From NCBI GenBank assembly GCA_017937385.1, contig JAGBDR010000089.1:1-64000 (forward strand): DNA of 64,000 nt, written 5' to 3'. The notes under the pieces were generated by a model, which saw only the letters and a list, made by a program, of their open reading frames with translations, did no database searches and had not been told where the DNA came from. How positions within the stretch are numbered: the stretch's first letter is position 1; each line of letters starts with the position of its first letter. This document shows, piece after piece, positions 1 through 64,000 of the stretch. Position numbers and translations under genes: made by a program. The stretch comes from Parabacteroides sp. GTDB lineage: Bacteria > Bacteroidota > Bacteroidia > Bacteroidales > Tannerellaceae.

Positions 1-67
1 AAAGAAAAGAAGAGAAGAGAAAACAGACCAAAAAGAAACTCAAAAGAATATTGAATTGAATTTTTTG

Positions 68-255
68 AGACACCTTTTGTCCGTCCCCCCTCTTTCCTTT
101 GCCCCCATAATCATCAAACAGGAAAGAGATGCGATACGACAAAGACCTACAATTCTTGGCGGAATGCCGGAATGAAGATTTAAAGACATTGGCGGATTAT
201 TTGATGCATGATGCGAAAGGGGAAATCCGCATGGCGGAACAATTGATGGATACGG
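68..255 (+). repeat. Left copy of a 188-bp direct repeat
   Basis: This stretch matches 2248-2435 at a constant offset of 2180 bp, with about seven differences. The untranslated leader and the first codons of the YaaW-like gene are identical in both copies; the differences lie further inside the coding part. The copy continues after an internal 418-bp deletion, with 256-333 matching 2854-2931. It is the left arm of an old tandem duplication. Confidence 0.93.
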
Positions 256-329
256 GTTGCGGTTTGCCGGCAGAAACACGCTTGGAAAAGCGGCTTCTGT
301 TTTCCCCGGTCCATATGGATGGGTTTTGA
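129..329 (+). pseudogene. Broken copy of the YaaW-like gene
   Basis: The first 42 codons match the start of the intact gene at 2309-3052. The reading frame then jumps to a sequence matching its codons 183 onward but in another frame, and stops 24 codons later. Comparison of the copies shows a 418-bp deletion between GGG triplets shared by both break points. Since 418 is not a multiple of three, it causes the frameshift. The result is a 66-residue reading frame that keeps only the N-terminal segment. It has the same upstream sequence as the intact copy, so it may still be transcribed. I regard it as a pseudogene rather than a functional small protein. Confidence 0.9.
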
Positions 330-355
330 CTACAAAAAGATAAGGATAGGATAAC

Positions 356-712
356 AAGGCAACCGCATCAAAATACCAATGAGTTGATAATCAACACTTT
401 TCGATTTTGTATTAATAGGAATAAGTTGGGTGGATACAAGTGTGAGAAACTTTAACAGTTTACAATATCCCCCTTAAAAATGCATGATTCTGTATTTATC
501 TGAATAATAGTCCGTTGTCAAAAATCATGTTTCTTAAAAAATATTACCCGCAAGGGAAATTTGAATTATATGGGGTAGAAAATCAATTTTTATGGGGTAG
601 TAGTTTCGATTTGGACCAATGGCTTTTTTAGGAAAATGGACAATAAGAGAGAGGAAGAGGTTGAAAACTACGTTTGTTACCTAAGCTAACGTTATTTTGA
701 TGCGGTTGCCCT
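356..712. mobile_element. MITE-like element, 357 bp, no gene
   Basis: The ends are a 20-bp terminal inverted repeat with one mismatch: 356-375 reads AAGGCAACCGCATCAAAATA and the complement of 693-712 reads AGGGCAACCGCATCAAAATA. The element is flanked by the 10-bp direct repeat GATAGGATAA at 345-354 and 713-722, with one extra C on the left. The interior is AT-rich and has no credible reading frame. A small dyad, GTTGATAATCAAC, lies near the left end. This is the architecture of a non-autonomous transposable element or an internally deleted insertion sequence. The parent family is not identified. It occupies most of the 330-761 gap, in which I see no gene. Confidence 0.75.
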
Positions 713-761
713 GATAGGATAATAACTAAAGACAAATTTAAATATAAAACGATAAGAGAAT

Positions 762-1229
762 ATGAAATCTATATTAATCACTGCCGGAACAGGCGCAAAT
801 AACATTATTCTAAATATAGGCGATGAATATGAAGATCGTGTTGATTACATATTGATTGATGAATTGGAGTCAGACGTATGGAAAGTTGAATTTTCGGCGG
901 AACGTATGCTTGATATTGCGGTAACAAGGCAACCGGTGATTCTATTGGCTACATTAGGAGGAGAAACAGGGAATCGATCAGTTGAAAGGCTCACGAAATT
1001 ATTTAAGTCTTTTGAGATTCCTTTTTCTGCGATACTTATAATTCCATTCAAATTTGAAGGGGATAGTAGAAATGTTGCTTTATCTATTGCCAATAAAATA
1101 AAGGGAGAAGCTGTATCCGTTCACGTTTTTGACAATGAGATATTGACATCCTTGGATCTTACGAAGAAAGAGGCAATGTTATATGCGGATAGGGAGATTA
1201 GTTATCTATTAGATGAAACCTTGAAGTGA
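762..1229 (+). CDS. Short FtsZ/tubulin-like protein
   Basis: A 155-residue protein. Its order of motifs resembles the GTPase half of FtsZ: an N-terminal strand and glycine loop (ITAGTGANN, residues 6-14), a central LATLGGETGN (62-71) where FtsZ has its GGGTGTG signature, then IPFSAILIIPFKFEG (86-100) where FtsZ has the hydrophobic strand and the PF-FEG segment. The protein then ends, without the C-terminal activation domain and T7 loop needed for normal polymer-driven hydrolysis. The signature loop is degenerate, so GTP binding may be weak or lost. It sits between the MITE and a YbjN/Sel1-like gene, 75 bp before it and on the same strand. The assignment is by eye and the role is unknown. Another Rossmann-type fold is the main alternative. 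Confidence 0.6.
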   Translation: MKSILITAGTGANNIILNIGDEYEDRVDYILIDELESDVWKVEFSAERMLDIAVTRQPVILLATLGGETGNRSVERLTKLFKSFEIPFSAILIIPFKFEGDSRNVALSIANKIKGEAVSVHVFDNEILTSLDLTKKEAMLYADREISYLLDETLK

Positions 1230-1304
1230 AACCGTTTGTGGATAATATGGAGAAGTGAAGTGATAGAATGTATCGTTAAATAAGAATGATTAATTTATAG
1301 GATT

Positions 1305-2057
1305 ATGGATATTTTAGCAAAACAAGTAAATGACTACTTGAAGAAAGAGTATGAATTGAACTTCCAGTATGATGAAGGGAAAAGTGAATTTTACTTTTCA
1401 ATCGATATGGATCATGTTTGCTTGGAAGTCAGAATTATTTGTAGGGAGGAGGATAAACAAGTTCTTTTATTAGCGTATATGCCATTCAAGATTCCCAAAA
1501 GCCAATATATGCCAGTGCTTCGCCTTATCAATAAAATACAGATGGATAATCTTGACTCGGTTTGCCTGTTTATTAATGAGGATTGCAACAAGTTAATGTC
1601 TCAATCAACATTAAATGTCGGAAGCGATTTCCGTATAGACAAAGAAGTGTTCCGATATACTTTTTGCCCTTTACTGAATATATTGGACGATCATTTTGTA
1701 GAGTTGCTCAAAATCTTATCCAACGACGATGACAATCAAAATATACAAGATGAAATCACCAACTTAACTTCATTATCAGCACAAAATGATCCGGAAGCAC
1801 AATATCTGTTAGGAATCAAGTATTACAAAGGAGAGGATGTAGAACAAGACATGGAGCGAGCTATTAACTTTTGGGAGGCTTCCCTTTCCAACGGACGTGA
1901 AGCGACGAGAGCCACGTTACATGATTGCATTGAAGACCTAACGCAAAAAGTAAATGAGGCCTCGCATTCACAAGATTACGAAACGGCTTCTTTTCTTCAA
2001 CGATTGATTGCCAGGTGTGATAGTTTGTTGAATTCCACTCAAACAAAATCGGATTAG
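1305..2057 (+). CDS. YbjN-like and Sel1-repeat protein
   Basis: A 250-residue, probably cytoplasmic protein with no signal peptide or membrane segment. Residues 1 to about 140 have the alternating strand pattern of the YbjN/type III chaperone-like fold, including a VRIICREEDKQVLLLAYMPFKIP segment. Residues about 160-195 hold one Sel1-type repeat (DPEAQYLLGIKYYKGEDVEQDMERAINFWEAS, split here as DPEAQYLLGIKYYKGED and DMERAINFWEAS). The C-terminus is helical and polar. Sel1 repeats usually mediate protein contacts. It lies 75 bp after the FtsZ-like gene and 25 bp before an M48 peptidase remnant. A partner or adaptor role is inference only. Confidence 0.6.
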   Translation: MDILAKQVNDYLKKEYELNFQYDEGKSEFYFSIDMDHVCLEVRIICREEDKQVLLLAYMPFKIPKSQYMPVLRLINKIQMDNLDSVCLFINEDCNKLMSQSTLNVGSDFRIDKEVFRYTFCPLLNILDDHFVELLKILSNDDDNQNIQDEITNLTSLSAQNDPEAQYLLGIKYYKGEDVEQDMERAINFWEASLSNGREATRATLHDCIEDLTQKVNEASHSQDYETASFLQRLIARCDSLLNSTQTKSD

Positions 2058-2082
2058 CAAAGCCTGTATACCCGTTGATGGA

Positions 2083-2160
2083 ATGGAAGCGAAAGATATT
2101 ACACATCCAGAAGATGCGAAAGCTATTAAGGCGGTCAGGATGATTTGTAAAGTCAAGTAA
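2083..2160 (+). pseudogene. 25-codon remnant of an M48 peptidase gene
   Basis: This short frame reads MEAKDITHPEDAKAIKAVRM and then ICKVK before a stop. It matches the first 21 residues of the intact M48 peptidase at 3059-3859 with two substitutions, and then the similarity ends. It lies downstream of the broken YaaW copy, as the intact peptidase lies downstream of the intact YaaW copy. It is therefore the far end of the left duplicated unit, whose middle has been lost and now holds the FtsZ-like and Sel1 genes. Confidence 0.88.
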
Positions 2161-2247
2161 CATTGCTAAATCTGAGGTGTCTAACTAAAGGCATTTGTCC
2201 GATTTTCTTTAAGAATTTCAGACTTTTGAATAAAGAATTATAGTCTC

Positions 2248-2435
2248 AGACACCTTTTGTCCGTCCCCCCTCTTTCCTTTGCCCCCATAATCATCAAACA
2301 GGAAAGAGATGCGATACGATAGAGACTTACAATTCTTGGCAGAATGCAGGAATGAAGATTTAAAGACATTGGCGGATTATTTGACGCATGATGCGAAAGG
2401 GGAAATCCGCATGGCGGAACAATTGACGGATACGG
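2248..2435 (+). repeat. Right copy of the 188-bp direct repeat
   Basis: This is the intact counterpart of 68-255. It covers the leader and first 42 codons of the complete YaaW-like gene. Near identity of the untranslated part suggests a recent duplication, gene conversion, or a conserved regulatory leader. Confidence 0.93.
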
Positions 2436-3052
2436 ATGCTTATTTATGCAACTATCCGGATCATATGCGGAATATGTGGCGAGAGGTCGCTAACGAACTT
2501 CAACGGTATGGAGGGAACACGATTGCGAACTGTTGCCGGGGATGTGGAGTCCCGTATCGGGAGATCGTGCGGGATGTATGCAAAAAGATGCGGGTGGATT
2601 ATTCTGAGCATGAATCCATTGAGGCTGTGGAAGAACGTCTGTTGCGGAAGATGTTTGCGGATGCGGTCGGACGTATGGATACGAAAGAGTTGGGAGAGCT
2701 GGCAGCGGCTTTGGAGATTCCGGCAAAAGATTTGCGGAAACAATGCACGTTGGCAGCCGTACAACTCCTTATACGGAAAGGCGGCGGTGCTTTTGCTTCG
2801 AAGATCGCGTTGTACACGGCCAATATGGTTTCCCGCATGATGTTGGGACATGGGTTGCGGTTTGCCGGCAGAAACACGCTTGGGAAAGTGGCTTCTGTCT
2901 TCTCAGGTCCGGTTGGATGGGTTCTGACTGCCGGTTGGACGGCATACGATTTGTCTTCTCCCGCCTATCGGGTGACGATTCCTTGCGTGATCCAAATCGC
3001 TTATATGCGCTCGGTGTATAATCAATCTTCTTGGAAGGTGCTAACGGCTTGA
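2309..3052 (+). CDS. YaaW-like (UPF0174/DUF3944) protein
   Basis: A 247-residue protein. The N-terminal DUF3944-like segment (residues 1-40, RDLQFLAECRNEDLKTLADYL) precedes a helical middle and a glycine-rich hydrophobic stretch. The last part contains GPVGWVLTAGWTAYDL and SPAYRVTIPCVIQIAYMR, the conserved end of the YaaW/UPF0174 family as I remember it. The biochemical function of this family is not established. The hydrophobic region around residues 160-215 may contact or enter a membrane. Six bp separate it from the M48 peptidase gene, so the two are probably cotranscribed. A truncated second copy lies at 129-329. Confidence 0.82.
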   Translation: MRYDRDLQFLAECRNEDLKTLADYLTHDAKGEIRMAEQLTDTDAYLCNYPDHMRNMWREVANELQRYGGNTIANCCRGCGVPYREIVRDVCKKMRVDYSEHESIEAVEERLLRKMFADAVGRMDTKELGELAAALEIPAKDLRKQCTLAAVQLLIRKGGGAFASKIALYTANMVSRMMLGHGLRFAGRNTLGKVASVFSGPVGWVLTAGWTAYDLSSPAYRVTIPCVIQIAYMRSVYNQSSWKVLTA

Positions 3053-3058
3053 TCTATT

Positions 3059-3859
3059 ATGGACGCAAAAGATATTACGCATCCGGAAGATGCGAAAGCG
3101 ATTAAGGCAATCCGAATGATCCCCGGATTGGATAAGGCGATCACCTGTTTCATGAAGTTCGGATTTGAACAACAATTCCGCGGAGAGAATTTGGGAAACA
3201 TGATACGGGTCGATGCTTGGAATTATCCGGTATTGTATCGGGACTTTCAAGGGCTCATACAAAAGGCCGGCATTCGGGAACCGGAATTGTATATTTACAA
3301 CTCTCCTTATATGAATGCTTATACGTATGGCGAGGCCTCTACGTTTATCGCCCTTTCCAGTGGATTGATCGAACATCTGGATCGGGAAGAACTCAACTCT
3401 GTCATCGGGCATGAGTGCGGCCATATCCTTTGCAGGCATGTGCTATACAAAACCATTCTGACGACATTGGAAGAGGCCGGATTCTTATTAGGCTTGCTAC
3501 ATAAAGGTTTGTTTTTGCCGATATACGGAGCGTTGCAATATTGGAACCAAAAGAGCGAGTTGTCCGCAGACCGATGTGCCTCGGTCTTGGTTGGAGAAGA
3601 GGCGTTTCAATCAGCCCTTGCCAAGCTCGCTTCCGGGTTGAAGAGTGACAAACGGGACAATCTGATCCGGCAAGGAAAAGCTTACGAGGAGTTTCGCAAG
3701 TCTTCTTTATGGAACCGTTTACAACAAGGGTATCGTACGGCTTTCGATTCTCATCCCCAATTGTGCGTCCGGGCATTGGAGGTGGAACGGTGGAGGTATT
3801 CGTATCAATATCGGCATTTGGTAAGTTTGGCGCATAGTTTTAAGTATGAGATTAGTTAA
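3059..3859 (+). CDS. M48-family zinc metallopeptidase
   Basis: A 266-residue protein with the zinc-binding motif HECGH at residues 118-122 and a downstream SELSADR segment whose Glu167 is the expected third ligand. These are the hallmarks of M48 (HtpX/LoiP/Oma1-like) peptidases. There is no clear signal peptide. Residues about 125-160 hold a moderately hydrophobic region between the two zinc motifs, as is common in the family. Family members usually degrade damaged membrane or envelope proteins. The gene follows the YaaW-like gene by 6 bp and precedes a membrane protein gene by 10 bp. The three probably form one operon. Its own substrate is unknown. Confidence 0.88.
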   Translation: MDAKDITHPEDAKAIKAIRMIPGLDKAITCFMKFGFEQQFRGENLGNMIRVDAWNYPVLYRDFQGLIQKAGIREPELYIYNSPYMNAYTYGEASTFIALSSGLIEHLDREELNSVIGHECGHILCRHVLYKTILTTLEEAGFLLGLLHKGLFLPIYGALQYWNQKSELSADRCASVLVGEEAFQSALAKLASGLKSDKRDNLIRQGKAYEEFRKSSLWNRLQQGYRTAFDSHPQLCVRALEVERWRYSYQYRHLVSLAHSFKYEIS

Positions 3860-3869
3860 TAGGAAAATC

Positions 3870-4745
3870 ATGAACATACGAATCATAAAACAACAGGTAT
3901 ATGAAATCTCCCAGATGAAAGAGGAACTTTCGGAAAGTCTGATTGCGGTATCCCGCTTTTTCTTTGTCTCATTGAGTTATCTGCAAGGGGAACGAGTTGC
4001 GGAATCTTATCGGGAAGCCTTTGAAGAGACTTGCAAAATACTTCAAAAAGAGGAAGCCTTTTATCGGGTTGCGCCGGCTTGGGATGCGTTGCTGGCTGCG
4101 GTGTTTTACTATAGACAAGCGATGGTTTGCCATTGGTGGCAACGGGAAAGGAACGGGTTACATTTCAGCCTTTCGTTGCTGGACTGTTACGAGTTGTTGC
4201 TTGGGTTGTCCGCTGAAGAGACGGGGGAAGAAATGGTTTGTGAAGTGAGAGGCGGAGAACTGTTTGAGGAACTGTTTTTGTCCAGTAGACCGGTAACACT
4301 TTCTAAAAAAGAGGTATGGAAAGAGTTCTTGCGGATGTATCGGCATTTGCGGGAAAAAGAGTTGTTGGCTGCCGAATCCCACTTTGAATATGCCCTTATG
4401 CGCAACAAACGCAGTCTGTTTATGACCCGTTTTCCATGGATGAAAACGGTCAGCAATTGGAGTACGGCATTGAGTATCACTTTGGGGACATTCCTTCTCA
4501 TTGCGCTTGTCCGTATCGCTTATAATCTGTGCGTGGAGTTTCCCATCTTGCGGTTGATGTCGTTGGAAAGGGCGGGAAAAGTGTATGACCGGAAGATGGT
4601 GGAGGTGTTGTTGCAATGCCGATCGTTTATGGATAATGGCATACAGGTGTTCGGAAGTCGTGTCTTGTTTTTCTGTTCGGCGTTCTTGATCGTTGTCGGG
4701 ATCGAATACATGATAGAGAAATGGAATGATCGGATGTGCCGCTAA
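3870..4745 (+). CDS. Membrane protein with two C-terminal helices
   Basis: I do not recognise a family in this 291-residue protein. I chose the ATG at 3870, after AGGAAAATC, because an in-frame ATG at 3846 would overlap the preceding peptidase gene. Residues 1-190 are polar and helical, rich in Glu and Arg, and probably cytoplasmic. Two hydrophobic segments follow, around residues 203-225 and 267-283, separated by a basic loop. It is the last gene of the YaaW-M48 run. This suggests a membrane partner or substrate of the peptidase, but nothing in the sequence proves it. Confidence 0.7.
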   Translation: MNIRIIKQQVYEISQMKEELSESLIAVSRFFFVSLSYLQGERVAESYREAFEETCKILQKEEAFYRVAPAWDALLAAVFYYRQAMVCHWWQRERNGLHFSLSLLDCYELLLGLSAEETGEEMVCEVRGGELFEELFLSSRPVTLSKKEVWKEFLRMYRHLREKELLAAESHFEYALMRNKRSLFMTRFPWMKTVSNWSTALSITLGTFLLIALVRIAYNLCVEFPILRLMSLERAGKVYDRKMVEVLLQCRSFMDNGIQVFGSRVLFFCSAFLIVVGIEYMIEKWNDRMCR

Positions 4746-4862
4746 ACGGGAATGGAAATACAAATGTTTTGATTTCACCGCTATTCGTTGATGTTTTTGT
4801 TTTATCTTTGTCGCTGATTCGAGACAAGGCAAATGCTTATCAATAATTCAATTATAATAAAA

Positions 4863-6260
4863 ATGAAAAACTATCTTGTATTTACCATGGCGGCTCTGTT
4901 GGTCGGAACATCTTGTAACACAAAGCAAGAGAAAGTGGCAGAACGCTTTACTGGTGCACCGGGTGAGGTTCAGTTGATCACGCTCGATCCCGGACATTTT
5001 CATGCTGCATTGGTGCAGAAGGTTTCTTATCCGCAAGTTTCTAAAAATGTTCATGTGTACGCACCCACCGGTTTTGACGTGAATGAACATTTGAAACGCA
5101 TCCAAGGTTTCAACACACGTGCAGAGAACCCGACGGCTTGGAACGAAATCGTTTATACGGGCGACGATTATCTGGAAAAGATGTTGGCTGAGAAGAAAGG
5201 AAACGTGATGATCCAGGCCGGAAACAACGGCAAGAAGACCGAATATATCAAAAAAACGCTGGAAGCCGGCATCAACGTGCTTTCCGACAAACCGATGGCG
5301 ATCAACAGCCAAAACTTCAAGTTGCTGGAGGAATGTTTCGATATTGCCAAACAGAAGAACATCCTGTTGTATGACATCATGACCGAACGGAACGAGATCA
5401 CCACGATGTTGCAACGCGAATTATCTACAATCCCGGCTATTTACGGTGAACAGTTGAAAGGTTCTCCCGAAGAGCCGGCTATCGTGAAAGAGAGCGTTCA
5501 TCATCTGTTCAAGCTGGTCGACAACAAGCCGCTGACCCGCCCGGTCTGGTATTTCGATGTGACCCAGCAGGGTGAAGGGATTGTCGATGTGACGACTCAC
5601 TTGGTCGACCTGGTTCAGTGGGAAGCATTCCCCGGACAGGTTATCGACTACAAGAACGACATCGAGCTGCTTGACGCCAACCGTTGGACGACCGCCATCA
5701 GCCCGGAAGAATTCAAACAGGTAACAGGGACGGATGCCTATCCCGACTTTTTAAAGAAAGATGTCGAAAATGACACGTTGAAAGTCTATTGTAACGGGGA
5801 TATCCTCTATCGGATCAAAGGAGTGACCGCCAAAGTCTCCGTAATCTGGAACTACACCTTCCCGGAAGGCGGCGGTGATACCCACTTCTCCGTCATGAAG
5901 GGCAGTAAGGCCGACCTGGTCATCCGACAGGGCAAGGAACAGAACTATCAGCCGGAACTGTTTGTCGAAGCCGTGAAAGGCATGGACTTGGCCGCTTACG
6001 AAAAGGAACTGGCCGCTTCGATGGAAAAGGTATCGGCTGAATATCCGGGTGTAGCGTTGAAAAAGGTCGACGACGGCGTATGGCAAGTTGAAATTCCCGC
6101 CAAATACCGTGTAGGCCATGAAGCCCACTTCGGCCAAGTAACAGAGCATTTCTTAGAATATCTGAAAGACGGCAAATTACCGGATTGGGAAGTACCCAAT
6201 ATGCTGGCCAAGTACTACACGACGACTTCGGCATTAGATATGGCGAAAGCAAAGAAATAA
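4863..6260 (+). CDS. Gfo/Idh/MocA-type oxidoreductase lipoprotein
   Basis: A 465-residue protein. The start at 4863 gives a clean lipoprotein signal, MKNYLVFTMAALLVGTSC, with Cys18 as the lipidated residue. An in-frame ATG at 4833 would add ten residues before it. The N-terminal half has a Rossmann-type pattern with a KPMAINSQNF segment that corresponds to the EKP motif of the family. The C-terminal half resembles the Bacteroidetes 'putative oxidoreductase C-terminal' domain. Lipidation places it in the periplasm or at the surface, unusual for an NAD(P)-dependent family. A -7 element, TATCTTTG, lies at 4803-4810, without a good -33 partner. It converges on the EEP-phosphatase gene, separated by a terminator. 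Substrate unknown. Confidence 0.85.
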   Translation: MKNYLVFTMAALLVGTSCNTKQEKVAERFTGAPGEVQLITLDPGHFHAALVQKVSYPQVSKNVHVYAPTGFDVNEHLKRIQGFNTRAENPTAWNEIVYTGDDYLEKMLAEKKGNVMIQAGNNGKKTEYIKKTLEAGINVLSDKPMAINSQNFKLLEECFDIAKQKNILLYDIMTERNEITTMLQRELSTIPAIYGEQLKGSPEEPAIVKESVHHLFKLVDNKPLTRPVWYFDVTQQGEGIVDVTTHLVDLVQWEAFPGQVIDYKNDIELLDANRWTTAISPEEFKQVTGTDAYPDFLKKDVENDTLKVYCNGDILYRIKGVTAKVSVIWNYTFPEGGGDTHFSVMKGSKADLVIRQGKEQNYQPELFVEAVKGMDLAAYEKELAASMEKVSAEYPGVALKKVDDGVWQVEIPAKYRVGHEAHFGQVTEHFLEYLKDGKLPDWEVPNMLAKYYTTTSALDMAKAKK

Positions 6261-6280
6261 CGTCGGATCAAAACTGAAAA

Positions 6281-6319
6281 AAAGAAGGTGTGCAGGAAAA
6301 ATCCCGGCACACCTTTTTT
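6281..6319. terminator. Bidirectional rho-independent terminator
   Basis: AAGGTGTGC at 6285-6293 pairs perfectly with GCACACCTT at 6307-6315. T-rich tails follow on both strands, and A-runs flank both sides. It lies between the convergent oxidoreductase gene and the EEP-phosphatase gene and can serve both. Confidence 0.88.
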
Positions 6320-6344
6320 GTAGATAAACGTCTGTTCCCGCCTC

Positions 6345-7370
6345 TTAAAAGCTGAACTTGATCAATACTCCTTTATGGTCAGTCGGCCACGTCCCGGTAG
6401 GAACGGAGAATAGATCCTGACTCTCCTCTGCGACACGTTCACTACGAACGATGGTTGATTGGGGACCAACGACTATTGCTTCTTGTACCTCCCATCCTGC
6501 AGACGGCATATAATAGATGAAATCGATACGATCCCGTTCATCCGCATCCGGTGCCCAGGTCAACCGTTCGACCGGCATATCCGGATTGTCCGAAGGAAAA
6601 GTAAAGCCGGGATGGGTGATCGGATTGGGATATTTTACGCGGTAAGCATCCCGGAATCCGGCTTCGTATAATAAAGTCGAACAATCCCAATGGACGACTG
6701 CCCCGTTATGATCCCACAATCCTTTTGTCTCTTCCGTCCAATCCAAATGAGAGGGTTCGTTGAAGTCACCGCCCAAAACGATAAAGTCAGCCTTTTGCTT
6801 TTTCGCATCTTCTATCAGGAGCCGGATCGATTCGTCCCGCAAAGATTCGCTGTTGGCTTTCTCTATTTCCATAACATCCGTTACAGGAGCATCCAGCTTT
6901 TTCCAGGTTACACCGCTGTATCCTCGTGGCAGGTAACAAGCATAGTGTGTATAATCCAAATGCCCTGTATAGGCGATTACTTGTTTGCCTTCCACATCCA
7001 ATCGTGTCCTTAATATCCGGTCTTTTTGCGGAATATTTTCCGTCTGGTCGAGTATCGGATATTTGGACAGCAGGACCACATCCAGCGAACTACTCTCGCC
7101 GAAATAGTTTTTCCCCTTTTCACGCAAGGCCTCCAGCAAACGGGGAACGATCAACTCCTCATTTCTGTTGCTGGCTTCGCTGAGCATCACGATGTCCGGA
7201 TTAACCCGGTCTATTTCGTCAACGACTGCTTCAAAACCGTTCTCGACGACCGTCCCATCCATCCAGATGTTCAAATGTAAGACACTTAATTCGTGTTTCT
7301 TGTCTGATGTACAACTTATGCAAAACAAGCATACAATCAGCCCGATCCACCAAATACTTATTCGTTTCAT
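6345..7370 (-). CDS. EEP-superfamily phosphatase/nuclease lipoprotein
   Basis: A 341-residue protein. A lipoprotein signal (MKRISIWWIGLIVCLFCISC) puts Cys20 at the new N-terminus. The rest is an endonuclease/exonuclease/phosphatase fold: LNIWMDG near the start, DIVMLSEAS for the metal-binding Glu, GGDFNEPSHLDW, and TDHKGVLI with the catalytic Asp-His near the end. EEP proteins hydrolyse phosphodiesters or phosphomonoesters of nucleic acids, inositol phosphates or sphingolipids. The substrate cannot be read here. It follows the SusD gene by 23 bp and is the last gene of the SusCD locus. A role in processing the imported ligand at the cell surface is likely. Confidence 0.88.
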   Translation of the reverse strand: MKRISIWWIGLIVCLFCISCTSDKKHELSVLHLNIWMDGTVVENGFEAVVDEIDRVNPDIVMLSEASNRNEELIVPRLLEALREKGKNYFGESSSLDVVLLSKYPILDQTENIPQKDRILRTRLDVEGKQVIAYTGHLDYTHYACYLPRGYSGVTWKKLDAPVTDVMEIEKANSESLRDESIRLLIEDAKKQKADFIVLGGDFNEPSHLDWTEETKGLWDHNGAVVHWDCSTLLYEAGFRDAYRVKYPNPITHPGFTFPSDNPDMPVERLTWAPDADERDRIDFIYYMPSAGWEVQEAIVVGPQSTIVRSERVAEESQDLFSVPTGTWPTDHKGVLIKFSF

Positions 7371-7393
7371 CTCAATTGCTATTTAGAACTTTG

Positions 7394-8941
7394 TTATTGA
7401 ATAATCCACATCTTGTCGTTCCAATCATCTTTGCCGTCATATTGACGTTGAAGCGCTTCTTCCAGATTTTCACGATTGAAGTCGTACTCACGCTGTTCGT
7501 ACCTCCATCTTAACGGCATCTGGTCCGCTTGGGTGTTCATGTTCGATTGCGGGTTGATCGGTAACACAGGATAACCGGTCCTGCGGTAATCATAATAACA
7601 GGTATATGAATTGTGCATAAACAAATCCAGATATTTTTGTGTCAGAACCTCTTTCAAGTCCTGCTCGAAGGTATCGGCCTTTTTACCCAACTGCAACTCC
7701 GGTTTAGCCAGGAACGATTGGATATAACCGTCTGTTATTTCTCGGCCGTGCCGGTAAGCGGCAGGCGTGTATGCAGCCGCAAACTTCATGCTGGCTTCGA
7801 TGCCTTTATGATAATATTGGTTGGCATCGCCATCGATCCAGCCTCTTAGGCAGGCTTCGGCCAGGACAAAGTTCTGTTCGGCATATCCTAACTGTATGGT
7901 CGGCTGGCAGGTCTCGAGTTCCCAAAAGCGGGAATTGATGTTGGAGATATTTCCGGAAGTATACAGATCCATGATTTCGCTATAAATCCTGGAGGGATCG
8001 ACTCCCTGGTAGGCTTCCCATTCGCTATCGGCCACACCTGCGGCAGTCTGGGCTTTTGTCGGTTCGCAATAGAAAAACAGACGATAGTCCTGATATTTTT
8101 TCAAGACATCCACAATTGTGACGGATACACCCGGATAAGGATTGAACCGAGACAAGTAGAGCGGATACAACTGAGAAGAGAGCGTGCCATAAATGAACTG
8201 GAAATTGTCATTGTTGGATTCAAACAAATCCTGCCGGGCAACGATCGAAGAGAAACGCTGTCTGACGTTCAAATCGGCTTCCTGTTCCTTTTTGGACAGA
8301 TTGAGCAGAATCCGCAATTGCAAAGCCGATACGGCTTTCTTCCATTGGGCTGGATTACCTCCATACACGATGTCGCCGTCGAAATTACGGGTAGCATTTG
8401 AAAAATGCGTATAAGCGGCATCCAAGTCATCCAACATTTGCGATATGACCTGTTTCTGTGTGTCATACTTAGGACGCGTGTTTCCCTCTTCACCTTTCAT
8501 GGCTTCGGAATAAGGAATGTCCCCCAATGCCATTGTCGTATCATAGAGACGAAAAACCTTGATAAACAAAGCCAGTCCTTCGTAGGCATCCTTGTCGACA
8601 TCAGCTGCCAGTTCAACCATTTTGAGACAGTTAGTCAAATCTTTGTACACACTGAATCCAGCTGTGGTAATCTGGTTGTACTGAACCTTCCTGCTATCTT
8701 CTGCTCCTTCCTGCCAACTGATCATTTTAGTGAAGAACATATCGCCGAAGAACCATTTGGCATCATACTTCCCGCCTGTTCGAAGAGCTTCTCTCAATTG
8801 TCCCGTAGCCAACATACCCGGGGTTGCCGTAGTTGCTGCGTCTGGATTGGTGTTGATGTCATCGAATCCGTTGCAACTATAGGCTATGTATGCACAAGCG
8901 ATCAGCAAGAATTGGTTTATATATGATTTTATTTTTTTCAT
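7394..8941 (-). CDS. SusD/RagB-family outer-membrane lipoprotein
   Basis: A 515-residue protein with the lipoprotein signal MKKIKSYINQFLLIACAYIAYSC and the SusD-like opening NGFDDINTNPDAATTATPGM. This opening is typical of the SusD-like_2 branch. The helical TPR-like core includes FIKVFRLYDTTMALGDIPYSEAM, common to the family. It binds the substrate on top of the partner SusC channel. The gene lies 12 bp downstream of susC. No polysaccharide-degrading enzyme is nearby, so the ligand may be a non-glycan such as a phosphorylated compound, peptide or lipid headgroup. Confidence 0.93.
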   Translation of the reverse strand: MKKIKSYINQFLLIACAYIAYSCNGFDDINTNPDAATTATPGMLATGQLREALRTGGKYDAKWFFGDMFFTKMISWQEGAEDSRKVQYNQITTAGFSVYKDLTNCLKMVELAADVDKDAYEGLALFIKVFRLYDTTMALGDIPYSEAMKGEEGNTRPKYDTQKQVISQMLDDLDAAYTHFSNATRNFDGDIVYGGNPAQWKKAVSALQLRILLNLSKKEQEADLNVRQRFSSIVARQDLFESNNDNFQFIYGTLSSQLYPLYLSRFNPYPGVSVTIVDVLKKYQDYRLFFYCEPTKAQTAAGVADSEWEAYQGVDPSRIYSEIMDLYTSGNISNINSRFWELETCQPTIQLGYAEQNFVLAEACLRGWIDGDANQYYHKGIEASMKFAAAYTPAAYRHGREITDGYIQSFLAKPELQLGKKADTFEQDLKEVLTQKYLDLFMHNSYTCYYDYRRTGYPVLPINPQSNMNTQADQMPLRWRYEQREYDFNRENLEEALQRQYDGKDDWNDKMWIIQ

Positions 8942-8953
8942 GTCATGTCTATT

Positions 8954-11900
8954 TTAGAAATTAAACTTCAGATTAGCACCTACGTAACGGATAGAAGGGG
9001 AGTTGATATTCTCCTTGTCTACATCCGGATCGGAAAATTTGAAATCCTTTGTCCAGATCAGCAAATTTTGTCCGACAAGGGCTATTTCGGCTCCTTTTAC
9101 AATATGTGTACAATATTTTTTCGGTAATCGATAGGATAAAGACAGTTCCCGTAATTTGAAGAATGTCTTGCTTTTCAAGAAATTTGATTTCCGTTCGCTT
9201 CCATTGTAAGAACGCATATAAGTTTCGTAGGAAACGGCTACGTCGTTTGGAGCAAAGACACGAGTGTCTTCCAAAATATTGCCGTCGGAATCATATTTTA
9301 CATTACCTGAAACGACTTTTACTCCTTCAGCAATATAACCTTTGTGATTTCCGTTCACGACTTCGTCAAACCTGTATTCGTTGTCTGAATCTATATGGCG
9401 CCCTGAATGCCACAAACGTGAACTCATGTAGTCGAACATGTGGCCACCGACACGGCCATCGAAAGAGAAACTCAACGTGAAGTCCTTATAGTTGAATGTG
9501 TTCGACCAACCCCAGATCCATTTCGGGTTGTAAGTGCCCGCATAGATCGGATAGGCGCTTTCTTTCGGCATACCGTTATAAAGAATCAACTGTCCGTCAG
9601 GAGCCTTTTCCCAATCGTACATCTCCAACCAGTGCCAGGTCTTTCCGGGAGCTACCCAAGGTTTCTGAGTGGAATACTTTTCATCTACCTTAGAATAGTA
9701 ATATCGGTCGGCAGCCCAGTTGAATGAAGAGGTCCAGGTAAAGTCTTTCTGTTTGATGACATCACCGCTGATTGTAAATTCAACTCCACGGCTTAATTGT
9801 TCTTCGCCGTAGTTGATCAACGTGTTGGAGAAACCGCTGGCGTAACTCATATCGACATAGCGTTGCAGGTCATACAGGATCTTATGATAGTAGGCCATAT
9901 CGAACTTCAAACGGTTTTTGAAGAAATACAATTCCGTACCGATTTCGTATGAACGGGAAGCACGTGGCCGCAACGACACATCGCGGATGGTCGAAGGATA
10001 GAAAGCGGCCGTCATGTTACCCCAATAATTCCGGGAAACACTGTATGTCGAATTGATGTCATAGACGCCTGTCGGGAATTTGGTTTGTGTCCATGAACCT
10101 CTTACTTTCCAGAAATTCAGAATCTCGGGAAGCGTGACCAATTCGGAAATGACCAAGCTGCCGGATACCGAAGGATAAAAATAGGAACGTTCGGATTTCG
10201 CCAGCGTGGATGCCCAGTCGTTACGTCCGGTGACTTCAACGAAGGCCGCACTTCTCCATGACAATCCGACCTTCCCATATAAGCTGTTGATCTGTTCTTT
10301 TGTGACAGACGAAGAGGTACTTGCCGGGTCTACTGAAGCATTCAGCGAGAAGAATCCCGGCATATTCAAACCGTTACTGGTCGATGAACTTTGATAATCG
10401 TTCTCTCTGAAATAGATGGATCCGCCCAGGAAACCATCGACCGTGAAGTCTCCGAATTTCTTGTTCGCCATCAACATGATATCATCAGTCGTGCTATAAC
10501 CCGAATAGTTGGACAGACGGAACCCACCTTTCCTGTTACCGCGCGTACTGATCGGTTCTTTCAGCGTAAACTGGTTTCTGAAAGCGTCTCCCCCGACACG
10601 CATAACCAATTTCAGCCAATCCGTTACGTCCAGACTCATATCTAAGCTTCCGTTTGTCAAGTCCTGATGGCGTTGGTTCGTCCGTTCGTTGGCGAGGAAG
10701 TAAGGATTGTCATACCACCAATCGTCCATCCAGTTCTGCTCTTGCTGTTCCTTTCCGGCCCGCCAGTAGTTGCGATATTCCCGAAGATCGTATTCCGCAC
10801 CGGTCCAGATAAGCAAGTTATACATATAGCTACCCATACCGTAACCGGTTCCGTAGTTATTGGAAAAGATGTTCTTATTGTAGGCTATATCGGCCCTCAA
10901 ATGGAATTTCTTATAGTCCATCGCGCCTCCGACCGAGAAGGTCAGTTTCTGTTGCCTGGAGTTCGGATACTGTCCTTTATTGTAAATGTGGTTCAGTGAC
11001 GCACGTACACTTCCGTATTCACCTTTTTGAGAGATACTGATGTTGTTGTTGGTCACCAATGCTTGTTCAAGGAAGTTCTTGAAGTTGTCCTTGCCTTTGG
11101 ATGTCAGCGGCATCTCTTCCCATTCATACGTGAGCGGGTTGTATTGGCTGGCAGTGCGGCCGATGTCCAGTTTGTCTCCCCATACGTAATCACCGGGGGC
11201 ATATTTTCCACTTCCTCCCGAACTATATGAATTTTGTACTTCGGGCAATTTCAAGAAACCGGCGTGAAACATAGTGTTGGAATTTACGGATATGTCCAGT
11301 CCTTCTTTCTGGGCCTTTTTGGTCGTGACCATGATCGCTCCGTCTCCTCCTCGTGATCCGTAAAGAGCAGATGCCGTAGAACCCTTCAGGACACTGATCG
11401 ATTCGATGTCATCAGCCGGAATATCCGATAAGTTGACATTGTAGTGCGGGATTCCGTCCACCACCAATAAAGGCGTACTTCCGCGCAACGTCAGTGTCGG
11501 GGCTGCTGCGAATTCCGTACTGTTTTTGATATTCAGACCTGCAATTTTTCCGGTCAGGGAAGTGGCGACATCCGAACCTTTGGCTACGGTCAGCTGGTCG
11601 TTTTTCACTTCTTGAACCGCATAGCCCAGTGCTTTCTGTTCTCGCTTGATACCCAGAGCTGTAACAACGACTTCATCGATCATTTCGGTATCGTCTGCCA
11701 GCGTAACATTGAACACTTGGTTTTTATTAATGGTCACCTCCTGTGTGCTGTACCCGATAAAAGAAACTTGCAGGACATCGCCTTCAGCGGCTTCCAAGCT
11801 GAATTGGCCGTTGATGTCGGTGATGGTTCCCGTCGCGGTCCCTTTTATGAGGACATTGGCTCCGGCCACCGGCTCTTTTTGTGTATCCAAGACCGTTCCG

Positions 11901-12271
11901 GAGATCTTTTTCACTTGTGCCTTGAACAGAGCGATGTGCTTATTGGATATACGAAAAGAAATATTTCTTTTGTTGCGGAACAGGTTCCGCAACACGTCAT
12001 TCAAGTTCTGATCAGTTTCCCGGATGGAGACTCTTTCGTTTTTGTCAATCTCGGAGGTATTGTAAACGAACTTGTAACCGGTTTTCGCTTCAATCTCTTT
12101 AAAAATCTCTTCAAATGTCGCATTTTCTTTATTCAAAGAGAGTTTTGCATTTTGTGCATACAAGGCGGAAATGCCGGTAAATTGCAACAATAGGAATATG
12201 GCTGACATGTAGAGTAGCCGATTTAAAGTAAAATCTTTATGATTCTGCCCGGTAAATGAATATTTATCCAT
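8954..12271 (-). CDS. SusC/RagA TonB-dependent transporter with STN domain
   Basis: A 1105-residue outer-membrane transporter. I chose the ATG at 12271. It begins MDKYSFTGQ, and a signal peptide ending ALYAQ follows; upstream in-frame codons look non-coding. Domains in order: STN signalling domain (about residues 50-125, ATFEEIFKEIEAKTGYKF), carboxypeptidase regulatory-like domain (VSGTVLD-type start, about 130-205), TonB plug (about 215-330, including LVVDGIPHYN and SALYGSRGGDGAIMVTT), then the beta-barrel to a C-terminal LKFNF. The STN domain marks a transporter that signals through FecR to an ECF sigma factor, and both are encoded just upstream. SusD follows directly. Confidence 0.95.
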   Translation of the reverse strand: MDKYSFTGQNHKDFTLNRLLYMSAIFLLLQFTGISALYAQNAKLSLNKENATFEEIFKEIEAKTGYKFVYNTSEIDKNERVSIRETDQNLNDVLRNLFRNKRNISFRISNKHIALFKAQVKKISGTVLDTQKEPVAGANVLIKGTATGTITDINGQFSLEAAEGDVLQVSFIGYSTQEVTINKNQVFNVTLADDTEMIDEVVVTALGIKREQKALGYAVQEVKNDQLTVAKGSDVATSLTGKIAGLNIKNSTEFAAAPTLTLRGSTPLLVVDGIPHYNVNLSDIPADDIESISVLKGSTASALYGSRGGDGAIMVTTKKAQKEGLDISVNSNTMFHAGFLKLPEVQNSYSSGGSGKYAPGDYVWGDKLDIGRTASQYNPLTYEWEEMPLTSKGKDNFKNFLEQALVTNNNISISQKGEYGSVRASLNHIYNKGQYPNSRQQKLTFSVGGAMDYKKFHLRADIAYNKNIFSNNYGTGYGMGSYMYNLLIWTGAEYDLREYRNYWRAGKEQQEQNWMDDWWYDNPYFLANERTNQRHQDLTNGSLDMSLDVTDWLKLVMRVGGDAFRNQFTLKEPISTRGNRKGGFRLSNYSGYSTTDDIMLMANKKFGDFTVDGFLGGSIYFRENDYQSSSTSNGLNMPGFFSLNASVDPASTSSSVTKEQINSLYGKVGLSWRSAAFVEVTGRNDWASTLAKSERSYFYPSVSGSLVISELVTLPEILNFWKVRGSWTQTKFPTGVYDINSTYSVSRNYWGNMTAAFYPSTIRDVSLRPRASRSYEIGTELYFFKNRLKFDMAYYHKILYDLQRYVDMSYASGFSNTLINYGEEQLSRGVEFTISGDVIKQKDFTWTSSFNWAADRYYYSKVDEKYSTQKPWVAPGKTWHWLEMYDWEKAPDGQLILYNGMPKESAYPIYAGTYNPKWIWGWSNTFNYKDFTLSFSFDGRVGGHMFDYMSSRLWHSGRHIDSDNEYRFDEVVNGNHKGYIAEGVKVVSGNVKYDSDGNILEDTRVFAPNDVAVSYETYMRSYNGSERKSNFLKSKTFFKLRELSLSYRLPKKYCTHIVKGAEIALVGQNLLIWTKDFKFSDPDVDKENINSPSIRYVGANLKFNF

Positions 12272-12299
12272 AATTTTGTAGTTGTTAATTTTTATACTT

Positions 12300-12363
12300 G
12301 GCAAGGTTATCCCTTGCCGGTTAACAATTAGAATTGGGAAATGGTCGCAACATTCCCAATTCT
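12300..12363 (-). promoter_or_regulatory. Two hairpins in the fecR-susC gap
   Basis: The 177-bp gap holds an 11-bp perfect stem (AGAATTGGGAA at 12330-12340 with its complement at 12353-12363) and a 7-bp stem (GGCAAGG at 12300-12306 with CCTTGCC at 12312-12318). Read on the minus strand neither is followed by a T-run, so they are not simple terminators for fecR. They could be leader structures of the susC message. The T-rich run beside the larger stem would only serve plus-strand transcripts, and no plus-strand gene lies there. Confidence 0.5.
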
Positions 12364-12448
12364 CTTTTTTTCTCGCATACATGCTACGGGACGAGTTTCT
12401 CAAGTACTATCCATCATCTTATTGTTTTTTTGTGGTTTGACATTCTGT

Positions 12449-13336
12449 TTATTTTAAGAAGATTTCTCCCCTCTCTTTTTCTATCTTATATCGGGCGGAT
12501 ATTTGCAGGATGGATAAGATTTCATCCAACGTCTCTTTCCCGGTAAAATCCGCGTTGAATGTCTGGCCGCGCAGGTTGTCGTTCCCGATATGTATTTTCA
12601 CATGGAAAGCCCGTTGCAGCTCCTGCATGATTTCTTCCAAAGAACTATCCCTGAATATGAATTTGCCAGTGATCCAGGAAGTCGTGTTTTCCGGACGTAC
12701 AGTTGATACACGCAACGTATTTTCCGACTTGTAGAAGATAGCCCGCTCGCCGGGAGACAATATCCGGTCGGCCGTTTGGGAGCGGTTTTCATTTTTATAT
12801 AATCCGACTTTACCGGTGATAAGAGTCACTTCTGTCTTTTCCGGTTCTGCATCAACATTGAATGTCGTTCCTAATACATGTATTCCGATGCCGTCGGTTT
12901 GGACGATAAAGGGCCTCTTTTCGTCTTTGCGGACCTCGAAGAAAGCTTCTCCTTTTATTTCAACTTCCCGGATCTGTCTGTTGAATTCTCTCGGATAGCG
13001 TAGGCTGGCGTTTGCATTTAGCCAAACGACACTGCTGTCCGGCAATGTGATTTTTGTTTTTGCATCGGGAACGGCTGTCGTTTCATAATAAACGAGCTTT
13101 TGTTCCGGCTTTTTGTCGATCAGAAAAATACCTATGGTTAACAGGAGGGCGATAGAGGCCGCTATGGATAAATATTTCCATACAGGGTTTTCTTTACCGG
13201 CATAAGAAATGACGACAGGCCGTTTGACTCTGTCTGCCAGACGGTCAGCCATCTGCTTTTCATCGAATGGCAACGATTTGAAGCGTATTCGTCTTACCAA
13301 TGATTCGATTTCTTTATTGTATTGTTCTGCTTTCAT
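12449..13336 (-). CDS. FecR-family anti-sigma factor
   Basis: A 295-residue inner-membrane protein. A short cytoplasmic N-terminus (residues 1-50) precedes one transmembrane helix (about 53-73, YLSIAASIALLLTIGIFLI). The periplasmic FecR domain follows (about 80-200; LPDSSVVWLNANASLRYP and GEAFFEV). The C-terminal DUF4974-type domain (about 220-295) ends in ILQISARYKI. In this family the N-terminus holds the ECF sigma factor, and contact with the STN domain of the transporter releases it. The sigma gene lies divergently, 243 bp away, and the transporter lies downstream. Confidence 0.93.
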   Translation of the reverse strand: MKAEQYNKEIESLVRRIRFKSLPFDEKQMADRLADRVKRPVVISYAGKENPVWKYLSIAASIALLLTIGIFLIDKKPEQKLVYYETTAVPDAKTKITLPDSSVVWLNANASLRYPREFNRQIREVEIKGEAFFEVRKDEKRPFIVQTDGIGIHVLGTTFNVDAEPEKTEVTLITGKVGLYKNENRSQTADRILSPGERAIFYKSENTLRVSTVRPENTTSWITGKFIFRDSSLEEIMQELQRAFHVKIHIGNDNLRGQTFNADFTGKETLDEILSILQISARYKIEKERGEIFLK

Positions 13337-13579
13337 TCTATTTCGATAGCTTTGTAAATAGAGATGACAGATAAAGTGAAAAACTCCTATTCGGTGTACA
13401 AAAAAATTGAGTAAACGGTTCCCTGATCTTACCCCTATGTGTTATGTCTTTTAACTCTATGGATTACGGATGAAGAAGCATAGCTTTCTTTTCCTGAAAT
13501 CATTTTTTGTATTTAGATGGCCTTTTGGATTATTTCACCTATATTTACCGATTGTTTATTAAAAAGGATTGTATCTAAG

Positions 13580-14161
13580 ATGGAAGAGAAGAGTGTCATA
13601 TCCCTTTTTGAAAAAGTAGTGGAAGGAGATGAATCAGCGTTCCGGGTGTTTTTCGAAACCTACTCCCGGCGTTTGTTTCATCTTGCCTATTATTACTTGA
13701 ATTCACGAGAATTGGCGGAAGAGGCCGTCTTGGATGTCTTTACGGTCATTTGGCAAAAACGGGAAACGCTTTCTCATGTTAAAGAACCGGAACATTATTT
13801 GTATGTTTCTGTTAAGAATCAGGCATTACATTATATAAGAAGAGGATATGTGCAAGAGAAAGATACTTGTTCTTTATATGAAATAGAGTTGATGCCGGAT
13901 TCCGATTCTCCTGAAAAGAAATTGTTGGATGAAGAATACAGGGATTTGGTTCAACAAGCGATCGATTCGTTACCTCCTAAATGTAAAGAGGTGTTTCGTC
14001 TTGTTCTATCTGACAAACTGAAAAACAAAGAGATAGCGGATGTTTTGGGAATAAGTGAAAAGACCGTAAACATTCATATCGCCAAGGCCTACCAGCGTAT
14101 TGCCCAATATGTGAACAGGCAATACAAGTTGGTGAGAAATAGGGTGCTCCTTTTGTTTTAG
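13580..14161 (+). CDS. ECF RNA polymerase sigma factor for the SusCD locus
   Basis: A 193-residue sigma factor. The ATG at 13580 (MEEKSVISLFEKVVEGDESAF) gives the normal family start; the in-frame ATG at 13517 would add a hydrophobic, improbable leader. Region 2 includes LAYYYLNSRELAEEAVLDVFTVIW. Region 4 includes LPPKCKEVFRLVLSDKLKNKEIADVLGISEKTVNIHI, split here as LPPKCKEVFRLVLSDKLKN and KEIADVLGISEKTVNIHI. It is divergent from fecR-susC-susD and is expected to activate that operon after release by FecR. Confidence 0.93.
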   Translation: MEEKSVISLFEKVVEGDESAFRVFFETYSRRLFHLAYYYLNSRELAEEAVLDVFTVIWQKRETLSHVKEPEHYLYVSVKNQALHYIRRGYVQEKDTCSLYEIELMPDSDSPEKKLLDEEYRDLVQQAIDSLPPKCKEVFRLVLSDKLKNKEIADVLGISEKTVNIHIAKAYQRIAQYVNRQYKLVRNRVLLLF

Positions 14162-14229
14162 TTTTTCGGTTATAGAAAAAATTGTACTTCAATGTTGAAT
14201 GTACGTTTGACAAACTATTTGTAAATAAA

Positions 14230-14260
14230 TTTGGAGCATAAGAATATTTTTGTACCTTTG
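14230..14260 (+). promoter_or_regulatory. Bacteroidetes housekeeping promoter of the initiator tRNA
   Basis: TTTG at 14230-14233 and TACCTTTG at 14253-14260, separated by 19 bp, match the Bacteroidetes primary-sigma consensus TTTG-N19-21-TAnnTTTG exactly. The tRNA starts 31 bp after the -7 element. Confidence 0.9.
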
Positions 14261-14291
14261 CACTCGCAATCAGAAATGATCGTAACAACAT

Positions 14292-14363
<72 letters not shown>

Positions 14364-14370
14364 CTAAAAA

Positions 14371-14400
14371 AGAGAACCAAAAATTGGTTCTCTTTTTTTA
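14371..14400 (+). terminator. Rho-independent terminator after the tRNA
   Basis: AGAGAACCAA at 14371-14380 pairs with TTGGTTCTCT at 14384-14393, and a run of T follows. It ends the single-gene tRNA transcript. Confidence 0.92.
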
Positions 14401-14428
14401 TTGTCTTTTTTCGGATCTGCGATCGGTT

Positions 14429-14842
14429 TCATATCTGAGGATGAACGACACAGAAAGTACCCGATGATTTGCTGACCAACTTGTCATCGCAATAAATCTC
14501 GCACTCGCAAAAATGAAGATGGCTTCCCGGCTTCACGACATATCCTTTTGCAACCAGCTCCTTTCCCCATGCCGCTCGTAAAAAGGATATTTTAAGTTCG
14601 GCAGTCAGCACGTCGCGGTCCAGAGGCAACATCGTGTAGGCAGCAAAACCGGCAATCGTATCGGCAAGGGCAGCCAAGACGCCTCCATGAATGACACCGC
14701 TATACTGCCGCTGTTCATCACGCAAAGGCATACGGGCTTCCACCCTTCCCTCCTCCACCACCGTAAAATCAATCCCCAAGTGATTGACATACGGATTTGT
14801 CGTCACACGGCTTATCAACCGTTCCTTTACTTCCTGATCCAT
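14429..14842 (-). CDS. PaaI-type hotdog-fold thioesterase
   Basis: A 137-residue protein starting at 14842 (MDQEVKERLISRV); a longer in-frame extension would overlap the upstream gene and lacks family similarity. The hotdog core has NPYVNHLGIDF, then SGVIHGGVLAALADTIAGFAA (split here as SGVIHGGVLAALADT and IAGFAA), the helix and HGG loop that carry the catalytic residues in PaaI-like enzymes. The family hydrolyses acyl- or aryl-CoA esters in the cytoplasm. The gene lies 14 bp downstream of the double phosphoesterase gene and may be cotranscribed with it. The acyl group is unknown. Confidence 0.9.
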   Translation of the reverse strand: MDQEVKERLISRVTTNPYVNHLGIDFTVVEEGRVEARMPLRDEQRQYSGVIHGGVLAALADTIAGFAAYTMLPLDRDVLTAELKISFLRAAWGKELVAKGYVVKPGSHLHFCECEIYCDDKLVSKSSGTFCVVHPQI

Positions 14843-14856
14843 TCTGTATACACGTT

Positions 14857-16725
14857 TTACAAACTCAATTCCTGCAACACTTCGCCTTTCGTATTCAACA
14901 CACGAAGCGTCATTTCTTTTCCTTTCTTCTGCAAGACCATGACAGTCGCCCCATCCATCCGATAACCGCCACCGACTACGACCGGATAAGGATTGCCCGA
15001 CGCCCCTTTGGGATGATACGAGAAACGGTGTGTATGCGCATTGATACTGACTGCGAACGGCGCCTTTTCCAGAACCGCTCCCCATTCGTCCCGGCAAGGG
15101 TTATAAGCATCATACTCCTCTCCTTTTCCATAAATCGGAACGTGATGGATCAACACCCGCTTGGCCGCTTTCTTGAATGCCTTGGAAGCCAGTTCCTCTT
15201 TCAGGAAACCGACTTGTGCTTTACGCAATTCGGAGAAATCATTCAACCCATAATACACCCAATGCGTATCCGGTTTGTCTTCGCCACAATCCAACATGAC
15301 GATACGGGTATCGCCCCAGTTGAAAGCCCCGTAGGTCTTATCGCCCACATAGTCGAAAAGGTTGCGCAAACCGATCGAATAAGCATTGCGTATCTCATGA
15401 TTGCCCCGGATATAGAAGACCGGTACCCGATCGGCGCCGACTGTCCCGTTCAGTTCGCTGAGGAAACGGGTAGCCTCGTCGTGATTGGCCGGGTCGTCGA
15501 TACAGTCGCCGTTGAAAATGACAAAATCATAGTTCACATCCTTCACCTGTTTATACAGAGCCTGCAACGTCTCGGAGTGTTTGTGCAGGTCGTTGAAAAT
15601 GATAGCGGTAAAATCGGTTGTTGTCGCCTCAGGTAAGGTAAACGTATGGAAATCGGAAACAGCTGTTTCGCCGAACACCTTCTTGTAAGCCTGATAGAGC
15701 ATGATCTCCTGCGAGCAAATCCGGTAATAGTAGGTTTTCCCCGGTTCCAGGTTATCCAACCGGATCTTGTTTTGCAGGTCGTTGCAGATCACCTGCCCGT
15801 CCACAATCGTGCGGGCTTTCTGCAGATGTTCCTTGTCGGTTCCGTATTCCACCCAGCTATATGTCGGGACAGTCGTCTGCCACATGACCGTAATCCCGTT
15901 TCCTACGGGGTTTTGCAGATAGGGCTCCGTGCGGAATATCTTGGCTGCCGGCTGGTTGAAGATGATATCCGTGACGACCGGACGGTGGTCGGAAACAACC
16001 GGTTCTTCCCACACGCAGGAAGAGATACGGGTAAAGGCAACCGTGTCTTTCGCGTATGCAGCGATATAGTCGATGGTTTCATTGGGTTTGTCAGCCGGGA
16101 AAGTCGGTTTCTTCATATCTGTCAGAACCACAAAATCGCGCTGCAACTGCCGGATAAACTCCGAGTCGGGATGTGCGTTCATATCGCCGGCAATAAACAA
16201 CGGCTTGCCAGCCGAAGCCGCGACCTGCCGGATAATCGGCAAAGACAACATCCGGTCCTCTTCCGTCAGCGAAAGGTGCGTACAGCAATACACATACTTT
16301 TCAAACTCCACAACAAGCAACGCACGGGCTTCCTCTCTTCCGGGCAAAGGCAGGTAGCGATAGTTCAACGGCTTCTCCTTGCTCAGCATACCGATACCGT
16401 ATTTTCCTCCGTCATACTCGATTGCCGGGGCATACAGATGATACATCAGGGTGAGTCCGGCAATTTCGCGCAGGACATCTTTTCCACCGCTACGGCCTGT
16501 CACACTGTCGATTTCCTGTACGGCCACGACATCGGGGCAGACCTTGTTAATCACTTCCGCCGTACGCCGGAAATCGGCTACGTCGTCCAGCCCTTTGCCA
16601 TTGCGGATGTTATAACTCATAATACGCAACGTGTTCTTCTCACGTTCGCTTCTCTCCTTTGCAAACCCCTTTCCACAGGGCAACAGCAAGAACAGGGCCA
16701 TCACCAGCCCCAATACGTGTTTCAT
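14857..16725 (-). CDS. Two-domain exported phosphoesterase (EEP plus metallophosphatase)
   Basis: A 622-residue exported protein with a signal peptide, MKHVLGLVMALFLLLPCGKGFA. The start at 16725 is preferred over an in-frame one 13 codons upstream. Residues about 30-265 form an EEP domain: IMSYNIRNGKG, VVAVQEIDSV, FIAGDMNAHPDS and VSDHRPVVTD. Residues about 275-365 resemble the fibronectin-like N-terminal domain of purple acid phosphatases (GNGITVMWQTTVPTYSWVEYG). Residues about 370-590 form a calcineurin-like phosphoesterase with FNDLHKH, FNGDCIDD, IRGNHE, LIHHVP and INAHTH. Two different metal-dependent phosphoesterase folds in one polypeptide suggest stepwise removal of phosphate from one substrate. 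Confidence 0.9.
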   Translation of the reverse strand: MKHVLGLVMALFLLLPCGKGFAKERSEREKNTLRIMSYNIRNGKGLDDVADFRRTAEVINKVCPDVVAVQEIDSVTGRSGGKDVLREIAGLTLMYHLYAPAIEYDGGKYGIGMLSKEKPLNYRYLPLPGREEARALLVVEFEKYVYCCTHLSLTEEDRMLSLPIIRQVAASAGKPLFIAGDMNAHPDSEFIRQLQRDFVVLTDMKKPTFPADKPNETIDYIAAYAKDTVAFTRISSCVWEEPVVSDHRPVVTDIIFNQPAAKIFRTEPYLQNPVGNGITVMWQTTVPTYSWVEYGTDKEHLQKARTIVDGQVICNDLQNKIRLDNLEPGKTYYYRICSQEIMLYQAYKKVFGETAVSDFHTFTLPEATTTDFTAIIFNDLHKHSETLQALYKQVKDVNYDFVIFNGDCIDDPANHDEATRFLSELNGTVGADRVPVFYIRGNHEIRNAYSIGLRNLFDYVGDKTYGAFNWGDTRIVMLDCGEDKPDTHWVYYGLNDFSELRKAQVGFLKEELASKAFKKAAKRVLIHHVPIYGKGEEYDAYNPCRDEWGAVLEKAPFAVSINAHTHRFSYHPKGASGNPYPVVVGGGYRMDGATVMVLQKKGKEMTLRVLNTKGEVLQELSL

Positions 16726-16779
16726 TTTATCTTTGTCTTTTAGTTTTTGACACAAAAGTCCCAATCCGTTTCCCGTAAG

Positions 16780-16855
16780 TGAAACTTTAATTTCATGCCT
16801 ATGGAACTAAAGTTTCATGCCCATGGAATTAAAGTTTCATGCCTATCGAATTATT
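16780..16855. repeat. Array of 22-bp dyad units (three units)
   Basis: The core CATGCCTATG-type decamer occurs at 16794, 16816 and 16838, exactly 22 bp apart, with similar spacer sequence. The array overlaps the last codons of the threonine aldolase gene. The same family, with the same spacing, recurs at 38872-38930. It is not CRISPR, because the spacers are also conserved. Confidence 0.85.
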
Positions 16856-17875
16856 CGCGAATACGGCATCCAGCGTCCGGATCATATCGTCGATATCCTC
16901 TTCCGTCGTGTCCCAGGAAGTGACAAACCGGGCTTCGTTGGCCTCTTCATTCCACATATAGAAGAAATATTTTTCCTGTAGCTTCTTCAGCGGCTCCGTG
17001 GGGATGGTAAAGAAAAGCTGGTTGGATTCTATTTTCTGGGTAAAGCGGATCTGCGGGTATTTCTGCATGGCTTCCGCCAGGCGATAGGCGCTGTTGTTTG
17101 CTTTCCGGGCATTTTCGAGCCACAAATCATTCTCTAAATAAGGGATATACTGGCAGGACAGATAACGCAGCTTGGAGGCCAATTGAGCGGATTGTTTTCT
17201 GTAATACTGCAGATTTTCGGTTATCTCCGGCCGGAACGAAACGACCGCCTCTCCCATCATCATCCCGTTCTTGGTTCCCCCGAAACTGAGGATATCCACT
17301 CCGGCATCGACCGTCACTTCGCGCATTGAGCAATTCAGGTAAGCACAGGCATTCGCCAGGCGTGCCCCGTCCATGTGCAGATACATATTATAGGTATGCA
17401 GCAGGTCGGCGATCGCCTTGACCTCTTCGATCGTATAAATCGTCCCCAGCTCGGAAACCTGCGAGATATAAACCGCTTTCGGCTGTGAATGGTGGCAGAC
17501 GCCGAAATTATGCAGATGTGGTTTGATCAGTTCCGGTGTCAGTTTGCCGTCCGGCGTCGGAATCGTCACGACAGCACAACCGGTCATACGGGCAGGAGCA
17601 CCGCACTCATCCACATTGATATGGGCTGTTTCAGCACACAGGATACTATTGAACGGGCGTGTCACGGCCTGCAAGGCGACAGCGTTCGCTCCCGTTCCGT
17701 TAAAAACAAAAAAAGGCGATGCCGTTTCGCCAAACACTTCCTTTATTTTCGCAGTAGCTGCCGCCGTCCAGGGATCGTCGCCATATCCGACGGCATGATT
17801 GTCATTCGCTTTGACCACGGCATCCATCACCAACGGATGGACACCCGAATTGTTATCACTTGCAAAACTTCTCAT
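16829..17875 (-). CDS. Low-specificity L-threonine aldolase family enzyme
   Basis: A 348-residue PLP enzyme of the beta-eliminating lyase/threonine aldolase family, which cleaves threonine or allo-threonine to glycine and acetaldehyde. Visible motifs are SDNNSGVHPLVMDA, FNGTGANAVAL for phosphate binding, HMDGARLANA with the cofactor Asp, and SFGGTKNGMMMGE with the Schiff-base lysine. Length is normal. The last codons and the stop come from a 22-bp repeat unit (C-terminus NNSIGMKL), so the repeat array has set the end of the protein. It lies 103 bp upstream of the double phosphoesterase start, on the same strand. Confidence 0.93.
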   Translation of the reverse strand: MRSFASDNNSGVHPLVMDAVVKANDNHAVGYGDDPWTAAATAKIKEVFGETASPFFVFNGTGANAVALQAVTRPFNSILCAETAHINVDECGAPARMTGCAVVTIPTPDGKLTPELIKPHLHNFGVCHHSQPKAVYISQVSELGTIYTIEEVKAIADLLHTYNMYLHMDGARLANACAYLNCSMREVTVDAGVDILSFGGTKNGMMMGEAVVSFRPEITENLQYYRKQSAQLASKLRYLSCQYIPYLENDLWLENARKANNSAYRLAEAMQKYPQIRFTQKIESNQLFFTIPTEPLKKLQEKYFFYMWNEEANEARFVTSWDTTEEDIDDMIRTLDAVFANNSIGMKL

Positions 17876-17900
17876 TTCGGTTTAGAATTTTGCGCCAAAA

Positions 17901-17941
17901 GTAATAAAAATAAACGGGAGCACCTCTCGGATACTCCCGTT
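17901..17941 (-). terminator. Terminator after the ECF sigma gene
   Basis: On the minus strand AACGGGAG and CTCCCGTT (17934-17941 and 17913-17920) form an 8-bp stem followed by TTATTTTTATT. It separates the sigma factor gene at 17945-18454 from the threonine aldolase gene. Confidence 0.85.
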
Positions 17942-17944
17942 TAT

Positions 17945-18454
17945 TTAAGAGTGACGGAAATCTTTCAAGACTTTCTTCAATTCCCGGCGGGCAAAAAAGA
18001 TGCGGCTTTTGACCGTTCCCACAGGGATCCCCAGCTTCTCGGCAATCTCGTTATACCGGTAACCGCTCACGAACATGGAGAAAGGGACTTTCAGTTCTTC
18101 ATTCAGGCGGTTGATCGCGTTCGTGATTTCCTGAATATGAAAAGCGCCGTCCGGTGAATCAAAAGCGGACTCATTCACCACATCCAGATTATATAAATCG
18201 ACACTCTGATCCATAAGAGTCTGTGTACGCACGATTTTATGGTAGTTATTTATGAATATATTACGCATCACAGTCAGCACCCATCCTTTGAAATTAATAT
18301 TATCTACAAACTTTTCCTGACTGTCCAAAACTTTCAGCGTTGTGTCCTGCATCAAATCCTGGGCATCATCCCGATTTGCTGTGAGCATTAATGCAAAATT
18401 CATCATGTTTTCTTGCATACTCAATAATTTTTTCTGAAATTGCAACGCATTCAT
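17945..18454 (-). CDS. ECF-type RNA polymerase sigma factor
   Basis: A 169-residue sigma factor with region 2 (FALMLTANRDDAQDLMQDT, then FKGWVLTVMRNIFINNYHK) and region 4 (FSMFVSGYRYNEIAEKLGIP, then VGTVKSRIFFARRELKKVL). The VGTVKSRI motif is the recognition helix of the common ECF type. No FecR or other anti-sigma gene is adjacent, so the signal is not visible. It is divergent from the NfeD protease gene, which it might control. Confidence 0.93.
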   Translation of the reverse strand: MNALQFQKKLLSMQENMMNFALMLTANRDDAQDLMQDTTLKVLDSQEKFVDNINFKGWVLTVMRNIFINNYHKIVRTQTLMDQSVDLYNLDVVNESAFDSPDGAFHIQEITNAINRLNEELKVPFSMFVSGYRYNEIAEKLGIPVGTVKSRIFFARRELKKVLKDFRHS

Positions 18455-18517
18455 ATTATTTATTTTTATAAGGTTTAATACTGGTTCAGTACTATCTTCC
18501 GGTATCGGAGGACATTA

Positions 18518-18547
18518 CAAATATAAGAATAAAATCGGAGCCGCAAT
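18518..18547 (-). promoter_or_regulatory. Probable promoter of the sigma factor gene
   Basis: On the minus strand ATTG (18544-18547) and TATATTTG (18518-18525) are 18 bp apart. This fits the Bacteroidetes promoter pattern with one change in the -33 box. It lies 64 bp upstream of the start codon. Confidence 0.5.
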
Positions 18548-18714
18548 GCGGTTTGATGATTATTAATATGAAAAGTCATAACTTAATATATTCAGGACAA
18601 TACGCATTGAAAATGAGCGATATTTACAGGTTTTCAAACAACTAAAATATAAAATTCACAACACGTCTGTTACAAATTCGTACAGCATGTTAAATAAATG
18701 GAGAATCATCTAAA

Positions 18715-20097
18715 ATGAAAAAGAAATCAGGACTGTTTTTAGCTACTATATGGACCTTGATAGCCCCTTTCCTATCAATGGCTGGAGCCTCATGCCCGCT
18801 TGTTTATAAAATAGATATAAAAAAAGAGATAAGCAGTACCACGCGCCTGTATCTGAGCAACGGATTAGCGGAAGCCAACACATTGGGGGCCGACGCCGTC
18901 CTGATTCATCTGAATACATACGGCGGCCAAGTGGATGCAGCCGACTCGATGCGTACGGCCATTCTGTACAGCCCCATCCCGGTCTACGTCTTCATCGACA
19001 ACAATGCCGCTTCGGCCGGAGCGCTCATTTCCATCGCGTGCAAGAACATTTATATGCGGAAAGGAGCCAACATCGGGGCGGCCACCGTCGTGAACCAAAC
19101 AGGGGCGGCCATGCCGGACAAATACCAGTCCTATATGCGCTCCATGATGCGTTCGACAGCCGAGGCACACGGACGGGACACGGTCGTGCAAGGCAACGAT
19201 ACCTTATATAAATGGAAACGGGACCCGCTGATCGCCGAGGCTATGGTCGATGAACGGGTTGCCATCCCGAACTTGGTCGACACCGGGAAAGTCCTTACCC
19301 TCACCGCACAGGAAGCGCAAAAGTGGGGATATTGCGACGGCATTGCTGAGAGTCCGGATGAAGTCATCACGCAATATTTAGGCTACAAAGACTACGAGAT
19401 GAAAAGCTATGCCCCCAGTTGGCAAGACGATCTGAAAGGATTCCTGATGAATCCCGTCTTCCAGTCCATCCTGATCATTATCATCATCGGCGGGATTTAC
19501 TTTGAAATGCAAACACCGGGATTGGGCTTCCCCTCCGCGGCCTCCTTGCTGGCGGCTGTCCTCTACTTTGCACCGCTCTATATCGACGGGCTGGCGGCAA
19601 ACTGGGAAATCCTGCTCTTCATCATCGGCATCCTGTTGCTTGCGGTGGAAATCTTTGTCATTCCGGGATTCGGAGTTGCCGGAATAAGCGGTATCGTATT
19701 GGTTATCGGCGGTCTGGTCATGGGCTTGCTGAACAACGATCATTTCAATTTCGACGGAGTCAGCGGAAGCGAGATCGAAAAGGCGACTTTGACGGTCTTG
19801 GCAGGATTGGTGGCCGGCTTCGGGTTGATGATCTGGCTGTCCAATAAGATCGGACAGCGGGGAATGTTCCGGAAAGTCGCGTTGCATACGGATTTGCAAG
19901 AGGCGATATCCTCTCCCGACTTGTCTTCGCTGGTCGGGAAAGAGGGAACAGCCGCCACCGTCTTGCGCCCTTCCGGGAAAGTATCGGTCGACGGGAAATA
20001 TTATGACGGCATTTCCGAATCCGGCTTCATCGAGCGGGGACGCAAGGTCCGGATTATCCGTTTCGAAAATGCACAGGTGTATGTGGAAGATTTGTAG
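18715..20097 (+). CDS. NfeD/ClpP-type membrane serine protease
   Basis: A 460-residue membrane protein. A signal peptide (residues 1-24) precedes a ClpP-like domain (about 30-220). It contains LNTYGGQVDAADSM, and IDNNAASAGALISIAC with the candidate nucleophile serine of the ASAG motif. Four or five membrane helices follow (about 240-375; ILIIIIIGGIYFEM, LLAAVLYFAPLYI and later ones). The C-terminal OB-fold NfeD domain (about 395-460) includes GKEGTAATVLRPSGKVSV. The family cleaves stomatin-type membrane proteins. No stomatin gene is adjacent here. Confidence 0.93.
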   Translation: MKKKSGLFLATIWTLIAPFLSMAGASCPLVYKIDIKKEISSTTRLYLSNGLAEANTLGADAVLIHLNTYGGQVDAADSMRTAILYSPIPVYVFIDNNAASAGALISIACKNIYMRKGANIGAATVVNQTGAAMPDKYQSYMRSMMRSTAEAHGRDTVVQGNDTLYKWKRDPLIAEAMVDERVAIPNLVDTGKVLTLTAQEAQKWGYCDGIAESPDEVITQYLGYKDYEMKSYAPSWQDDLKGFLMNPVFQSILIIIIIGGIYFEMQTPGLGFPSAASLLAAVLYFAPLYIDGLAANWEILLFIIGILLLAVEIFVIPGFGVAGISGIVLVIGGLVMGLLNNDHFNFDGVSGSEIEKATLTVLAGLVAGFGLMIWLSNKIGQRGMFRKVALHTDLQEAISSPDLSSLVGKEGTAATVLRPSGKVSVDGKYYDGISESGFIERGRKVRIIRFENAQVYVEDL

Positions 20098-20120
20098 GGC
20101 AATCTTTACGGTTGCCCTAC
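20094..20120. terminator. Hairpin between convergent genes
   Basis: GTAGGGCAA at 20094-20102 pairs perfectly with TTGCCCTAC at 20112-20120. It overlaps the stop codons of both the NfeD gene and the AlbA/Schlafen-domain gene. There is no strong T-run, so termination may be weak or depend on other factors. Confidence 0.6.
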
Positions 20121-20755
20121 GCCGGGACACGTTGATATAAAATATGCTTGTCGATTACGACATATTGCAGGGCATTCATGGCGAGGAGGTCGCTTAGGAT
20201 GTTCTTCGCCGTGTAATAATTGATCCGCCCGATCCGGCAAAACTGGTTGATGCTTATATAAGGATGTTCATCCAAATAGGCGAACAGACGCTCCACAGGC
20301 TTGCTTATCTTCAATAAGGTTCCGTCCGTTTTATACTTTTTCTGCCAGGCAAGCACCAGCACTTCGTTTGCCAGGATGTTTTCATCGGCAACCCTTATGT
20401 AGGCCTTAAACGCATCATCCTTATCGGGAGCGGTATGCGGTTTCTCCGGACTGGGGGCGACATAGACCTCAAGAACCGTTTTGCCGTTCACCTCCCAACG
20501 GGTCGCCACGAAAGGGATTTCCGGGCGGGTGTACATCTTAGAAGCCGCTTCAATCATATAATATTCTTCTTCACTCCTGACACCGGAGATATTCCCGTTA
20601 TCCTTCACACCGATCAAAAGGCGTCCGCCGTCAGTATTGGCAAAGGCACTCAGCGTACGTGCTATCTTCTTGCTATCGCTCACTTCAAACTTGAAATCAA
20701 GTTGTTGGTGTTCTCCTTGTGCAATCAACGCTTCTATCGGATGTATCTTCTTCAT
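20117..20755 (-). CDS. AlbA/Schlafen-domain ATP-binding protein
   Basis: A 212-residue protein. The start at 20755 (MKKIHPIEALIAQGEHQQLDF) is chosen because a longer in-frame extension runs into the start region of the antiporter gene on the other strand. Residues about 12-130 form the AlbA_2 (divergent AAA_4) domain: EHQQLDFKFEVSD, ARTLSAFANTDGGRLLIGV and PEKPHTAPDKDDAFKAYIR. A winged-helix-like segment (about 155-205) follows. Such proteins are often regulators, but the nucleic-acid target is unknown. Its start is 70 bp from the divergent antiporter gene. Confidence 0.85.
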   Translation of the reverse strand: MKKIHPIEALIAQGEHQQLDFKFEVSDSKKIARTLSAFANTDGGRLLIGVKDNGNISGVRSEEEYYMIEAASKMYTRPEIPFVATRWEVNGKTVLEVYVAPSPEKPHTAPDKDDAFKAYIRVADENILANEVLVLAWQKKYKTDGTLLKISKPVERLFAYLDEHPYISINQFCRIGRINYYTAKNILSDLLAMNALQYVVIDKHILYQRVPA

Positions 20756-20825
20756 TTTGGCTTTTTTTTTGACCGGCAAAATTAAAATAAATACATAACT
20801 TTGCCAACGTAAAAACAATGAAACC

Positions 20826-23093
20826 ATGTCAGAAATTCCATCTCTTATATCGGATCTCGCTGTCATCCTGATCTCTGCAGGATTAGTCACTTTGCTTTTC
20901 AAACGATTAAAACAACCGGTCGTACTCGGATATATCGTAGCCGGAATCCTTGCCGGCCCGTCCATTGCCCAGATACCGACAGTCACAAATGTCGAAAGCA
21001 TCCGTATCTGGGCGGACATAGGCGTCATCTTCCTCCTGTTTGCCTTAGGGCTCGACTTCAGTTTCAAGAAACTGATGAAAGTCGGCGGGACGGCGGTGAT
21101 CGGTGCCGTGACCATCATGATCGGCATGATGACACTCGGCTATACGACCGGACTCTCTTTAGGCTGGGGACACATGAACAGCCTCTTCCTCGGCGGGATG
21201 CTCTCCATGTCGTCGACCACCATCATCTTCAAAGCATTCGACGATATGGGGCTACGCAACCAGCGGTTTGCCGGAGTGGTCTTCGGAATCCTGGTCGTCG
21301 AAGACCTGTTTGCCGTCCTGCTGATGGTTTTGCTGTCCACATTGGCCGTCAGCAAACACGTAGAGGGGATGGAGCTGCTCAACAGCGTGGTCAAGTTAGG
21401 AGTCTTCCTGCTGTTCTGCTTCGTGATCGGCATTTACCTGATTCCCTCTTTCCTGAAAAAGACCCGGATTTTCCTGAACGACGAGACCTTGCTGATCGTG
21501 AGCTTAGGACTCTGCTTAGGGATGGTTATCATCGCCACGAAAGCCGGTTTCTCTTCCGCTTTGGGCGCGTTCGTCATGGGGTCTATCTTAGCTGAAACGA
21601 CCGATGCGGAGCATATCGAGCATATCATCAAACCGGTAAAAGACCTTTTCGGCGCCATCTTCTTCGTTTCGGTCGGGATGTTGATCGACCCGGCACTGTT
21701 ATGGGAATACAAAGTTCCGATCCTGATCCTTACGCTGGTCGTCATGGTCGGGCAGATCGTATTTGCCGGATTCGGGGTGTTGCTTTCCGGACAAACGGTC
21801 AAGATCGCCATACAGTCCGGTTTCTCGCTTGCGCAAATAGGCGAATTCGCCTTTATCATCGCCTCGTTGGGGTTGTCGTTAGGCGTAACCGACAATTTCC
21901 TCTATCCCATTGTCGTGGCGGTTTCGGTGGTGACGACATTCTTCACGCCTTACATGATCCGCATGGCAGAGCCGGCATGCCGGATTGCCGACCGGGTTAT
22001 CCCGAAGTCATGGATGAAATTCCTCGAACGCTATTCTTCCGGTTCCAACACCATCCACCAGAAAAGCGCCTGGAACAAGCTATTGAAATCATTGGCCCGC
22101 ATCGTCGGCACCTATACGGCCGTCACCCTCGTCCTGATCTTTATCTGGCTCCAGTTTGTAGCGCCAGTTATCATGAAAGAGCTTCCCGGCATACAGGGAG
22201 CCGGCATCTCGCTTGTCCTGATCCTGCTATTAATCGCGCCCATGCTGCGTGCGATCATGATGAAGAAGAACCATTCGGCCGAATTCCAACAGCTATGGCT
22301 GGACAGCAAGTACAACCGGGGTCCATTGGTTTCATTAGTGGTCTTGCGTATCATATTGTGTATCGGCCTGGTCATGCTGCCTGTCGCCCGCCTACTGAAC
22401 GCCGCAGTCGGTATCGTGCTGGCCATCGCAGCTACCGTAATCGTCCTGGTCATCTTATCCAAACGGCTGAAAAGGCAATCCATCCTGATGGAGCGGCATT
22501 TCTTCAGCAACCTCTCCGCACGTGAATTGGAAAACGAACGGAAAGCTCCGATCAACCAACGGTTTGCCAACCACTTGTTGGAACGTGACCTGCACTTGGC
22601 GGATTTTGAAATGAAACAGAACTCTCCCAGCATGGGAAAGACCTTGAAAGAACTCAACTTCCGCCAGAAATGCAACGTCAACATCGTGACAATCATCCGG
22701 GGAGAACAGCGCATCAATATTCCCGGAGGAGAAGAACGCCTTTATCCTTTCGACAAATTAGTCGTTGTCGGTGCGGACGATGATCTCGAACATTTCCGCC
22801 AATACTTGGAAGAACGCTACAAAAAGGCCCAAAACAAACGGGAACAGACGGTCCGGGAAGTCAACATGGAACAATTCACCATTGCCGAAGGCTCTCATCT
22901 GATCGGACGTTCCATCCTGGAATCCGGCATACGCGACAAGGCAGCCTGTTTGGTGATCGGTATCGAACGAGGCGCGTCTTCTATCAAAAATCCATCTCCT
23001 TTAACAGTTTTCGAAGAGGGAGACATTGTTTGGATTGTCGGAGAGCATGAGAAAGTACTTCGGTTAAGCGAAGGAAAAACAGTAGGCAGTTGA
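20826..23093 (+). CDS. CPA2-type cation:proton antiporter with two TrkA-C domains
   Basis: A 755-residue inner-membrane transporter. About twelve helices fill residues 10-390, including VVLGYIVAGILAGP, LLFALGLDFSFKKL, MSSTTIIFKAFDD and SALGAFVMGSILAET, as in Kef and CPA2 antiporters. Four more hydrophobic segments (about 425-545) are an extra block. The C-terminus carries two RCK/TrkA-C domains (about 595-660 and 680-750), each with a gate-type NIVTIIRGEQRINIPGGEERL or VIGIERG pattern. It probably exchanges K+ or Na+ for protons under control of a ligand bound by the TrkA-C domains. It is followed by a dyad array and the convergent yidC. Confidence 0.92.
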   Translation: MSEIPSLISDLAVILISAGLVTLLFKRLKQPVVLGYIVAGILAGPSIAQIPTVTNVESIRIWADIGVIFLLFALGLDFSFKKLMKVGGTAVIGAVTIMIGMMTLGYTTGLSLGWGHMNSLFLGGMLSMSSTTIIFKAFDDMGLRNQRFAGVVFGILVVEDLFAVLLMVLLSTLAVSKHVEGMELLNSVVKLGVFLLFCFVIGIYLIPSFLKKTRIFLNDETLLIVSLGLCLGMVIIATKAGFSSALGAFVMGSILAETTDAEHIEHIIKPVKDLFGAIFFVSVGMLIDPALLWEYKVPILILTLVVMVGQIVFAGFGVLLSGQTVKIAIQSGFSLAQIGEFAFIIASLGLSLGVTDNFLYPIVVAVSVVTTFFTPYMIRMAEPACRIADRVIPKSWMKFLERYSSGSNTIHQKSAWNKLLKSLARIVGTYTAVTLVLIFIWLQFVAPVIMKELPGIQGAGISLVLILLLIAPMLRAIMMKKNHSAEFQQLWLDSKYNRGPLVSLVVLRIILCIGLVMLPVARLLNAAVGIVLAIAATVIVLVILSKRLKRQSILMERHFFSNLSARELENERKAPINQRFANHLLERDLHLADFEMKQNSPSMGKTLKELNFRQKCNVNIVTIIRGEQRINIPGGEERLYPFDKLVVVGADDDLEHFRQYLEERYKKAQNKREQTVREVNMEQFTIAEGSHLIGRSILESGIRDKAACLVIGIERGASSIKNPSPLTVFEEGDIVWIVGEHEKVLRLSEGKTVGS

Positions 23094-23107
23094 CAACGCA
23101 CGATTAC

Positions 23108-23197
23108 AATGCCCATCCAAACCACCTTACAATGGGCATTGTAAGATCGTTAGAATAGGCATTGTAACAACCTTATAACAGGCATTCTTAAATTCTT
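23108..23197. repeat. Array of 23-bp dyad units (four units)
   Basis: Cores ATGCCCAT, ATGGGCAT, ATAGGCAT and ACAGGCAT start at 23109, 23132, 23155 and 23178, each exactly 23 bp apart. The flanks extend the dyad, as in ACAATGGGCATTGT. The same family with the same 23-bp spacing lies at 52718-52817. Confidence 0.85.
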
Positions 23198-23235
23198 TCG
23201 ATCCCGACTGATTCCAATAACCAGATTGACCACAT

Positions 23236-23274
23236 AAAAAACAGGCAAAAAACGTTGATTCGTTCCTTGCCTGT
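23236..23274 (-). terminator. Terminator after yidC
   Basis: On the minus strand ACAGGCAA (23274-23267) and TTGCCTGT (23248-23241) form a stem followed by a run of T. It ends the pyrG-yidC transcript. Confidence 0.85.
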
Positions 23275-23306
23275 CCATGTATGTCAAACTGTTTCGAAAT
23301 AGAATC

Positions 23307-25214
23307 CTATCGATTCCGTCTTTGCTGTTTTTGTCTTTCCAACTGGGCTTCCTGTGCTTTCTGGACCTCTTCCAAGCGTTTCATGAAACTGGATTTCTTC
23401 ATAGGTTTCCGCTTGTTTTCTTCCAGCTTGGCCAAGAGCTTCTCTTCGTCAATCGTATAACGGAAGATGATTGTCTGCAAAATCGTGATCAATGTCGAGA
23501 TGAAGTAATAGTAAGTCAAACCGGAAGCATACTGGTTGAAGAACACCAACATCATCAGCGGCATCATATACATCATCGCTTTCATACCCGGCATCTGCTG
23601 CTGTCCGGTGTTCGTCTGCTCCATATTGAATTTCGTATAGACGATATTCGTCACGGTCATTAACAAACAGAACAAGCTGATATGGTTGCCGAAGTACGGA
23701 GTAATAATCGGAATATAGGTATTCCAACTGACAATCGCATCATACGTAGACAAGTCATGCGCCCAAAGGAAACTCTGGTGACGCAATTCGATCGCCGACG
23801 GGAAAAACATGAACATTGCAATCAGAATAGGCATCTGCAACAACATCGGCACACATCCTGCCATCGGGCTGGCTCCGGCACGGCTGTAGAGCTCCATCGT
23901 CGCACGCTGGCGTTCCATCGCCTTGTCCTGTCCCGGATATTTCGCGTTGATCTCTTCCACCTGCGGACGCAACACGCGCATCTTGGCTGACGAAAGATAA
24001 GACTTGTAGGTCAGCGGGAACAGGATCAGCTTCACGATAACCGTCAGCAAAAAAATCAACAAACCGTAACTCTGGATAAACTGTCCGAGGAAATTGAACA
24101 ACGGAATGACGAAATACTGGTTCACCCAACGGAAAATCCCCCATCCCAACGGTACGATCTTGCCTAAGTTCAACCGGTCAGCTTTCTCAACATCATCGTC
24201 ATACGATTTCAACAGAGAGAACTGGTTGGGACCAAAATAAAAACGCATCTCGGTCGCCTCATTTCCTCTCAAGTCAAAAGGAACGGAAGTCGTTGTCTTG
24301 TATTCTTTCAGATAAGAATCGCTTTCGGGCAACATCTTCGAATCGATCGTCGTCGATTCGAACCCGTCGTTACCGGCGATCAGGATAGAAGAGAAATACA
24401 TATCCTTGTAAGCGATCCATTTCAACCGGTTGGACAATTGCTTGCTGTCGTTCTTGGTTTCACTCAGATACTCAACGTCGTCTGCCACAAATTTGTAGTA
24501 CACCGTCGCATAACGGTCTTCAAACTTACGGCCTTTCTCCTGTTGGGGTATCTTTTGTTGCCACAACAGGTCCAATGCGGTCGTACCCGGCGACAGGACT
24601 CCGTTCAGGCCGGTTCCCTTCATCGAGAACTGCAACATATAATCGTCCGGTTTCAAGGTGTACATGAAATCCAAATAGCTTCCCTCGCCAATAGGCAAAC
24701 GCATGGTAATGCTGTTCGCGTCATTTCCCTTTACAGGAGTAAAATACAAATCAGCGGTGTTCACCACCCGGTTGTCAGCCGTTACCAATGTAAAATCGAA
24801 CTTCGAGTCTTTCCCGTCAAAAAGCACCAAAGGCTCGCCCTTGTAGTTATCGTACTTTTTCAGACGGACAGATCCGACACGTCCTCCCTTGTTCTCCAAA
24901 CGGATTTCAACCAGCTCGTTTTCCAAAACAACGGAACCCTCCTCACCGACCATCGCATCAGCAAACACACCAAATGTATTTTGCAAACGAGCAAGTCGCA
25001 CGGAATCGGGCAAACCGGCCAGTTCTTCCTCCGCTTTCGCTTCCTTATTCAACTCTTTCTGCAAATCCAATTGCTTTGCATATTCAACCTGGGCGATCGA
25101 ATCCTGCATCCGGCGTTGCGCTTCTATCTGTTCCGGTGTAGGTTTGTTCAACCAGGTAAACACAACCAAGACAACTCCAATAAGCAGGAAACCTATTATC
25201 GTGTTTTTATCCAT
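23307..25214 (-). CDS. yidC: Membrane protein insertase YidC
   Basis: A 635-residue protein starting with the ATG at 25214 (MDKNTIIGFLLIGVVLVVFTWL); the TTG two codons upstream is less likely. The first helix is a signal anchor. A long periplasmic beta domain (about 80-350) follows. The conserved insertase core (about 380-600) contains SYGLLIFLLTVIVKLILFPL, the positively charged loop, and MPGMKAMMYMMPLMMLVFF. The basic C-terminal tail is typical of Bacteroidetes. YidC inserts and folds inner-membrane proteins, alone or with Sec. The gene lies 9 bp after pyrG on the same strand, so the two are probably one operon. Confidence 0.98.
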   Translation of the reverse strand: MDKNTIIGFLLIGVVLVVFTWLNKPTPEQIEAQRRMQDSIAQVEYAKQLDLQKELNKEAKAEEELAGLPDSVRLARLQNTFGVFADAMVGEEGSVVLENELVEIRLENKGGRVGSVRLKKYDNYKGEPLVLFDGKDSKFDFTLVTADNRVVNTADLYFTPVKGNDANSITMRLPIGEGSYLDFMYTLKPDDYMLQFSMKGTGLNGVLSPGTTALDLLWQQKIPQQEKGRKFEDRYATVYYKFVADDVEYLSETKNDSKQLSNRLKWIAYKDMYFSSILIAGNDGFESTTIDSKMLPESDSYLKEYKTTTSVPFDLRGNEATEMRFYFGPNQFSLLKSYDDDVEKADRLNLGKIVPLGWGIFRWVNQYFVIPLFNFLGQFIQSYGLLIFLLTVIVKLILFPLTYKSYLSSAKMRVLRPQVEEINAKYPGQDKAMERQRATMELYSRAGASPMAGCVPMLLQMPILIAMFMFFPSAIELRHQSFLWAHDLSTYDAIVSWNTYIPIITPYFGNHISLFCLLMTVTNIVYTKFNMEQTNTGQQQMPGMKAMMYMMPLMMLVFFNQYASGLTYYYFISTLITILQTIIFRYTIDEEKLLAKLEENKRKPMKKSSFMKRLEEVQKAQEAQLERQKQQRRNR

Positions 25215-25223
25215 CTGCAATTC

Positions 25224-26843
<1,620 letters not shown>

Positions 26844-26882
26844 TTAATTATCTTTTAATTGCACACTCGCATTTTAAAGATG

Positions 26883-26913
26883 CAAAGTTATATATTTTCG
26901 TCTACATGGCAAG
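26883..26913 (-). promoter_or_regulatory. Probable pyrG promoter
   Basis: On the minus strand TAACTTTG (26883-26890) is a good -7 box, and CTTG (26910-26913) lies 19 bp upstream as a -33 box with one change. It is 52 bp upstream of the pyrG start. Confidence 0.6.
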
Positions 26914-26991
26914 GGGTAAGAAAACAAATCTGTATTCCCATACGGAAACCTTTTTACAAAGGCTTTACGGGCGGAATAAATACACATTTTC

Positions 26992-27023
26992 TTTCCGATT
27001 CCAAAGAAAATGGCGTATCTTCG
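26992..27023 (+). promoter_or_regulatory. Possible promoter of the HdeD-like gene
   Basis: TTTC at 26992-26995 and TATCTTCG at 27016-27023, 20 bp apart, each differ from the Bacteroidetes consensus by one base. The start codon is 38 bp downstream. Confidence 0.4.
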
Positions 27024-27060
27024 TTGTTCTATATAAAATGGTATCTAAAAAGAGGAATAT

Positions 27061-27579
27061 ATGAAAAGTTTGAATGGTTCAGTCCTGCGTTGCCTGTTTG
27101 CAATCGTTTTGGGACTTATATGGGTGCTTTGGCCGGAAGTGGCGGTCATCTATTTAGTGATAACGATCGGAATCTGTTTCATCCTCCCCGGACTATTCTC
27201 GCTCTTCCATTACTTTACCCGCGAAAAGGTGGAAGGCGAACCGAGCCCGATGTTTCCGATCGACGGGGCAGGCAGCATCCTGTTCGGGGCCTGGCTGGTG
27301 ATCATGCCGCAGTTTTTCGTCAACATACTCATGTATATTTTAGGCGCCTTACTGGTGCTCGCCGGCGTACAACAATGGATATCATTGGTTGCTGCCCGAA
27401 AATGGAGCACAGTCCCGTACGTCTTTTATATCCTGCCGACACTGATACTGATAACCGGAATCATGATCCTTGCCTATCCGTTCGAATCTGCCGCCAACAC
27501 ATTCGTGATTTTCGGAGTCGCCTGCTTGGTCTACGGCATATCCGAACTGATCAACTGGTATAAGTTCAGACAGAGATAA
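27061..27579 (+). CDS. HdeD/DUF308-family membrane protein
   Basis: A 172-residue inner-membrane protein with six hydrophobic segments in three pairs of similar sequence, as in the HdeD/DUF308 family (for example CLFAIVLGLIWVLWPEVAVI, then GAGSILFGAWLVIMPQFFV). A polar loop around residues 55-68 separates the first two pairs. In enterobacteria HdeD is linked to acid resistance; the function in Bacteroidales is not established. It is divergent from pyrG and converges on the AraC regulator. Confidence 0.87.
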   Translation: MKSLNGSVLRCLFAIVLGLIWVLWPEVAVIYLVITIGICFILPGLFSLFHYFTREKVEGEPSPMFPIDGAGSILFGAWLVIMPQFFVNILMYILGALLVLAGVQQWISLVAARKWSTVPYVFYILPTLILITGIMILAYPFESAANTFVIFGVACLVYGISELINWYKFRQR

Positions 27580-27587
27580 GAGCATCC

Positions 27588-27621
27588 GGAGTACCGCCTG
27601 TTTCAGGACTTGCGGTACTCC
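27588..27621. terminator. Hairpin at the end of the araC-type gene
   Basis: GGAGTACCGC at 27588-27597 pairs with GCGGTACTCC at 27612-27621, a 10-bp perfect stem. It spans the stop codon of the AraC regulator and lies just after the HdeD-like gene. There is no clear T-run, so a role as terminator for the two convergent genes is probable but not certain. Confidence 0.55.
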
Positions 27622-28511
27622 ATCGGAGAAATCCCCATGTGCTTCTTAAAGAATTTCCCGAAAGTCGACTGGTCGGAAAAATGAAGGATGTCCGCTACTT
27701 GCTGGACAGTCGCCTGTGGGGCTTTCAAAAGGATTTTCGCCTCCACGATCAAGGCATCATCGATCCATTTGTTGGCAGACTTGCCGGTCAGTTCTTTCAA
27801 GATCAATGACAGATATTGCGGCGTGATAAACAGCTTCTCAGCATAAAAAGTGACCACATGCTGTTCCTTGCAATGTTCAAACAGCAATTGCAGGAATTGT
27901 TCGAACAACTCCTCCTTGCGGGAAAGCGTCGGCCGGATCAAATGGTCTTTCTTCCCCAACATGATATTGCCTAACTCCAACAGGAAACCAATGAAAGCAT
28001 TCTGCACCAACTCTTTCTGATAGAAATGAGTGCGTTCCCTCATCTTATCCCGTATCACCTGCATACAACCGGCCAGTTTGGCGGTTTCCTCCGGTTCCAA
28101 TTCAGTACAAGGGTTCTTCCGAACCTCCATATAGTTCGCAATCGCTTGAGGGCGTTTAGCACCACCCGGATTACAATCGTCCAAAAACTCCTTGGAAGCA
28201 ATCAGCAAACAGCCTTTAAAATCATCACTGACCCTGTCAAGCTGAAAGGCATGCGTAGGCATGATCATTATAAAACTATTCGGTTTGACCACATAAGCGA
28301 CATAATCCAAATGGACCTCGAGCGTTCCTTCAAAAGTCAATACCATCAAAAGCGCATTCAACCGCATCGGAGCAAAACGCTCAGGCGAGCCGGGATCTCC
28401 GAAATCCATACCTCCATCCAAATCTGCAATTGAGAAAATATCCTGAAAACTATCACGAAAAGTAATGCCTCTATTCAGATCCGCCAATTCAATCAAAGGA
28501 AGTTTCTCCAT
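27603..28511 (-). CDS. AraC-family transcriptional regulator
   Basis: A 302-residue regulator. The N-terminal half has a cupin-like sensing domain (strands around LNALLMVLTFEGTLEVHLDY and PNSFIMIMPTHAF). The C-terminal AraC DNA-binding domain (about 205-300) has both helix-turn-helix units: FYAEKLFITPQYLSLILKEL and ATVQQVADILHFSDQSTFGK, then FFKKHMGISPMEYR. A -7 box, TACCTTTG on the minus strand at 28540-28547, lies 29 bp upstream of the start. It is divergent from the TetR-led efflux and steroid-reductase operon and may control it; the shared 222-bp gap allows this. Confidence 0.92.
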   Translation of the reverse strand: MEKLPLIELADLNRGITFRDSFQDIFSIADLDGGMDFGDPGSPERFAPMRLNALLMVLTFEGTLEVHLDYVAYVVKPNSFIMIMPTHAFQLDRVSDDFKGCLLIASKEFLDDCNPGGAKRPQAIANYMEVRKNPCTELEPEETAKLAGCMQVIRDKMRERTHFYQKELVQNAFIGFLLELGNIMLGKKDHLIRPTLSRKEELFEQFLQLLFEHCKEQHVVTFYAEKLFITPQYLSLILKELTGKSANKWIDDALIVEAKILLKAPQATVQQVADILHFSDQSTFGKFFKKHMGISPMEYRKS

Positions 28512-28733
28512 CTTTACCTATTTATTAATCATGCATTTGCAAAGGTAAACATTTTTTCAATAACCAGAAGAATGTTTCATTTTTTACCAATGAATAACGG
28601 TTTTTTAAGAATACAAACCCGCCTATTTATTCGTTTTCGACTAATTCCGTAACAGAATAAACCTTTTTAGTTTACCGGATTAAACAGAACTTTGCAATTC
28701 TCAATCGTCGTTAAAAAAGCAATCGCAAAATCA

Positions 28734-29345
28734 ATGACCATCAAAGAACAAATACTGTCAACAGCATTCGACTTATTTTCCGAACAAGGGATCAAAAGTG
28801 TCAGCATGGACGACATCGCTCATAGCACAAGTGTCTCCAAACGGACGCTTTACGAACTCTTTGAAGACAAGGAAACGTTGCTGACAGCATGTATCAACCA
28901 GAGCTATACAAAAATGAAGTCATTCATAAAACAACTCGAATCCGAGCCGATAACGGCGCTCGATGTCGCGTTGCTTTTCTATGAAGAGCTCATGAAACGC
29001 CCCCGCTGGTTCAACCGGAAATTCTATGATGACCTGAAACGCTACCCGAAAGCCTGGCAGAAAACGGAAGAAGAAAAATCCCGGTTCCTGAAAAAATGCA
29101 CCCAATTATTGGTACGAGGAGCAAAAGAAGGTGTTTTCCTATCGAATATCAACGTTGAAATTGTAGCTTTGCTGGCGAAAGAGTTAGCGCAGATGATCCG
29201 TCCGTCTAACGCTCTCTCCAACCATTCCGCATCTGAAGTGTTCAATACGATTCTGTATTCCTTCCTCCGGGGGATTTCCACAGAAAAAGGCATTGCCATT
29301 TTAGACCGCTATTTATTGAAATATACACAAAAGCTTTTAGACTGA
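28734..29345 (+). CDS. TetR-family transcriptional regulator
   Basis: A 203-residue regulator. The ATG at 28734 begins MTIKEQILSTAFDLFSEQGI, the expected TetR start; an upstream TTG at 28692 gives an unlikely leader. The helix-turn-helix (about 20-50) reads SVSMDDIAHSTSVSKRTLYE. The rest is the helical ligand-binding domain. It is the first gene of a same-strand run that goes on with TolC, adaptor and RND pump, 37 bp downstream. By analogy with AcrR-type regulators it probably represses this operon until a pump substrate binds. Confidence 0.93.
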   Translation: MTIKEQILSTAFDLFSEQGIKSVSMDDIAHSTSVSKRTLYELFEDKETLLTACINQSYTKMKSFIKQLESEPITALDVALLFYEELMKRPRWFNRKFYDDLKRYPKAWQKTEEEKSRFLKKCTQLLVRGAKEGVFLSNINVEIVALLAKELAQMIRPSNALSNHSASEVFNTILYSFLRGISTEKGIAILDRYLLKYTQKLLD

Positions 29346-29382
29346 ACAAACGGTCTTAGTAACAATCAAATTACCTATTTAA

Positions 29383-30765
29383 ATGAAACAACTCTTCATG
29401 ACAAAAAAAGTGATGTGGGCAGTGGCCTTGCTGCTTTCCTCTTTGGCTTTCACCTCCGCTAAAGCCCAGGACACGCTCGTTCTCGACATTGGGAAAGCGC
29501 TTGAGATCGCGCTAAGCGAAAACCCCACGGTAAAAGTGGCCAATAAAGAAATCCAGAAGAAAAAATATGCGCAGAAAGGTTCCTATGCCGCCCTGTTTCC
29601 CCAAGTCGGCTTTGCCGCCGACTACAACCGGACCCTGAAAAAACAGGTGATGTATATGGACGGTTTCGACATGGGAAGTACCGAAATACCCGGCATGGAA
29701 GATATGCCAAGCATGGATGAAGGAATCGAAGTGGGACGTGACAACAACTGGAACCTCGGTTTCAGCGCCTCGATGCCGATCGTCAATGCCGCTCTTTGGA
29801 AAAGCCTCAGTATTTCGGCCGTCGATGTGGAACTGGCCGTCGAACAGGCACGTTCCTCCAAAATCGCAATGACCAGCCAGGTAAAGAAAGGATATTACAG
29901 TGTCCTTCTTGCCAGCGATTCCTACCGGGTATTCAAAGAAAGCTATGACAACGCGATGGAGAACTACCTGGACATCAAACGTAAGTTCGAACAGGGGACT
30001 GTTGCTGAATACGACCTGATACGCGCCAATGTGACCGTAAAGAACAGCGAGCCTAATATGTTACAGGCAAAAAACGCGCTGGTTTTTGCCAAATGGCAAC
30101 TAAAGGCATTATTGGGCATGGACCTGGACATCCCCATCGAATGCGAAGGGCAACTGACCGACTTCGAAAAGGATCTATTCGGTGATTTCCTCTCGACAGA
30201 CACGACCTTGGCAAACAACACAGACTTGAAACAAATCGATTTGCAGGCCAAGCAACTGGAAAAGACGTTGACCATGCAAAAGTTCGACTATTTGCCGACA
30301 CTGTCACTTACCGGTCTGTATCAGTGGACTGCCATGAACAACGATTTCAAGTTCAAGGACTACAGGTGGAACCCCTACTCGATGGTCGGTGTCTCGCTTT
30401 CCATTCCGCTCTTCTCCGGCGGCAGCAGATTTTATAAAATCAAACAGACAAGAAACTCAATCGAACAATTGAGCCTGCAAAGAGAAGACACACAACGGAA
30501 CCTGCAACTGGCAATCAGGCAGTGTATCGACAACATGAACACCTGCGTCAAACGGTTCGACGCTTCGCAGAAAGGAGTGGAACAGGCCCGACGGGGATAT
30601 ATGATCTCCCAAAAGCGTTATGAGACAGGTGCCGGAACCCTACTCGAAATGAACGACTCGGAACTGGCGCTGACACAGGCCAAACTGAACTTCAACCAGG
30701 CCATTTACGACTACATGGTAGCAAAAGCTGACTTGGAAAAAGTGTTGGGCCAACAAGAGTTTTAA
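29383..30765 (+). CDS. TolC-family outer-membrane efflux channel
   Basis: A 460-residue protein with a signal peptide ending near TSAKAQD (residue 29). The two internally similar halves typical of TolC are visible: LVLDIGKALEIALSENPTVK near the start and a second coiled-coil half (about 250-450) with ARRGYMISQKRYETGAGTLLEMNDSELALTQAKL (given in part: RYETGAGTLLEMND). It forms the outer-membrane duct of the adjoining RND pump. The adaptor gene follows by 38 bp. Confidence 0.95.
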   Translation: MKQLFMTKKVMWAVALLLSSLAFTSAKAQDTLVLDIGKALEIALSENPTVKVANKEIQKKKYAQKGSYAALFPQVGFAADYNRTLKKQVMYMDGFDMGSTEIPGMEDMPSMDEGIEVGRDNNWNLGFSASMPIVNAALWKSLSISAVDVELAVEQARSSKIAMTSQVKKGYYSVLLASDSYRVFKESYDNAMENYLDIKRKFEQGTVAEYDLIRANVTVKNSEPNMLQAKNALVFAKWQLKALLGMDLDIPIECEGQLTDFEKDLFGDFLSTDTTLANNTDLKQIDLQAKQLEKTLTMQKFDYLPTLSLTGLYQWTAMNNDFKFKDYRWNPYSMVGVSLSIPLFSGGSRFYKIKQTRNSIEQLSLQREDTQRNLQLAIRQCIDNMNTCVKRFDASQKGVEQARRGYMISQKRYETGAGTLLEMNDSELALTQAKLNFNQAIYDYMVAKADLEKVLGQQEF

Positions 30766-30803
30766 AGTATAAATCATCGACATAGAATAAAAAACATCAC
30801 AAC

Positions 30804-31829
30804 ATGGAAACAAGTAAAAAACAACGATTCATATCACTCCTCCTCTTCCCTTTATTGCTGTCCTGTTCCGGGGAAAAGAAAGATTCAGAACAACCGGAAA
30901 CCGGCAGCGACAAGGCCATCGTAAGAATAGAGACCGTTTCGGCACAGGAGGTAGAGCAAATCAGTGAATTTACAGCGACCGTCGAAGCCAACATCTCCAA
31001 CAACATCGCCCCGCAAACCCCGGTGCGTATCGAGAAACTGTTTGCGGAAATCGGCGATCACGTAAAAGCCGGCCAACTCCTCGTCAGGATGGACGAGACA
31101 AACCTCAAACAAACCCGCATACAACTGGACAATCAGGAATTGGAATTCAAGCGTATCGACGAACTATACAAAGTAGGCGGTGTTTCCAAATCGGCCTGGG
31201 ACGCACAGAAAACACAGTTGGACATAAGCCGTGCGACCTACAAGAATTTGCAGGAGAACACCCAGTTGTTGAGCCCGGTCAGCGGTATCGTCACCGCCCG
31301 CAATTATGACAGCGGCGATATGTATAGCGGAGGCTTGCCGGTTTTTACCGTAGAACAGATCCGTCCGGTCAAATTACTGATCAACGTATCCGAAAGTCTC
31401 TTCACCCAAGTAAAAAAGGGGAAAGAGGTTGATATACGGTTGGACGTATACGGCGATGAAGTATTCAAAGGAAAAGTCAGCCTGGTCTATCCGACTATCG
31501 ATCCGAACACACGCACATTCCCGGTCGAGGTCAAAATCGACAATAACGACGAACGTGTCCGTCCGGGAATGTTTGCCCGCGTGACGATCGGTTTCGGAAC
31601 ACAAAACCATGTGGTGGCTCCGGATCTTGCCATCGTAAAACAATCCGGCGCGGGAGACCGCTATATATATGTATATAAAGACGGCAAAGTTTTCTACGAA
31701 AAAGTAGAGTTAGGACGTCGTATGGGGAATAAATATGAAGTCATTTCGGGTGTAAACAGCGGCGACCAGGTAGTCGTATCCGGACAGAGCCGCCTGAACA
31801 ACGGAATGGAAGTAGAAATCGAAAAATAA
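30804..31829 (+). CDS. RND-pump periplasmic adaptor lipoprotein
   Basis: A 341-residue lipoprotein; the signal ends FPLLLSC. The order is a barrel-hairpin (biotinyl-lipoyl) segment near KLFAEIGDHVKAGQLLVRMD, a short helical hairpin (about 95-150), the second lipoyl half with SPVSGIVTARNYDSGD, a beta-barrel with PVEVKIDNNDERVRPGMFARV and a membrane-proximal end domain. It links the RND pump to TolC. The pump gene follows by 12 bp. Confidence 0.95.
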   Translation: METSKKQRFISLLLFPLLLSCSGEKKDSEQPETGSDKAIVRIETVSAQEVEQISEFTATVEANISNNIAPQTPVRIEKLFAEIGDHVKAGQLLVRMDETNLKQTRIQLDNQELEFKRIDELYKVGGVSKSAWDAQKTQLDISRATYKNLQENTQLLSPVSGIVTARNYDSGDMYSGGLPVFTVEQIRPVKLLINVSESLFTQVKKGKEVDIRLDVYGDEVFKGKVSLVYPTIDPNTRTFPVEVKIDNNDERVRPGMFARVTIGFGTQNHVVAPDLAIVKQSGAGDRYIYVYKDGKVFYEKVELGRRMGNKYEVISGVNSGDQVVVSGQSRLNNGMEVEIEK

Positions 31830-31841
31830 GAGATAAACACT

Positions 31842-34800
31842 ATGAGCTTATATGCAACAGCGGTAAAAAAACCGGTCACAACCGCCCTCGTTTTCGTGGC
31901 GATCGTGATTTTCGGGCTTTTTTCATTGACCCGGTTATCGGTGGACCTGCTGCCGGAGATCGAGACAAACACGATCATGGTCATGACCTCCTATGCCGGT
32001 GCCAGTGCCGCGGATATCGAAATGAACGTCTCCAAACCGCTGGAGAACGTGCTGAACAGCGTCAGTGACCTGAAGCACATCACATCCCAGTCGCGTGAAA
32101 ACATCTCGATCATCACTCTCGAGTTCGACTATGGCACGGATATCGACGTGGCGACCAATGACGTGCGCGACAAACTGGACGTCGCCGAACCGATGCTTCC
32201 GGACGATGTAGACAATCCCATTATCTTCAAATTCGGGACAAACGATATTCCGATTATCATCCTGTCGGTTACAGCGAAAGAGAGCACGAACGCCCTGTAC
32301 AAAATCCTGGACGACAAAGTGTCCAACCCGCTGGCACGTATCAGCGGCGTAGGGGCGGTTTCCATATCCGGTACGCCGACACGTGAAATACAGGTCTATT
32401 GCGATCCGTACAAACTGGAAGCATACGGGGTTTCGATCGAGGGCATATCCGCAATCATCGCACAGGAGAACCGGAACACACCGGGCGGTAGCGTGGACAT
32501 CGGTTCCAACGCTTACGCGCTCCGCGTACAGGGTGAATTCACGGATGCACATCAGATGGACAATCTGGTGATCGGCCATCAGGAAAACAAGACGGTCTAC
32601 CTGCGTGACGTTGCCCGGATTGAAGACAGTATCGAAGAACGCGCCCAGGAGACTTACAACAATGGCAAGAAAGGCGGTATGATCGTTATCCAGAAGCAAT
32701 CGGGAGCCAACTCGGTGAATATCGCCAAGAAGGTTCACCAGAAGCTACCGGAAATCCAGGAAAGCCTTCCTTCAGATGTCAAGTTAGGAGTGATCCTGGA
32801 TACTTCCACTAACATCCTGAATACGATCGACAGTTTGAAAGAGACCATTTTCATCACCTTTTTCATTGTTATGTTAGTGGTATTCGTGTTCCTCGGACGG
32901 TGGAGGGCGACGTTTATCATCATCCTGACCATTCCGATCTCGCTGATCGCCTCGTTCGCCTATTTGCTCGCTTCCGGCAATACCCTGAATATTATCTCGC
33001 TGAGTTCACTGTCCATCGCGATCGGTATGGTTGTGGATGACGCGATCGTGGTGTTGGAAAACATCACAACCCACATCGAAAGAGGCAGTGCGCCCAAACA
33101 GGCGGCCGTACATGCGACAAACGAGGTGGCGATCTCCGTCATCGCCTCTACCCTGACCATGTTGGCAGTGTTCCTGCCCCTGACCATGGTGACAGGTATG
33201 GCGGGTATCCTGTTCAAACAGTTAGGCTGGATCGTCAGTATCATCATGATTGTCTCGACGGTCGGCGCTTTGACACTGACTCCGATGTTGAGCTCGCAAC
33301 TGCTCAGGCTGAACCCGCAAAAAGGCCGTTTGTACACCTTGTTCTTCACTCCGATCGAAAAGGCATTGGACGCTCTGGACCAGGGTTACTCCCGTTTCCT
33401 CTATTGGGCGGTACGCCACCGGAAGACAGTCATATCCGGTGCCACTTTGATCTTCGCGGGAAGTATGCTATTGGTTCCGACTATCAAGACGGAATTCTTC
33501 CCGACTCAGGACAACGCGCAGATCAGTGTCCATATCGAGCTTCCGGTCGGTACCCGCCAGGATATCACCCGCAAACTGGCACTGGAAATCGACGAACTGT
33601 TCCGGCAGAAGTATCCGGAGATAAAGACCAGCAACTTCACCGAAGGGCAGGCCGACTCCGATAACACCTGGGCACAAATGAGTAACAACGGGACGCATAT
33701 CATCGATTTTTACATCAATATGCTGAGTGTGGGCGACCGCGAACGCGGCATGATCGAAATCTGCGAAGAGATGCGTAAAGATCTGGCCAAATATCCGGAA
33801 ATCAAAACATTCAAGGTCATTGAAGGCGGGCAGGAAGAAGGTATGGGCGGACAGAATGCCGTAGACATCGAGATTTACGGCTTCGACTTCAGCCGGACCG
33901 ATGCCGTAGCCGCCGAACTGGCCGAAAGGATGCGTAAGGTGAAAGGTTGTTCGCAGGTCAACATCAGCCGCGAGGACTATATCCCCGAATACCAAGTCGA
34001 TTTCGACCGAGAAAAGTTGACGATCAACGGACTGAACATCACAACGGCGGCAATGGCCTTGCGTAACCGCATCAACGGATCGACCGCTTCCAAATATCGT
34101 GAAGACGGCGACGAATATGACATAAAGGTACGTTACGCGCCCGAATTCCGCCAGTCGGTAGAAGATATCGAAAATATCCTGGTCTATAACAATGCCGGTC
34201 AGGGAATCCGCATCCGCGACCTGGGCAAAGTGGTAGAACGCATGACCCCTCCGACCATCGAGCGCAAAGACCGCGAACGTATTATTACCGTATCGGCGGT
34301 AGTCGGAAAAGGCGCAGCCATGAGCGATATCGTGACAGCCGCCCGCAGCCAGTTGAAAGAGATGGATATCCCGTCGGATGTCAGTTGGCAGTTGGGAGGA
34401 ACCTACGAAGACCAGATGGACACGTTCTTCGACCTGACAATCCTGATGATCCTGATCATCATCTTAGTCTTTATCGTAATGGCGGCCCAGTTCGAATCGC
34501 TGACAGACCCGTTCGTGATCATGTTCTCCATTCCCTTTGCCTTCACCGGTATTATCCTGGGGCTGTCCGTCACGCAGACTCCCTTGGGTGTCATGGCGCT
34601 GATCGGCTTGATTATGTTGATGGGTATTGTCGTGAAGAACGGTATCGTGCTGATCGACTACACGATCCTCTGCCGGGAAAGAGGAATGGGAATCCTGACC
34701 GCAGTCGTAACAGCCGGAAAATCCCGCCTTCGTCCGGTATTGATGACCACCTTGACGACCGTATTGGGAATGATCCCGATGGCAGCCGGGACAGGCGAAG

Positions 34801-34961
34801 GTTCGGAAATGTGGCGGTCGATGGGTATGACAGTCGCTTGGGGACTATCGGTATCAACCCTGATTACCTTGATAATCGTACCGGTCGTATATAGTGTGTT
34901 TGCCGGAAACGGAATCCGCCGCAAACGCCGTAAAATGTCAAGAAATCGTATCGATTGCTAA
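31842..34961 (+). CDS. RND-family efflux permease (AcrB-like)
   Basis: A 1039-residue inner-membrane pump. The N-terminus has the first helix (TTALVFVAIVIFGLFSL) and the family opening LSVDLLPEIE. The proton-relay helix has SIAIGMVVDDAIVVLENI with adjacent aspartates. A second membrane block starts near ILMILIIILVFIVMAAQFES, and GIVVKNGIVLIDY precedes the end. Length is normal for HAE-1 type pumps. With the TolC and adaptor genes it forms a complete tripartite system. Its position directly upstream of steroid-modifying genes points to bile acids or other steroids as likely substrates; this is inference. Confidence 0.96.
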   Translation: MSLYATAVKKPVTTALVFVAIVIFGLFSLTRLSVDLLPEIETNTIMVMTSYAGASAADIEMNVSKPLENVLNSVSDLKHITSQSRENISIITLEFDYGTDIDVATNDVRDKLDVAEPMLPDDVDNPIIFKFGTNDIPIIILSVTAKESTNALYKILDDKVSNPLARISGVGAVSISGTPTREIQVYCDPYKLEAYGVSIEGISAIIAQENRNTPGGSVDIGSNAYALRVQGEFTDAHQMDNLVIGHQENKTVYLRDVARIEDSIEERAQETYNNGKKGGMIVIQKQSGANSVNIAKKVHQKLPEIQESLPSDVKLGVILDTSTNILNTIDSLKETIFITFFIVMLVVFVFLGRWRATFIIILTIPISLIASFAYLLASGNTLNIISLSSLSIAIGMVVDDAIVVLENITTHIERGSAPKQAAVHATNEVAISVIASTLTMLAVFLPLTMVTGMAGILFKQLGWIVSIIMIVSTVGALTLTPMLSSQLLRLNPQKGRLYTLFFTPIEKALDALDQGYSRFLYWAVRHRKTVISGATLIFAGSMLLVPTIKTEFFPTQDNAQISVHIELPVGTRQDITRKLALEIDELFRQKYPEIKTSNFTEGQADSDNTWAQMSNNGTHIIDFYINMLSVGDRERGMIEICEEMRKDLAKYPEIKTFKVIEGGQEEGMGGQNAVDIEIYGFDFSRTDAVAAELAERMRKVKGCSQVNISREDYIPEYQVDFDREKLTINGLNITTAAMALRNRINGSTASKYREDGDEYDIKVRYAPEFRQSVEDIENILVYNNAGQGIRIRDLGKVVERMTPPTIERKDRERIITVSAVVGKGAAMSDIVTAARSQLKEMDIPSDVSWQLGGTYEDQMDTFFDLTILMILIIILVFIVMAAQFESLTDPFVIMFSIPFAFTGIILGLSVTQTPLGVMALIGLIMLMGIVVKNGIVLIDYTILCRERGMGILTAVVTAGKSRLRPVLMTTLTTVLGMIPMAAGTGEGSEMWRSMGMTVAWGLSVSTLITLIIVPVVYSVFAGNGIRRKRRKMSRNRIDC

Positions 34962-34993
34962 AAAGAACAAACAACAAGAAGAAATACAGGAAT

Positions 34994-35287
34994 ATGAAAG
35001 CTATATTTGTATCATTTAATCAAGCATATTACGAAATGATCCTGAATGTGATGGACCGGAACAACATCCGAGGCTTTACATACTGGAACGAAGTTCAGGG
35101 ACGTGGAAGCAAAACCGGCGATCCGCATTATGGAAATCACGCCTGGCCGACACTGAACTCGGCAATCTTGGCGATGGTCGAAGACGAGAAAGTCGATCAC
35201 TTTCTGGAAATACTTCATCAGATGGATCAGAAGACAGAAGCGCAAGGATTACGCGCTTTTGTCTGGAACATCGAAAAAACAATTTAA
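34994..35287 (+). CDS. PII-like small protein next to RND pump
   Basis: A 97-residue protein starting at 34994 (MKAIFVSFNQAYYEMILNVM). The pattern strand-helix-loop-strand-helix-strand, with a loop rich in Gly around residues 30-45 (EVQGRGSKTGDPHYGNHAWP, the position of the T-loop) and a final FVWNIEKTI strand, matches the PII/GlnB-like ferredoxin fold. Small PII-like proteins are often encoded beside RND pumps. There is no Tyr-uridylylation site that I can identify. It probably senses a small ligand and acts on the pump. It follows the pump gene by 32 bp and precedes the regulator by 8 bp. Confidence 0.6.
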   Translation: MKAIFVSFNQAYYEMILNVMDRNNIRGFTYWNEVQGRGSKTGDPHYGNHAWPTLNSAILAMVEDEKVDHFLEILHQMDQKTEAQGLRAFVWNIEKTI

Positions 35288-35295
35288 AGAATAGA

Positions 35296-35997
35296 ATGGA
35301 CGATCTTTTTAACATACTTATTTTCTGCAAAGATTATAGCCAGGGAGTTATCATCCAAGACGCTCTGCAAACCGCCGGATGTGCCTCACAAGTATTCGAC
35401 CGGGAAGAGGATGCATACGAGGGTTTCCTTTCCGGGAAATTCACTACCTGCATCATCGACCACGATATAGACAGGAAAGAGACACAGGATTTGATAACCC
35501 TGATCAAGAGTTCGGAACGCTTCATCCCGGTTCTCTTCCTGTGTGAACATCCGACAAACAAAGAAATCGCATGGCTGTTCTCACACCATGCCGATGATGT
35601 GATACGCAAACCTTTCGACACTGATATCCTGCAAGCCCGGATCAAGGCAGTGCAAAGCCGTTACCATCTTCAATACAAACAAGAGGTAAAAACCTATCTG
35701 TTCGGAAAATTCAGGTTCAACCTGCCCAAACAACTCTTGTCCATCGAAGACAAAACGACCAAGCTGACAACCAAAGAGGCCGACTTGCTCACGCTGTTGT
35801 GCCAGCACGCAAACCAGATAGTAGACAGGATGTACACCTTGCAAGTCATTTGGAAAAGCGACAATTATTTCAATGCCAGAAGTATGGATGTCTACATCAC
35901 CAAATTGCGCAAACTATTGCAAGATGATCCGACCATCAAAATCATAAATGTTCACGGGAAAGGGTATAAACTATCAACACACGAAAATGACAACTGA
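35296..35997 (+). CDS. OmpR-type response regulator with atypical receiver
   Basis: A 233-residue protein: receiver domain (about 1-120), then OmpR-type winged helix (about 130-230; KEADLLTLLCQHANQIVDR and RSMDVYITKLRKLL). The receiver keeps a candidate phospho-acceptor (TCIIDHDID, Asp55 or Asp57) and the lysine of RKPFD. The acidic pair normally near residues 10-13 is reduced to CKD, so normal magnesium-dependent phosphorylation is doubtful. No histidine kinase is encoded nearby. Its last 11 bases overlap the 5-alpha-reductase gene, so the two are translationally coupled. Confidence 0.88.
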   Translation: MDDLFNILIFCKDYSQGVIIQDALQTAGCASQVFDREEDAYEGFLSGKFTTCIIDHDIDRKETQDLITLIKSSERFIPVLFLCEHPTNKEIAWLFSHHADDVIRKPFDTDILQARIKAVQSRYHLQYKQEVKTYLFGKFRFNLPKQLLSIEDKTTKLTTKEADLLTLLCQHANQIVDRMYTLQVIWKSDNYFNARSMDVYITKLRKLLQDDPTIKIINVHGKGYKLSTHENDN

Positions 35998-36748
35998 ATA
36001 TTTCTCCTGGTTTCAAATCATAATGGCCGCCATCGCCGCCATTGTCTTCATAGCCCTTTACTTTGTCGAAGCCGGCTATGGAATGCTGTTCGACAAAAAA
36101 TGGGGATTCCCGATCCCGAACAAGATTGCCTGGATCTGTATGGAAGCGCCGGTCTTTATCGTCATGTTCCTATTATGGCACGGATCGGAACGGCAGTTTG
36201 AGACAGTGCCGCTCCTGATCTTCCTGTTCTTCGAACTGCACTATTTCCAACGCTCTTTCATTTTTCCTTTGCTGATAAAAGGTAAAAGCAAGATGCCGGC
36301 CGGTATCATGCTGATGGGAATCACCTTCAACCTCCTGAACGGCTATATGCAAGGGGAATGGATTTTCCATCTGGCACCGCAGGACATGTACACGGACAGT
36401 TGGTTGCACAGCCCTCAATTCATCATCGGGACACTCCTGTTTTTCACCGGCATGGCCATCAATATCCAGTCGGACCATATTGTCCGCCACCTCAGAAAGC
36501 CCGGCGACACCAACCATTATCTGCCGAAAAAAGGCCTGTTCGACTATGTGACATCAGCCAACTATTTCGGGGAAATCGTGGAATGGTGCGGATTTGCTAT
36601 CCTGACCTGGAGCGCAAGCGGAGCGGTTTTCGCCTGGTGGACATTTGCCAACCTCGTGCCTCGCGCAAACACCATCTATCATAAATACAAAGCGATGTTC
36701 GGCGACGAACTGGGAAACCGGAAACGGGTAATTCCTTTTATATATTAA
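35987..36748 (+). CDS. 3-oxo-5-alpha-steroid 4-dehydrogenase family protein
   Basis: A 253-residue membrane protein starting at 35987, 11 bp inside the preceding gene. Six or seven hydrophobic segments run through it. The C-terminal part has the family's NADPH-binding pattern: LRKPGDTNHYLPKKGLFDYV, SANYFGEIVEWCGFAILTWS and a final RANTIYHKYKAMFGDELGNR-KRVIPFIY. Members reduce the C4-C5 double bond of 3-oxo-4-ene steroids to the 5-alpha form. From memory, homologues in gut Bacteroidales take part in making allo-bile acids. The next two genes encode a candidate 5-beta reductase and a hydroxysteroid dehydrogenase, which strengthens a steroid or bile-acid role. Confidence 0.9.
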   Translation: MTTEYFSWFQIIMAAIAAIVFIALYFVEAGYGMLFDKKWGFPIPNKIAWICMEAPVFIVMFLLWHGSERQFETVPLLIFLFFELHYFQRSFIFPLLIKGKSKMPAGIMLMGITFNLLNGYMQGEWIFHLAPQDMYTDSWLHSPQFIIGTLLFFTGMAINIQSDHIVRHLRKPGDTNHYLPKKGLFDYVTSANYFGEIVEWCGFAILTWSASGAVFAWWTFANLVPRANTIYHKYKAMFGDELGNRKRVIPFIY

Positions 36749-36769
36749 ACGAATAACTCACAATTGGAT

Positions 36770-37996
36770 ATGGAAAAAGAATCTGTATTGTTCACTCCCG
36801 GCAAAATCGGGCCGCTGACCCTGAGGAACCGGACGATACGGGCCGCTGCATTTGAAAGCATGTGCCCGGGAAACGCACCTTCCGATATGTTGTACGACTA
36901 CCATAAGTCGGTTGCCGCCGGCGGGATCGGCATGACGACATTGGCATACGCGGCCGTCACGCAAAGCGGGCTTTCTTTCGAACGCCAACTCTGGATGCGC
37001 CCGGAAATTATCCCCGGAGTCAAACGGATGACCGATGCGATACACCAAGAAGGGGCAGCCGCCTCCATACAGCTTGGACATTGCGGTAACATGTCTCACA
37101 AAAACATCTGCGGATGCACGCCGATCTCCGCATCCAGCGGTTTCAATATCTATTCCCCCACTATTGTCCGGGGAATGAAACCGTCTGAAATCACAGCTAT
37201 GGCAAAAGCATTCGGACAAGCCGTCCACCTGGCACGCGAAGCCGGTATGGACGCAGTGGAGATACATGCCGGCCACGGCTATCTGATCAGCCAGTTCCTT
37301 TCTCCTTACACCAACCACCGGAAAGACGAATATGGAGGCAACCTGCAAAACCGGATGCGCTTCATGAAGATGTGCATGGCCGAAGTGATGAAAGCTGCCG
37401 GTCAGGATATGGCCGTACTGGTCAAGATGAATATGCGCGACGGCTTCAAAGGCGGGATGGAACTGGACGAGACGCTCGAAGTGGCCCGCACCTTGCAGGA
37501 CGAATGTGGGGCACACGCTTTGGTACTCAGCGGCGGCTTTGTCAGCCGTGCCCCAATGTATGTGATGCGAGGTTCCATGCCGATTCATACAATGACACAT
37601 TATATGCCTTTCGGCTGGTTACCTATCGGAGTCAAAATAGCCGGGCGGTTCATGATTCCGTCTGAACCGTTCAAAGAGGCTTACTTCCTGGAGGACGCCT
37701 TAAAGTTCCGGGCGGTGCTGAAAATGCCTCTTGTCTATGTAGGCGGACTGATTTCGCGCGAAAAAATCGACGAAGTACTGAACGACGGTTTCGAGTTTGT
37801 GAGTATGGCACGCGCCCTGCTGAATGACCCGTCATTCGTAAACAAGATGAAAGCAGACGAACATGCCCGTTGTGACTGCGGACATAGCAACTATTGTATC
37901 GCCCGCATGTATTCTATCGAAATGGCATGCCACAAACATATTCAGAACTTGCCCAAAAGTATTGTCAAAGAAATAGAGAAATTAGAATACAAATAA
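36770..37996 (+). CDS. OYE-family flavin reductase, BaiCD-like (candidate 5-beta-reductase)
   Basis: A 408-residue protein starting at the ATG at 36770; a TTG two codons earlier is possible. It is a TIM-barrel flavin enzyme: FTPGKIGPLTLRNRTIRAA, IQLGHCGNMS, AVEIHAGHGYLISQFLSPYT (split here as AVEIHAGHGYL and ISQFLSPYT) and PLVYVGGLIS. A cysteine cluster at about residues 371-393 (CDCGHSNYC, then a Cys twelve residues later) may hold the iron-sulfur cluster of the dienoyl-CoA reductase/BaiCD branch. The NAD(P)H/FAD domain of full-length BaiCD is missing, so an outside electron donor or direct flavin reduction must be used. It lies 21 bp after the 5-alpha-reductase gene. Confidence 0.88.
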   Translation: MEKESVLFTPGKIGPLTLRNRTIRAAAFESMCPGNAPSDMLYDYHKSVAAGGIGMTTLAYAAVTQSGLSFERQLWMRPEIIPGVKRMTDAIHQEGAAASIQLGHCGNMSHKNICGCTPISASSGFNIYSPTIVRGMKPSEITAMAKAFGQAVHLAREAGMDAVEIHAGHGYLISQFLSPYTNHRKDEYGGNLQNRMRFMKMCMAEVMKAAGQDMAVLVKMNMRDGFKGGMELDETLEVARTLQDECGAHALVLSGGFVSRAPMYVMRGSMPIHTMTHYMPFGWLPIGVKIAGRFMIPSEPFKEAYFLEDALKFRAVLKMPLVYVGGLISREKIDEVLNDGFEFVSMARALLNDPSFVNKMKADEHARCDCGHSNYCIARMYSIEMACHKHIQNLPKSIVKEIEKLEYK

Positions 37997-37998
37997 AC

Positions 37999-38850
37999 AT
38001 GGAAAAAGGATTAGCCATCATAACCGGTGCCGACGGAGGCATGGGACAAGTAATCACGGCTGCTCTTGCCCAAGAGGGCTATCCGGTGATTATGGCTTGC
38101 CTCAATCCGGAAAAGGCCGCTCCCATATGCCGCCGAATCCAGCAAGAGACCGGTAACCCGCAGGTCGAAGTACGGGAAGTCAACCTTGCCTCCCTCTCAT
38201 CCGTAAACCATTTCACCGGCCAGCTATTAAAGGAAGGGCGTCCCGTCAGCCGCCTGATGAACAATGCCGGAATCCTGACAACTCCGGTACGCCGGACCGA
38301 AGACGGATTGGAGACCATCGTAAGTGTCAACTACGTGGCGCCCTATATGCTCACCCGCCAGTTATTACCGCTGATGCAACCGGGAAGCCGCATCGTGAAC
38401 ACGGTGTCCTGCACGTATGCCATCGGCCGGCTCGAACCGAATTTCTTTGAGAAAGGCAGGAACGGACGCTTTTTCCGCATCCCGGTCTATAGCAATACCA
38501 AACTGGCGCTGCTCCTGTTCACCCAGGAACTGGCCGAACGGCTCCGGGACAAAGGCATCACCGTCAATGCGTCGGACCCGGGAATCGTCAGTACGGACAT
38601 GATCACGATGCAGGCTTGGTTCGACCCGCTCACCGACATCCTGTTCCGCCCTTTCATCAAGACACCGGCCCAGGGTGCGGCAACCGCCATCCATCTGGCA
38701 CTTTCAGACGAGGCGAAAGACAAAAACGGATGTTGCTACGCCAATTGCAAAAAACGAAATGTGTCGGAACGCATCCGGCATCATGCGCAACAAAAACAAT
38801 TGTGGGATGATACGGAAGCCCGGCTCCGACAAAAAGGCTTCCAATTCTGA
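37999..38850 (+). CDS. Short-chain dehydrogenase (candidate hydroxysteroid dehydrogenase)
   Basis: A 283-residue SDR starting at 37999, 2 bp after the reductase gene. It has the TGxxxGMG coenzyme motif (ITGADGGMGQ, residues 8-17), NNAG at 88-91, the catalytic Ser at about 137 (NTVSC) and YSNTK with Tyr164 and Lys168. The C-terminus (from about residue 215) has a longer tail, basic and rich in Arg and Lys. It probably oxidises or reduces a hydroxyl of the same steroid handled by the two reductases, for instance at C3. The stereochemistry cannot be read from sequence. It is the last gene of the 10 kb run. Confidence 0.87.
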   Translation: MEKGLAIITGADGGMGQVITAALAQEGYPVIMACLNPEKAAPICRRIQQETGNPQVEVREVNLASLSSVNHFTGQLLKEGRPVSRLMNNAGILTTPVRRTEDGLETIVSVNYVAPYMLTRQLLPLMQPGSRIVNTVSCTYAIGRLEPNFFEKGRNGRFFRIPVYSNTKLALLLFTQELAERLRDKGITVNASDPGIVSTDMITMQAWFDPLTDILFRPFIKTPAQGAATAIHLALSDEAKDKNGCCYANCKKRNVSERIRHHAQQKQLWDDTEARLRQKGFQF

Positions 38851-38871
38851 ACCGGCATATCGTTTCAATTC

Positions 38872-38930
38872 CATAAGCATGGAACACAAATTTCATGCCT
38901 ATGGATTTGAAAATTCATGCCGACGGGATT
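38872..38930. repeat. Array of 22-bp dyad units, same family as at 16794
   Basis: Cores at 38872 (CATAAGCATG), 38894 (CATGCCTATG) and 38916 (CATGCCGACG) are exactly 22 bp apart. The array fills the space between the dehydrogenase gene and the rplY promoter and touches the -33 box. Confidence 0.8.
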
Positions 38931-38960
38931 TTGCAGATATGAATATAAATCGTACCTTTG
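38930..38960 (+). promoter_or_regulatory. Housekeeping promoter of rplY
   Basis: TTTG at 38930-38933 and TACCTTTG at 38953-38960 are 19 bp apart, identical in spacing and -7 sequence to the tRNA promoter at 14230. The start codon of rplY is 83 bp downstream. Confidence 0.9.
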
Positions 38961-39043
38961 CACCGCTTTTAACCCCCGTACGTGTGATGGGAAATTAGAA
39001 AGCATAAACATCTAATTTTGAGTAACACAAAAATTAAAACAAA

Positions 39044-39628
39044 ATGAAGACATTTCAATTAGAAGGAAAATCAAGAGAAGTAGCCGCTACTTCTGCAGAC
39101 CAGAAGAGAGCTTTGAAGGCTATGCGTAAAAACAACGAAATTCCTGCTGTACTGTACGGCGGTGAAAAAGTATCTCACTTCTCAATCACAAAAGACAGTG
39201 TCCGTAACTTGGTTTACAGCCCTGAAATCTTTGTCGTAGAACTGACAATCGACGGCAACAAGACAATGGCTATCGTAAAAGACATCCAGTTCCAGCCTGT
39301 AACGGATGCGATCCTGCACATGGACTTCCTGGAAGTATCGGAAAACAAACCGGTAGTCATGGAAGTTCCGGTTGTCCTGGAAGGTCACGCCGAAGGTGTT
39401 AAAGCCGGTGGTAAGCTGAACTTGCAGATGAGAAAGCTGAAAGTAAAAGCTCCTTACACAGCTATTCCTGAGAAACTGAATATCAATGTGGATAACTTGG
39501 GATTAGGCAAGACTATGCAGGTTGGCGCATTGCATTTCGAAGGTCTTGAACTGATGAACGCCAAGAACGCTGTTGTTTGCGCTGTTCAGTTGACTCGTGC
39601 CGCTCGTGGTGCTCAGGCTAAAGCATAA
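39044..39628 (+). CDS. rplY: 50S ribosomal protein L25/CTC family
   Basis: A 194-residue protein of the long CTC form of L25. The N-terminal 5S-rRNA-binding domain (about 1-95) begins KTFQLEGKSREVAATSADQK and contains IPAVLYGG. The C-terminal beta domain (about 100-185) is the TL5/CTC extension. It binds 5S rRNA in the large subunit. Strong promoter, operon leader position and codon use fit a highly expressed gene. pth and an S4-domain gene follow on the same strand. Confidence 0.97.
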   Translation: MKTFQLEGKSREVAATSADQKRALKAMRKNNEIPAVLYGGEKVSHFSITKDSVRNLVYSPEIFVVELTIDGNKTMAIVKDIQFQPVTDAILHMDFLEVSENKPVVMEVPVVLEGHAEGVKAGGKLNLQMRKLKVKAPYTAIPEKLNINVDNLGLGKTMQVGALHFEGLELMNAKNAVVCAVQLTRAARGAQAKA

Positions 39629-39653
39629 TAGAATTCTATTCTAATAATAAGGT

Positions 39654-39688
39654 AAGGGGAGAATATTCAGCAGAGTATTCTTCCCTTT
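39654..39688 (+). terminator. Hairpin between rplY and pth
   Basis: AAGGGGAGAATA pairs with TATTCTTCCCTT across a short loop (39654-39686, one bulge), and T-rich sequence follows. It may lower read-through from the strongly expressed rplY into pth. Confidence 0.65.
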
Positions 39689-39712
39689 GTCATATATTCA
39701 ACACGAATTACA

Positions 39713-40279
39713 ATGAAATATCTGATAACAGGACTCGGGAATATCGGCTCCGAATATTTAGGGACCCGCCACAACATCGGATTCCGCGTTGTAAACGCTT
39801 TGGCAGAAGAGGCCGGCGCCCCTTTCACGGAAGAGCGTTATGGAGCAATCGCGCGGATGCGTGTCAAGAACTGTGAGCTGATTGTACTGAAGCCCAACAC
39901 ATTCATGAACCTGAGCGGCAATGCCGTCCGCTACTGGTTGCAGAAAGAAAACATTCCGGTAGAAAACCTGTTAGTCGTAGTAGACGATCTGGCACTCCCG
40001 TTCGGGACGCTCCGCCTGAAACCGAAAGGCAGCGATGCCGGACACAACGGGTTGAAGAATATCCAGCAATTGCTGGGCACACAAGTTTACAGCCGCCTCC
40101 GTTTCGGCATCGGCAGCGATTTCCCGCGCGGAGGACAAATCGACTATGTACTGGGCAAATTCCCGCCGGAAGAACTCCAGGAGATGCCGGAAAAGATCAA
40201 ACGGGCAGTAGAAATCATCAAGAGCTTCTGCCTCGCCGGTGTACAGAACACAATGAACCAGTTTAATAATAAGAATTGA
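39713..40279 (+). CDS. pth: Peptidyl-tRNA hydrolase
   Basis: A 188-residue enzyme that frees tRNA from stalled peptidyl-tRNA. Family motifs are clear: [21 protein letters not shown] with the catalytic His, [11 protein letters not shown], and [19 protein letters not shown] with GHNGLKNI (the Asp and Asn of the active site). Length is normal. It lies 84 bp after rplY and 19 bp before the S4-domain gene. Confidence 0.97.
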
Positions 40280-40298
40280 CAATTGTCAATTGAAAATC

Positions 40299-40748
40299 AT
40301 GCCAATGAACGAAGTCCGTATAGACAAATGGATGTGGGCCACCCGCATATTCAAGACACGTACCATTGCAGCCGATGCTTGCAAGAAAAACAGGGTGATG
40401 ATAAACGGAGTGAATGTCAAACCGTCCCGTATGATCAAAGTAGGAGAAGTGATTCAGGTACGAAAACCGCCTATCACCTTTTCCTTCAAGGTGCTCGATT
40501 TGACCGAACGGCGTATGGGAGCCAAACTGGTCCCCAATTATTTAGAGAACGTCACAACTCCCGACCAGTACGAAATATTGGAAATGAACCGGATCTCCGG
40601 CTTCGTGGACCGGGCACGCGGTTTAGGCCGTCCAACGAAGAAAGACCGTCGCGAACTGGAACAGTTTACCGATCCGGGTCTGATGGACGATGGTTTCGAT
40701 TTCGAGTTTGATTTTGATGATCCGGATGATGATACCGCCCTTTCTTGA
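40299..40748 (+). CDS. S4-domain RNA-binding protein, Hsp15 type
   Basis: A 149-residue protein. I chose the ATG at 40299; one at 40305 and a TTG at 40290 are alternatives. The S4 domain (about 5-65) reads RIDKWMWATRIFKTRTIAAD and GVNVKPSRMIKVGEVIQVRK. Hsp15 proteins bind 50S subunits that carry stalled nascent chains, which fits its place next to pth. The C-terminus is an acidic tail (FDFEFDFDDPDDD), unusual for an RNA-binding protein. Its last 83 bp overlap, in the opposite direction, the end of the ferredoxin gene. Confidence 0.9.
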   Translation: MPMNEVRIDKWMWATRIFKTRTIAADACKKNRVMINGVNVKPSRMIKVGEVIQVRKPPITFSFKVLDLTERRMGAKLVPNYLENVTTPDQYEILEMNRISGFVDRARGLGRPTKKDRRELEQFTDPGLMDDGFDFEFDFDDPDDDTALS

Positions 40749-41484
40749 GCGTTTCCTTTCCATATTCAATCGCACGAACCGGACAACGGTGGATGCAAGC
40801 GACACACTGCACGCACGTATTCGCCCAAACGGGTTTCCCGTCTTGCATACGGATGGTTCCGGTCGGACAAATCCGTTCGCACAACCCACAGGAAATGCAA
40901 GCGTCCGTCGCCCGGAAAGCATTCCTTCCGATAGCCAGATGTGCAAAAAGAGGATAAACGCAGCGGCTTTTCAAGCCGGGCATACTACCTGTGTGATACA
41001 AAGCCTCCTGCCGATGTGTCCGGATCGCCTCGACAATCCCGTCCACACGTGCCGGAGCTTCCTGCAATTTCCGTTCCTCCACCTCTTTGCTATCGACATT
41101 GAAGCCGGGCAGCAAGATATAATTGTTCGGCATTATAACGGAGTATGCAGCTGTAAGCGGGATCGCTCTTTTTCCTAACGCTTTCCGGATAAGCCGGTCC
41201 GTATATCCGCATTCATCTCCACAGGTAGAAACGGAATAGACCGGTTGTTCGGCATATCCATTCAAAGTCAGGCGGGAAATAAAGCGGCTCACGAGTACTG
41301 CCGGTCCCCAGGAATGCACGGGATAAACAAACAGGATCTTTTCATCCGGACGAACCGGATAAGTCAAATCTTCCGCCTCCTTACGCAACTCATCCGCAAT
41401 TGAAACCAACGGTTCTCCCAACGCCTCTCCCAGTACCTTTGCCACCCAAAGAGAGTTTCCTGTTCCGGTAAAGTAAAATATCAT
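40666..41484 (-). CDS. EFR1-type ferredoxin/flavodoxin-domain protein
   Basis: A 272-residue protein starting at 41484 (MIFYFTGTGNSLWVAKVLGE), an FMN-binding flavodoxin-like opening. The C-terminal part has two 4Fe-4S motifs, CISCGLCERICP and CVQCVACIHRCP (about residues 200-245). EFR1 proteins are thought to transfer electrons; the partner is unknown. The last 27 or so residues are basic (KKGRYHHPDHQ, then more) and are encoded antisense to the acidic tail of the S4-domain gene. The overlap of 83 bp may have created this tail recently. Confidence 0.9.
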   Translation of the reverse strand: MIFYFTGTGNSLWVAKVLGEALGEPLVSIADELRKEAEDLTYPVRPDEKILFVYPVHSWGPAVLVSRFISRLTLNGYAEQPVYSVSTCGDECGYTDRLIRKALGKRAIPLTAAYSVIMPNNYILLPGFNVDSKEVEERKLQEAPARVDGIVEAIRTHRQEALYHTGSMPGLKSRCVYPLFAHLAIGRNAFRATDACISCGLCERICPTGTIRMQDGKPVWANTCVQCVACIHRCPVRAIEYGKETLKKGRYHHPDHQNQTRNRNHRPSDPDR

Positions 41485-41644
41485 AGATGTCTTTTTATTT
41501 ATGTGGCATAAAAAAAGAGAAATCAACCGAGAAGTGTAATCGAAAGATGCCACAGCACCTTTCGACCCACCTCATCGGTCCTTCCCTAAAAACAAAACGG
41601 CATATCAGGCTTCAAGCCTATGGAATGCCATCCAATGGATTTTC

Positions 41645-42730
41645 TTATTTGCGGAACGGCGCCTTGACAACCTGGGCTTTCAAGTTACGGTTGCGGACTT
41701 TGATAAAGATTTCCGTTCCGACCTTGGCAAATTCAGGTTTCAGATATCCCATACCGATTCCTTTCTTCAAGACAGGCGACATGGTTCCGGATGTAACCAC
41801 CCCGATGATCTGGTCTTCCGCATCGGCAATTTCATAACCATGGCGGGGAATTCCTTTGTCTACCAGTTCGAAAGCACACAACTTACGAGTGACGCCCTCT
41901 TTCTTCTGGCGTTCCAGTTCGGCACGGTTGGTGAAGTTCTTGCCCTCAACAAACTTGGTGATCCAACCCAGACCGGCTTCGATCGGCGAAGTCGTGTCGT
42001 CGAGGTCATTACCGTACAGGCAGAAGCCCATTTCCAGACGAAGCGTGTCACGTGCACCCAGACCGATCGGCTTGATTCCTTCGGGCTTACCAGCTTCGAA
42101 GATGGCATTCCAGATCGTCATGGCATCGTCCAAATAGAAATAAAGTTCGAAACCACCGGCTCCGGTATATCCCGTATTGGAAATGATAACATTCTTGCAA
42201 CCGGCAAACTCGCCTGTCGTAAACGCATAATAAGGAATCGCAGACAGGTCGACCGAAGTCAGGCGCTGCAAAACCTCCAAGGCTTTCGGTCCCTGAACCG
42301 CCAACTGCCCGGTACGGTCGGAAGAATTTTCCAGTTCTGCTCCTACGGTGTTATGGCTGACGCACCAGTCCCAATCCTTGGCTATATTGCCGGCATTGAC
42401 AACCAACAGGTATTTTTCCGGTTCATAATGATAGACCAACAGGTCGTCCACGATACCGCCCTTGTCATTCGGGAAGCAAGTATATTGAGCCTTGCCCAGT
42501 GGCAACACGGAAGCATCGTTTGAAGTGATGCTCTGGATAAAAGCCAATGCGTTCGGGCCTTTTACCCAAAACTCACCCATGTGGGAAACATCGAACACAC
42601 CCACTCCGTTCACTACGGTCATGTGTTCATCGATAATACCGCTATATTCGATCGGCATGTTGAAACCTGCAAATTCATGCATTTTGGCACCGAGTGCAAT
42701 GTGCACGTCGGTAAATGGAGTTGTTTTCAT
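41645..42730 (-). CDS. gcvT: Aminomethyltransferase (glycine cleavage T protein)
   Basis: A 361-residue enzyme of the glycine cleavage system, which passes the methylene group from the lipoyl-bound intermediate to tetrahydrofolate. Motifs include [20 protein letters not shown], the catalytic-site region [14 protein letters not shown], and [20 protein letters not shown]. Length is normal. The other system genes (gcvH, gcvP) are not in the window. The pepT gene lies 17 bp upstream with an ATTTATGA-type repeat in between. Confidence 0.97.
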
Positions 42731-42766
42731 GATTTATGATTTTTGATTTATGATTTATAATTACCT
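42727..42766. repeat. ATTTATGA-type repeat
   Basis: Four or five imperfect copies of the heptamer-octamer ATTTATGA lie between gcvT and the end of pepT. They overlap the last codons of pepT. The same repeat recurs at 46795, 54437, 57077 and 59756. Confidence 0.75.
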
Positions 42767-43977
42767 TTGACTAATAATTCAGCTATCTTGATGATTGTCT
42801 CCATGCTCTTCTCCAACGATTTGACCGGAAGGAACTCATACCGCCCGTGGAAATTCAAACCGCCGGCAAAGATATTCGGGCAAGGCAATCCCATAAAGGA
42901 AAGACGTGCCCCGTCCGTACCTCCACGGATCGGTTTCACCAAAGGCGTGACACCCGCCTCTTTCATGGCATCGGATGCCAGATCCACAACAAACATCTTC
43001 GGTTCGACCACTTCACGCATATTGTAATATTGGTCGCGCATTTCGAGCGTCGTACTGCCCGGATGCATCTCGTTCATCCGTTTCACCAACTCGCGCAACA
43101 CCTCTTTCTTCTGTTCGAAAGCGGTACGCACATGGTCACGTATGATATAGGAAAGAGAAGCCTCCTCAACCGTCCCGCTCATACCGGTCAAGTGGAAAAA
43201 ACCTTCATAGCCGGCCGTATGTTCGGGACGCTGTGCGACCGGCAACCAGGAGGCAAACTCCACCGCCAGCAACGATGCGTTCAGCATCTTGTCCTTGGCA
43301 TATCCTGGATGCACGTTCAGCCCTTTGAAAACGACTTTGGCACCGGCGGCATTGAAGTTCTCGTATTCCAGTTCACCGATCTGCCCGCCGTCGATCGTGT
43401 AGGCCCATTCCGCTCCGAACTTCTCGACATCGAAATAGTCGGCTCCTGCCCCGATCTCTTCATCGGGCGTGAACCCGACACGGATCTTGCCATGCTCGAT
43501 TTCCGGATGGTCTTTCAGGTATTGCATGGCGGCGACAATAGCTGCCACGCCGCCTTTATCGTCAGCTCCCAACAGCGTCTTGCCGTTCGTCACGATGATA
43601 TCCTGTTCCTTATAATCGTTCAGTTCGGGAAACATGAGCGGTGAAAGCACGATGTTTTCTTCAGCGCACAGCACGATATCGCCTCCCTTATAGTTCACGA
43701 TACGAGGCTGCACATCTTTGCCCGACATATCGGGACTGGTGTCCAGATGGGCGATAAAGCCGATCGTTGGAATCTCCTTGTCCGTATTGGCAGGCAAGGT
43801 CGCCATCAGGTAGCTTTTTTCATCCAGGGTGATCTCTTCCAATCCGATCTCTTCCAACTCTTTCACCAGTGCTTCAGCAAACACGCGCTGTCCCGGCGTA
43901 CTGGGAGTCACGCCCGTCGTTTCGCTCGACTCGGTATCGAACGTCACGTACTTCAAGAATCTATCTGTTACAGTCAT
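42748..43977 (-). CDS. pepT: Tripeptide aminopeptidase (peptidase T)
   Basis: A 409-residue cytoplasmic M20 metallopeptidase that removes the N-terminal residue of tripeptides. Visible are the metal-binding histidine in [14 protein letters not shown], the bridging Asp in [11 protein letters not shown], the general base in [14 protein letters not shown], and a late [19 protein letters not shown] (split here as [10 protein letters not shown] and MGLPCPNIF). Length is normal. It lies upstream of gcvT on the same strand, and its C-terminus is set in an ATTTATGA repeat. Confidence 0.96.
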
Positions 43978-44098
43978 CTTTATTCTTTATTTAAATTGTG
44001 TTTTTCGATTAACTGCGTAAAGGTAGAGAAAGTATGGAGAAAGACAAAGATTTTACCGCCAAAAGGGATAAAGTTGCATGGCTTTTCCCATAAACAAC

Positions 44099-45400
44099 TC
44101 ACCCAAACACAATCCGGAACCGTGTCAGGCCGTCCGCATACGTCCTGAGGGAGAAGGAACAATTGTGTTTTTGGAGCACTTCGCGGATAAATATCAGGCC
44201 GATACCTTGACCGCCGCGTTTGGTGGAGAAGAACGGGCTGAACAGTTTGGCTTCCGTTTCCTTATCAATGCCTTTGCCGGTGTCGGCAATTTCCAAACAA
44301 ACCGGATTACTGGAGGTCCGGATGTAGATCTCACCATCGTGGCCGATCGATTCGGAAGCATTCTTGATGATGTTGACCAATACCTGTTCGAAAAGAGAAT
44401 CATCCAGATTGACAACCGGTGAGACCGGGTCCAGCTCCATCACGATCCGGATATTCCGGTTCAGGCAAATCGTTTCCATAAAACGCTTGCACGAAAAGAC
44501 AACCGCATTCAGCGGCTGTTTCTTGATTTGCGGCTCCGGTATACGGACCACGTCGGCAAAATTCGTGATAAAACGGCTCATACTGTAACAACGTTCTATC
44601 GAAACACGCAGGACTTCACAAATATCTTCCATATCCTGCATCTCACTGAAAGTAGCCTCAAGCGTATCCAGCGTGGATGTGATGCCCGCAGTCGTGTTGT
44701 TCACTTCATGGGCAATCATACGGATCACTTTCTCATACGCTTTCTTTTCCGCCTTAAAGACCTCCTGTGTCAATATTTCCACTAAGTAAAAAGAGTGATG
44801 GAAACCACGGTCAACAAATGACGAGTGCGTACATTTATAGATATTGGCATCGTTCAAACGGACCGTCTGCGAATCGTATAAAGGAATCGGTTCCAACTCG
44901 GCAGCCAAAGGCGAATCCAGTTCAGACAGGCGTTTCCCCACAATATCGGGCAGAGCATTCATCCCCAACATCTTATAAGCCGCCGGATTTACAGAGAGTA
45001 TTTCCCGATCGAGGTTCAACATAATCACTCCCATCGGCGAGGCATTGATCAACAGATCCAAGAAATGGTTCTGTTCCCGCAGATGCAGGCGTTCATTCTT
45101 CAGCTGTTCCATCATCTTATTGAAAATATCGACAATGCGGTCCGCCTCTTTCTGTCCTACATATCCCAAACGGGAACTGAAGTCCTGTTCCCTCAACAGT
45201 TCCATACCGTTTCCGATGATATCAAGAGGCTTGATGATACGGCGGTAAAACACAAACAAATACAGAATCGTCAAAATCACGATCCCTTCCACGAAAAAGA
45301 ACATGACCGGCGATTCTTCATAAAAAGCATAATAGGTAAGGATCGCCAATACGGACAACAGCAATGCCGTCAATATCCCAAACAGCCCTCTTATCTTCAT
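44099..45400 (-). CDS. Sensor histidine kinase of the sigma-54 system
   Basis: A 433-residue inner-membrane kinase. Two helices (about 8-28 and 33-50) enclose a loop of only a few residues, so the sensing part is not a large periplasmic domain. HAMP (about 50-105) and PAS-like (about 110-205) domains follow. The kinase core contains MIAHEVNNTTAGITSTLDTL with the phospho-accepting His, NIIKNASESI, DTGKGIDKE and GGQGIGL. It is the NtrB-like partner of the regulator gene 12 bp upstream. The very short external loop suggests that it senses a membrane-associated signal, for example lipid or cell-envelope stress. Confidence 0.94.
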   Translation of the reverse strand: MKIRGLFGILTALLLSVLAILTYYAFYEESPVMFFFVEGIVILTILYLFVFYRRIIKPLDIIGNGMELLREQDFSSRLGYVGQKEADRIVDIFNKMMEQLKNERLHLREQNHFLDLLINASPMGVIMLNLDREILSVNPAAYKMLGMNALPDIVGKRLSELDSPLAAELEPIPLYDSQTVRLNDANIYKCTHSSFVDRGFHHSFYLVEILTQEVFKAEKKAYEKVIRMIAHEVNNTTAGITSTLDTLEATFSEMQDMEDICEVLRVSIERCYSMSRFITNFADVVRIPEPQIKKQPLNAVVFSCKRFMETICLNRNIRIVMELDPVSPVVNLDDSLFEQVLVNIIKNASESIGHDGEIYIRTSSNPVCLEIADTGKGIDKETEAKLFSPFFSTKRGGQGIGLIFIREVLQKHNCSFSLRTYADGLTRFRIVFG

Positions 45401-45412
45401 CTGCCCTACAAT

Positions 45413-46786
45413 TTATTTGTCTACAGGGATATTATACTTCTCAAGTCGGCGATACAAAGCTGCCCGACTGATGCCGAGTGCCGTGGCAACGTGTGAAAGA
45501 TTACCGGCATGCGTCTTCAGTGCCTGGAGAATCGTTTGCTTTTCCAATTCATCCAGTGTCAGGCCCTCAAGCGAAAGAGCGGACCCACCCTTGGCCGACA
45601 CATCCGTATGGAGGCATTGGTTCTCAAAGTCGGAGGCTTCCAAAACCGTCTTCCCCGATACCAACATCGTCCGTTCCACCAGGTTCTTCAATTCACGGAT
45701 ATTCCCCGGATAAGGCAGTTTTTGTAGGAAAGCCAGCGCTTCTGATGAGAAACGGACAGACGGCAAACCATTCATTTCCGACTGTTTGTCTGCAAAATAG
45801 CGTGCCAGCAAGGGGATATCATCTTTGCGTTCGCGGAGCGCAGGGAGGTGGACGGTTATCAGATTGATACGGTAAAACAGATCTTCCCGGAACGTACGTT
45901 GAGTCACCATCTCGCGCAGGTTGCAATTCGTCGCGCTGACCACACGGATATCGACTTTACGGGGACGGCTGTCGCCCAGCACCTCGAACGTCTGGTCTTG
46001 CAAGACACGCAACAGTTTCACTTGGCAAGACAGTTCGAGGTCTCCGATCTCATCAAGGAAAATCGTCCCTTTGTCCGCCATCTCAAAACGTCCGGTACGG
46101 TCGATATAAGCATCGGTAAACGCACCTTTCTTATGCCCGAACATCTCACTTTCGAACAGGCTTTGAGAGAGTCCTCCGAGATTGACTTTCACAAATGGCC
46201 CTTTCGCACGTGAACTATTCGCATGGATCGCTTCGGCAATCAGCTCTTTCCCGGTCCCACTCTCACCGGTTATCAAGACGGAAGCATTGGTCGAAGCGAT
46301 ACGGGAAACCGTCCCCAACACATCCATCAGCGGGGCACTCTGGCCTATGATTTTGTCAAAATGGAACTTATTATCGGCATCCAGGCGGTTCAAAGGCATC
46401 TCCTGCGCCTTCTTCTGTTCGCTCAATTCGATCGCCGTACGGATGGATTTCAGCAATACGAGATTATTCCAGGGTTTAGTTACAAAATCGAAAGCACCCG
46501 CCTGCATTCCCTGTACGGCAAGCGAAATAGAGCCCCATGCCGTCATCAGAATCACCGGGACATCCGGCTGGAAAATCTTCACCTGTCTTAACAGTTGTAT
46601 GCCCTCTTCACCGGTGGTAGTCAACGTGAAGTTCATATCCATCAGGATCAGTTGCGGAGCTGTCTGGCGTACGACAGCCAACGCCTCTTCCGGTCCCGGA
46701 ACTGCTTCCGGATCAAAACCGGCCCGTTTCAACAAGAAAGTCAGCGAAGAGCGGACGGCTGCATCATCGTCTATTATCAGGATCAT
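45413..46786 (-). CDS. NtrC-type sigma-54-dependent response regulator
   Basis: A 457-residue enhancer-binding protein. The receiver domain (1-120) has the phospho-acceptor Asp50 (ILMDM) and acidic pair IIDDD. The AAA+ domain (about 145-385) has Walker A GESGTGKE, GTIFLDEIGDL for Walker B, and GAFTDA where GAFTGA contacts sigma-54; the D-for-G change also occurs in other Bacteroidetes members as I recall. A Fis-type helix-turn-helix ends it (LSHVATALGISRAALYRRL). It lies beside three promoters of sigma-54 type, each with two upstream dyads, and is the obvious candidate to bind them. Confidence 0.95.
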   Translation of the reverse strand: MILIIDDDAAVRSSLTFLLKRAGFDPEAVPGPEEALAVVRQTAPQLILMDMNFTLTTTGEEGIQLLRQVKIFQPDVPVILMTAWGSISLAVQGMQAGAFDFVTKPWNNLVLLKSIRTAIELSEQKKAQEMPLNRLDADNKFHFDKIIGQSAPLMDVLGTVSRIASTNASVLITGESGTGKELIAEAIHANSSRAKGPFVKVNLGGLSQSLFESEMFGHKKGAFTDAYIDRTGRFEMADKGTIFLDEIGDLELSCQVKLLRVLQDQTFEVLGDSRPRKVDIRVVSATNCNLREMVTQRTFREDLFYRINLITVHLPALRERKDDIPLLARYFADKQSEMNGLPSVRFSSEALAFLQKLPYPGNIRELKNLVERTMLVSGKTVLEASDFENQCLHTDVSAKGGSALSLEGLTLDELEKQTILQALKTHAGNLSHVATALGISRAALYRRLEKYNIPVDK

Positions 46787-46954
46787 GGATTTAGGATTTA
46801 TAATTTACGATTTATCCGTTTGCAAATATACATAAAAACCATCATTTCTATACGAGTCAAATAAACCTCCAAGGTAACCGGACTTTCTTCTGTTCTTCCG
46901 GTAAATTGTTTGCTTCACCCGGATGGTCTTCTGTTTTTGTAGCCATCCATTTTC

Positions 46955-47040
46955 TGTATCACAGCTGTGAAACAAACGGAACACAGTTGTGATATAGAAG
47001 GAAGACAGTTGTGATACAGAAAAAACACAACTGTGAAACA
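46955..47040. repeat. Array of four CACAGTTGTG dyads, 22-bp spacing
   Basis: CACAGCTGTG (46960), CACAGTTGTG (46982), GACAGTTGTG (47004) and CACAACTGTG (47026) start exactly 22 bp apart. They fill the middle of the 340-bp gap between tolC and the regulator gene (46787-47126), which holds no gene. An ATTTATGA-type repeat lies at 46791-46815. Operator sites for the regulator operon or a structural array are both possible. Confidence 0.85.
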
Positions 47041-47126
47041 AACTATACAGCCGGTTTCTTCCTTTAAAATAACGGTGATAGGAGCAAAACATACCTGATA
47101 GGGAAAATGTATGGAATTTATAAGGA

Positions 47127-48608
47127 TTATTGTCTTACTATTTTCTCAAATTCCGCATCAAGCGTCTGGTCGTTGATAAAATCATAGAGGGTGACGCTGC
47201 GGATATTGTAATAATAATTCCAATAATCGTACAACTCCTGGATATGCTTCTGCTTGGCCTCATCTTTCGATTGCTGCGCGTCGTTCAGATCCAGGATATT
47301 GATCTTGCCGATCATGAACGTTTCAATAGAAGTCTTATAACGCTTCTCGGCAATCGCATCGGCCTCCTGCGCGATTTCCAGCTGGGCGGCCTGGTTGTTG
47401 AAGTTTTCCACCAACAAGAAAATATCCTGGTTGAAACTGATCTCTTCCTGACGGATCTTCGACAGAACCACGTCGCGGTTCGACTCGGCGACTTTCACCT
47501 TTCCCCGACGCTTACCCCAGTCGAGGATCGGGATCGACATACCCACTTCGACCACCTGGTTCCCTTTCAACCGGTGATAGGCAGCATCAAACGTATGATC
47601 TTTTCCGGTATAGCCGATCGTAGCGTACAGATTGATACTACGGCGGTTCCCTTTGGCGGTCGCAACGGCATAGTCGGCTTCCAACTGCCGGCGGCGGATG
47701 TTCTTGGCAAACGAATTGTTTTCCTGCGCTTTCTGCAACACGACCTCATAAATCATCCGCAAAGAAGAAACAGACTCCGGCAGAATCGGCTCGATCACCT
47801 CCTGTTCGCTCAGACCTAAAAAGGCACGGAGCCGGAACATATTGGCATTCAAGTTGGACTGCGCCTCGGTCAGCTTCCCTTTCATCTGCAAAGCAGACAA
47901 CTTCAACTGCATCAGTTCGCTTTCGGAGATATGGCCGATCTTGCGTTTGGCGATGGCTATTTCATACAACTTATCGGCATTTTCAAGATTCTGCCGGGCG
48001 ATCTGCAAGTTCTCATTCGCCAGCAACAGGTTGAAGAAATAGCCGATCGTGTTGATCGTCACTCCTTCCACGCTCTCGATATAAGCGGCTTTCGCCTCCT
48101 GGTAGCGGACAGGCTCGATACGCCTTTTCCATTTCAGGTTATTCACCCCGAAGATCGGCTGCGTAAGCGTCAACCCGACAGGCACGCTCATATATTCGTT
48201 GAAAGCCCCTTTCCCTAACTGCCGGTTGAAATCGAGGGAGGAGTTCAACGAGATCTTGCCGCCTGTCAGGGCGATATTCTGATCGATCGAAATCTCACCG
48301 CTCAGACCGAGCGAATTATTCTGGACAAATGTATACGAACCGTCGGACTGCTGGTATTTGGTATACTGTTTGCCGTAGGCCGGAAGCGTCCCTTTGAAAT
48401 TGATCTCCGGCAACTGGTCGGCGATATGCGTACGGTATTCCCAATAGGCAGTCTTCAATTCATTCAAAGCAACCGCAGCATCTACCGATTGAATTTGCGC
48501 CAAATGGATCGCTTCTTTGAGAGTCAGCCTGACGGTATCTTGTTCCTGCGCTTGCAATCCGATACCCGTCCACAAGAAAGAAATGATAGCTATATAGATC
48601 TTTTTCAT
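47127..48608 (-). CDS. TolC-family outer-membrane protein of the sigma-54 exporter
   Basis: A 493-residue protein starting at 48608 (MKKIYIAIISFLWTGIGLQAQ, a signal peptide); a longer in-frame extension runs through the promoter and is rejected. The two TolC halves show as LKEAIHLAQIQSVDAAVALNEL near the start and VAESNRDVVLSKIRQEEISF and later coiled coil. It lies downstream of a sigma-54 promoter (48635-48650) with two dyads, identical in layout to those of the ATPase and adaptor genes. It is the likely outer-membrane duct for the ABC exporter further right. Confidence 0.93.
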   Translation of the reverse strand: MKKIYIAIISFLWTGIGLQAQEQDTVRLTLKEAIHLAQIQSVDAAVALNELKTAYWEYRTHIADQLPEINFKGTLPAYGKQYTKYQQSDGSYTFVQNNSLGLSGEISIDQNIALTGGKISLNSSLDFNRQLGKGAFNEYMSVPVGLTLTQPIFGVNNLKWKRRIEPVRYQEAKAAYIESVEGVTINTIGYFFNLLLANENLQIARQNLENADKLYEIAIAKRKIGHISESELMQLKLSALQMKGKLTEAQSNLNANMFRLRAFLGLSEQEVIEPILPESVSSLRMIYEVVLQKAQENNSFAKNIRRRQLEADYAVATAKGNRRSINLYATIGYTGKDHTFDAAYHRLKGNQVVEVGMSIPILDWGKRRGKVKVAESNRDVVLSKIRQEEISFNQDIFLLVENFNNQAAQLEIAQEADAIAEKRYKTSIETFMIGKINILDLNDAQQSKDEAKQKHIQELYDYWNYYYNIRSVTLYDFINDQTLDAEFEKIVRQ

Positions 48609-48634
48609 CGTAATAAATGTTTTACCGTTCCGTC

Positions 48635-48729
48635 GGCAAAAGCCATGCCAAAAAGATATACATCTGATTTTCTGCAACATGCACAAAACAACAGTGTCCG
48701 AAAATGAACAGTGTGTCCGTTTTTGAAAT
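48635..48729 (-). promoter_or_regulatory. Sigma-54 promoter and two enhancer dyads for tolC
   Basis: On the minus strand TGGCATGGCTTTTGCC (48650 to 48635) matches TGGCAC-N5-TTGC with the GG and GC 10 bp apart. Upstream are dyads TGTCCG-AAAA-TGAACA (48695-48710) and TGTCCG-TTTT-TGAAAT (48714-48729), 19 bp apart. Their centres are 54 and 73 bp from the -24 GG. The dyads overlap the leader region of the divergent diacylglycerol kinase gene. Confidence 0.92.
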
Positions 48730-48775
48730 AGAATCGTTATCTTTGTCCCATCCTCATTCAAACAATAAAAACAAG

Positions 48776-49147
48776 ATGAAAAACAGCGGCTTTACTTTTC
48801 GCAAACGACTGGCCAGTTTCCGATATGCCTTTCATGGTATTCGTTTATTAATACAAAAAGAGCACAACGCATGGATACATTGTTTTGCTGCTATTAGTGT
48901 CATTATAGCCGGCCTTTTCTTCGGTTTATCCCAGACTGAATGGGTGGCGATCGTGATCGTAATCGGAGCCGTATTTTCGGCCGAAGCCGTCAATTCTTCC
49001 ATCGAATCATTGGCCGATCTGGTTTCACCCGAATATAACGAAGCCATTAAAAAGACAAAAGACCTCGCTGCCGGCGCCGTCTTAATCATGGCAATAGCCG
49101 CAGCAATAGTCGGAGCAATTATTTTTCTTCCCAGACTGGGATTTTGA
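48776..49147 (+). CDS. dgkA: Diacylglycerol kinase family protein
   Basis: A 123-residue inner-membrane protein starting at 48776 (MKNSGFTFRKRLASFRYAFH). Three membrane helices and the signature AEAVNSSIESLADLVSPEYN (NSSIE with the catalytic Glu, then a metal-binding Asp) identify the prokaryotic DgkA/undecaprenol kinase family. It phosphorylates a lipid alcohol at the membrane. It is divergent from tolC, and the regulator dyads lie in its leader, so it may respond to the same signal. A -7 box, TATCTTTG, lies at 48738-48745. Confidence 0.94.
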   Translation: MKNSGFTFRKRLASFRYAFHGIRLLIQKEHNAWIHCFAAISVIIAGLFFGLSQTEWVAIVIVIGAVFSAEAVNSSIESLADLVSPEYNEAIKKTKDLAAGAVLIMAIAAAIVGAIIFLPRLGF

Positions 49148-49178
49148 ATGACAATCCGAAAGAATAATCCTTTATTTC

Positions 49179-49209
49179 ATTGTTTTACAATTCTATTTGT
49201 TTATATTTG
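49179..49209 (+). promoter_or_regulatory. Promoter of the 69-residue protein gene
   Basis: ATTG at 49179-49182 and TATATTTG at 49202-49209 are 19 bp apart, close to the Bacteroidetes consensus. The start codon is 35 bp downstream. Confidence 0.65.
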
Positions 49210-49243
49210 CACCATTATTAATTAAACATTAAAACAATTAATT

Positions 49244-49453
49244 ATGGCACGTACAGTAAATTACCAGAAAAGAGCTGAAAAGATTAAAGAAATGATCGAT
49301 GAATTAGTAAAAGAGATGGGACATACCCCCCGTATTCCCGTCCAGAAAGACAAAATCAAGCTTGCCGATATTGACTTCGATAACGTTGACGTTGTAACAC
49401 TCATGCAAGTACAGGCACGCATCAGCCGGCTGATCCTTGAAAAAAGCAAATAA
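49244..49453 (+). CDS. Conserved small hypothetical protein
   Basis: A 69-residue protein that I do not recognise. It is charged and helical at the start (YQKRAEKIKEMIDELVKEMG), has a middle with a run of Asp (IDFDNVDVVTLMQ), and a helical end. There is no signal peptide or membrane helix. The promoter at 49179 and good codon use support a real gene. A PAP2 phosphatase gene follows by 22 bp and may share its transcript. Confidence 0.8.
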   Translation: MARTVNYQKRAEKIKEMIDELVKEMGHTPRIPVQKDKIKLADIDFDNVDVVTLMQVQARISRLILEKSK

Positions 49454-49475
49454 TTCCAACAAGGCATATCGATAA

Positions 49476-50033
49476 ATGAAACGAATCCTCACCTTGCTTC
49501 TCGTATTATCCGCCTGTTTATCCGGAAATGCGCAGAAGGCCGAGATCAGCGGAAACCGCAAGGCTGTCCGTACGTCGGGCGACGTATTGGCTCTTGTAAC
49601 GCCGGTGGCAAGCCTGACCACCGTGTTGGTATTACAAGACTGGCAAGGATTGAAGCAAGGTGCTTTGGCTGGAGTTTCGACCATCGGTATGACCTACGCG
49701 CTGAAATACCTGATCAAGAAAGAGCGTCCGGACGGGAGCGACAACCATTCGTTCCCTTCGATGCACACCTCCGTATCATTCACGGGAGCCGCGTTTATCC
49801 AACGGCGTTATGGCTGGAAATGGGGAATTCCGGCCTACGCGGTTGCCTCATACGTAGGATGGAGCCGCACATACGCCCGAAAACACGATTGGTGGGACGT
49901 AGTGGCAGGAGCCGCCCTCGGAGCCGGAAGTGCTTACATCTTTACCCGTCCGTTCGCCAAGAAGCATAACCTGTCTATCAGCCCTGTCGCAAGTGACAAA
50001 CACTTCGGCATCCATGCTTCCATAACGATTTGA
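49476..50033 (+). CDS. PAP2-family lipid phosphatase
   Basis: A 185-residue exported or membrane protein with a signal peptide (MKRILTLLLVLSACLSGNA). The three PAP2 motifs are present: KKERPDG for KxxxxxxRP, FPSMHTS for PSGH (with Met instead of Gly), and SRTYARKHDWWDVVAGA for SRxxxxxHxxxD. It should remove phosphate from a lipid phosphate such as phosphatidate, undecaprenyl-pyrophosphate or lipid A. The diacylglycerol kinase two genes upstream may supply or use related lipids. Confidence 0.92.
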   Translation: MKRILTLLLVLSACLSGNAQKAEISGNRKAVRTSGDVLALVTPVASLTTVLVLQDWQGLKQGALAGVSTIGMTYALKYLIKKERPDGSDNHSFPSMHTSVSFTGAAFIQRRYGWKWGIPAYAVASYVGWSRTYARKHDWWDVVAGAALGAGSAYIFTRPFAKKHNLSISPVASDKHFGIHASITI

Positions 50034-50034
50034 G

Positions 50035-50061
50035 AATTGACAATGGACAATTGACAATTAT
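50035..50061. repeat. AATTGACAATTG-type repeat
   Basis: Three imperfect copies of AATTGACA lie between the PAP2 gene and the first permease gene. A second cluster, with its neighbouring permease-end sequence, lies at 52635-52679. A shorter one lies at 40275-40296. Confidence 0.7.
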
Positions 50062-51332
50062 TCATAGTGTATCGCCTCCGTCGGCCGCAACCGCGACGCC
50101 TGCTGTGCCGGAAACCAAATGCCGGCAAAGATCATCGCCTGCAGGACCAACCATGAGACGGCAAAGACCAGCAAGACACGCCCTCCCGTATAAGGCAAAT
50201 CATACACATTCAGGACACCCGCCTGCAACAGGTTCACATACACCAATAACGCCGGGACTACCGCGACCGATGTCAGGCAAAGGCCCTCCCAAAAGAACAA
50301 CTTCCAGATTGCCGTCCGCGACGCCCCCATCACCATACGGATGCCGATTTCAGAACGCCGCAACCGCGTCCGCAGCCAAAAGGTGCCGAACACACCGAGG
50401 AAAGCCGTCAGCAGGACAAACAGCAAGACATACATCATCGGTTCCACATTCTGCCGCATCTCCGTCTCAATGCACTTCCGGACCTCGTCTTCCATGCTGA
50501 CGACCGAAGAGACATAGATTTGTCCCGCCCAGAGCCGTTCTCCCATCTCACGCTCGAAATGCTCCCGAAAATGCACGTCGCGCCCTTCCCGGACCCGGAC
50601 CCACAATTCCGCCTGTTGAGCTTGCATACGTTGTAACTTCTCATTCCATTGCTGGCGGGTCGGCAATTCGAAGAAAGAGGATTGGTAAGGCCGGAACGGT
50701 TGGCTTTTCAAATCCGCAAAAACAGCGGAAACCAAGTACGGCTTACGTATGTTCTCACCTGCTTCCATATAGAGCGTGTCGTTCAGGACATCCGCAACGG
50801 ATTCGTATGCTAATTTGTCAAAAGCCAATTTAGAGACAAGTAGTTGCGTACGGTCCGAATTCCGTATCTCCAACAGTTTTCCTTCCGAGTCACGCAGACG
50901 GAAAATCTTCAGATAATCCACATCAACTGTACGCCCCTGCAAATTGACCTGTCCCAAGCTGTCGCCTCGGTACAGCATGGTCCACCATCCGCCGGTCGCA
51001 ACCGGAGAGGCCATATTCGAAAAGCTGACCAGTTCCACATCCGGATACATCCGTAGCTGCCCAATCAGTTGTTCCAGCATCTCCCCCTCGGTCTGCTCCA
51101 ACTCGTCGGCAGGCCGGTACCCGACGGCGCCCGGTGTCAGCCGTTTCAACTTCAACTGGTAGGTGTTCGTCACGTCGAAGCCACGCGGCTCCCGGTAGTT
51201 CTTCAACTTGATCCAGGAGAAATCGACTTCCATCAACAAAAACAAGAAGACAACCGTCAATTCCAACAACAGCCAGACGGTCTGCCGCTTCTCGTTCCAC
51301 AATTGTTTTACAATCACTCGAAACATATTCAT
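50058..51332 (-). CDS. MacB/FtsX-type ABC permease, A type (pair 3)
   Basis: A 424-residue inner-membrane permease. The ATG at 51332 overlaps the stop of the preceding permease gene by one base (TGATG), so the two are translationally coupled. The topology is one N-terminal helix (VWLLLELTVVFLFLLMEVDF), a large periplasmic MacB_PCD domain (about 60-275), then three FtsX helices (about 285-415). The C-terminus is LRPTEAIHYE, shared by the A-type permeases at 54527 and 57196. It is the second gene of the ATPase unit's B-A pair. The exported substrate is unknown. Confidence 0.93.
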   Translation of the reverse strand: MNMFRVIVKQLWNEKRQTVWLLLELTVVFLFLLMEVDFSWIKLKNYREPRGFDVTNTYQLKLKRLTPGAVGYRPADELEQTEGEMLEQLIGQLRMYPDVELVSFSNMASPVATGGWWTMLYRGDSLGQVNLQGRTVDVDYLKIFRLRDSEGKLLEIRNSDRTQLLVSKLAFDKLAYESVADVLNDTLYMEAGENIRKPYLVSAVFADLKSQPFRPYQSSFFELPTRQQWNEKLQRMQAQQAELWVRVREGRDVHFREHFEREMGERLWAGQIYVSSVVSMEDEVRKCIETEMRQNVEPMMYVLLFVLLTAFLGVFGTFWLRTRLRRSEIGIRMVMGASRTAIWKLFFWEGLCLTSVAVVPALLVYVNLLQAGVLNVYDLPYTGGRVLLVFAVSWLVLQAMIFAGIWFPAQQASRLRPTEAIHYE

Positions 51333-52615
51333 CACGCATTTAACGCCTCCACAATCTGCCGCCGCGCCACACGCCACGCCGGTATGCCGATCGAAAGGAA
51401 ATTTATAAAAAGACATATCAGGAATGCCACCGGCAACAGCCAGGGCGTAAACAACATATCCGCTGTCAACAGCACATCCGTCCGCTCCAGCAAACCGTCT
51501 TTCGCCAAAAAGAAGAACAAGACGGAAAAGCATTGCCCCAGCACGCATCCGATCGCCGTCACAAGCAGGCTTTCGCAAAGCATCTGCCCCACTACACGCG
51601 AGGAGGTCGCCCCGAACGCCTTCCGCAACCCGATCTCCGGCTGCCGCCTCCGGATCTGGCTGAACGCCAGCCCTAACATATTGAATACCGGCAGGAAGAA
51701 GAAGAGCAACGCCAAGCTGATCATGCCGGTAAACAACGCCCCCATCTCCTCATCATGCCAACGTTTGAACATCCGCTGCGTCGCCGTATGCGGCTGTGCG
51801 AACAGACCGGCCTCCCACTCCGGCGCATTGGCATTGTAGCGTTTCACGTTCTGCGCCACCTCTTCGCGGATTGCCGGGAAATCAGCAGGCGAAGCGGCCA
51901 GCAGGCAGACGTTCAGGTTACCGCAGATACCGTCCGCATTCACCGTCGCCATCATCACCTCGTCGCACGAATAGGGCACGAACACCTGCCCATACGTCTC
52001 CGAGACCGCCTCGCTGACCGACTTTACGACACCACACACGCGATACTCGACATACTCAATCTGCAACGTCTCTCCTATCACATCGACCGTGCCGAACAAC
52101 TCGCGGGCGACCTCTTCTGTCAGCACCGCCTCCCGGAGGGCACTCCGGTAAGTAGCCTCGTCATAGGGCTTGCCTGCCACGAACGTAAAGTCGAACACAC
52201 GCCAAAACCCGTCGTTCGTCTGCCGCAACTGATACTCGCCACTCGCTTTCCGCCCGGGAGAGGTCAGGCGCGACTGCTGTACACTGCCCGACATGACCGC
52301 CACCCCATCGACTGTCTTCAACTCCTCGAATACCTGTCGCGTGAACGGGACGCCCAGGCCGTCCATCCACCGAGCGCCCGTCTGGACACGCCGGCCGTCT
52401 GCCTCTATCTTCATCTTATCCGCCTGTACCCCAGTCACATAAAGCATCTGCCCACGCGCCGACACCGGAGCATAGGCCGAAGTCCGCACAATATAAAACT
52501 GGACCAAAACCAGCAACATCGCAGCAGACAACGTCGTCCCCATAACCATCAGCACACTCATCAAAGGATTCTCCCTAAGAGAAGCCCAGGCTTGTTTTAA
52601 ATATTGCCTATACAT
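51332..52615 (-). CDS. MacB/FtsX-type ABC permease, B type (pair 3)
   Basis: A 427-residue permease starting MYRQYLKQAWASLRENPLMS, the B-type opening also seen at 55809 and 58477. One N-terminal helix, a periplasmic MacB_PCD domain and three C-terminal helices are visible. The motif GLRKAFGATSSRVVGQML in the last part is the coupling-helix region that contacts the ATPase. The C-terminus ends VARRQIVEALNA. It lies 243 bp after the ATPase gene, with a dyad array and a permease remnant in between. Confidence 0.93.
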   Translation of the reverse strand: MYRQYLKQAWASLRENPLMSVLMVMGTTLSAAMLLVLVQFYIVRTSAYAPVSARGQMLYVTGVQADKMKIEADGRRVQTGARWMDGLGVPFTRQVFEELKTVDGVAVMSGSVQQSRLTSPGRKASGEYQLRQTNDGFWRVFDFTFVAGKPYDEATYRSALREAVLTEEVARELFGTVDVIGETLQIEYVEYRVCGVVKSVSEAVSETYGQVFVPYSCDEVMMATVNADGICGNLNVCLLAASPADFPAIREEVAQNVKRYNANAPEWEAGLFAQPHTATQRMFKRWHDEEMGALFTGMISLALLFFFLPVFNMLGLAFSQIRRRQPEIGLRKAFGATSSRVVGQMLCESLLVTAIGCVLGQCFSVLFFFLAKDGLLERTDVLLTADMLFTPWLLPVAFLICLFINFLSIGIPAWRVARRQIVEALNA

Positions 52616-52658
52616 TATATATATACATCTTTTTCAATTATCAATTCTCAATTGTCAA

Positions 52659-52679
52659 TTATTCATAGTGCAACGCCTC
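52659..52679 (-). pseudogene. Last seven codons of a vanished A-type permease
   Basis: On the minus strand these bases read EALHYE and a stop, the conserved end of the A-type permeases at 50058 (EAIHYE), 54527 and 57196 (EALHYE). The AATTGACA repeat beside it is the same as the one beside the end of the permease at 50058. Nothing else of a permease is present. It marks a lost permease pair or a small copied gene end. Confidence 0.7.
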
Positions 52680-52717
52680 CTTATTATGCGAAGCGCCTAC
52701 AGCGCTTTTCGACACAG

Positions 52718-52825
52718 TGCCCTATTCTAACAAATTTACGATGCCCGTTCTAAGAAGTTTATAATGCCTATTCTAAGAGGTTTATGATGCCCATTCTAAG
52801 AACCTAACAATGGGCATCGTAAGCA
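52718..52825. repeat. Array of 23-bp dyad units (five units)
   Basis: Cores TGCCCTAT (52718), ATGCCCGT (52741), ATGCCTAT (52764), ATGCCCAT (52787) and ATGGGCAT (52810) are each 23 bp apart. The sequence TTCTAAG follows the middle cores. It belongs to the same family as the array at 23109. Confidence 0.85.
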
Positions 52826-52858
52826 AAGGCATACTCAATGATAGAACCGTGCTTATCG

Positions 52859-53524
52859 TCACATCACCTGCCGCCCGTCGAAGAAGCGGACCGTGCGGCT
52901 TGTCTGCCGGGCCTGTTCCTCGTTGTGCGTGACCATAACGATGGTGCGGCCGTCCTCCTGGTTCAGCTTGTGGAGCAATTCCATGACTTCGGCACCCATC
53001 TTGGAATCCAAGTTACCGGTCGGCTCGTCGGCAAGGATGATTTCAGGGTTACCGACGATGGCACGGGCGATGGCAACGCGCTGGCACTGTCCGCCGGAAA
53101 GCTGCGTCGGAAAGTGGCGCATGCGGTGCGAGAGGCCGACCTTTTCAAGTACAGCTTCGGCAGCGGCACGGCGTTCCTTGGCGCTCACCTTGCGATAAAG
53201 CAACGGAAGCTCAACGTTGTCGAGCACGTTCAGCGAATTAATCAGATGGAAGGACTGGAAGACGAAGCCGAGCGTCCGGTTACGGAAAGCGGCCAACTGT
53301 TTGTCGTTCATATCAGCCGTATTCGTCCCGGCAATCTCAACCGTCCCGGATGTCGGGGCGTCCAACAGCCCGATGATATTCAGCAAGGTGGACTTGCCAC
53401 AGCCCGAAGGCCCCATAATACTCAGAAACTCCCCTTTATCGACCGTCAGGTTCACATTCTCCAGGGCTACCGTCTCAATCTCTTTCGTGCGATAGACTTT
53501 TTCAAGATTTGTCAGTGTAATCAT
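52859..53524 (-). CDS. MacB/LolD-type ABC ATPase
   Basis: A 221-residue ATPase of the MacB/LolD family. It has Walker A GPSGCGKST (about 38-46), the signature LSGGQCQRVAIARA, Walker B ILADEPTGNLDS, and the switch histidine in VMVTHNEEQA. Length is normal. It is the only ATPase gene in the region and must serve at least the pair at 50058-52615. The presence of the same promoter and dyads before the adaptor unit suggests it serves all three permease pairs. The sigma-54 promoter lies 40 bp upstream of its start. Confidence 0.96.
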   Translation of the reverse strand: MITLTNLEKVYRTKEIETVALENVNLTVDKGEFLSIMGPSGCGKSTLLNIIGLLDAPTSGTVEIAGTNTADMNDKQLAAFRNRTLGFVFQSFHLINSLNVLDNVELPLLYRKVSAKERRAAAEAVLEKVGLSHRMRHFPTQLSGGQCQRVAIARAIVGNPEIILADEPTGNLDSKMGAEVMELLHKLNQEDGRTIVMVTHNEEQARQTSRTVRFFDGRQVM

Positions 53525-53563
53525 GTTCGTTATTGTTTATTGCATTTTGTTTGCCATCCCTTA

Positions 53564-53658
53564 AGCAAATTGCGTGCCAAAAACGTAATTCATTGATATA
53601 TCATCACATACAGAAAAACCGAATGTCCGATAATGAACAGTGGATTCATTATCGGACA
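53564..53658 (-). promoter_or_regulatory. Sigma-54 promoter and two enhancer dyads for the ATPase unit
   Basis: On the minus strand TGGCACGCAATTTGCT (53579 to 53564) is a perfect sigma-54 promoter. Dyads TGTCCG-ATAA-TGAACA (53624-53639) and GATTCA-TTAT-CGGACA (53643-53658) lie upstream, 19 bp apart, with centres 54 and 73 bp from the -24 GG. Together they form a 19-bp perfect inverted repeat with a 7-base loop (53619-53637 and 53645-53663). Confidence 0.95.
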
Positions 53659-53665
53659 TTCGGAA

Positions 53666-53720
53666 GCGTACAATTTACGGCAATAGCGTACGATTGGGGA
53701 CAACGGCGTACGATTTGACA
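53666..53720. repeat. Three 20-bp spaced GCGTACRATT units
   Basis: GCGTACAATT at 53666, GCGTACGATT at 53686 and GCGTACGATT at 53706 are exactly 20 bp apart. They lie directly upstream of the sigma-54 dyads. The style is that of the other phased arrays, but the core differs. Confidence 0.7.
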
Positions 53721-53723
53721 ACG

Positions 53724-53751
53724 GTAGAGACGCAGGGCCCTGCGTCTCTAC
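53724..53751. repeat. 28-bp perfect palindrome
   Basis: GTAGAGACGCAGGG followed by its exact complement. A second copy with one mismatch is at 59792-59819. Similar GTAGAGACGC palindromes are widespread in Bacteroidetes as I remember. It lies 15 bp after the toxin gene and could act as a terminator or a REP-like element. Confidence 0.88.
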
Positions 53752-53765
53752 AACAACAACAACCG

Positions 53766-54113
53766 TTAGGAATCATTGAAGGAGGCAAGAAGGGTAGCAA
53801 TCTCGGCGGGAGAGATGGTGTCGCGATCGGCCTTGTCATAGATGGTAAGAAGCGTCACGATGCCTTCTTCATCGGCACAAATAATCGCTTCGGTATAGGT
53901 GATTACCCGTGCCCCGTGGCTCTTGCCTTTGTGCTTGGATGTGATAGCCAGGCGTACTTTGCGCACACCGTTACCCAAGCTGACACCGAGGAGCGGACTC
54001 TCTTCCAGCTCGTCAATCAGCTCCTCCACATCGTTTTGCAGGGAACGGTAGCGTTTGCTTAATCGTTTGAACTCTCGGTCGAATGTTTCATGATGAATAA
54101 TAACTTTAGTCAT
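53766..54113 (-). CDS. RelE/ParE-like toxin
   Basis: A 115-residue protein starting at 54113 (MTKVIIHHETFDREFKRLSK). The order helix, helix, then strands with VRLAITSKHKGKSHGARVIT and a late LLTIYDKADRDTIS fits the RelE/ParE fold, as does the position 5 bp after a small partner gene. RelE toxins cut mRNA in the ribosome; ParE toxins block gyrase. Which one this is cannot be read. It is encoded at the end of the permease unit, next to the palindrome. Confidence 0.8.
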   Translation of the reverse strand: MTKVIIHHETFDREFKRLSKRYRSLQNDVEELIDELEESPLLGVSLGNGVRKVRLAITSKHKGKSHGARVITYTEAIICADEEGIVTLLTIYDKADRDTISPAEIATLLASFNDS

Positions 54114-54118
54114 AATGC

Positions 54119-54394
54119 TCAATCTAAAGTTTTCAACCACTCTCGGGCATCCATAAACTTATGCCCGACATCCTTTCCCTCACGCAGATCTTTCAAGTCT
54201 TTCAGCCCCTCCCTAATGTCCGCCAAAATCTGTTCCTTAGTCGGTTCCACATAGGCATCCATATCGACCTCCTTCGCCCATGCCTTTTCTTTCAAGCGCC
54301 GGATGGAAGAGAGGGCCTTTTTGATCAGTTGTTCATCATCATTGAGATCCATCACCTCCTGCAACAACGACATTTTCATTTCAATAGCTGTCAT
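54119..54394 (-). CDS. Antitoxin partner of the RelE/ParE-like toxin
   Basis: A 91-residue, charged, mostly helical protein (MTAIEMKMSLLQEVMDLNDD, then ALSSIRRLKEKA). It precedes the toxin gene by 5 bp, the usual order. I do not recognise a DNA-binding fold; the C-terminal half (DIREGLKDLKDLREGKD) is probably the toxin-binding part. The pair may be a stabiliser of the surrounding exporter genes or simply inserted there. Confidence 0.75.
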   Translation of the reverse strand: MTAIEMKMSLLQEVMDLNDDEQLIKKALSSIRRLKEKAWAKEVDMDAYVEPTKEQILADIREGLKDLKDLREGKDVGHKFMDAREWLKTLD

Positions 54395-54436
54395 ATCTAT
54401 ATCCTTTCCTTTTGGTTCACAGCAAAAAAGATAATG

Positions 54437-54526
54437 AAGATTTATGATTTATGATTTATGATTTATGACCTAAATACACCTTGTCACCATAAACCATAAA
54501 TCATAAATCTAAAATCATAAATCCTT
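54437..54526. repeat. Inverted ATTTATGA repeats, long hairpin
   Basis: Four direct copies of ATTTATG (54440-54468) are followed by inverted copies (ATAAATC, 54490-54523). They can pair over about 30 bp. The right half and following bases (TCACTCATAATGCAACGC) are almost identical to 57165-57212, at the end of the next A-type permease gene. It separates the permease and toxin-antitoxin genes. Confidence 0.8.
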
Positions 54527-55798
54527 TCACTCATAATGCAACGCCTCCGCCGGCGCCAGCCGCACCGCCTTACGGACGGGGAACCAGATGCCGATACAGA
54601 TCATGGCGGCCATCATCAGGTAAGCCGTAGTGAAAGTCACGAGGAAGCGTACGCAGGTGAACGGTTGCCGATAGGTGTCGAGCTTATCCAAATACACCAT
54701 ATTGAATGCGAAAAAGAGGACAAATGGCAACGTCAGCCCCAGCAAGCACAATCCCTCGGCATACATATAGCGTTTCAGCGTAATCCGGTGGGCACCCAAC
54801 GCCATCCGAAGACCGATCTCGCCTTTGCGGTTCTGCATACGGAACCAGAAGGTACCGATAATCCCGAAGAAGACGTTTACCAACATGAATGCCATCAGCG
54901 ACATCTGGTTATTCGCCTCCCGCTCTTTCCAGCCCAATTGCCGTTCGCGGAAAGAGGAAATCGGGGTAATGCCGTAGACATAGAGGTTATTGACCCTCAA
55001 CCGCTCCCCCATACCGTCCAGGAAACGATTCATCTCGTTCTGCGTATAAGGACGTTTCATGCGGACGCAGAACTCGGCGCTACTGGCACCGAAACTATTG
55101 ACGACCGAATTGTAGAGTTCCCCCTCCAAACACTGGAAAAAAGCGGCTTCCGGACGTGCGTATTCGTTCGTGCGGATAGGAACGGAAACCGCAGCGATCT
55201 CGGACGTCTGTTCACGCCCGCTGTGGTACATACGGCGGCCGGTAACGTTCGGGACGCCAGGATAGCACCCTTCCGCCATTTTAGGCGTGACCACAACCAC
55301 GTTGTGCCGCCCGGCGACCTTATCGTAGACCGGTTCCCCGTCGGTTGTCCGGATACGGAAGAGGCGGAAATATTCGGGCGTGACGTTGCGCATCTGAAAC
55401 GTTTTCATGTTTTTGGCATAAACGGTATCGCCGTCCACCGGTTTGACTTCCCGCCAGGAGTTGCCGTTCGAATAGGGACAGGAATAGAAAGTGACACAGA
55501 CATCCTCAACCTCCGGATTCAGACGGATTTGGTCCATCAGCCGCGTCAGATCTTCCGGGTCGGACGAACGGTAGAGGCTGTCGGGGACGTAATCCGGTGC
55601 TTTCGCATCCAGTTTGCTCAGTTTGAACCGCCACACGTTCTCGATATCGAAGCCCAAAGGGGCATGATAGGTACGGAAGTCCACATAAAAGGCGTCTATC
55701 ATCATCCAAAGCACGGCAGCCACCACCAACAGTTCCGCAAATATCCAGCCGTTGTTATGGCGCTGGTTCCATATTATCTTTAAAAGATGCTTGATCAT
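54527..55798 (-). CDS. MacB/FtsX-type ABC permease, A type (pair 2)
   Basis: A 423-residue permease starting MIKHLLKIIWNQRHNNGWIF, the A-type opening. It has one helix near residues 18-38, the periplasmic MacB_PCD domain (about 60-275) and three C-terminal helices. EIGLRMALGAHRITLKRYMY is the ATPase-contact region. The end is LAPAEALHYE. It follows the B-type gene of the same pair by 10 bp. It is most like the A-type gene at 57196, which suggests a tandem duplication of the pair. Confidence 0.93.
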   Translation of the reverse strand: MIKHLLKIIWNQRHNNGWIFAELLVVAAVLWMMIDAFYVDFRTYHAPLGFDIENVWRFKLSKLDAKAPDYVPDSLYRSSDPEDLTRLMDQIRLNPEVEDVCVTFYSCPYSNGNSWREVKPVDGDTVYAKNMKTFQMRNVTPEYFRLFRIRTTDGEPVYDKVAGRHNVVVVTPKMAEGCYPGVPNVTGRRMYHSGREQTSEIAAVSVPIRTNEYARPEAAFFQCLEGELYNSVVNSFGASSAEFCVRMKRPYTQNEMNRFLDGMGERLRVNNLYVYGITPISSFRERQLGWKEREANNQMSLMAFMLVNVFFGIIGTFWFRMQNRKGEIGLRMALGAHRITLKRYMYAEGLCLLGLTLPFVLFFAFNMVYLDKLDTYRQPFTCVRFLVTFTTAYLMMAAMICIGIWFPVRKAVRLAPAEALHYE

Positions 55799-55808
55799 GG
55801 TTTTGTAT

Positions 55809-57071
55809 TCATTTACTGTTCAACGCTTCTACAATCTGTTCACGGGCAATACGAAAAGCAGGAAGTCCGGCGCTCAACAAGTTCAGCAGCAGGGTGAAGA
55901 GAAGAGCGGCGACAAACAAGCCGGGCTTGAAAAGCATTTCAAAGGTAACCAGCGTATCTTTTGTCAGCAAAAACGACTTGCCTACCTGGAGCAGCACGAC
56001 GGATAGGACGATCCCGATGCCCCCGCCTATCAGGGTCGTTATCAGGTTCTCAAACAAGACCTGTGCCAACAGCCGCCCTTTCGTCGCCTCGAACGCCTTG
56101 CGAAGTCCCATTTCGGAACGCCGCTTCTGGACGGACGACTGCACGACTCCCGTCAGGTTCAGTGTCGGGACCAACAGCAGGAAAAGCAACAGAGGCGCCT
56201 TGTTGATCCAGTATTCCATCCAACCGACCCGGATACCCCCGTCCATATCGGTCGATCCCAAGGCAAGATCCAAACGGGAAAAGACGGAGTTTATCCCCAA
56301 CACGAACTCCCGGCCGGCCGCATTATAACGGCTGACCGCCTGTCCGACTTCCGCACGGATCGCCTCGAAATCCTTCTTTGAACGAGCCAGGATCACTCCC
56401 TGGAAACTACCGCTGACGCCTCCGCACGACCGACTGTTCGTGTAACCCGCATAACTGGTATAAGGCGCCCAGAGGTCGGCATAGGTACAGTCGGCAACCC
56501 GCGACGGGTCTTCCACCACTCCCGTAACCGTATGCGGCACGGAGCCGATCAGCACCACTTTGCCGACCGGAGGTTCCGATCCGAACAATTTGCGTGCCAA
56601 CCTGTTCGCCATGACCACACGTGGCAGGCCGGACTCGAAATCCGCCTCTGTAAACGGTTTGCCGGAAAGAAAACGGAAGTCGAAAATCTTCCAGAAGCCG
56701 GAGTCGGTATATTTGATCTGATACTCCTCGAACAACTGGCGGTCCGGCAAGTAGACAATCGCCTGGCTGTTCGCCATCGCCGTCACCGCTTCGGGCGTCT
56801 GAAGCGGATAAAGGCATTCTTTTACTACACCGTCGGACATGGCGGTCGAATTCAGGCTTTTGCCATCCCGCGAATCCGCCCGGATCCCCATGATATAAAG
56901 CATCCGGTCACGGTTCGACTCCGGACGGAAACCGACCAGCCGGATCTGGAACTGCAATACGACTACCAGTATCATCGCAATCGAAAGCGCCGTCCCCAAA
57001 ATCGAGACCGTACTGGTCAACCGATTCTCCTTCAACATCAGGAACGCTTGTTTAATGTATTGTTTGAACAT
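55809..57071 (-). CDS. MacB/FtsX-type ABC permease, B type (pair 2)
   Basis: A 420-residue permease starting MFKQYIKQAFLMLKENRLTS. The N-terminal helix, periplasmic domain and three-helix end follow the B-type plan, and GLRKAFEATKGRLLAQVLFE is the contact region for the ATPase. The C-terminus is FRIAREQIVEALNSK. The upstream gap of 124 bp to the preceding A-type gene is filled by ATTTATGA repeats, so there may be no separate promoter. Confidence 0.93.
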   Translation of the reverse strand: MFKQYIKQAFLMLKENRLTSTVSILGTALSIAMILVVVLQFQIRLVGFRPESNRDRMLYIMGIRADSRDGKSLNSTAMSDGVVKECLYPLQTPEAVTAMANSQAIVYLPDRQLFEEYQIKYTDSGFWKIFDFRFLSGKPFTEADFESGLPRVVMANRLARKLFGSEPPVGKVVLIGSVPHTVTGVVEDPSRVADCTYADLWAPYTSYAGYTNSRSCGGVSGSFQGVILARSKKDFEAIRAEVGQAVSRYNAAGREFVLGINSVFSRLDLALGSTDMDGGIRVGWMEYWINKAPLLLFLLLVPTLNLTGVVQSSVQKRRSEMGLRKAFEATKGRLLAQVLFENLITTLIGGGIGIVLSVVLLQVGKSFLLTKDTLVTFEMLFKPGLFVAALLFTLLLNLLSAGLPAFRIAREQIVEALNSK

Positions 57072-57076
57072 AGGGA

Positions 57077-57192
57077 ATGATTTATGATTTATGATTTATG
57101 CCACATAATTTATGATTTCAGGTTTATGACCTACGATGAAAAACGCTATCGTTTCCCATAAATCATAAATCATAAATCTAAAATCATAAATC
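57077..57192. repeat. ATTTATGA repeats between permease pairs 1 and 2
   Basis: Direct copies (57079-57098) and inverted copies (57160-57190) flank a short unrelated middle. The right half matches 54490-54530 closely. The repeat marks the junction between duplicated permease pairs. Confidence 0.8.
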
Positions 57193-57195
57193 TTC

Positions 57196-58464
57196 TCACT
57201 CATAATGCAACGCTTCCGCCGGATTCATCCTTGTGATCTTGCGTGCCGGTAGCCAGATGCCGACCCGGATCATGCCGGCCAGCAAGAGGAACGCGCCGCC
57301 GACTACGACTAACAACCGCCACCAGGTGTAAGGCAGACGTCCGGTATCGGGCAAGTCGAAATAAATCATGTTCAGCATGAACACTAAAATCAGCGGGATT
57401 GCAAAGGCCAACAACAACAGCCCTTCTTGGTTGAGGTGGCGTTTCAACATGCCATGCGAAGCGCCGATGGCCGAACGCAACCCCATTTCGCCCCGGCGGG
57501 ACTGCGTGCGGAGCCAGAACGTGCCGACGATGCCGAAAAAGACATTCACCAGCATGAAGCCGACCAGCACCATCTTCTTCTTCAGGTTGTCCGTGCGGCT
57601 TTTCAGGATAACCGGCCGTTGCTCTTCCAAGGGGATGACACAGGAAACGTACAGGTTGTTCACCGTCAGCCGTTCGCCCATCGCTTCCAGGAAGCCGTCC
57701 ATCTCCTCCTTGCGGAAGCCGTCATTCATGCGGACCAGACAGTCCATGTTCTGGGCTTTCATCTCATTTACAAACTCAACTATATCCTCATCCGTTCTCA
57801 TCAATTGGTAAAAGCAAGGGGCGCTTTTCTCAAATTCATTCTGCCGGATGGGAGAGGTAACGGCGGCGACCGTCATGGAATTCGTACTCTTGTTGCTCCA
57901 TTTCACCTGTTTGCCCACGCCCGATTGCCCGGCAAAGAGACTCGTCACCATATCTTCCGAAAGAACAATGTCGCCACTGTTTTGCTCCACAACCGGACGC
58001 GCCGGACGGCCCTCCTGGTCGCTAATCCGAAAGACATCAAAGTAATGGGGTGACACCGTAAACATCTGGTAATAATTAGGCTTCACGCTTGTATCGGCAT
58101 CCGCCCGGACCAACTGGGCCCAGCGGTTCGACCAGGTATAAGGGCACGCGCTATAAGCCAAACACACCTCCTCCACCTCTTTCGCCTGCCGGATGTTGTC
58201 AACCAAACGAAGGAGGTCTTCCCCCTCGGTCGTCGCCAGCGAGGAATCCGGGACATAGCCCGGTATATCGGAACTTATCTTACCGATATTTACCTTATAT
58301 ACATTCGTGATGTCGAACCCCAACGGCTTGTTATAGGTGCAAAACTCAACCAGGAACGAATCCATCATGACGCACAACACGCCGAAAACCAACGCCAACT
58401 CCATGAATATCCAACCGTTGTTCCGCCGTTGGTTCCAAATAATCGTCCATATATGCTTAATCAT
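57196..58464 (-). CDS. MacB/FtsX-type ABC permease, A type (pair 1)
   Basis: A 422-residue permease starting MIKHIWTIIWNQRRNNGWIF, almost the same start as the A-type permease of pair 2. One N-terminal helix, the periplasmic domain, and three C-terminal helices with GEMGLRSAIGASHGMLKRHL before the last two are visible. The end is MNPAEALHYE. It follows its B-type partner by 12 bp. Confidence 0.93.
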   Translation of the reverse strand: MIKHIWTIIWNQRRNNGWIFMELALVFGVLCVMMDSFLVEFCTYNKPLGFDITNVYKVNIGKISSDIPGYVPDSSLATTEGEDLLRLVDNIRQAKEVEEVCLAYSACPYTWSNRWAQLVRADADTSVKPNYYQMFTVSPHYFDVFRISDQEGRPARPVVEQNSGDIVLSEDMVTSLFAGQSGVGKQVKWSNKSTNSMTVAAVTSPIRQNEFEKSAPCFYQLMRTDEDIVEFVNEMKAQNMDCLVRMNDGFRKEEMDGFLEAMGERLTVNNLYVSCVIPLEEQRPVILKSRTDNLKKKMVLVGFMLVNVFFGIVGTFWLRTQSRRGEMGLRSAIGASHGMLKRHLNQEGLLLLAFAIPLILVFMLNMIYFDLPDTGRLPYTWWRLLVVVGGAFLLLAGMIRVGIWLPARKITRMNPAEALHYE

Positions 58465-58476
58465 TGTCTTACTTTT

Positions 58477-59748
58477 TTATCGGTTAAACTCTTCTCCGTC
58501 TTTCAAGGAGGTAACAATCTTCTGGCGGGCAATGCGCATTGCCGGCAGGCCTGCCGAAAGCAGGTTCAGCAACAGGCTGAACAGCAACGCCAAGAGGAAT
58601 ACGGCGGGCTGGAAAATCATGTCCCCACTCAACGACGTGTCGCGGCTCTGCAACAGGAAATCCTTGCAGATAGGCAGAAACAGTAGGGAGAGCACCAGTC
58701 CCGCCAGGCCGCCGATCAAGGTGATCACGCTATTCTCATACAGCACCTGCCGGACCAGCACGCCGCTGGTGGCGCCAAACGCCTTGCGGACCCCCATCTC
58801 CGCCCGCCGCTTCTGTACCGCCGACTGCGTGACGCCCAACAGGTTCAACGCCGGGACCAGCAACAGGAACAACAGGAGGCCGCCGGTCTCCAAAAGGTAA
58901 TCTTTCAAAGCGACCTTGCGCTGCCCGATCGAGCCGATAGCGATGTCGAAGCGGGTGATGGGATTCTCGAAAAAGTTGATCTTCGCGTCCCGCTTCATCC
59001 CGTTATACCGTTCCACCTGCTTCAGCAACTCCTGCCGGATCGCGTCGAAGTCGCGGCTGTCCTTTGCCAAGAGGCAGGTGGAGAACCAGCCGGCCATATT
59101 CTCGTGGCCGGTATTGTTCATCAGGAACCAATCTGTCGTATAAGGAACCCACACATCCCCGAAAGCGGTATCGGCGGCACGGCTGACCTCTTTCACGACC
59201 CCGCAGATCGTATAGTTTGCCAAGTCGAGGATGACGGTCTTCCCGACTACATCGGTCGTCCCGTAAAGTTTCCGGGCGACGCTCTCCGACACGACCGCCA
59301 GCGGGATCGCCGAGTCGAAGTCCGCCTGCGTAAACGGTTTGCCGGCGAGGAAGCGGAAAGAAAAGATCTTCCAGAAGCCGGGGTCCGTATATTTGATCTG
59401 GTAACCCTTGTACATCCGTTTCCCCGGTATGGACAGGGGCTTCAACTGCACGGCATAGCCGGAAACCGCCTCCGGCAACTGCAAAGAGTAGAAACATTCC
59501 TTCACGGCTTCGGGCGACATATTCCCCCGGTTCCAACCGCTGCTGGTCTGTACCTCCGTCCCGCTGTCCACATACATCATCCGGTCGCGGTGGTTCTCCG
59601 GATAGTAACTGGCACACTGTATCTGGAACACCAGGACGATAACCATGATCATGGCAATGGAGATGGCTGTTCCGGAAATGGAGATGACGCTGACGAGACG
59701 ATTCTCCTTCAACATCTGGAGGGATTGTTTGAGATAATGTTTGAGCAT
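58477..59748 (-). CDS. MacB/FtsX-type ABC permease, B type (pair 1)
   Basis: A 423-residue permease starting MLKHYLKQSLQMLKENRLVS, of B type. Its last part has GVRKAFGATSGVLVRQVLYE, the ATPase-contact region. The C-terminus is MRIARQKIVTSLKDGEEFNR, longer and different from the two other B permeases. It is the first permease after the adaptor gene, separated by 75 bp that hold repeats and a 28-bp palindrome. Confidence 0.93.
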   Translation of the reverse strand: MLKHYLKQSLQMLKENRLVSVISISGTAISIAMIMVIVLVFQIQCASYYPENHRDRMMYVDSGTEVQTSSGWNRGNMSPEAVKECFYSLQLPEAVSGYAVQLKPLSIPGKRMYKGYQIKYTDPGFWKIFSFRFLAGKPFTQADFDSAIPLAVVSESVARKLYGTTDVVGKTVILDLANYTICGVVKEVSRAADTAFGDVWVPYTTDWFLMNNTGHENMAGWFSTCLLAKDSRDFDAIRQELLKQVERYNGMKRDAKINFFENPITRFDIAIGSIGQRKVALKDYLLETGGLLLFLLLVPALNLLGVTQSAVQKRRAEMGVRKAFGATSGVLVRQVLYENSVITLIGGLAGLVLSLLFLPICKDFLLQSRDTSLSGDMIFQPAVFLLALLFSLLLNLLSAGLPAMRIARQKIVTSLKDGEEFNR

Positions 59749-59755
59749 AATATAG

Positions 59756-59819
59756 GATTTATGATTTTTGATTTATGATTTATGATTTTACGTAGAGGCG
59801 CAGGGCCCTGCGTCTCTAC
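59756..59819. repeat. ATTTATGA repeat and 28-bp palindrome
   Basis: Four ATTTATGA-type units (59757-59789) are followed by the palindrome GTAGAGGCGCAGGG plus complement (59792-59819, one mismatch with the copy at 53724). They lie between the adaptor and the first permease and may modulate read-through inside the operon. Confidence 0.82.
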
Positions 59820-59823
59820 ACAT

Positions 59824-61074
59824 TCAATTATCCCATAATTTCAATTTGTTCTTTTCCTTGTAGGCATTCATGTCCGAGATGACTACCTCGTCGCCCTCCT
59901 GCAGGCCGCTGACCACCTCGACATACTCGTAGTTGCTGTCGCCCAACTGCACCTTGCGTTTCAGCAATTGGCCTCCATTGACGACAAAGAGTTCGTACTC
60001 GCCCTTTCCGACATAATAGGAAGAGTTGGCAATGCGGAGCACGTCGTCTTTCACGGCATTCATCACATAGACATCGGTCTTCAGGCCGGAACGGAGTCGC
60101 TTGTGGTTGTCTTCCTCCAACTGGACGGTGAACGAGATCACGCCGTTCTTCGACAAAGGGGTCACATCGCTGACCGTCCCTTCCAGTTTGTCGCTGCCGA
60201 TCTTGACCACCGCCTTGCTGCCGGCGGCGATGCGGTCGCCGTAGGTGTCGGCAATCTCGCCCTCGATCTTGAAGTGCGACAGGTCGGATACGATCGCCAC
60301 CTTCGCCCCCTGGCCGATCTGCGCCCCGATCTCGTTGTTCACGTAGGTCAGGATCGCTTTGCGGGGCGAACGGATCCGGGCGTCCTCCAGCGTGCGCCGG
60401 GTTTCGGCAAGGCTTTTGCGGAAGATATTCAATTCCAACTCCTTTACTTTCAGATCCGCTTCGGCAAGGGCCTGTTCGTTGGCGTATTTCTGTTCGTCCT
60501 CCTTCAGTTTGAGAAGGCTCACGTTGTAGTCGAGTTCCACCTGGCGCACCTTGTCGGTCGTGCCGGCACCGAGGCTGTCCAAATAACGTTCGTTGCGGAG
60601 TTCGACCGCCTTGCGGTCCAGCTCCATGCGGGAGACCTTGAGGTTCATCTCCATTTCCGACAGCTTGTTGTGGTTCATCACGCGCTGCTGTTGCAGTTGC
60701 AGGCTCTTCATCTGCTCCTCGTCCAACTGTTTGTTGTATTCCGTCTCGGCGCTCTGCAAATCCAGCCTCAGGATCGGCGTACCGGCATCGACCGAGTCGC
60801 CGCCCCGCTTATACACCTCCACGATACGGGAATTGATCGGCGAGTTGATGATCTCCTCAAATGCCGGGACTACCTTGCCGGACGCGCTGACCGACACTTC
60901 GATTACGCCCCGGTCGACCACCGACAGGTTCAGGTCCTTCCGCTTCAGGCTGGTTTGAAGCATGGAGATCACCACCACGACCAAGGCGACAAGACCGCCG
61001 GCAACCGCCCCTATCTTGACAAACTGTTTGCGCTGTTCTTTTCGCTGTACTTCTTTTGAAATCGCTCTGTCCAT
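59824..61074 (-). CDS. HlyD/MacA-type membrane-fusion adaptor
   Basis: A 416-residue adaptor. A basic cytoplasmic start (1-20), one membrane helix (about 22-42, IGAVAGGLVALVVVVISML) and then the periplasmic part: barrel segment, long coiled coil (about 100-210; DEEQMKSLQLQQQRVMNHNK), lipoyl-type segment IRSPRKAILTYVNNEIGAQI, beta-barrel and membrane-proximal domain. It bridges the permease pairs and TolC. As the only adaptor gene of the system it must serve all three pairs. The sigma-54 promoter lies 40 bp upstream of its start. Confidence 0.95.
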   Translation of the reverse strand: MDRAISKEVQRKEQRKQFVKIGAVAGGLVALVVVVISMLQTSLKRKDLNLSVVDRGVIEVSVSASGKVVPAFEEIINSPINSRIVEVYKRGGDSVDAGTPILRLDLQSAETEYNKQLDEEQMKSLQLQQQRVMNHNKLSEMEMNLKVSRMELDRKAVELRNERYLDSLGAGTTDKVRQVELDYNVSLLKLKEDEQKYANEQALAEADLKVKELELNIFRKSLAETRRTLEDARIRSPRKAILTYVNNEIGAQIGQGAKVAIVSDLSHFKIEGEIADTYGDRIAAGSKAVVKIGSDKLEGTVSDVTPLSKNGVISFTVQLEEDNHKRLRSGLKTDVYVMNAVKDDVLRIANSSYYVGKGEYELFVVNGGQLLKRKVQLGDSNYEYVEVVSGLQEGDEVVISDMNAYKEKNKLKLWDN

Positions 61075-61113
61075 ATTTAATCGTGTTTGAATTCATCTTT
61101 CCGGCATTTTCAT

Positions 61114-61208
61114 GGCAAACTTCGTGCCAAAAGTATAAGTCACTGATTTTAAGAGCGTCTTCTTTTTCGCAAGTGTTCAATATCGGACAGTGTGTTCGGT
61201 TTTGGGAA
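61114..61208 (-). promoter_or_regulatory. Sigma-54 promoter and two enhancer dyads for the adaptor unit
   Basis: On the minus strand TGGCACGAAGTTTGCC (61129 to 61114) is a perfect sigma-54 promoter. Dyads TGTTCA-ATAT-CGGACA (61174-61189) and TGTTCG-GTTT-TGGGAA (61193-61208, weaker) lie upstream, 19 bp apart, with centres 54 and 73 bp from the -24 GG. Layout is identical to those of tolC and the ATPase gene. Confidence 0.93.
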
Positions 61209-61237
61209 AACAAAAAACGGACAGGCACCGGATTCGG

Positions 61238-61300
61238 GACGGATGGGCATCCGTTTCCAATCCGATGCCCATCCATTACGAATCCGATGCCCGTCCGTCT
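61238..61300. repeat. Array of three 22-bp dyad units
   Basis: ATGGGCAT (61243), ATGCCCAT (61265) and ATGCCCGT (61287) are 22 bp apart, each preceded by CG or GG and followed by CC. The array lies between the adaptor promoter and the end of the GH2 gene. Confidence 0.8.
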
Positions 61301-61333
61301 ATACGGGAATCAGAAAGTATGGCAATCATATCC

Positions 61334-63838
61334 CTATTCGCTGATCAACTCGATCTTCGCGCTTTTCACTCCCGGCGCCGAAGCCTCGAAGACGATGACG
61401 CCCGGCGTTTCTTCCGTCTGTACGATGGCGGTCAGCTGCCCTTTGAAAAGGGACATCTGCGGAGCCTGGAAAGATTCGAGCGACGCTGGGTCTCCGTTGG
61501 CAGCCGCGCGGTAGGAGCCGGAGCCGCGGACGTCGAACTTCACCTTGTGGGCCGCGTCGGGACAGAGGTTGCCCTCCTTGTCGACCACCCGGACATTGAT
61601 AAAGGAGAGGTCCTTGCCATCGGCTTTCAGCCGGTCACGGTCTGCCGCCAGTTCGATACGATAAGGCTTGCCGGCGGTATGCACCTCCTCTTCGGCGACG
61701 GCGTTGCCGTCCTTGTCGTATGCGACCACTTTCAACGTGCCCGGTTCATATTTCGTGTCCATCCACATCAGCCGGTAGCGTTTCTGCCGTTCGAAGCTCT
61801 TCTGGGCGGCCTCCGTGTAGCTACTGTCCAACTCGACACTCAGGTCTTTCGTGCGTCTGCCCTGGCTCTTGCCGTTGATGAACAGCTCGGCGGAAGGATA
61901 ATTGGTGTAGACAAAGACCGGCGTCACTTCCCCCTCACGTCCCGGCCAGGTCCAGTGGGGCAGGATATGCAACGTGCGTTCCGCCTTGTTCCAATGGCTG
62001 CGGTAGAGATAGAAGCGGTCTTTGGGAATACCGGCGAGGTCGATGATGCCGAACAGGGAGCTATGGCTTGGCCAATCCGTATAGTAAGGAGTCGGCTCGC
62101 CCAAGTAGTCGAAGCCTGTCCACACAAACTCACCGATGCAATAGGGCAAGTCTTCATGCTGGATAAAGTCGTCTTCCGGCAGATTGGACCAACCGCAATG
62201 CTCCACGTCGTAGCCGGAACTCTGATGGTCGTCATACTTGGCCATCGCTTTCCGCTCAACCGGGAATTTATACACGCCGCGGGAACTGACCGTCGAGGCC
62301 GTTTCGCTCCCCAAAATAATCCGCTGCGGCAGCTTCTTGTAGTTAATCTTATATTTGAAAGGACGGTAGTTGAAGCCGGGGACATCCATCACGGCAGCGA
62401 AGTTGTTGTTGACAACGGCATCCGGATTATCCATTCCTTGTGTCACGGGGCGTGTCGGGTCTTCGCGGTGGCAAATGTCCTGCAACCGCTTGGCGGTCTT
62501 ACACTCGCCTTCGGGCCACTGGTTGGGCACTTCGTTGCCGATGCACCACATGACGACGCTCGGATTGTTGCGGAAGTGATGCACTAAGTTCACGAGGTCT
62601 TTCTCCACCCATTCGTCGAACAGGAGATTGTAACCGTTCTTGCACTTCGGCATGTCCCACTCGTCGAAGCTCTCCGCCATAATCATCATTCCCATCTCGT
62701 CGCAGGCCCGGACCAGTTCAGGCGCAGGCATATTGTGGGAAGTACGGATCGCATTGCATCCCATGTCTTTCAACATACGCACCTGGCGGCGGATAGCCGC
62801 ATCGTTGACGGCAGCCCCCAACGGGCCGAGATCGTGGTGGTTGCAGACGCCCTTGAAGACGGTCCGCTTGCCATTCAGGAAGAAGCCCTTGTCCGGTATA
62901 ATCTCGATCGAGCGGATACCGAAAGGAGTCGTGTAGATGTCTTTCAACTTGTCGCCCTCATACAGACGGGTTTCGGCCGAATACAAAGCGGGCATTTCCG
63001 GCGACCATAAAGAGGGAGTTCGGATGACAAACTCCTGTTCTGCCTCGCCGTCGTCGTATTTCAGTTGCGCAAGGGAAGTGCGGGCAACCGTCAGCCGTTG
63101 TTTGTCCGGGTTCCACAAGCTGGTCTCCACGCTGTAACGGGCGGGATCGGCCCCTTCGGGAAGCACCACCCGGGTACGCACATTCACTTTGGCAAACGCT
63201 TCATTGACCGAAGGAGTGGTGATGTAGGTGCCCCAAACCGGGATATAAGCATCTTCGGTCACAATCAGGTGCACATTCCGGTAAAGACCGGCGCCGGGAT
63301 ACCAGCGGGAAGATTCCGGCAGGTTTTCCAGACGCACCGCCAGCGTGTTCGTCTGTCCGGGCTTCAGATACTTCGTGACATCGAAGTGGAACGAATTATA
63401 TCCATACGGCCAATAGCCGACCTCCTGCCCGTTGATGTAGACACGGGCGTGGCTCATCGCTCCGTCGAACAGGATCGTGGCACGCTTGCCCGCCTGGAAT
63501 TGCGGGACGTCGAACTCGGTGCGGTACCAGCCGACTCCGACAAACGGCAATCCGCCGGTACGCCCGGCATGCTCCATTGCCTCTTTCTGGCCATCCTGAG
63601 CAATAGCCACCTCCTGTTTGTCATTCTGGGAACTGAAAGGGCCGTAGATCGCCCAATCGTGCGGGACAGTCACCGACTGCCACTTGCTGTCGTCGAAAGC
63701 AGGCTTTATGAACTCGTTGTTGTCTTCGCGTGTAAACTTCCAGTTCTTCTCCAACAGAAGCTCACTCCGTCCTTGTGCCGACAACGCCGACACGCACCCG
63801 AACAAGCCTATCAAAGCTACGAAATAGATTCTTTTCAT
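61334..63838 (-). CDS. Glycoside hydrolase family 2 enzyme (beta-galactosidase-like)
   Basis: An 834-residue exported enzyme; the signal peptide ends CVSALSAQ. GH2 modules follow in order: sugar-binding jelly roll (about 25-200; VGVGWYRTEFDVP), immunoglobulin-like domain (about 205-310), TIM barrel (about 315-590) and C-terminal Ig-like domains (about 620-834). The acid/base Glu is in VMWCIGNEVPNQW, and the candidate nucleophile in ILGSETAST. NHHDLGPLGAAVND and RTSHNMPAPEL are family landmarks. It acts on a beta-linked galactoside or related sugar in the periplasm. It is probably single, since the transporter gene beside it is divergent. Confidence 0.94.
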   Translation of the reverse strand: MKRIYFVALIGLFGCVSALSAQGRSELLLEKNWKFTREDNNEFIKPAFDDSKWQSVTVPHDWAIYGPFSSQNDKQEVAIAQDGQKEAMEHAGRTGGLPFVGVGWYRTEFDVPQFQAGKRATILFDGAMSHARVYINGQEVGYWPYGYNSFHFDVTKYLKPGQTNTLAVRLENLPESSRWYPGAGLYRNVHLIVTEDAYIPVWGTYITTPSVNEAFAKVNVRTRVVLPEGADPARYSVETSLWNPDKQRLTVARTSLAQLKYDDGEAEQEFVIRTPSLWSPEMPALYSAETRLYEGDKLKDIYTTPFGIRSIEIIPDKGFFLNGKRTVFKGVCNHHDLGPLGAAVNDAAIRRQVRMLKDMGCNAIRTSHNMPAPELVRACDEMGMMIMAESFDEWDMPKCKNGYNLLFDEWVEKDLVNLVHHFRNNPSVVMWCIGNEVPNQWPEGECKTAKRLQDICHREDPTRPVTQGMDNPDAVVNNNFAAVMDVPGFNYRPFKYKINYKKLPQRIILGSETASTVSSRGVYKFPVERKAMAKYDDHQSSGYDVEHCGWSNLPEDDFIQHEDLPYCIGEFVWTGFDYLGEPTPYYTDWPSHSSLFGIIDLAGIPKDRFYLYRSHWNKAERTLHILPHWTWPGREGEVTPVFVYTNYPSAELFINGKSQGRRTKDLSVELDSSYTEAAQKSFERQKRYRLMWMDTKYEPGTLKVVAYDKDGNAVAEEEVHTAGKPYRIELAADRDRLKADGKDLSFINVRVVDKEGNLCPDAAHKVKFDVRGSGSYRAAANGDPASLESFQAPQMSLFKGQLTAIVQTEETPGVIVFEASAPGVKSAKIELISE

Positions 63839-63924
63839 ACGTATTAATTGTATTTGTAGTACTTAACGCAACAAAAATAATTAAATTTGCAACCTTTACA
63901 AACAAAATCCGCATTTAACAAGAT

Positions 63925-64000
63925 ATGCTATTACAATTATTATTCGTTTTAATTGCCATCATTATCGGCGCCCGCCTCGGCGGTATCGGTTTGGGCGTAT
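63925..64000 (+). CDS. Start of an anaerobic C4-dicarboxylate (Dcu-type) transporter, cut by the window
   Basis: The first 25 codons read MLLQLLFVLIAIIIGARLGG followed by IGLGV, and continue past the window end. This hydrophobic opening is the one I know from DcuA/DcuB family transporters, which exchange fumarate, malate, aspartate and succinate. A -7-like TAAATTTG lies at 63882-63889, but its best TTTG partner is 25 bp upstream, longer than usual. It is divergent from the GH2 gene by 86 bp. Confidence 0.7.
   Translation, partial: MLLQLLFVLIAIIIGARLGGIGLGV

Follow-up and report, generated by a model that had tools for sequence, protein, structure and literature searches.

Three predicted sigma-54 promoters stand before separate blocks of exporter genes in a 64,000-nt stretch of a Parabacteroides contig (the window), raising the question of whether a single switch controls the parts of one pump. 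A first-pass annotation of this DNA had proposed that a single regulator of the NtrC type couples the components of one exporter, which is still the best reading, with the same site found before exporter blocks of relatives, but it overlooked the probable regulator encoded in the same locus. We consider it very probable, judging from the arrangement of sites and genes (Table 1), that the locus forms a sigma-54 regulon which serves a single tripartite ABC exporter and is run by the adjoining kinase-regulator pair.

Table 1. Features of the exporter locus, with positions counted from the first letter of the window
Feature	Position	Strand	Basis or detail
Histidine kinase: two membrane helices, very short periplasmic link, HAMP-like stretch, PAS, HATPase_c	44099-45400	-	Pfam
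NtrC/AtoC-type response regulator (REC + sigma-54 AAA+ + Fis-type HTH), proposed activator	45413-46786	-	Pfam
tolC, outer membrane channel	47127-48608	-	Pfam OEP 1.9e-42, scored on longer open frame 47127-48761
Predicted sigma-54 promoter of tolC	48635-48650	-	box TGGCATGGCTTTTGC, 48636-48650; start codon 42 nt downstream of T of TGG
IHF-like element, tolC	48657-48669	-	AATCAGATGTATA, 8/9, 19 nt before TGG
Proximal dyad, tolC	48695-48710	-	perfect TGTYCR-N4-YGRACA
Distal dyad, tolC	48714-48729	-	2 mismatches of 12
FtsX-type permease 6, second half of ADOP-like pair, start uncertain	50058-51341	-	Pfam + NCBIfam
MacB/FtsX-type permease 5, first half of pair	51332-52615	-	Pfam + NCBIfam
ABC ATPase (MacB/LolD/DarD type)	52859-53524	-	Pfam + NCBIfam + comparison with solved chains
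Predicted sigma-54 promoter of ABC ATPase unit	53564-53579	-	box TGGCACGCAATTTGC, 53565-53579
IHF-like element, ABC ATPase	53586-53598	-	TATCAATGAATTA, 9/9
Proximal dyad, ABC ATPase	53624-53639	-	perfect
Distal dyad, ABC ATPase	53643-53658	-	2 mismatches of 12
FtsX-type permease 4, second half of pair	54527-55798	-	Pfam + NCBIfam
MacB/FtsX-type permease 3, first half of pair	55809-57071	-	Pfam + NCBIfam
MacB/FtsX-type permease 2, second position of pair	57196-58464	-	
MacB/FtsX-type permease 1, first half of pair	58477-59748	-	NCBIfam
HlyD/MacA-type periplasmic adaptor	59824-61074	-	NCBIfam
Predicted sigma-54 promoter of adaptor-permease unit	61114-61129	-	box TGGCACGAAGTTTGC, 61115-61129
IHF-like element, hlyD	61136-61148	-	AATCAGTGACTTA, 9/9
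Proximal dyad, hlyD	61174-61189	-	perfect
Distal dyad, hlyD	61193-61208	-	2 mismatches of 12

The anatomy and position of the sites, like their conservation and the genes around them, can be read directly from sequence. All three boxes lie where the first-pass annotation had placed them, before tolC, the ABC ATPase gene and hlyD, have the GG at -24, the GC at -12 and the 10 intervening bases of a sigma-54 (RpoN) promoter, and are near the consensus TGGCAYRN4TTGC; the genome has one rpoN match. In some relatives the -12 element reads TTGT. Each box is preceded by a perfect dyad that ends exactly 44 nt upstream of the TGG, placing the dyad centre 54 from the -24 GG as claimed, and these three are the only perfect copies in the window. 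The 19-bp spacing to a second dyad is likewise exact at every site; the description of the pairs as identical was too strong because each distal copy departs from the motif at 2 of 12 positions, which rules out a second dyad equal to the first. With the dyad-box gap left free (30-55), the strict composite of dyad plus box was found three times in the 3.73-Mb genome (an assembly about 90% complete), always in the window and at gap 44, versus no match for the control pattern read backwards and none in 300 mononucleotide shuffles of the window, so the constancy of the sites is not chance. The word "dispersed", also applied to the regulon, does not fit this genome, where the genes behind all three promoters form a single 17-kb series on the same strand; the predicted regulon is a single locus here and is dispersed in some relatives.

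Between dyad and box, in an exact register of 19 nt before the TGG, we found a putative IHF-like element, absent from the earlier description, that agrees with the IHF binding-site consensus WATCARNNNNTTR as quoted in PMC8407004. Among 96 unique sites, the 16-bp dyad stands at gap 43-46 in 85 and at gap 31 in 11; an element scoring at least 7/9 occupies this register in 72 of the former and in none of the latter. It is also seen ahead of sigma-54 boxes that have no dyad (12 of 49 matches), and specificity to this regulon was rejected for that reason. Because it is missing from the gap-31 sites and present before dyad-less boxes, the element is not essential, and its fixed place suggests that it belongs to the promoter. 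The genome carries HU/IHF-family genes.

Together, the genes behind these promoters comprise an adaptor, FtsX/MacB permeases with the periplasmic core domain, a MacB-type ATPase and an outer membrane channel, the parts of a MacAB-TolC type tripartite exporter. Scores for the fused MacB equivalog were far below its cut-off, and the darobactin exporter (DarBCD) equivalog of NCBIfam was not matched at cut-off either (ATPase 265.8 bits vs 375, adaptor 71.9 vs 450). Each permease pair resembles an ADOP permease whose two halves are encoded separately. Directly downstream of tolC lies the probable regulator of the exporter, in which Response_reg, Sigma54_activat and HTH_8, the domains of the NtrC family, all score above the Pfam cut-off, while its NCBIfam AtoC match (6e-122) is below the equivalog cut-off. 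For the kinase, HAMP and HisKA are below the Pfam cut-off and the two-helix N-terminus was judged by eye, as was its Bce-type character, the absence of a periplasmic sensor domain.

Relatives were surveyed from two starting points. Eighty named Bacteroidales loci (the best 80 of 582 matches) were chosen by the regulator, so that a site's proximity to it carries no weight in that set; the family-wide and order-wide scans start from the site instead. Scoring same-strand starts with enough upstream sequence in the 80 loci, with at most 2 mismatches and gaps of 31 or 43-46, we found the site before 11 of 11 hlyD starts, 50 of 65 tolC starts, 3 of 22 for ABC and 2 of 75 for permeases, and before none of the 80 regulator or 79 kinase starts; the reversed control gave 0 in every gene class. 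Loss of the dyads from retained genes, which the first-pass annotation had named as the outcome that would count against it, was looked for and not seen, as all 14 hlyD genes found in these loci have the site (the 11 scored plus L093, L051 and L071). Of the 15 tolC starts lacking a site, 11 come 14-106 bp after another exporter gene, with the site before hlyD in 7 of these and the block start outside the locus for 4. The tolC genes of Bacteroides fragilis (L058), L085 and L030 have no site although they are not close behind another exporter gene; the first retains a box whose best dyad has 4 mismatches, and L030 has the site before hlyD. Overall, many Tannerellaceae and Bacteroidaceae carry the composite site at the head of exporter blocks, before the leading gene.

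Across 118 genomes of the window's family the strict site occurs 120 times, spread over 60 of the genomes, and the control pattern never; for 83 of the 120 sites the regulator gene lies on the same contig, no more than 30 kb away. For the other 37, "not within 30 kb" mostly means on another contig, and 34 of them directly precede exporter genes (24 hlyD, 4 tolC, 3 ABC and 3 permease). In an order-wide sample, 15 of 19 genomes with a relative of the regulator (E<=1e-120) have no strict site. Counting the regulator as present at >=60% identity or with a strong partial match, with at most 14 candidates scored per genome, 55 family genomes have both regulator and site, 5 the site only, 17 the regulator only and 41 neither (Fisher p = 1.1e-12, not corrected for phylogeny). 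This co-occurrence argues against the dyads being bound by a different regulator, either another bEBP or a repressor, to which the adjoining kinase-regulator pair would be merely linked. Another bEBP could bind them because the genome encodes 8 with a full-strength sigma-54 domain, and the same reading draws on four of the 17 regulator-only genomes (L200, L206, L213 and L216), which have no site near the regulator, and on L141, L143 and L144, which keep sites with the regulator missing or eroded. In these last three, however, remnants of regulator, kinase or tolC lie near a site, masked bases being no explanation, and their state looks like later decay. Paralogous regulators (61-64%) also speak against a different regulator, as each shares one operon with an FtsX-type exporter, and a similar site precedes that operon: the gene order is ABC-permease-permease-RR-HK with a dyad gap of 44 or 46 in L148, L149 and L154, and HlyD-ABC-permease-permease-TolC-RR-HK in L202 and L203 with the dyad at gap 65-66, unlike the usual distance. 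We regard a different regulator as improbable and favor the adjoining pair.

The inverted repeats might instead be transcription terminators or RNA structures and not operators. The two dyads at the ABC promoter do pair into a stem of 20 bp that closes a 5-nt loop and has T5 after it on the coding strand, and this site may have a double role as operator and terminator; no such structure is listed at the tolC and hlyD sites, however, and a terminator has no need of the fixed distance from a sigma-54 box at which the dyad is conserved, making this reading very unlikely. That the sites are functionless relics of one duplicated intergenic region is scarcely credible: despite short direct repeats common to the three upstream regions (D9, D12) and permease pairs that look duplicated (D2, D3, D6), the likeness is limited to dyads, IHF-like element and boxes, with little information in the bases between, these parts stay fixed across many genera, and copies far from the regulator keep the hlyD site (in G373 the closest regulator gene is 2.56 Mb away).

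The proposal to scan the genome with the paired-dyad and box model for further members recovered the three known sites and no other strict member. Perfect dyads number 14 genome-wide (backwards control 3), but the 11 others have no box with fewer than 3 mismatches to the sigma-54 consensus within 20-69 nt (the best, at L103, has 3) and were rejected as regulon members; lying inside open frames is no argument against them, because two of the three real sites do likewise by the same measure. Among 13 strong sigma-54 boxes (backwards control 7), we judge L156 and L162 to be two further likely promoters. The best dyad at L156 has 4 mismatches, and L162, with a 2-mismatch dyad at gap 54 and an IHF-like element of 8/9, could be a weak member.

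For the favored operator reading, the identity of the regulator, its binding, the bending of DNA and transcription are steps that we infer. The kinase would phosphorylate the response regulator, which would bind the strong dyad and its weaker copy 19 bp upstream, some 54 and 73 bp from the -24 box. An HU/IHF-type protein at WATCARN4TTR, between dyad and promoter, may then bend the DNA and help the activator touch sigma-54 RNA polymerase, and the regulator's ATPase would open the three promoters together, yielding the adaptor with two permease pairs, the ATPase with one permease pair, and TolC. As a guess from the kinase and the transporter type, the inducing signal is membrane-borne or antimicrobial. 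More speculatively, and with clear doubt on our part, this could be a Bacteroidales counterpart of Bce-type modules, wired to sigma-54: the kinase, having no outside sensor, would respond to the state of the FtsX-type exporter itself or to the flux through it, and the activator would switch on every block from one portable promoter cassette of fixed geometry (dyad, IHF site, -24/-12). The cassette would remain attached to the exporter genes when these move, even over megabases.

This looks like a complete sigma-54 circuit in Bacteroidales, with sensor, activator, operator, bending site and targets. The same rare on-switch on separate gene blocks would allow pump parts to be made together, and in some relatives exporter parts that lie megabases from the regulator keep the same switch, an example of how co-ordination of a multi-part machine may survive the splitting up of its genes. 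Because the strict operator had zero backwards-control matches in the genomes searched, members can be read off new genomes. The switch is found in gut and oral bacteria, and since the pump family is linked to antimicrobial export, its control bears on the membrane-stress response of gut commensals.

Sigma-54 regulons had been called little described in Bacteroidales; we too found little, but a 2025 paper had already predicted that FtsX-type permeases (COG0577) of Bacteroidia are under sigma-54 control (PMC12316311). That prediction shares transporter family, sigma factor and class with ours and gives enrichment per COG; in the portions of the source available to us no regulator or operator is named for these permeases, and HlyD, TolC, MacB, IHF and "upstream activat" are absent from its main text. 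Apart from it, the literature matches listed, as far as their accessible text goes, describe no regulon of this kind: none of three sigma-54 terms occurs in PMC10994844, and there is nothing on it in the available parts of PMC3411805, PMC5706477 and PMC10197588.

Compared with known systems, the locus resembles NtrC/AtoC/ZraR-type two-component sigma-54 control in its REC-AAA+-HTH regulator, kinase gene alongside, dyad enhancers, -24/-12 box and IHF-like site between. Enhancer looping, often IHF-aided, is described as the usual mode, with enhancers typically ~100-150 bp upstream of the promoter (PMC7057263). Here, by contrast, the enhancer is close, at a nearly fixed distance from the -24 GG, and is repeated before separate blocks of one exporter, and the kinase has no periplasmic sensor domain.

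Like MacA-MacB-TolC and DarBCD-type exporters, the pump has an HlyD adaptor, TolC, MacB/FtsX permeases and a LolD/MacB/DarD-like ATPase; unlike them, it has ATPase and permease in separate genes, three permease pairs sharing one ATPase gene, and paired permeases that each look like one half of an ADOP permease. BceRS-BceAB are peptide-sensing modules of Firmicutes, and the kinase here is similar, with two helices, almost no outside loop and genetic linkage to an ABC transporter of the FtsX family. BceA is also among the solved chains that the ABC ATPase matches, although many others rank ahead of it. The present system differs from BceRS-BceAB in having HlyD and TolC, and in an output that is a sigma-54 activator and not an OmpR-type regulator.

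All genes of the exporter locus lie on the minus strand, running from 61074 to 44099 in the order HlyD adaptor, two permease pairs, a gap, ABC ATPase, one permease pair, a second gap, TolC, NtrC-type response regulator and histidine kinase, with three predicted sigma-54 promoters, one at the head of every gene block. The boxes reported in the first-pass annotation were confirmed: upstream of each stands a TGTYCR-N4-YGRACA dyad without mismatch, separated from the TGG by exactly 44 nt, and a second copy lies 19 bp further upstream in all three promoters; the window has no other perfect dyads. The description "identical paired dyads" fits the proximal dyad, perfect in three of three, but not the upstream copies, each with 2/12 mismatches. 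That such constancy exceeds chance was borne out by the proposed genome scan, in which the composite pattern (dyad, 30-55 free bases, TGGCAYN5TTGC) matched three times in 3,730,563 bases, always in this locus and at gap 44 (free bases between dyad and TGG), versus 0 matches when read backwards across the same genome and 0 after the window had been mononucleotide-shuffled 300 times.

Sigma-54 boxes and repeated or palindromic elements in the window
Feature	Position	Strand
Sigma-54 box, tolC promoter	48636-48650	minus
Sigma-54 box, ABC ATPase promoter	53565-53579	minus
Sigma-54 box, hlyD promoter	61115-61129	minus
Long inverted repeat (imperfect; arms of 40 nt), upstream of hlyD promoter	61217-61298	
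28-nt palindrome GTAGAGACGCAGGGCCCTGCGTCTCTAC, both copies intergenic, one base different	53724-53751; 59792-59819	
Tandem GATTTAT-type 7-mers, both orientations, between permease pairs	54425-54525; 57065-57195; 59742-59799	
23-bp unit in tandem copies, immediately upstream of permease 5	52721-52812	
ACARYTGTGA palindrome-like motif, four copies with a period of exactly 22 bp, in the tolC-regulator intergenic gap	46961-47036	

The NCBIfam comparison covered five permeases (1, 3, 4, 5 and 6, numbered from hlyD): against the ADOP duplicated permease, those in first position of a pair (1, 3, 5) match its first half and those in second position (4, 6) its second half, all below cut-off. The ATPase is akin to DarD, LolD and MacB, under cut-off for all 25 NCBIfam models listed, and its relatives with solved structures include YbbA, MacB, LolD and BceA; the HlyD adaptor barely reaches the cut-off of the general RND_mfp subfamily. 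Together with a junction 94% alike, the GATTTAT-type 7-mers suggest duplication of the permease pairs by recombination. The 28-nt palindrome looks like a dispersed palindromic repeat. One locus of a relative, G377 (L152, L153), contains five promoters of this kind together with some six permease pairs.

We compared the dyads in related species using the best 80 of 582 regulator relatives, in named genomes (Parabacteroides, Tannerella, Bacteroides, Phocaeicola and others), allowing at most 2 mismatches, TTGC or TTGT, and gaps of 31 and 43-46 within 230 bp of a gene start, and counting a start if it lay on the regulator's strand and had sufficient sequence upstream. The sites are kept in these loci, preceding hlyD at 11 of 11 starts, tolC at 50 of 65, ABC genes at 3 of 22 and permeases at 2 of 75; none precedes the kinase (0/79), and the reversed control gave 0 in all gene classes. 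Three hlyD genes outside that count also carry the site (total 14/14), namely L093 and, on the opposite strand with TTGT in both sites, L051 and L071. Eleven of the 15 site-less tolC starts sit 14-106 bp behind another exporter gene and look operonic; the hlyD site was seen for seven of these, and the block starts beyond the locus for four. The others comprise a perfect dyad and TTGT box slightly past the 230-bp limit (L071), a box with no good dyad in B. fragilis (L058), and two loci where neither was found upstream (L085, L030). Overall, each exporter block has roughly one site.

Starting from the site, a scan of the window's GTDB family (118 genomes, taken as Tannerellaceae from named relatives) yielded 120 strict sites in 60 genomes, with 0 control matches in the 118. 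The regulator (at least 60% identity or a strong partial match) is present in 72; both occur in 55, the site only in 5, the regulator only in 17 and neither in 41. Site-only G314, G315 and G298 hold tolC, regulator or kinase remnants (L143, L141, L144) without masked bases, and in G347 and G407 (L155, L146) the contig ends soon past the site. Among the 17 regulator-only genomes, a near-miss site at the usual gap occurs in 4 (L205, L210, L212, and L217 for L211) and a dyad at gap 65-66 in 2 (L202, L203); 7 are interrupted by a contig end, and the last 4 show no site (L200, L206, L213, L216). A site persists in the relatives L141, L143, L144 and L145, where the regulator, kinase or tolC is present as remnants or split pieces.

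For 83 of the 120 strict sites a regulator gene is found on the same contig at a distance of up to 30 kb. Inspection of each of the remaining 37 placed 24 before hlyD, 4 before tolC (in one case a remnant), 3 before ABC genes, 3 before a permease and L141 before a kinase remnant; L142 and L151 have no recognisable exporter gene downstream. In G373 the contig with the hlyD site also carries the nearest regulator gene, a paralogue 2.56 Mb away, and the regulator orthologue, 3.45 Mb away; in G383 the sites of hlyD and a permease are found about 2 Mb into a contig without any regulator of at least 60% identity. The switch thus stays with the exporter, and the regulon, which had been called dispersed, forms one locus here, whereas relatives such as G373 and G383 have it dispersed.

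In an even sample of 295 genomes across the order, 5 carry the strict site, 19 the regulator (E<=1e-120) and 4 both, with 15 having the regulator without a strict site; the control gave 0. G270 has a site without a regulator at that cut-off (L147); its contig of 11,980 bases shows the site ahead of the hlyD gene of an hlyD-ABC-permease-permease-tolC block. Paralogous regulators (61-64% identity) lie in self-contained systems: ABC-permease-permease-regulator-kinase in L148, L149 and L154, whose sites have gaps of 44 or 46, and HlyD-ABC-permease-permease-TolC-regulator-kinase in L202 and L203, where dyad and box precede hlyD, the strong dyad (L202 8810, L203 2127) standing at gap 65-66, versus 44, from the sigma-54 box. 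Because the paralogues sit in self-contained exporter systems, the regulator family is tied to FtsX-type exporters beyond mere tolC neighbourhood.

Among 96 unique strict sites, one overlapping gap-35 reading having been dropped first, 85 have gaps of 43-46 and 11 a gap of 31. The upstream copy in the former class averages 8.0/12 matches at shift 19, versus about 4 at most other shifts, and reaches at least 10 in 33 of 85; in the gap-31 class it lies at shift 23 and is nearly perfect (at least 11 matches in 11/11). An IHF-like element, WATCARNNNNTTR (the IHF consensus as quoted in PMC8407004), starts exactly 19 nt before the TGG at 7/9 or better in 72 of the 85 gap 43-46 sites and 0 of the 11 gap-31 sites; at 8/9 or better, other registers are almost empty. 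On a plain reading, a bending protein would aid a close-set enhancer, and gap-31 promoters would have found a different geometry. The loci of the best 80 of 582 regulator relatives contain 15 gap-31 sites, all before tolC, with regulators within one 29-row part of a quick tree that also includes rows without gap 31. The element is not private to the regulon: element plus box matched 49 times in the 118 family genomes, of which, compared by hand with the strict-site list, 37 fall on dyad sites and the other 12 lie elsewhere. Two likely further sigma-54 promoters were noted in the window's genome, L156 1501 (G000:C22:31393) and L162 1501 (C90:162555); the latter has an 8/9 IHF-like element as well as a dyad with 2 mismatches at gap 54, and so could be a weak regulon member.

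The genome has one rpoN match, 14 HU/IHF family matches (four strong) and eight full-strength sigma-54 activator domains. The response regulator comprises receiver, sigma-54 AAA+ and Fis-type HTH domains. The kinase lacks a periplasmic sensor domain, because its two N-terminal membrane helices have only a very short link between them, as in the orthologues listed, judged by eye. No site lies directly upstream of the regulator gene (0/80 starts examined). The tolC-regulator gap is below 60 bp in 37 of 68 loci, counting the window, where it is 340 bp; at these 37, co-transcription of the regulator with tolC is likely, and therefore positive feedback as well. A TAnnTTTG box, which we take to be the Bacteroides-type -7 element, lies 44 nt upstream of the regulator gene in the window and, with the ACARYTGTGA motifs, perhaps indicates separate control of the regulator operon.

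The observation of three sites holds, and their conservation makes an operator function very likely. As to one regulator serving one exporter, conserved sites at exporter blocks speak for it, and the adjacent response regulator is, we infer, the likely activator. No described regulon of this kind was found among the open-access literature matches listed. Enhancers about 100-150 bp upstream, with IHF-aided looping, are described as usual (PMC7057263). Predicted sigma-54 promoters are enriched before COG0577 permeases in Bacteroidia, in what was called first evidence (PMC12316311); the relevant part of that paper names neither operator nor regulator for these permeases.
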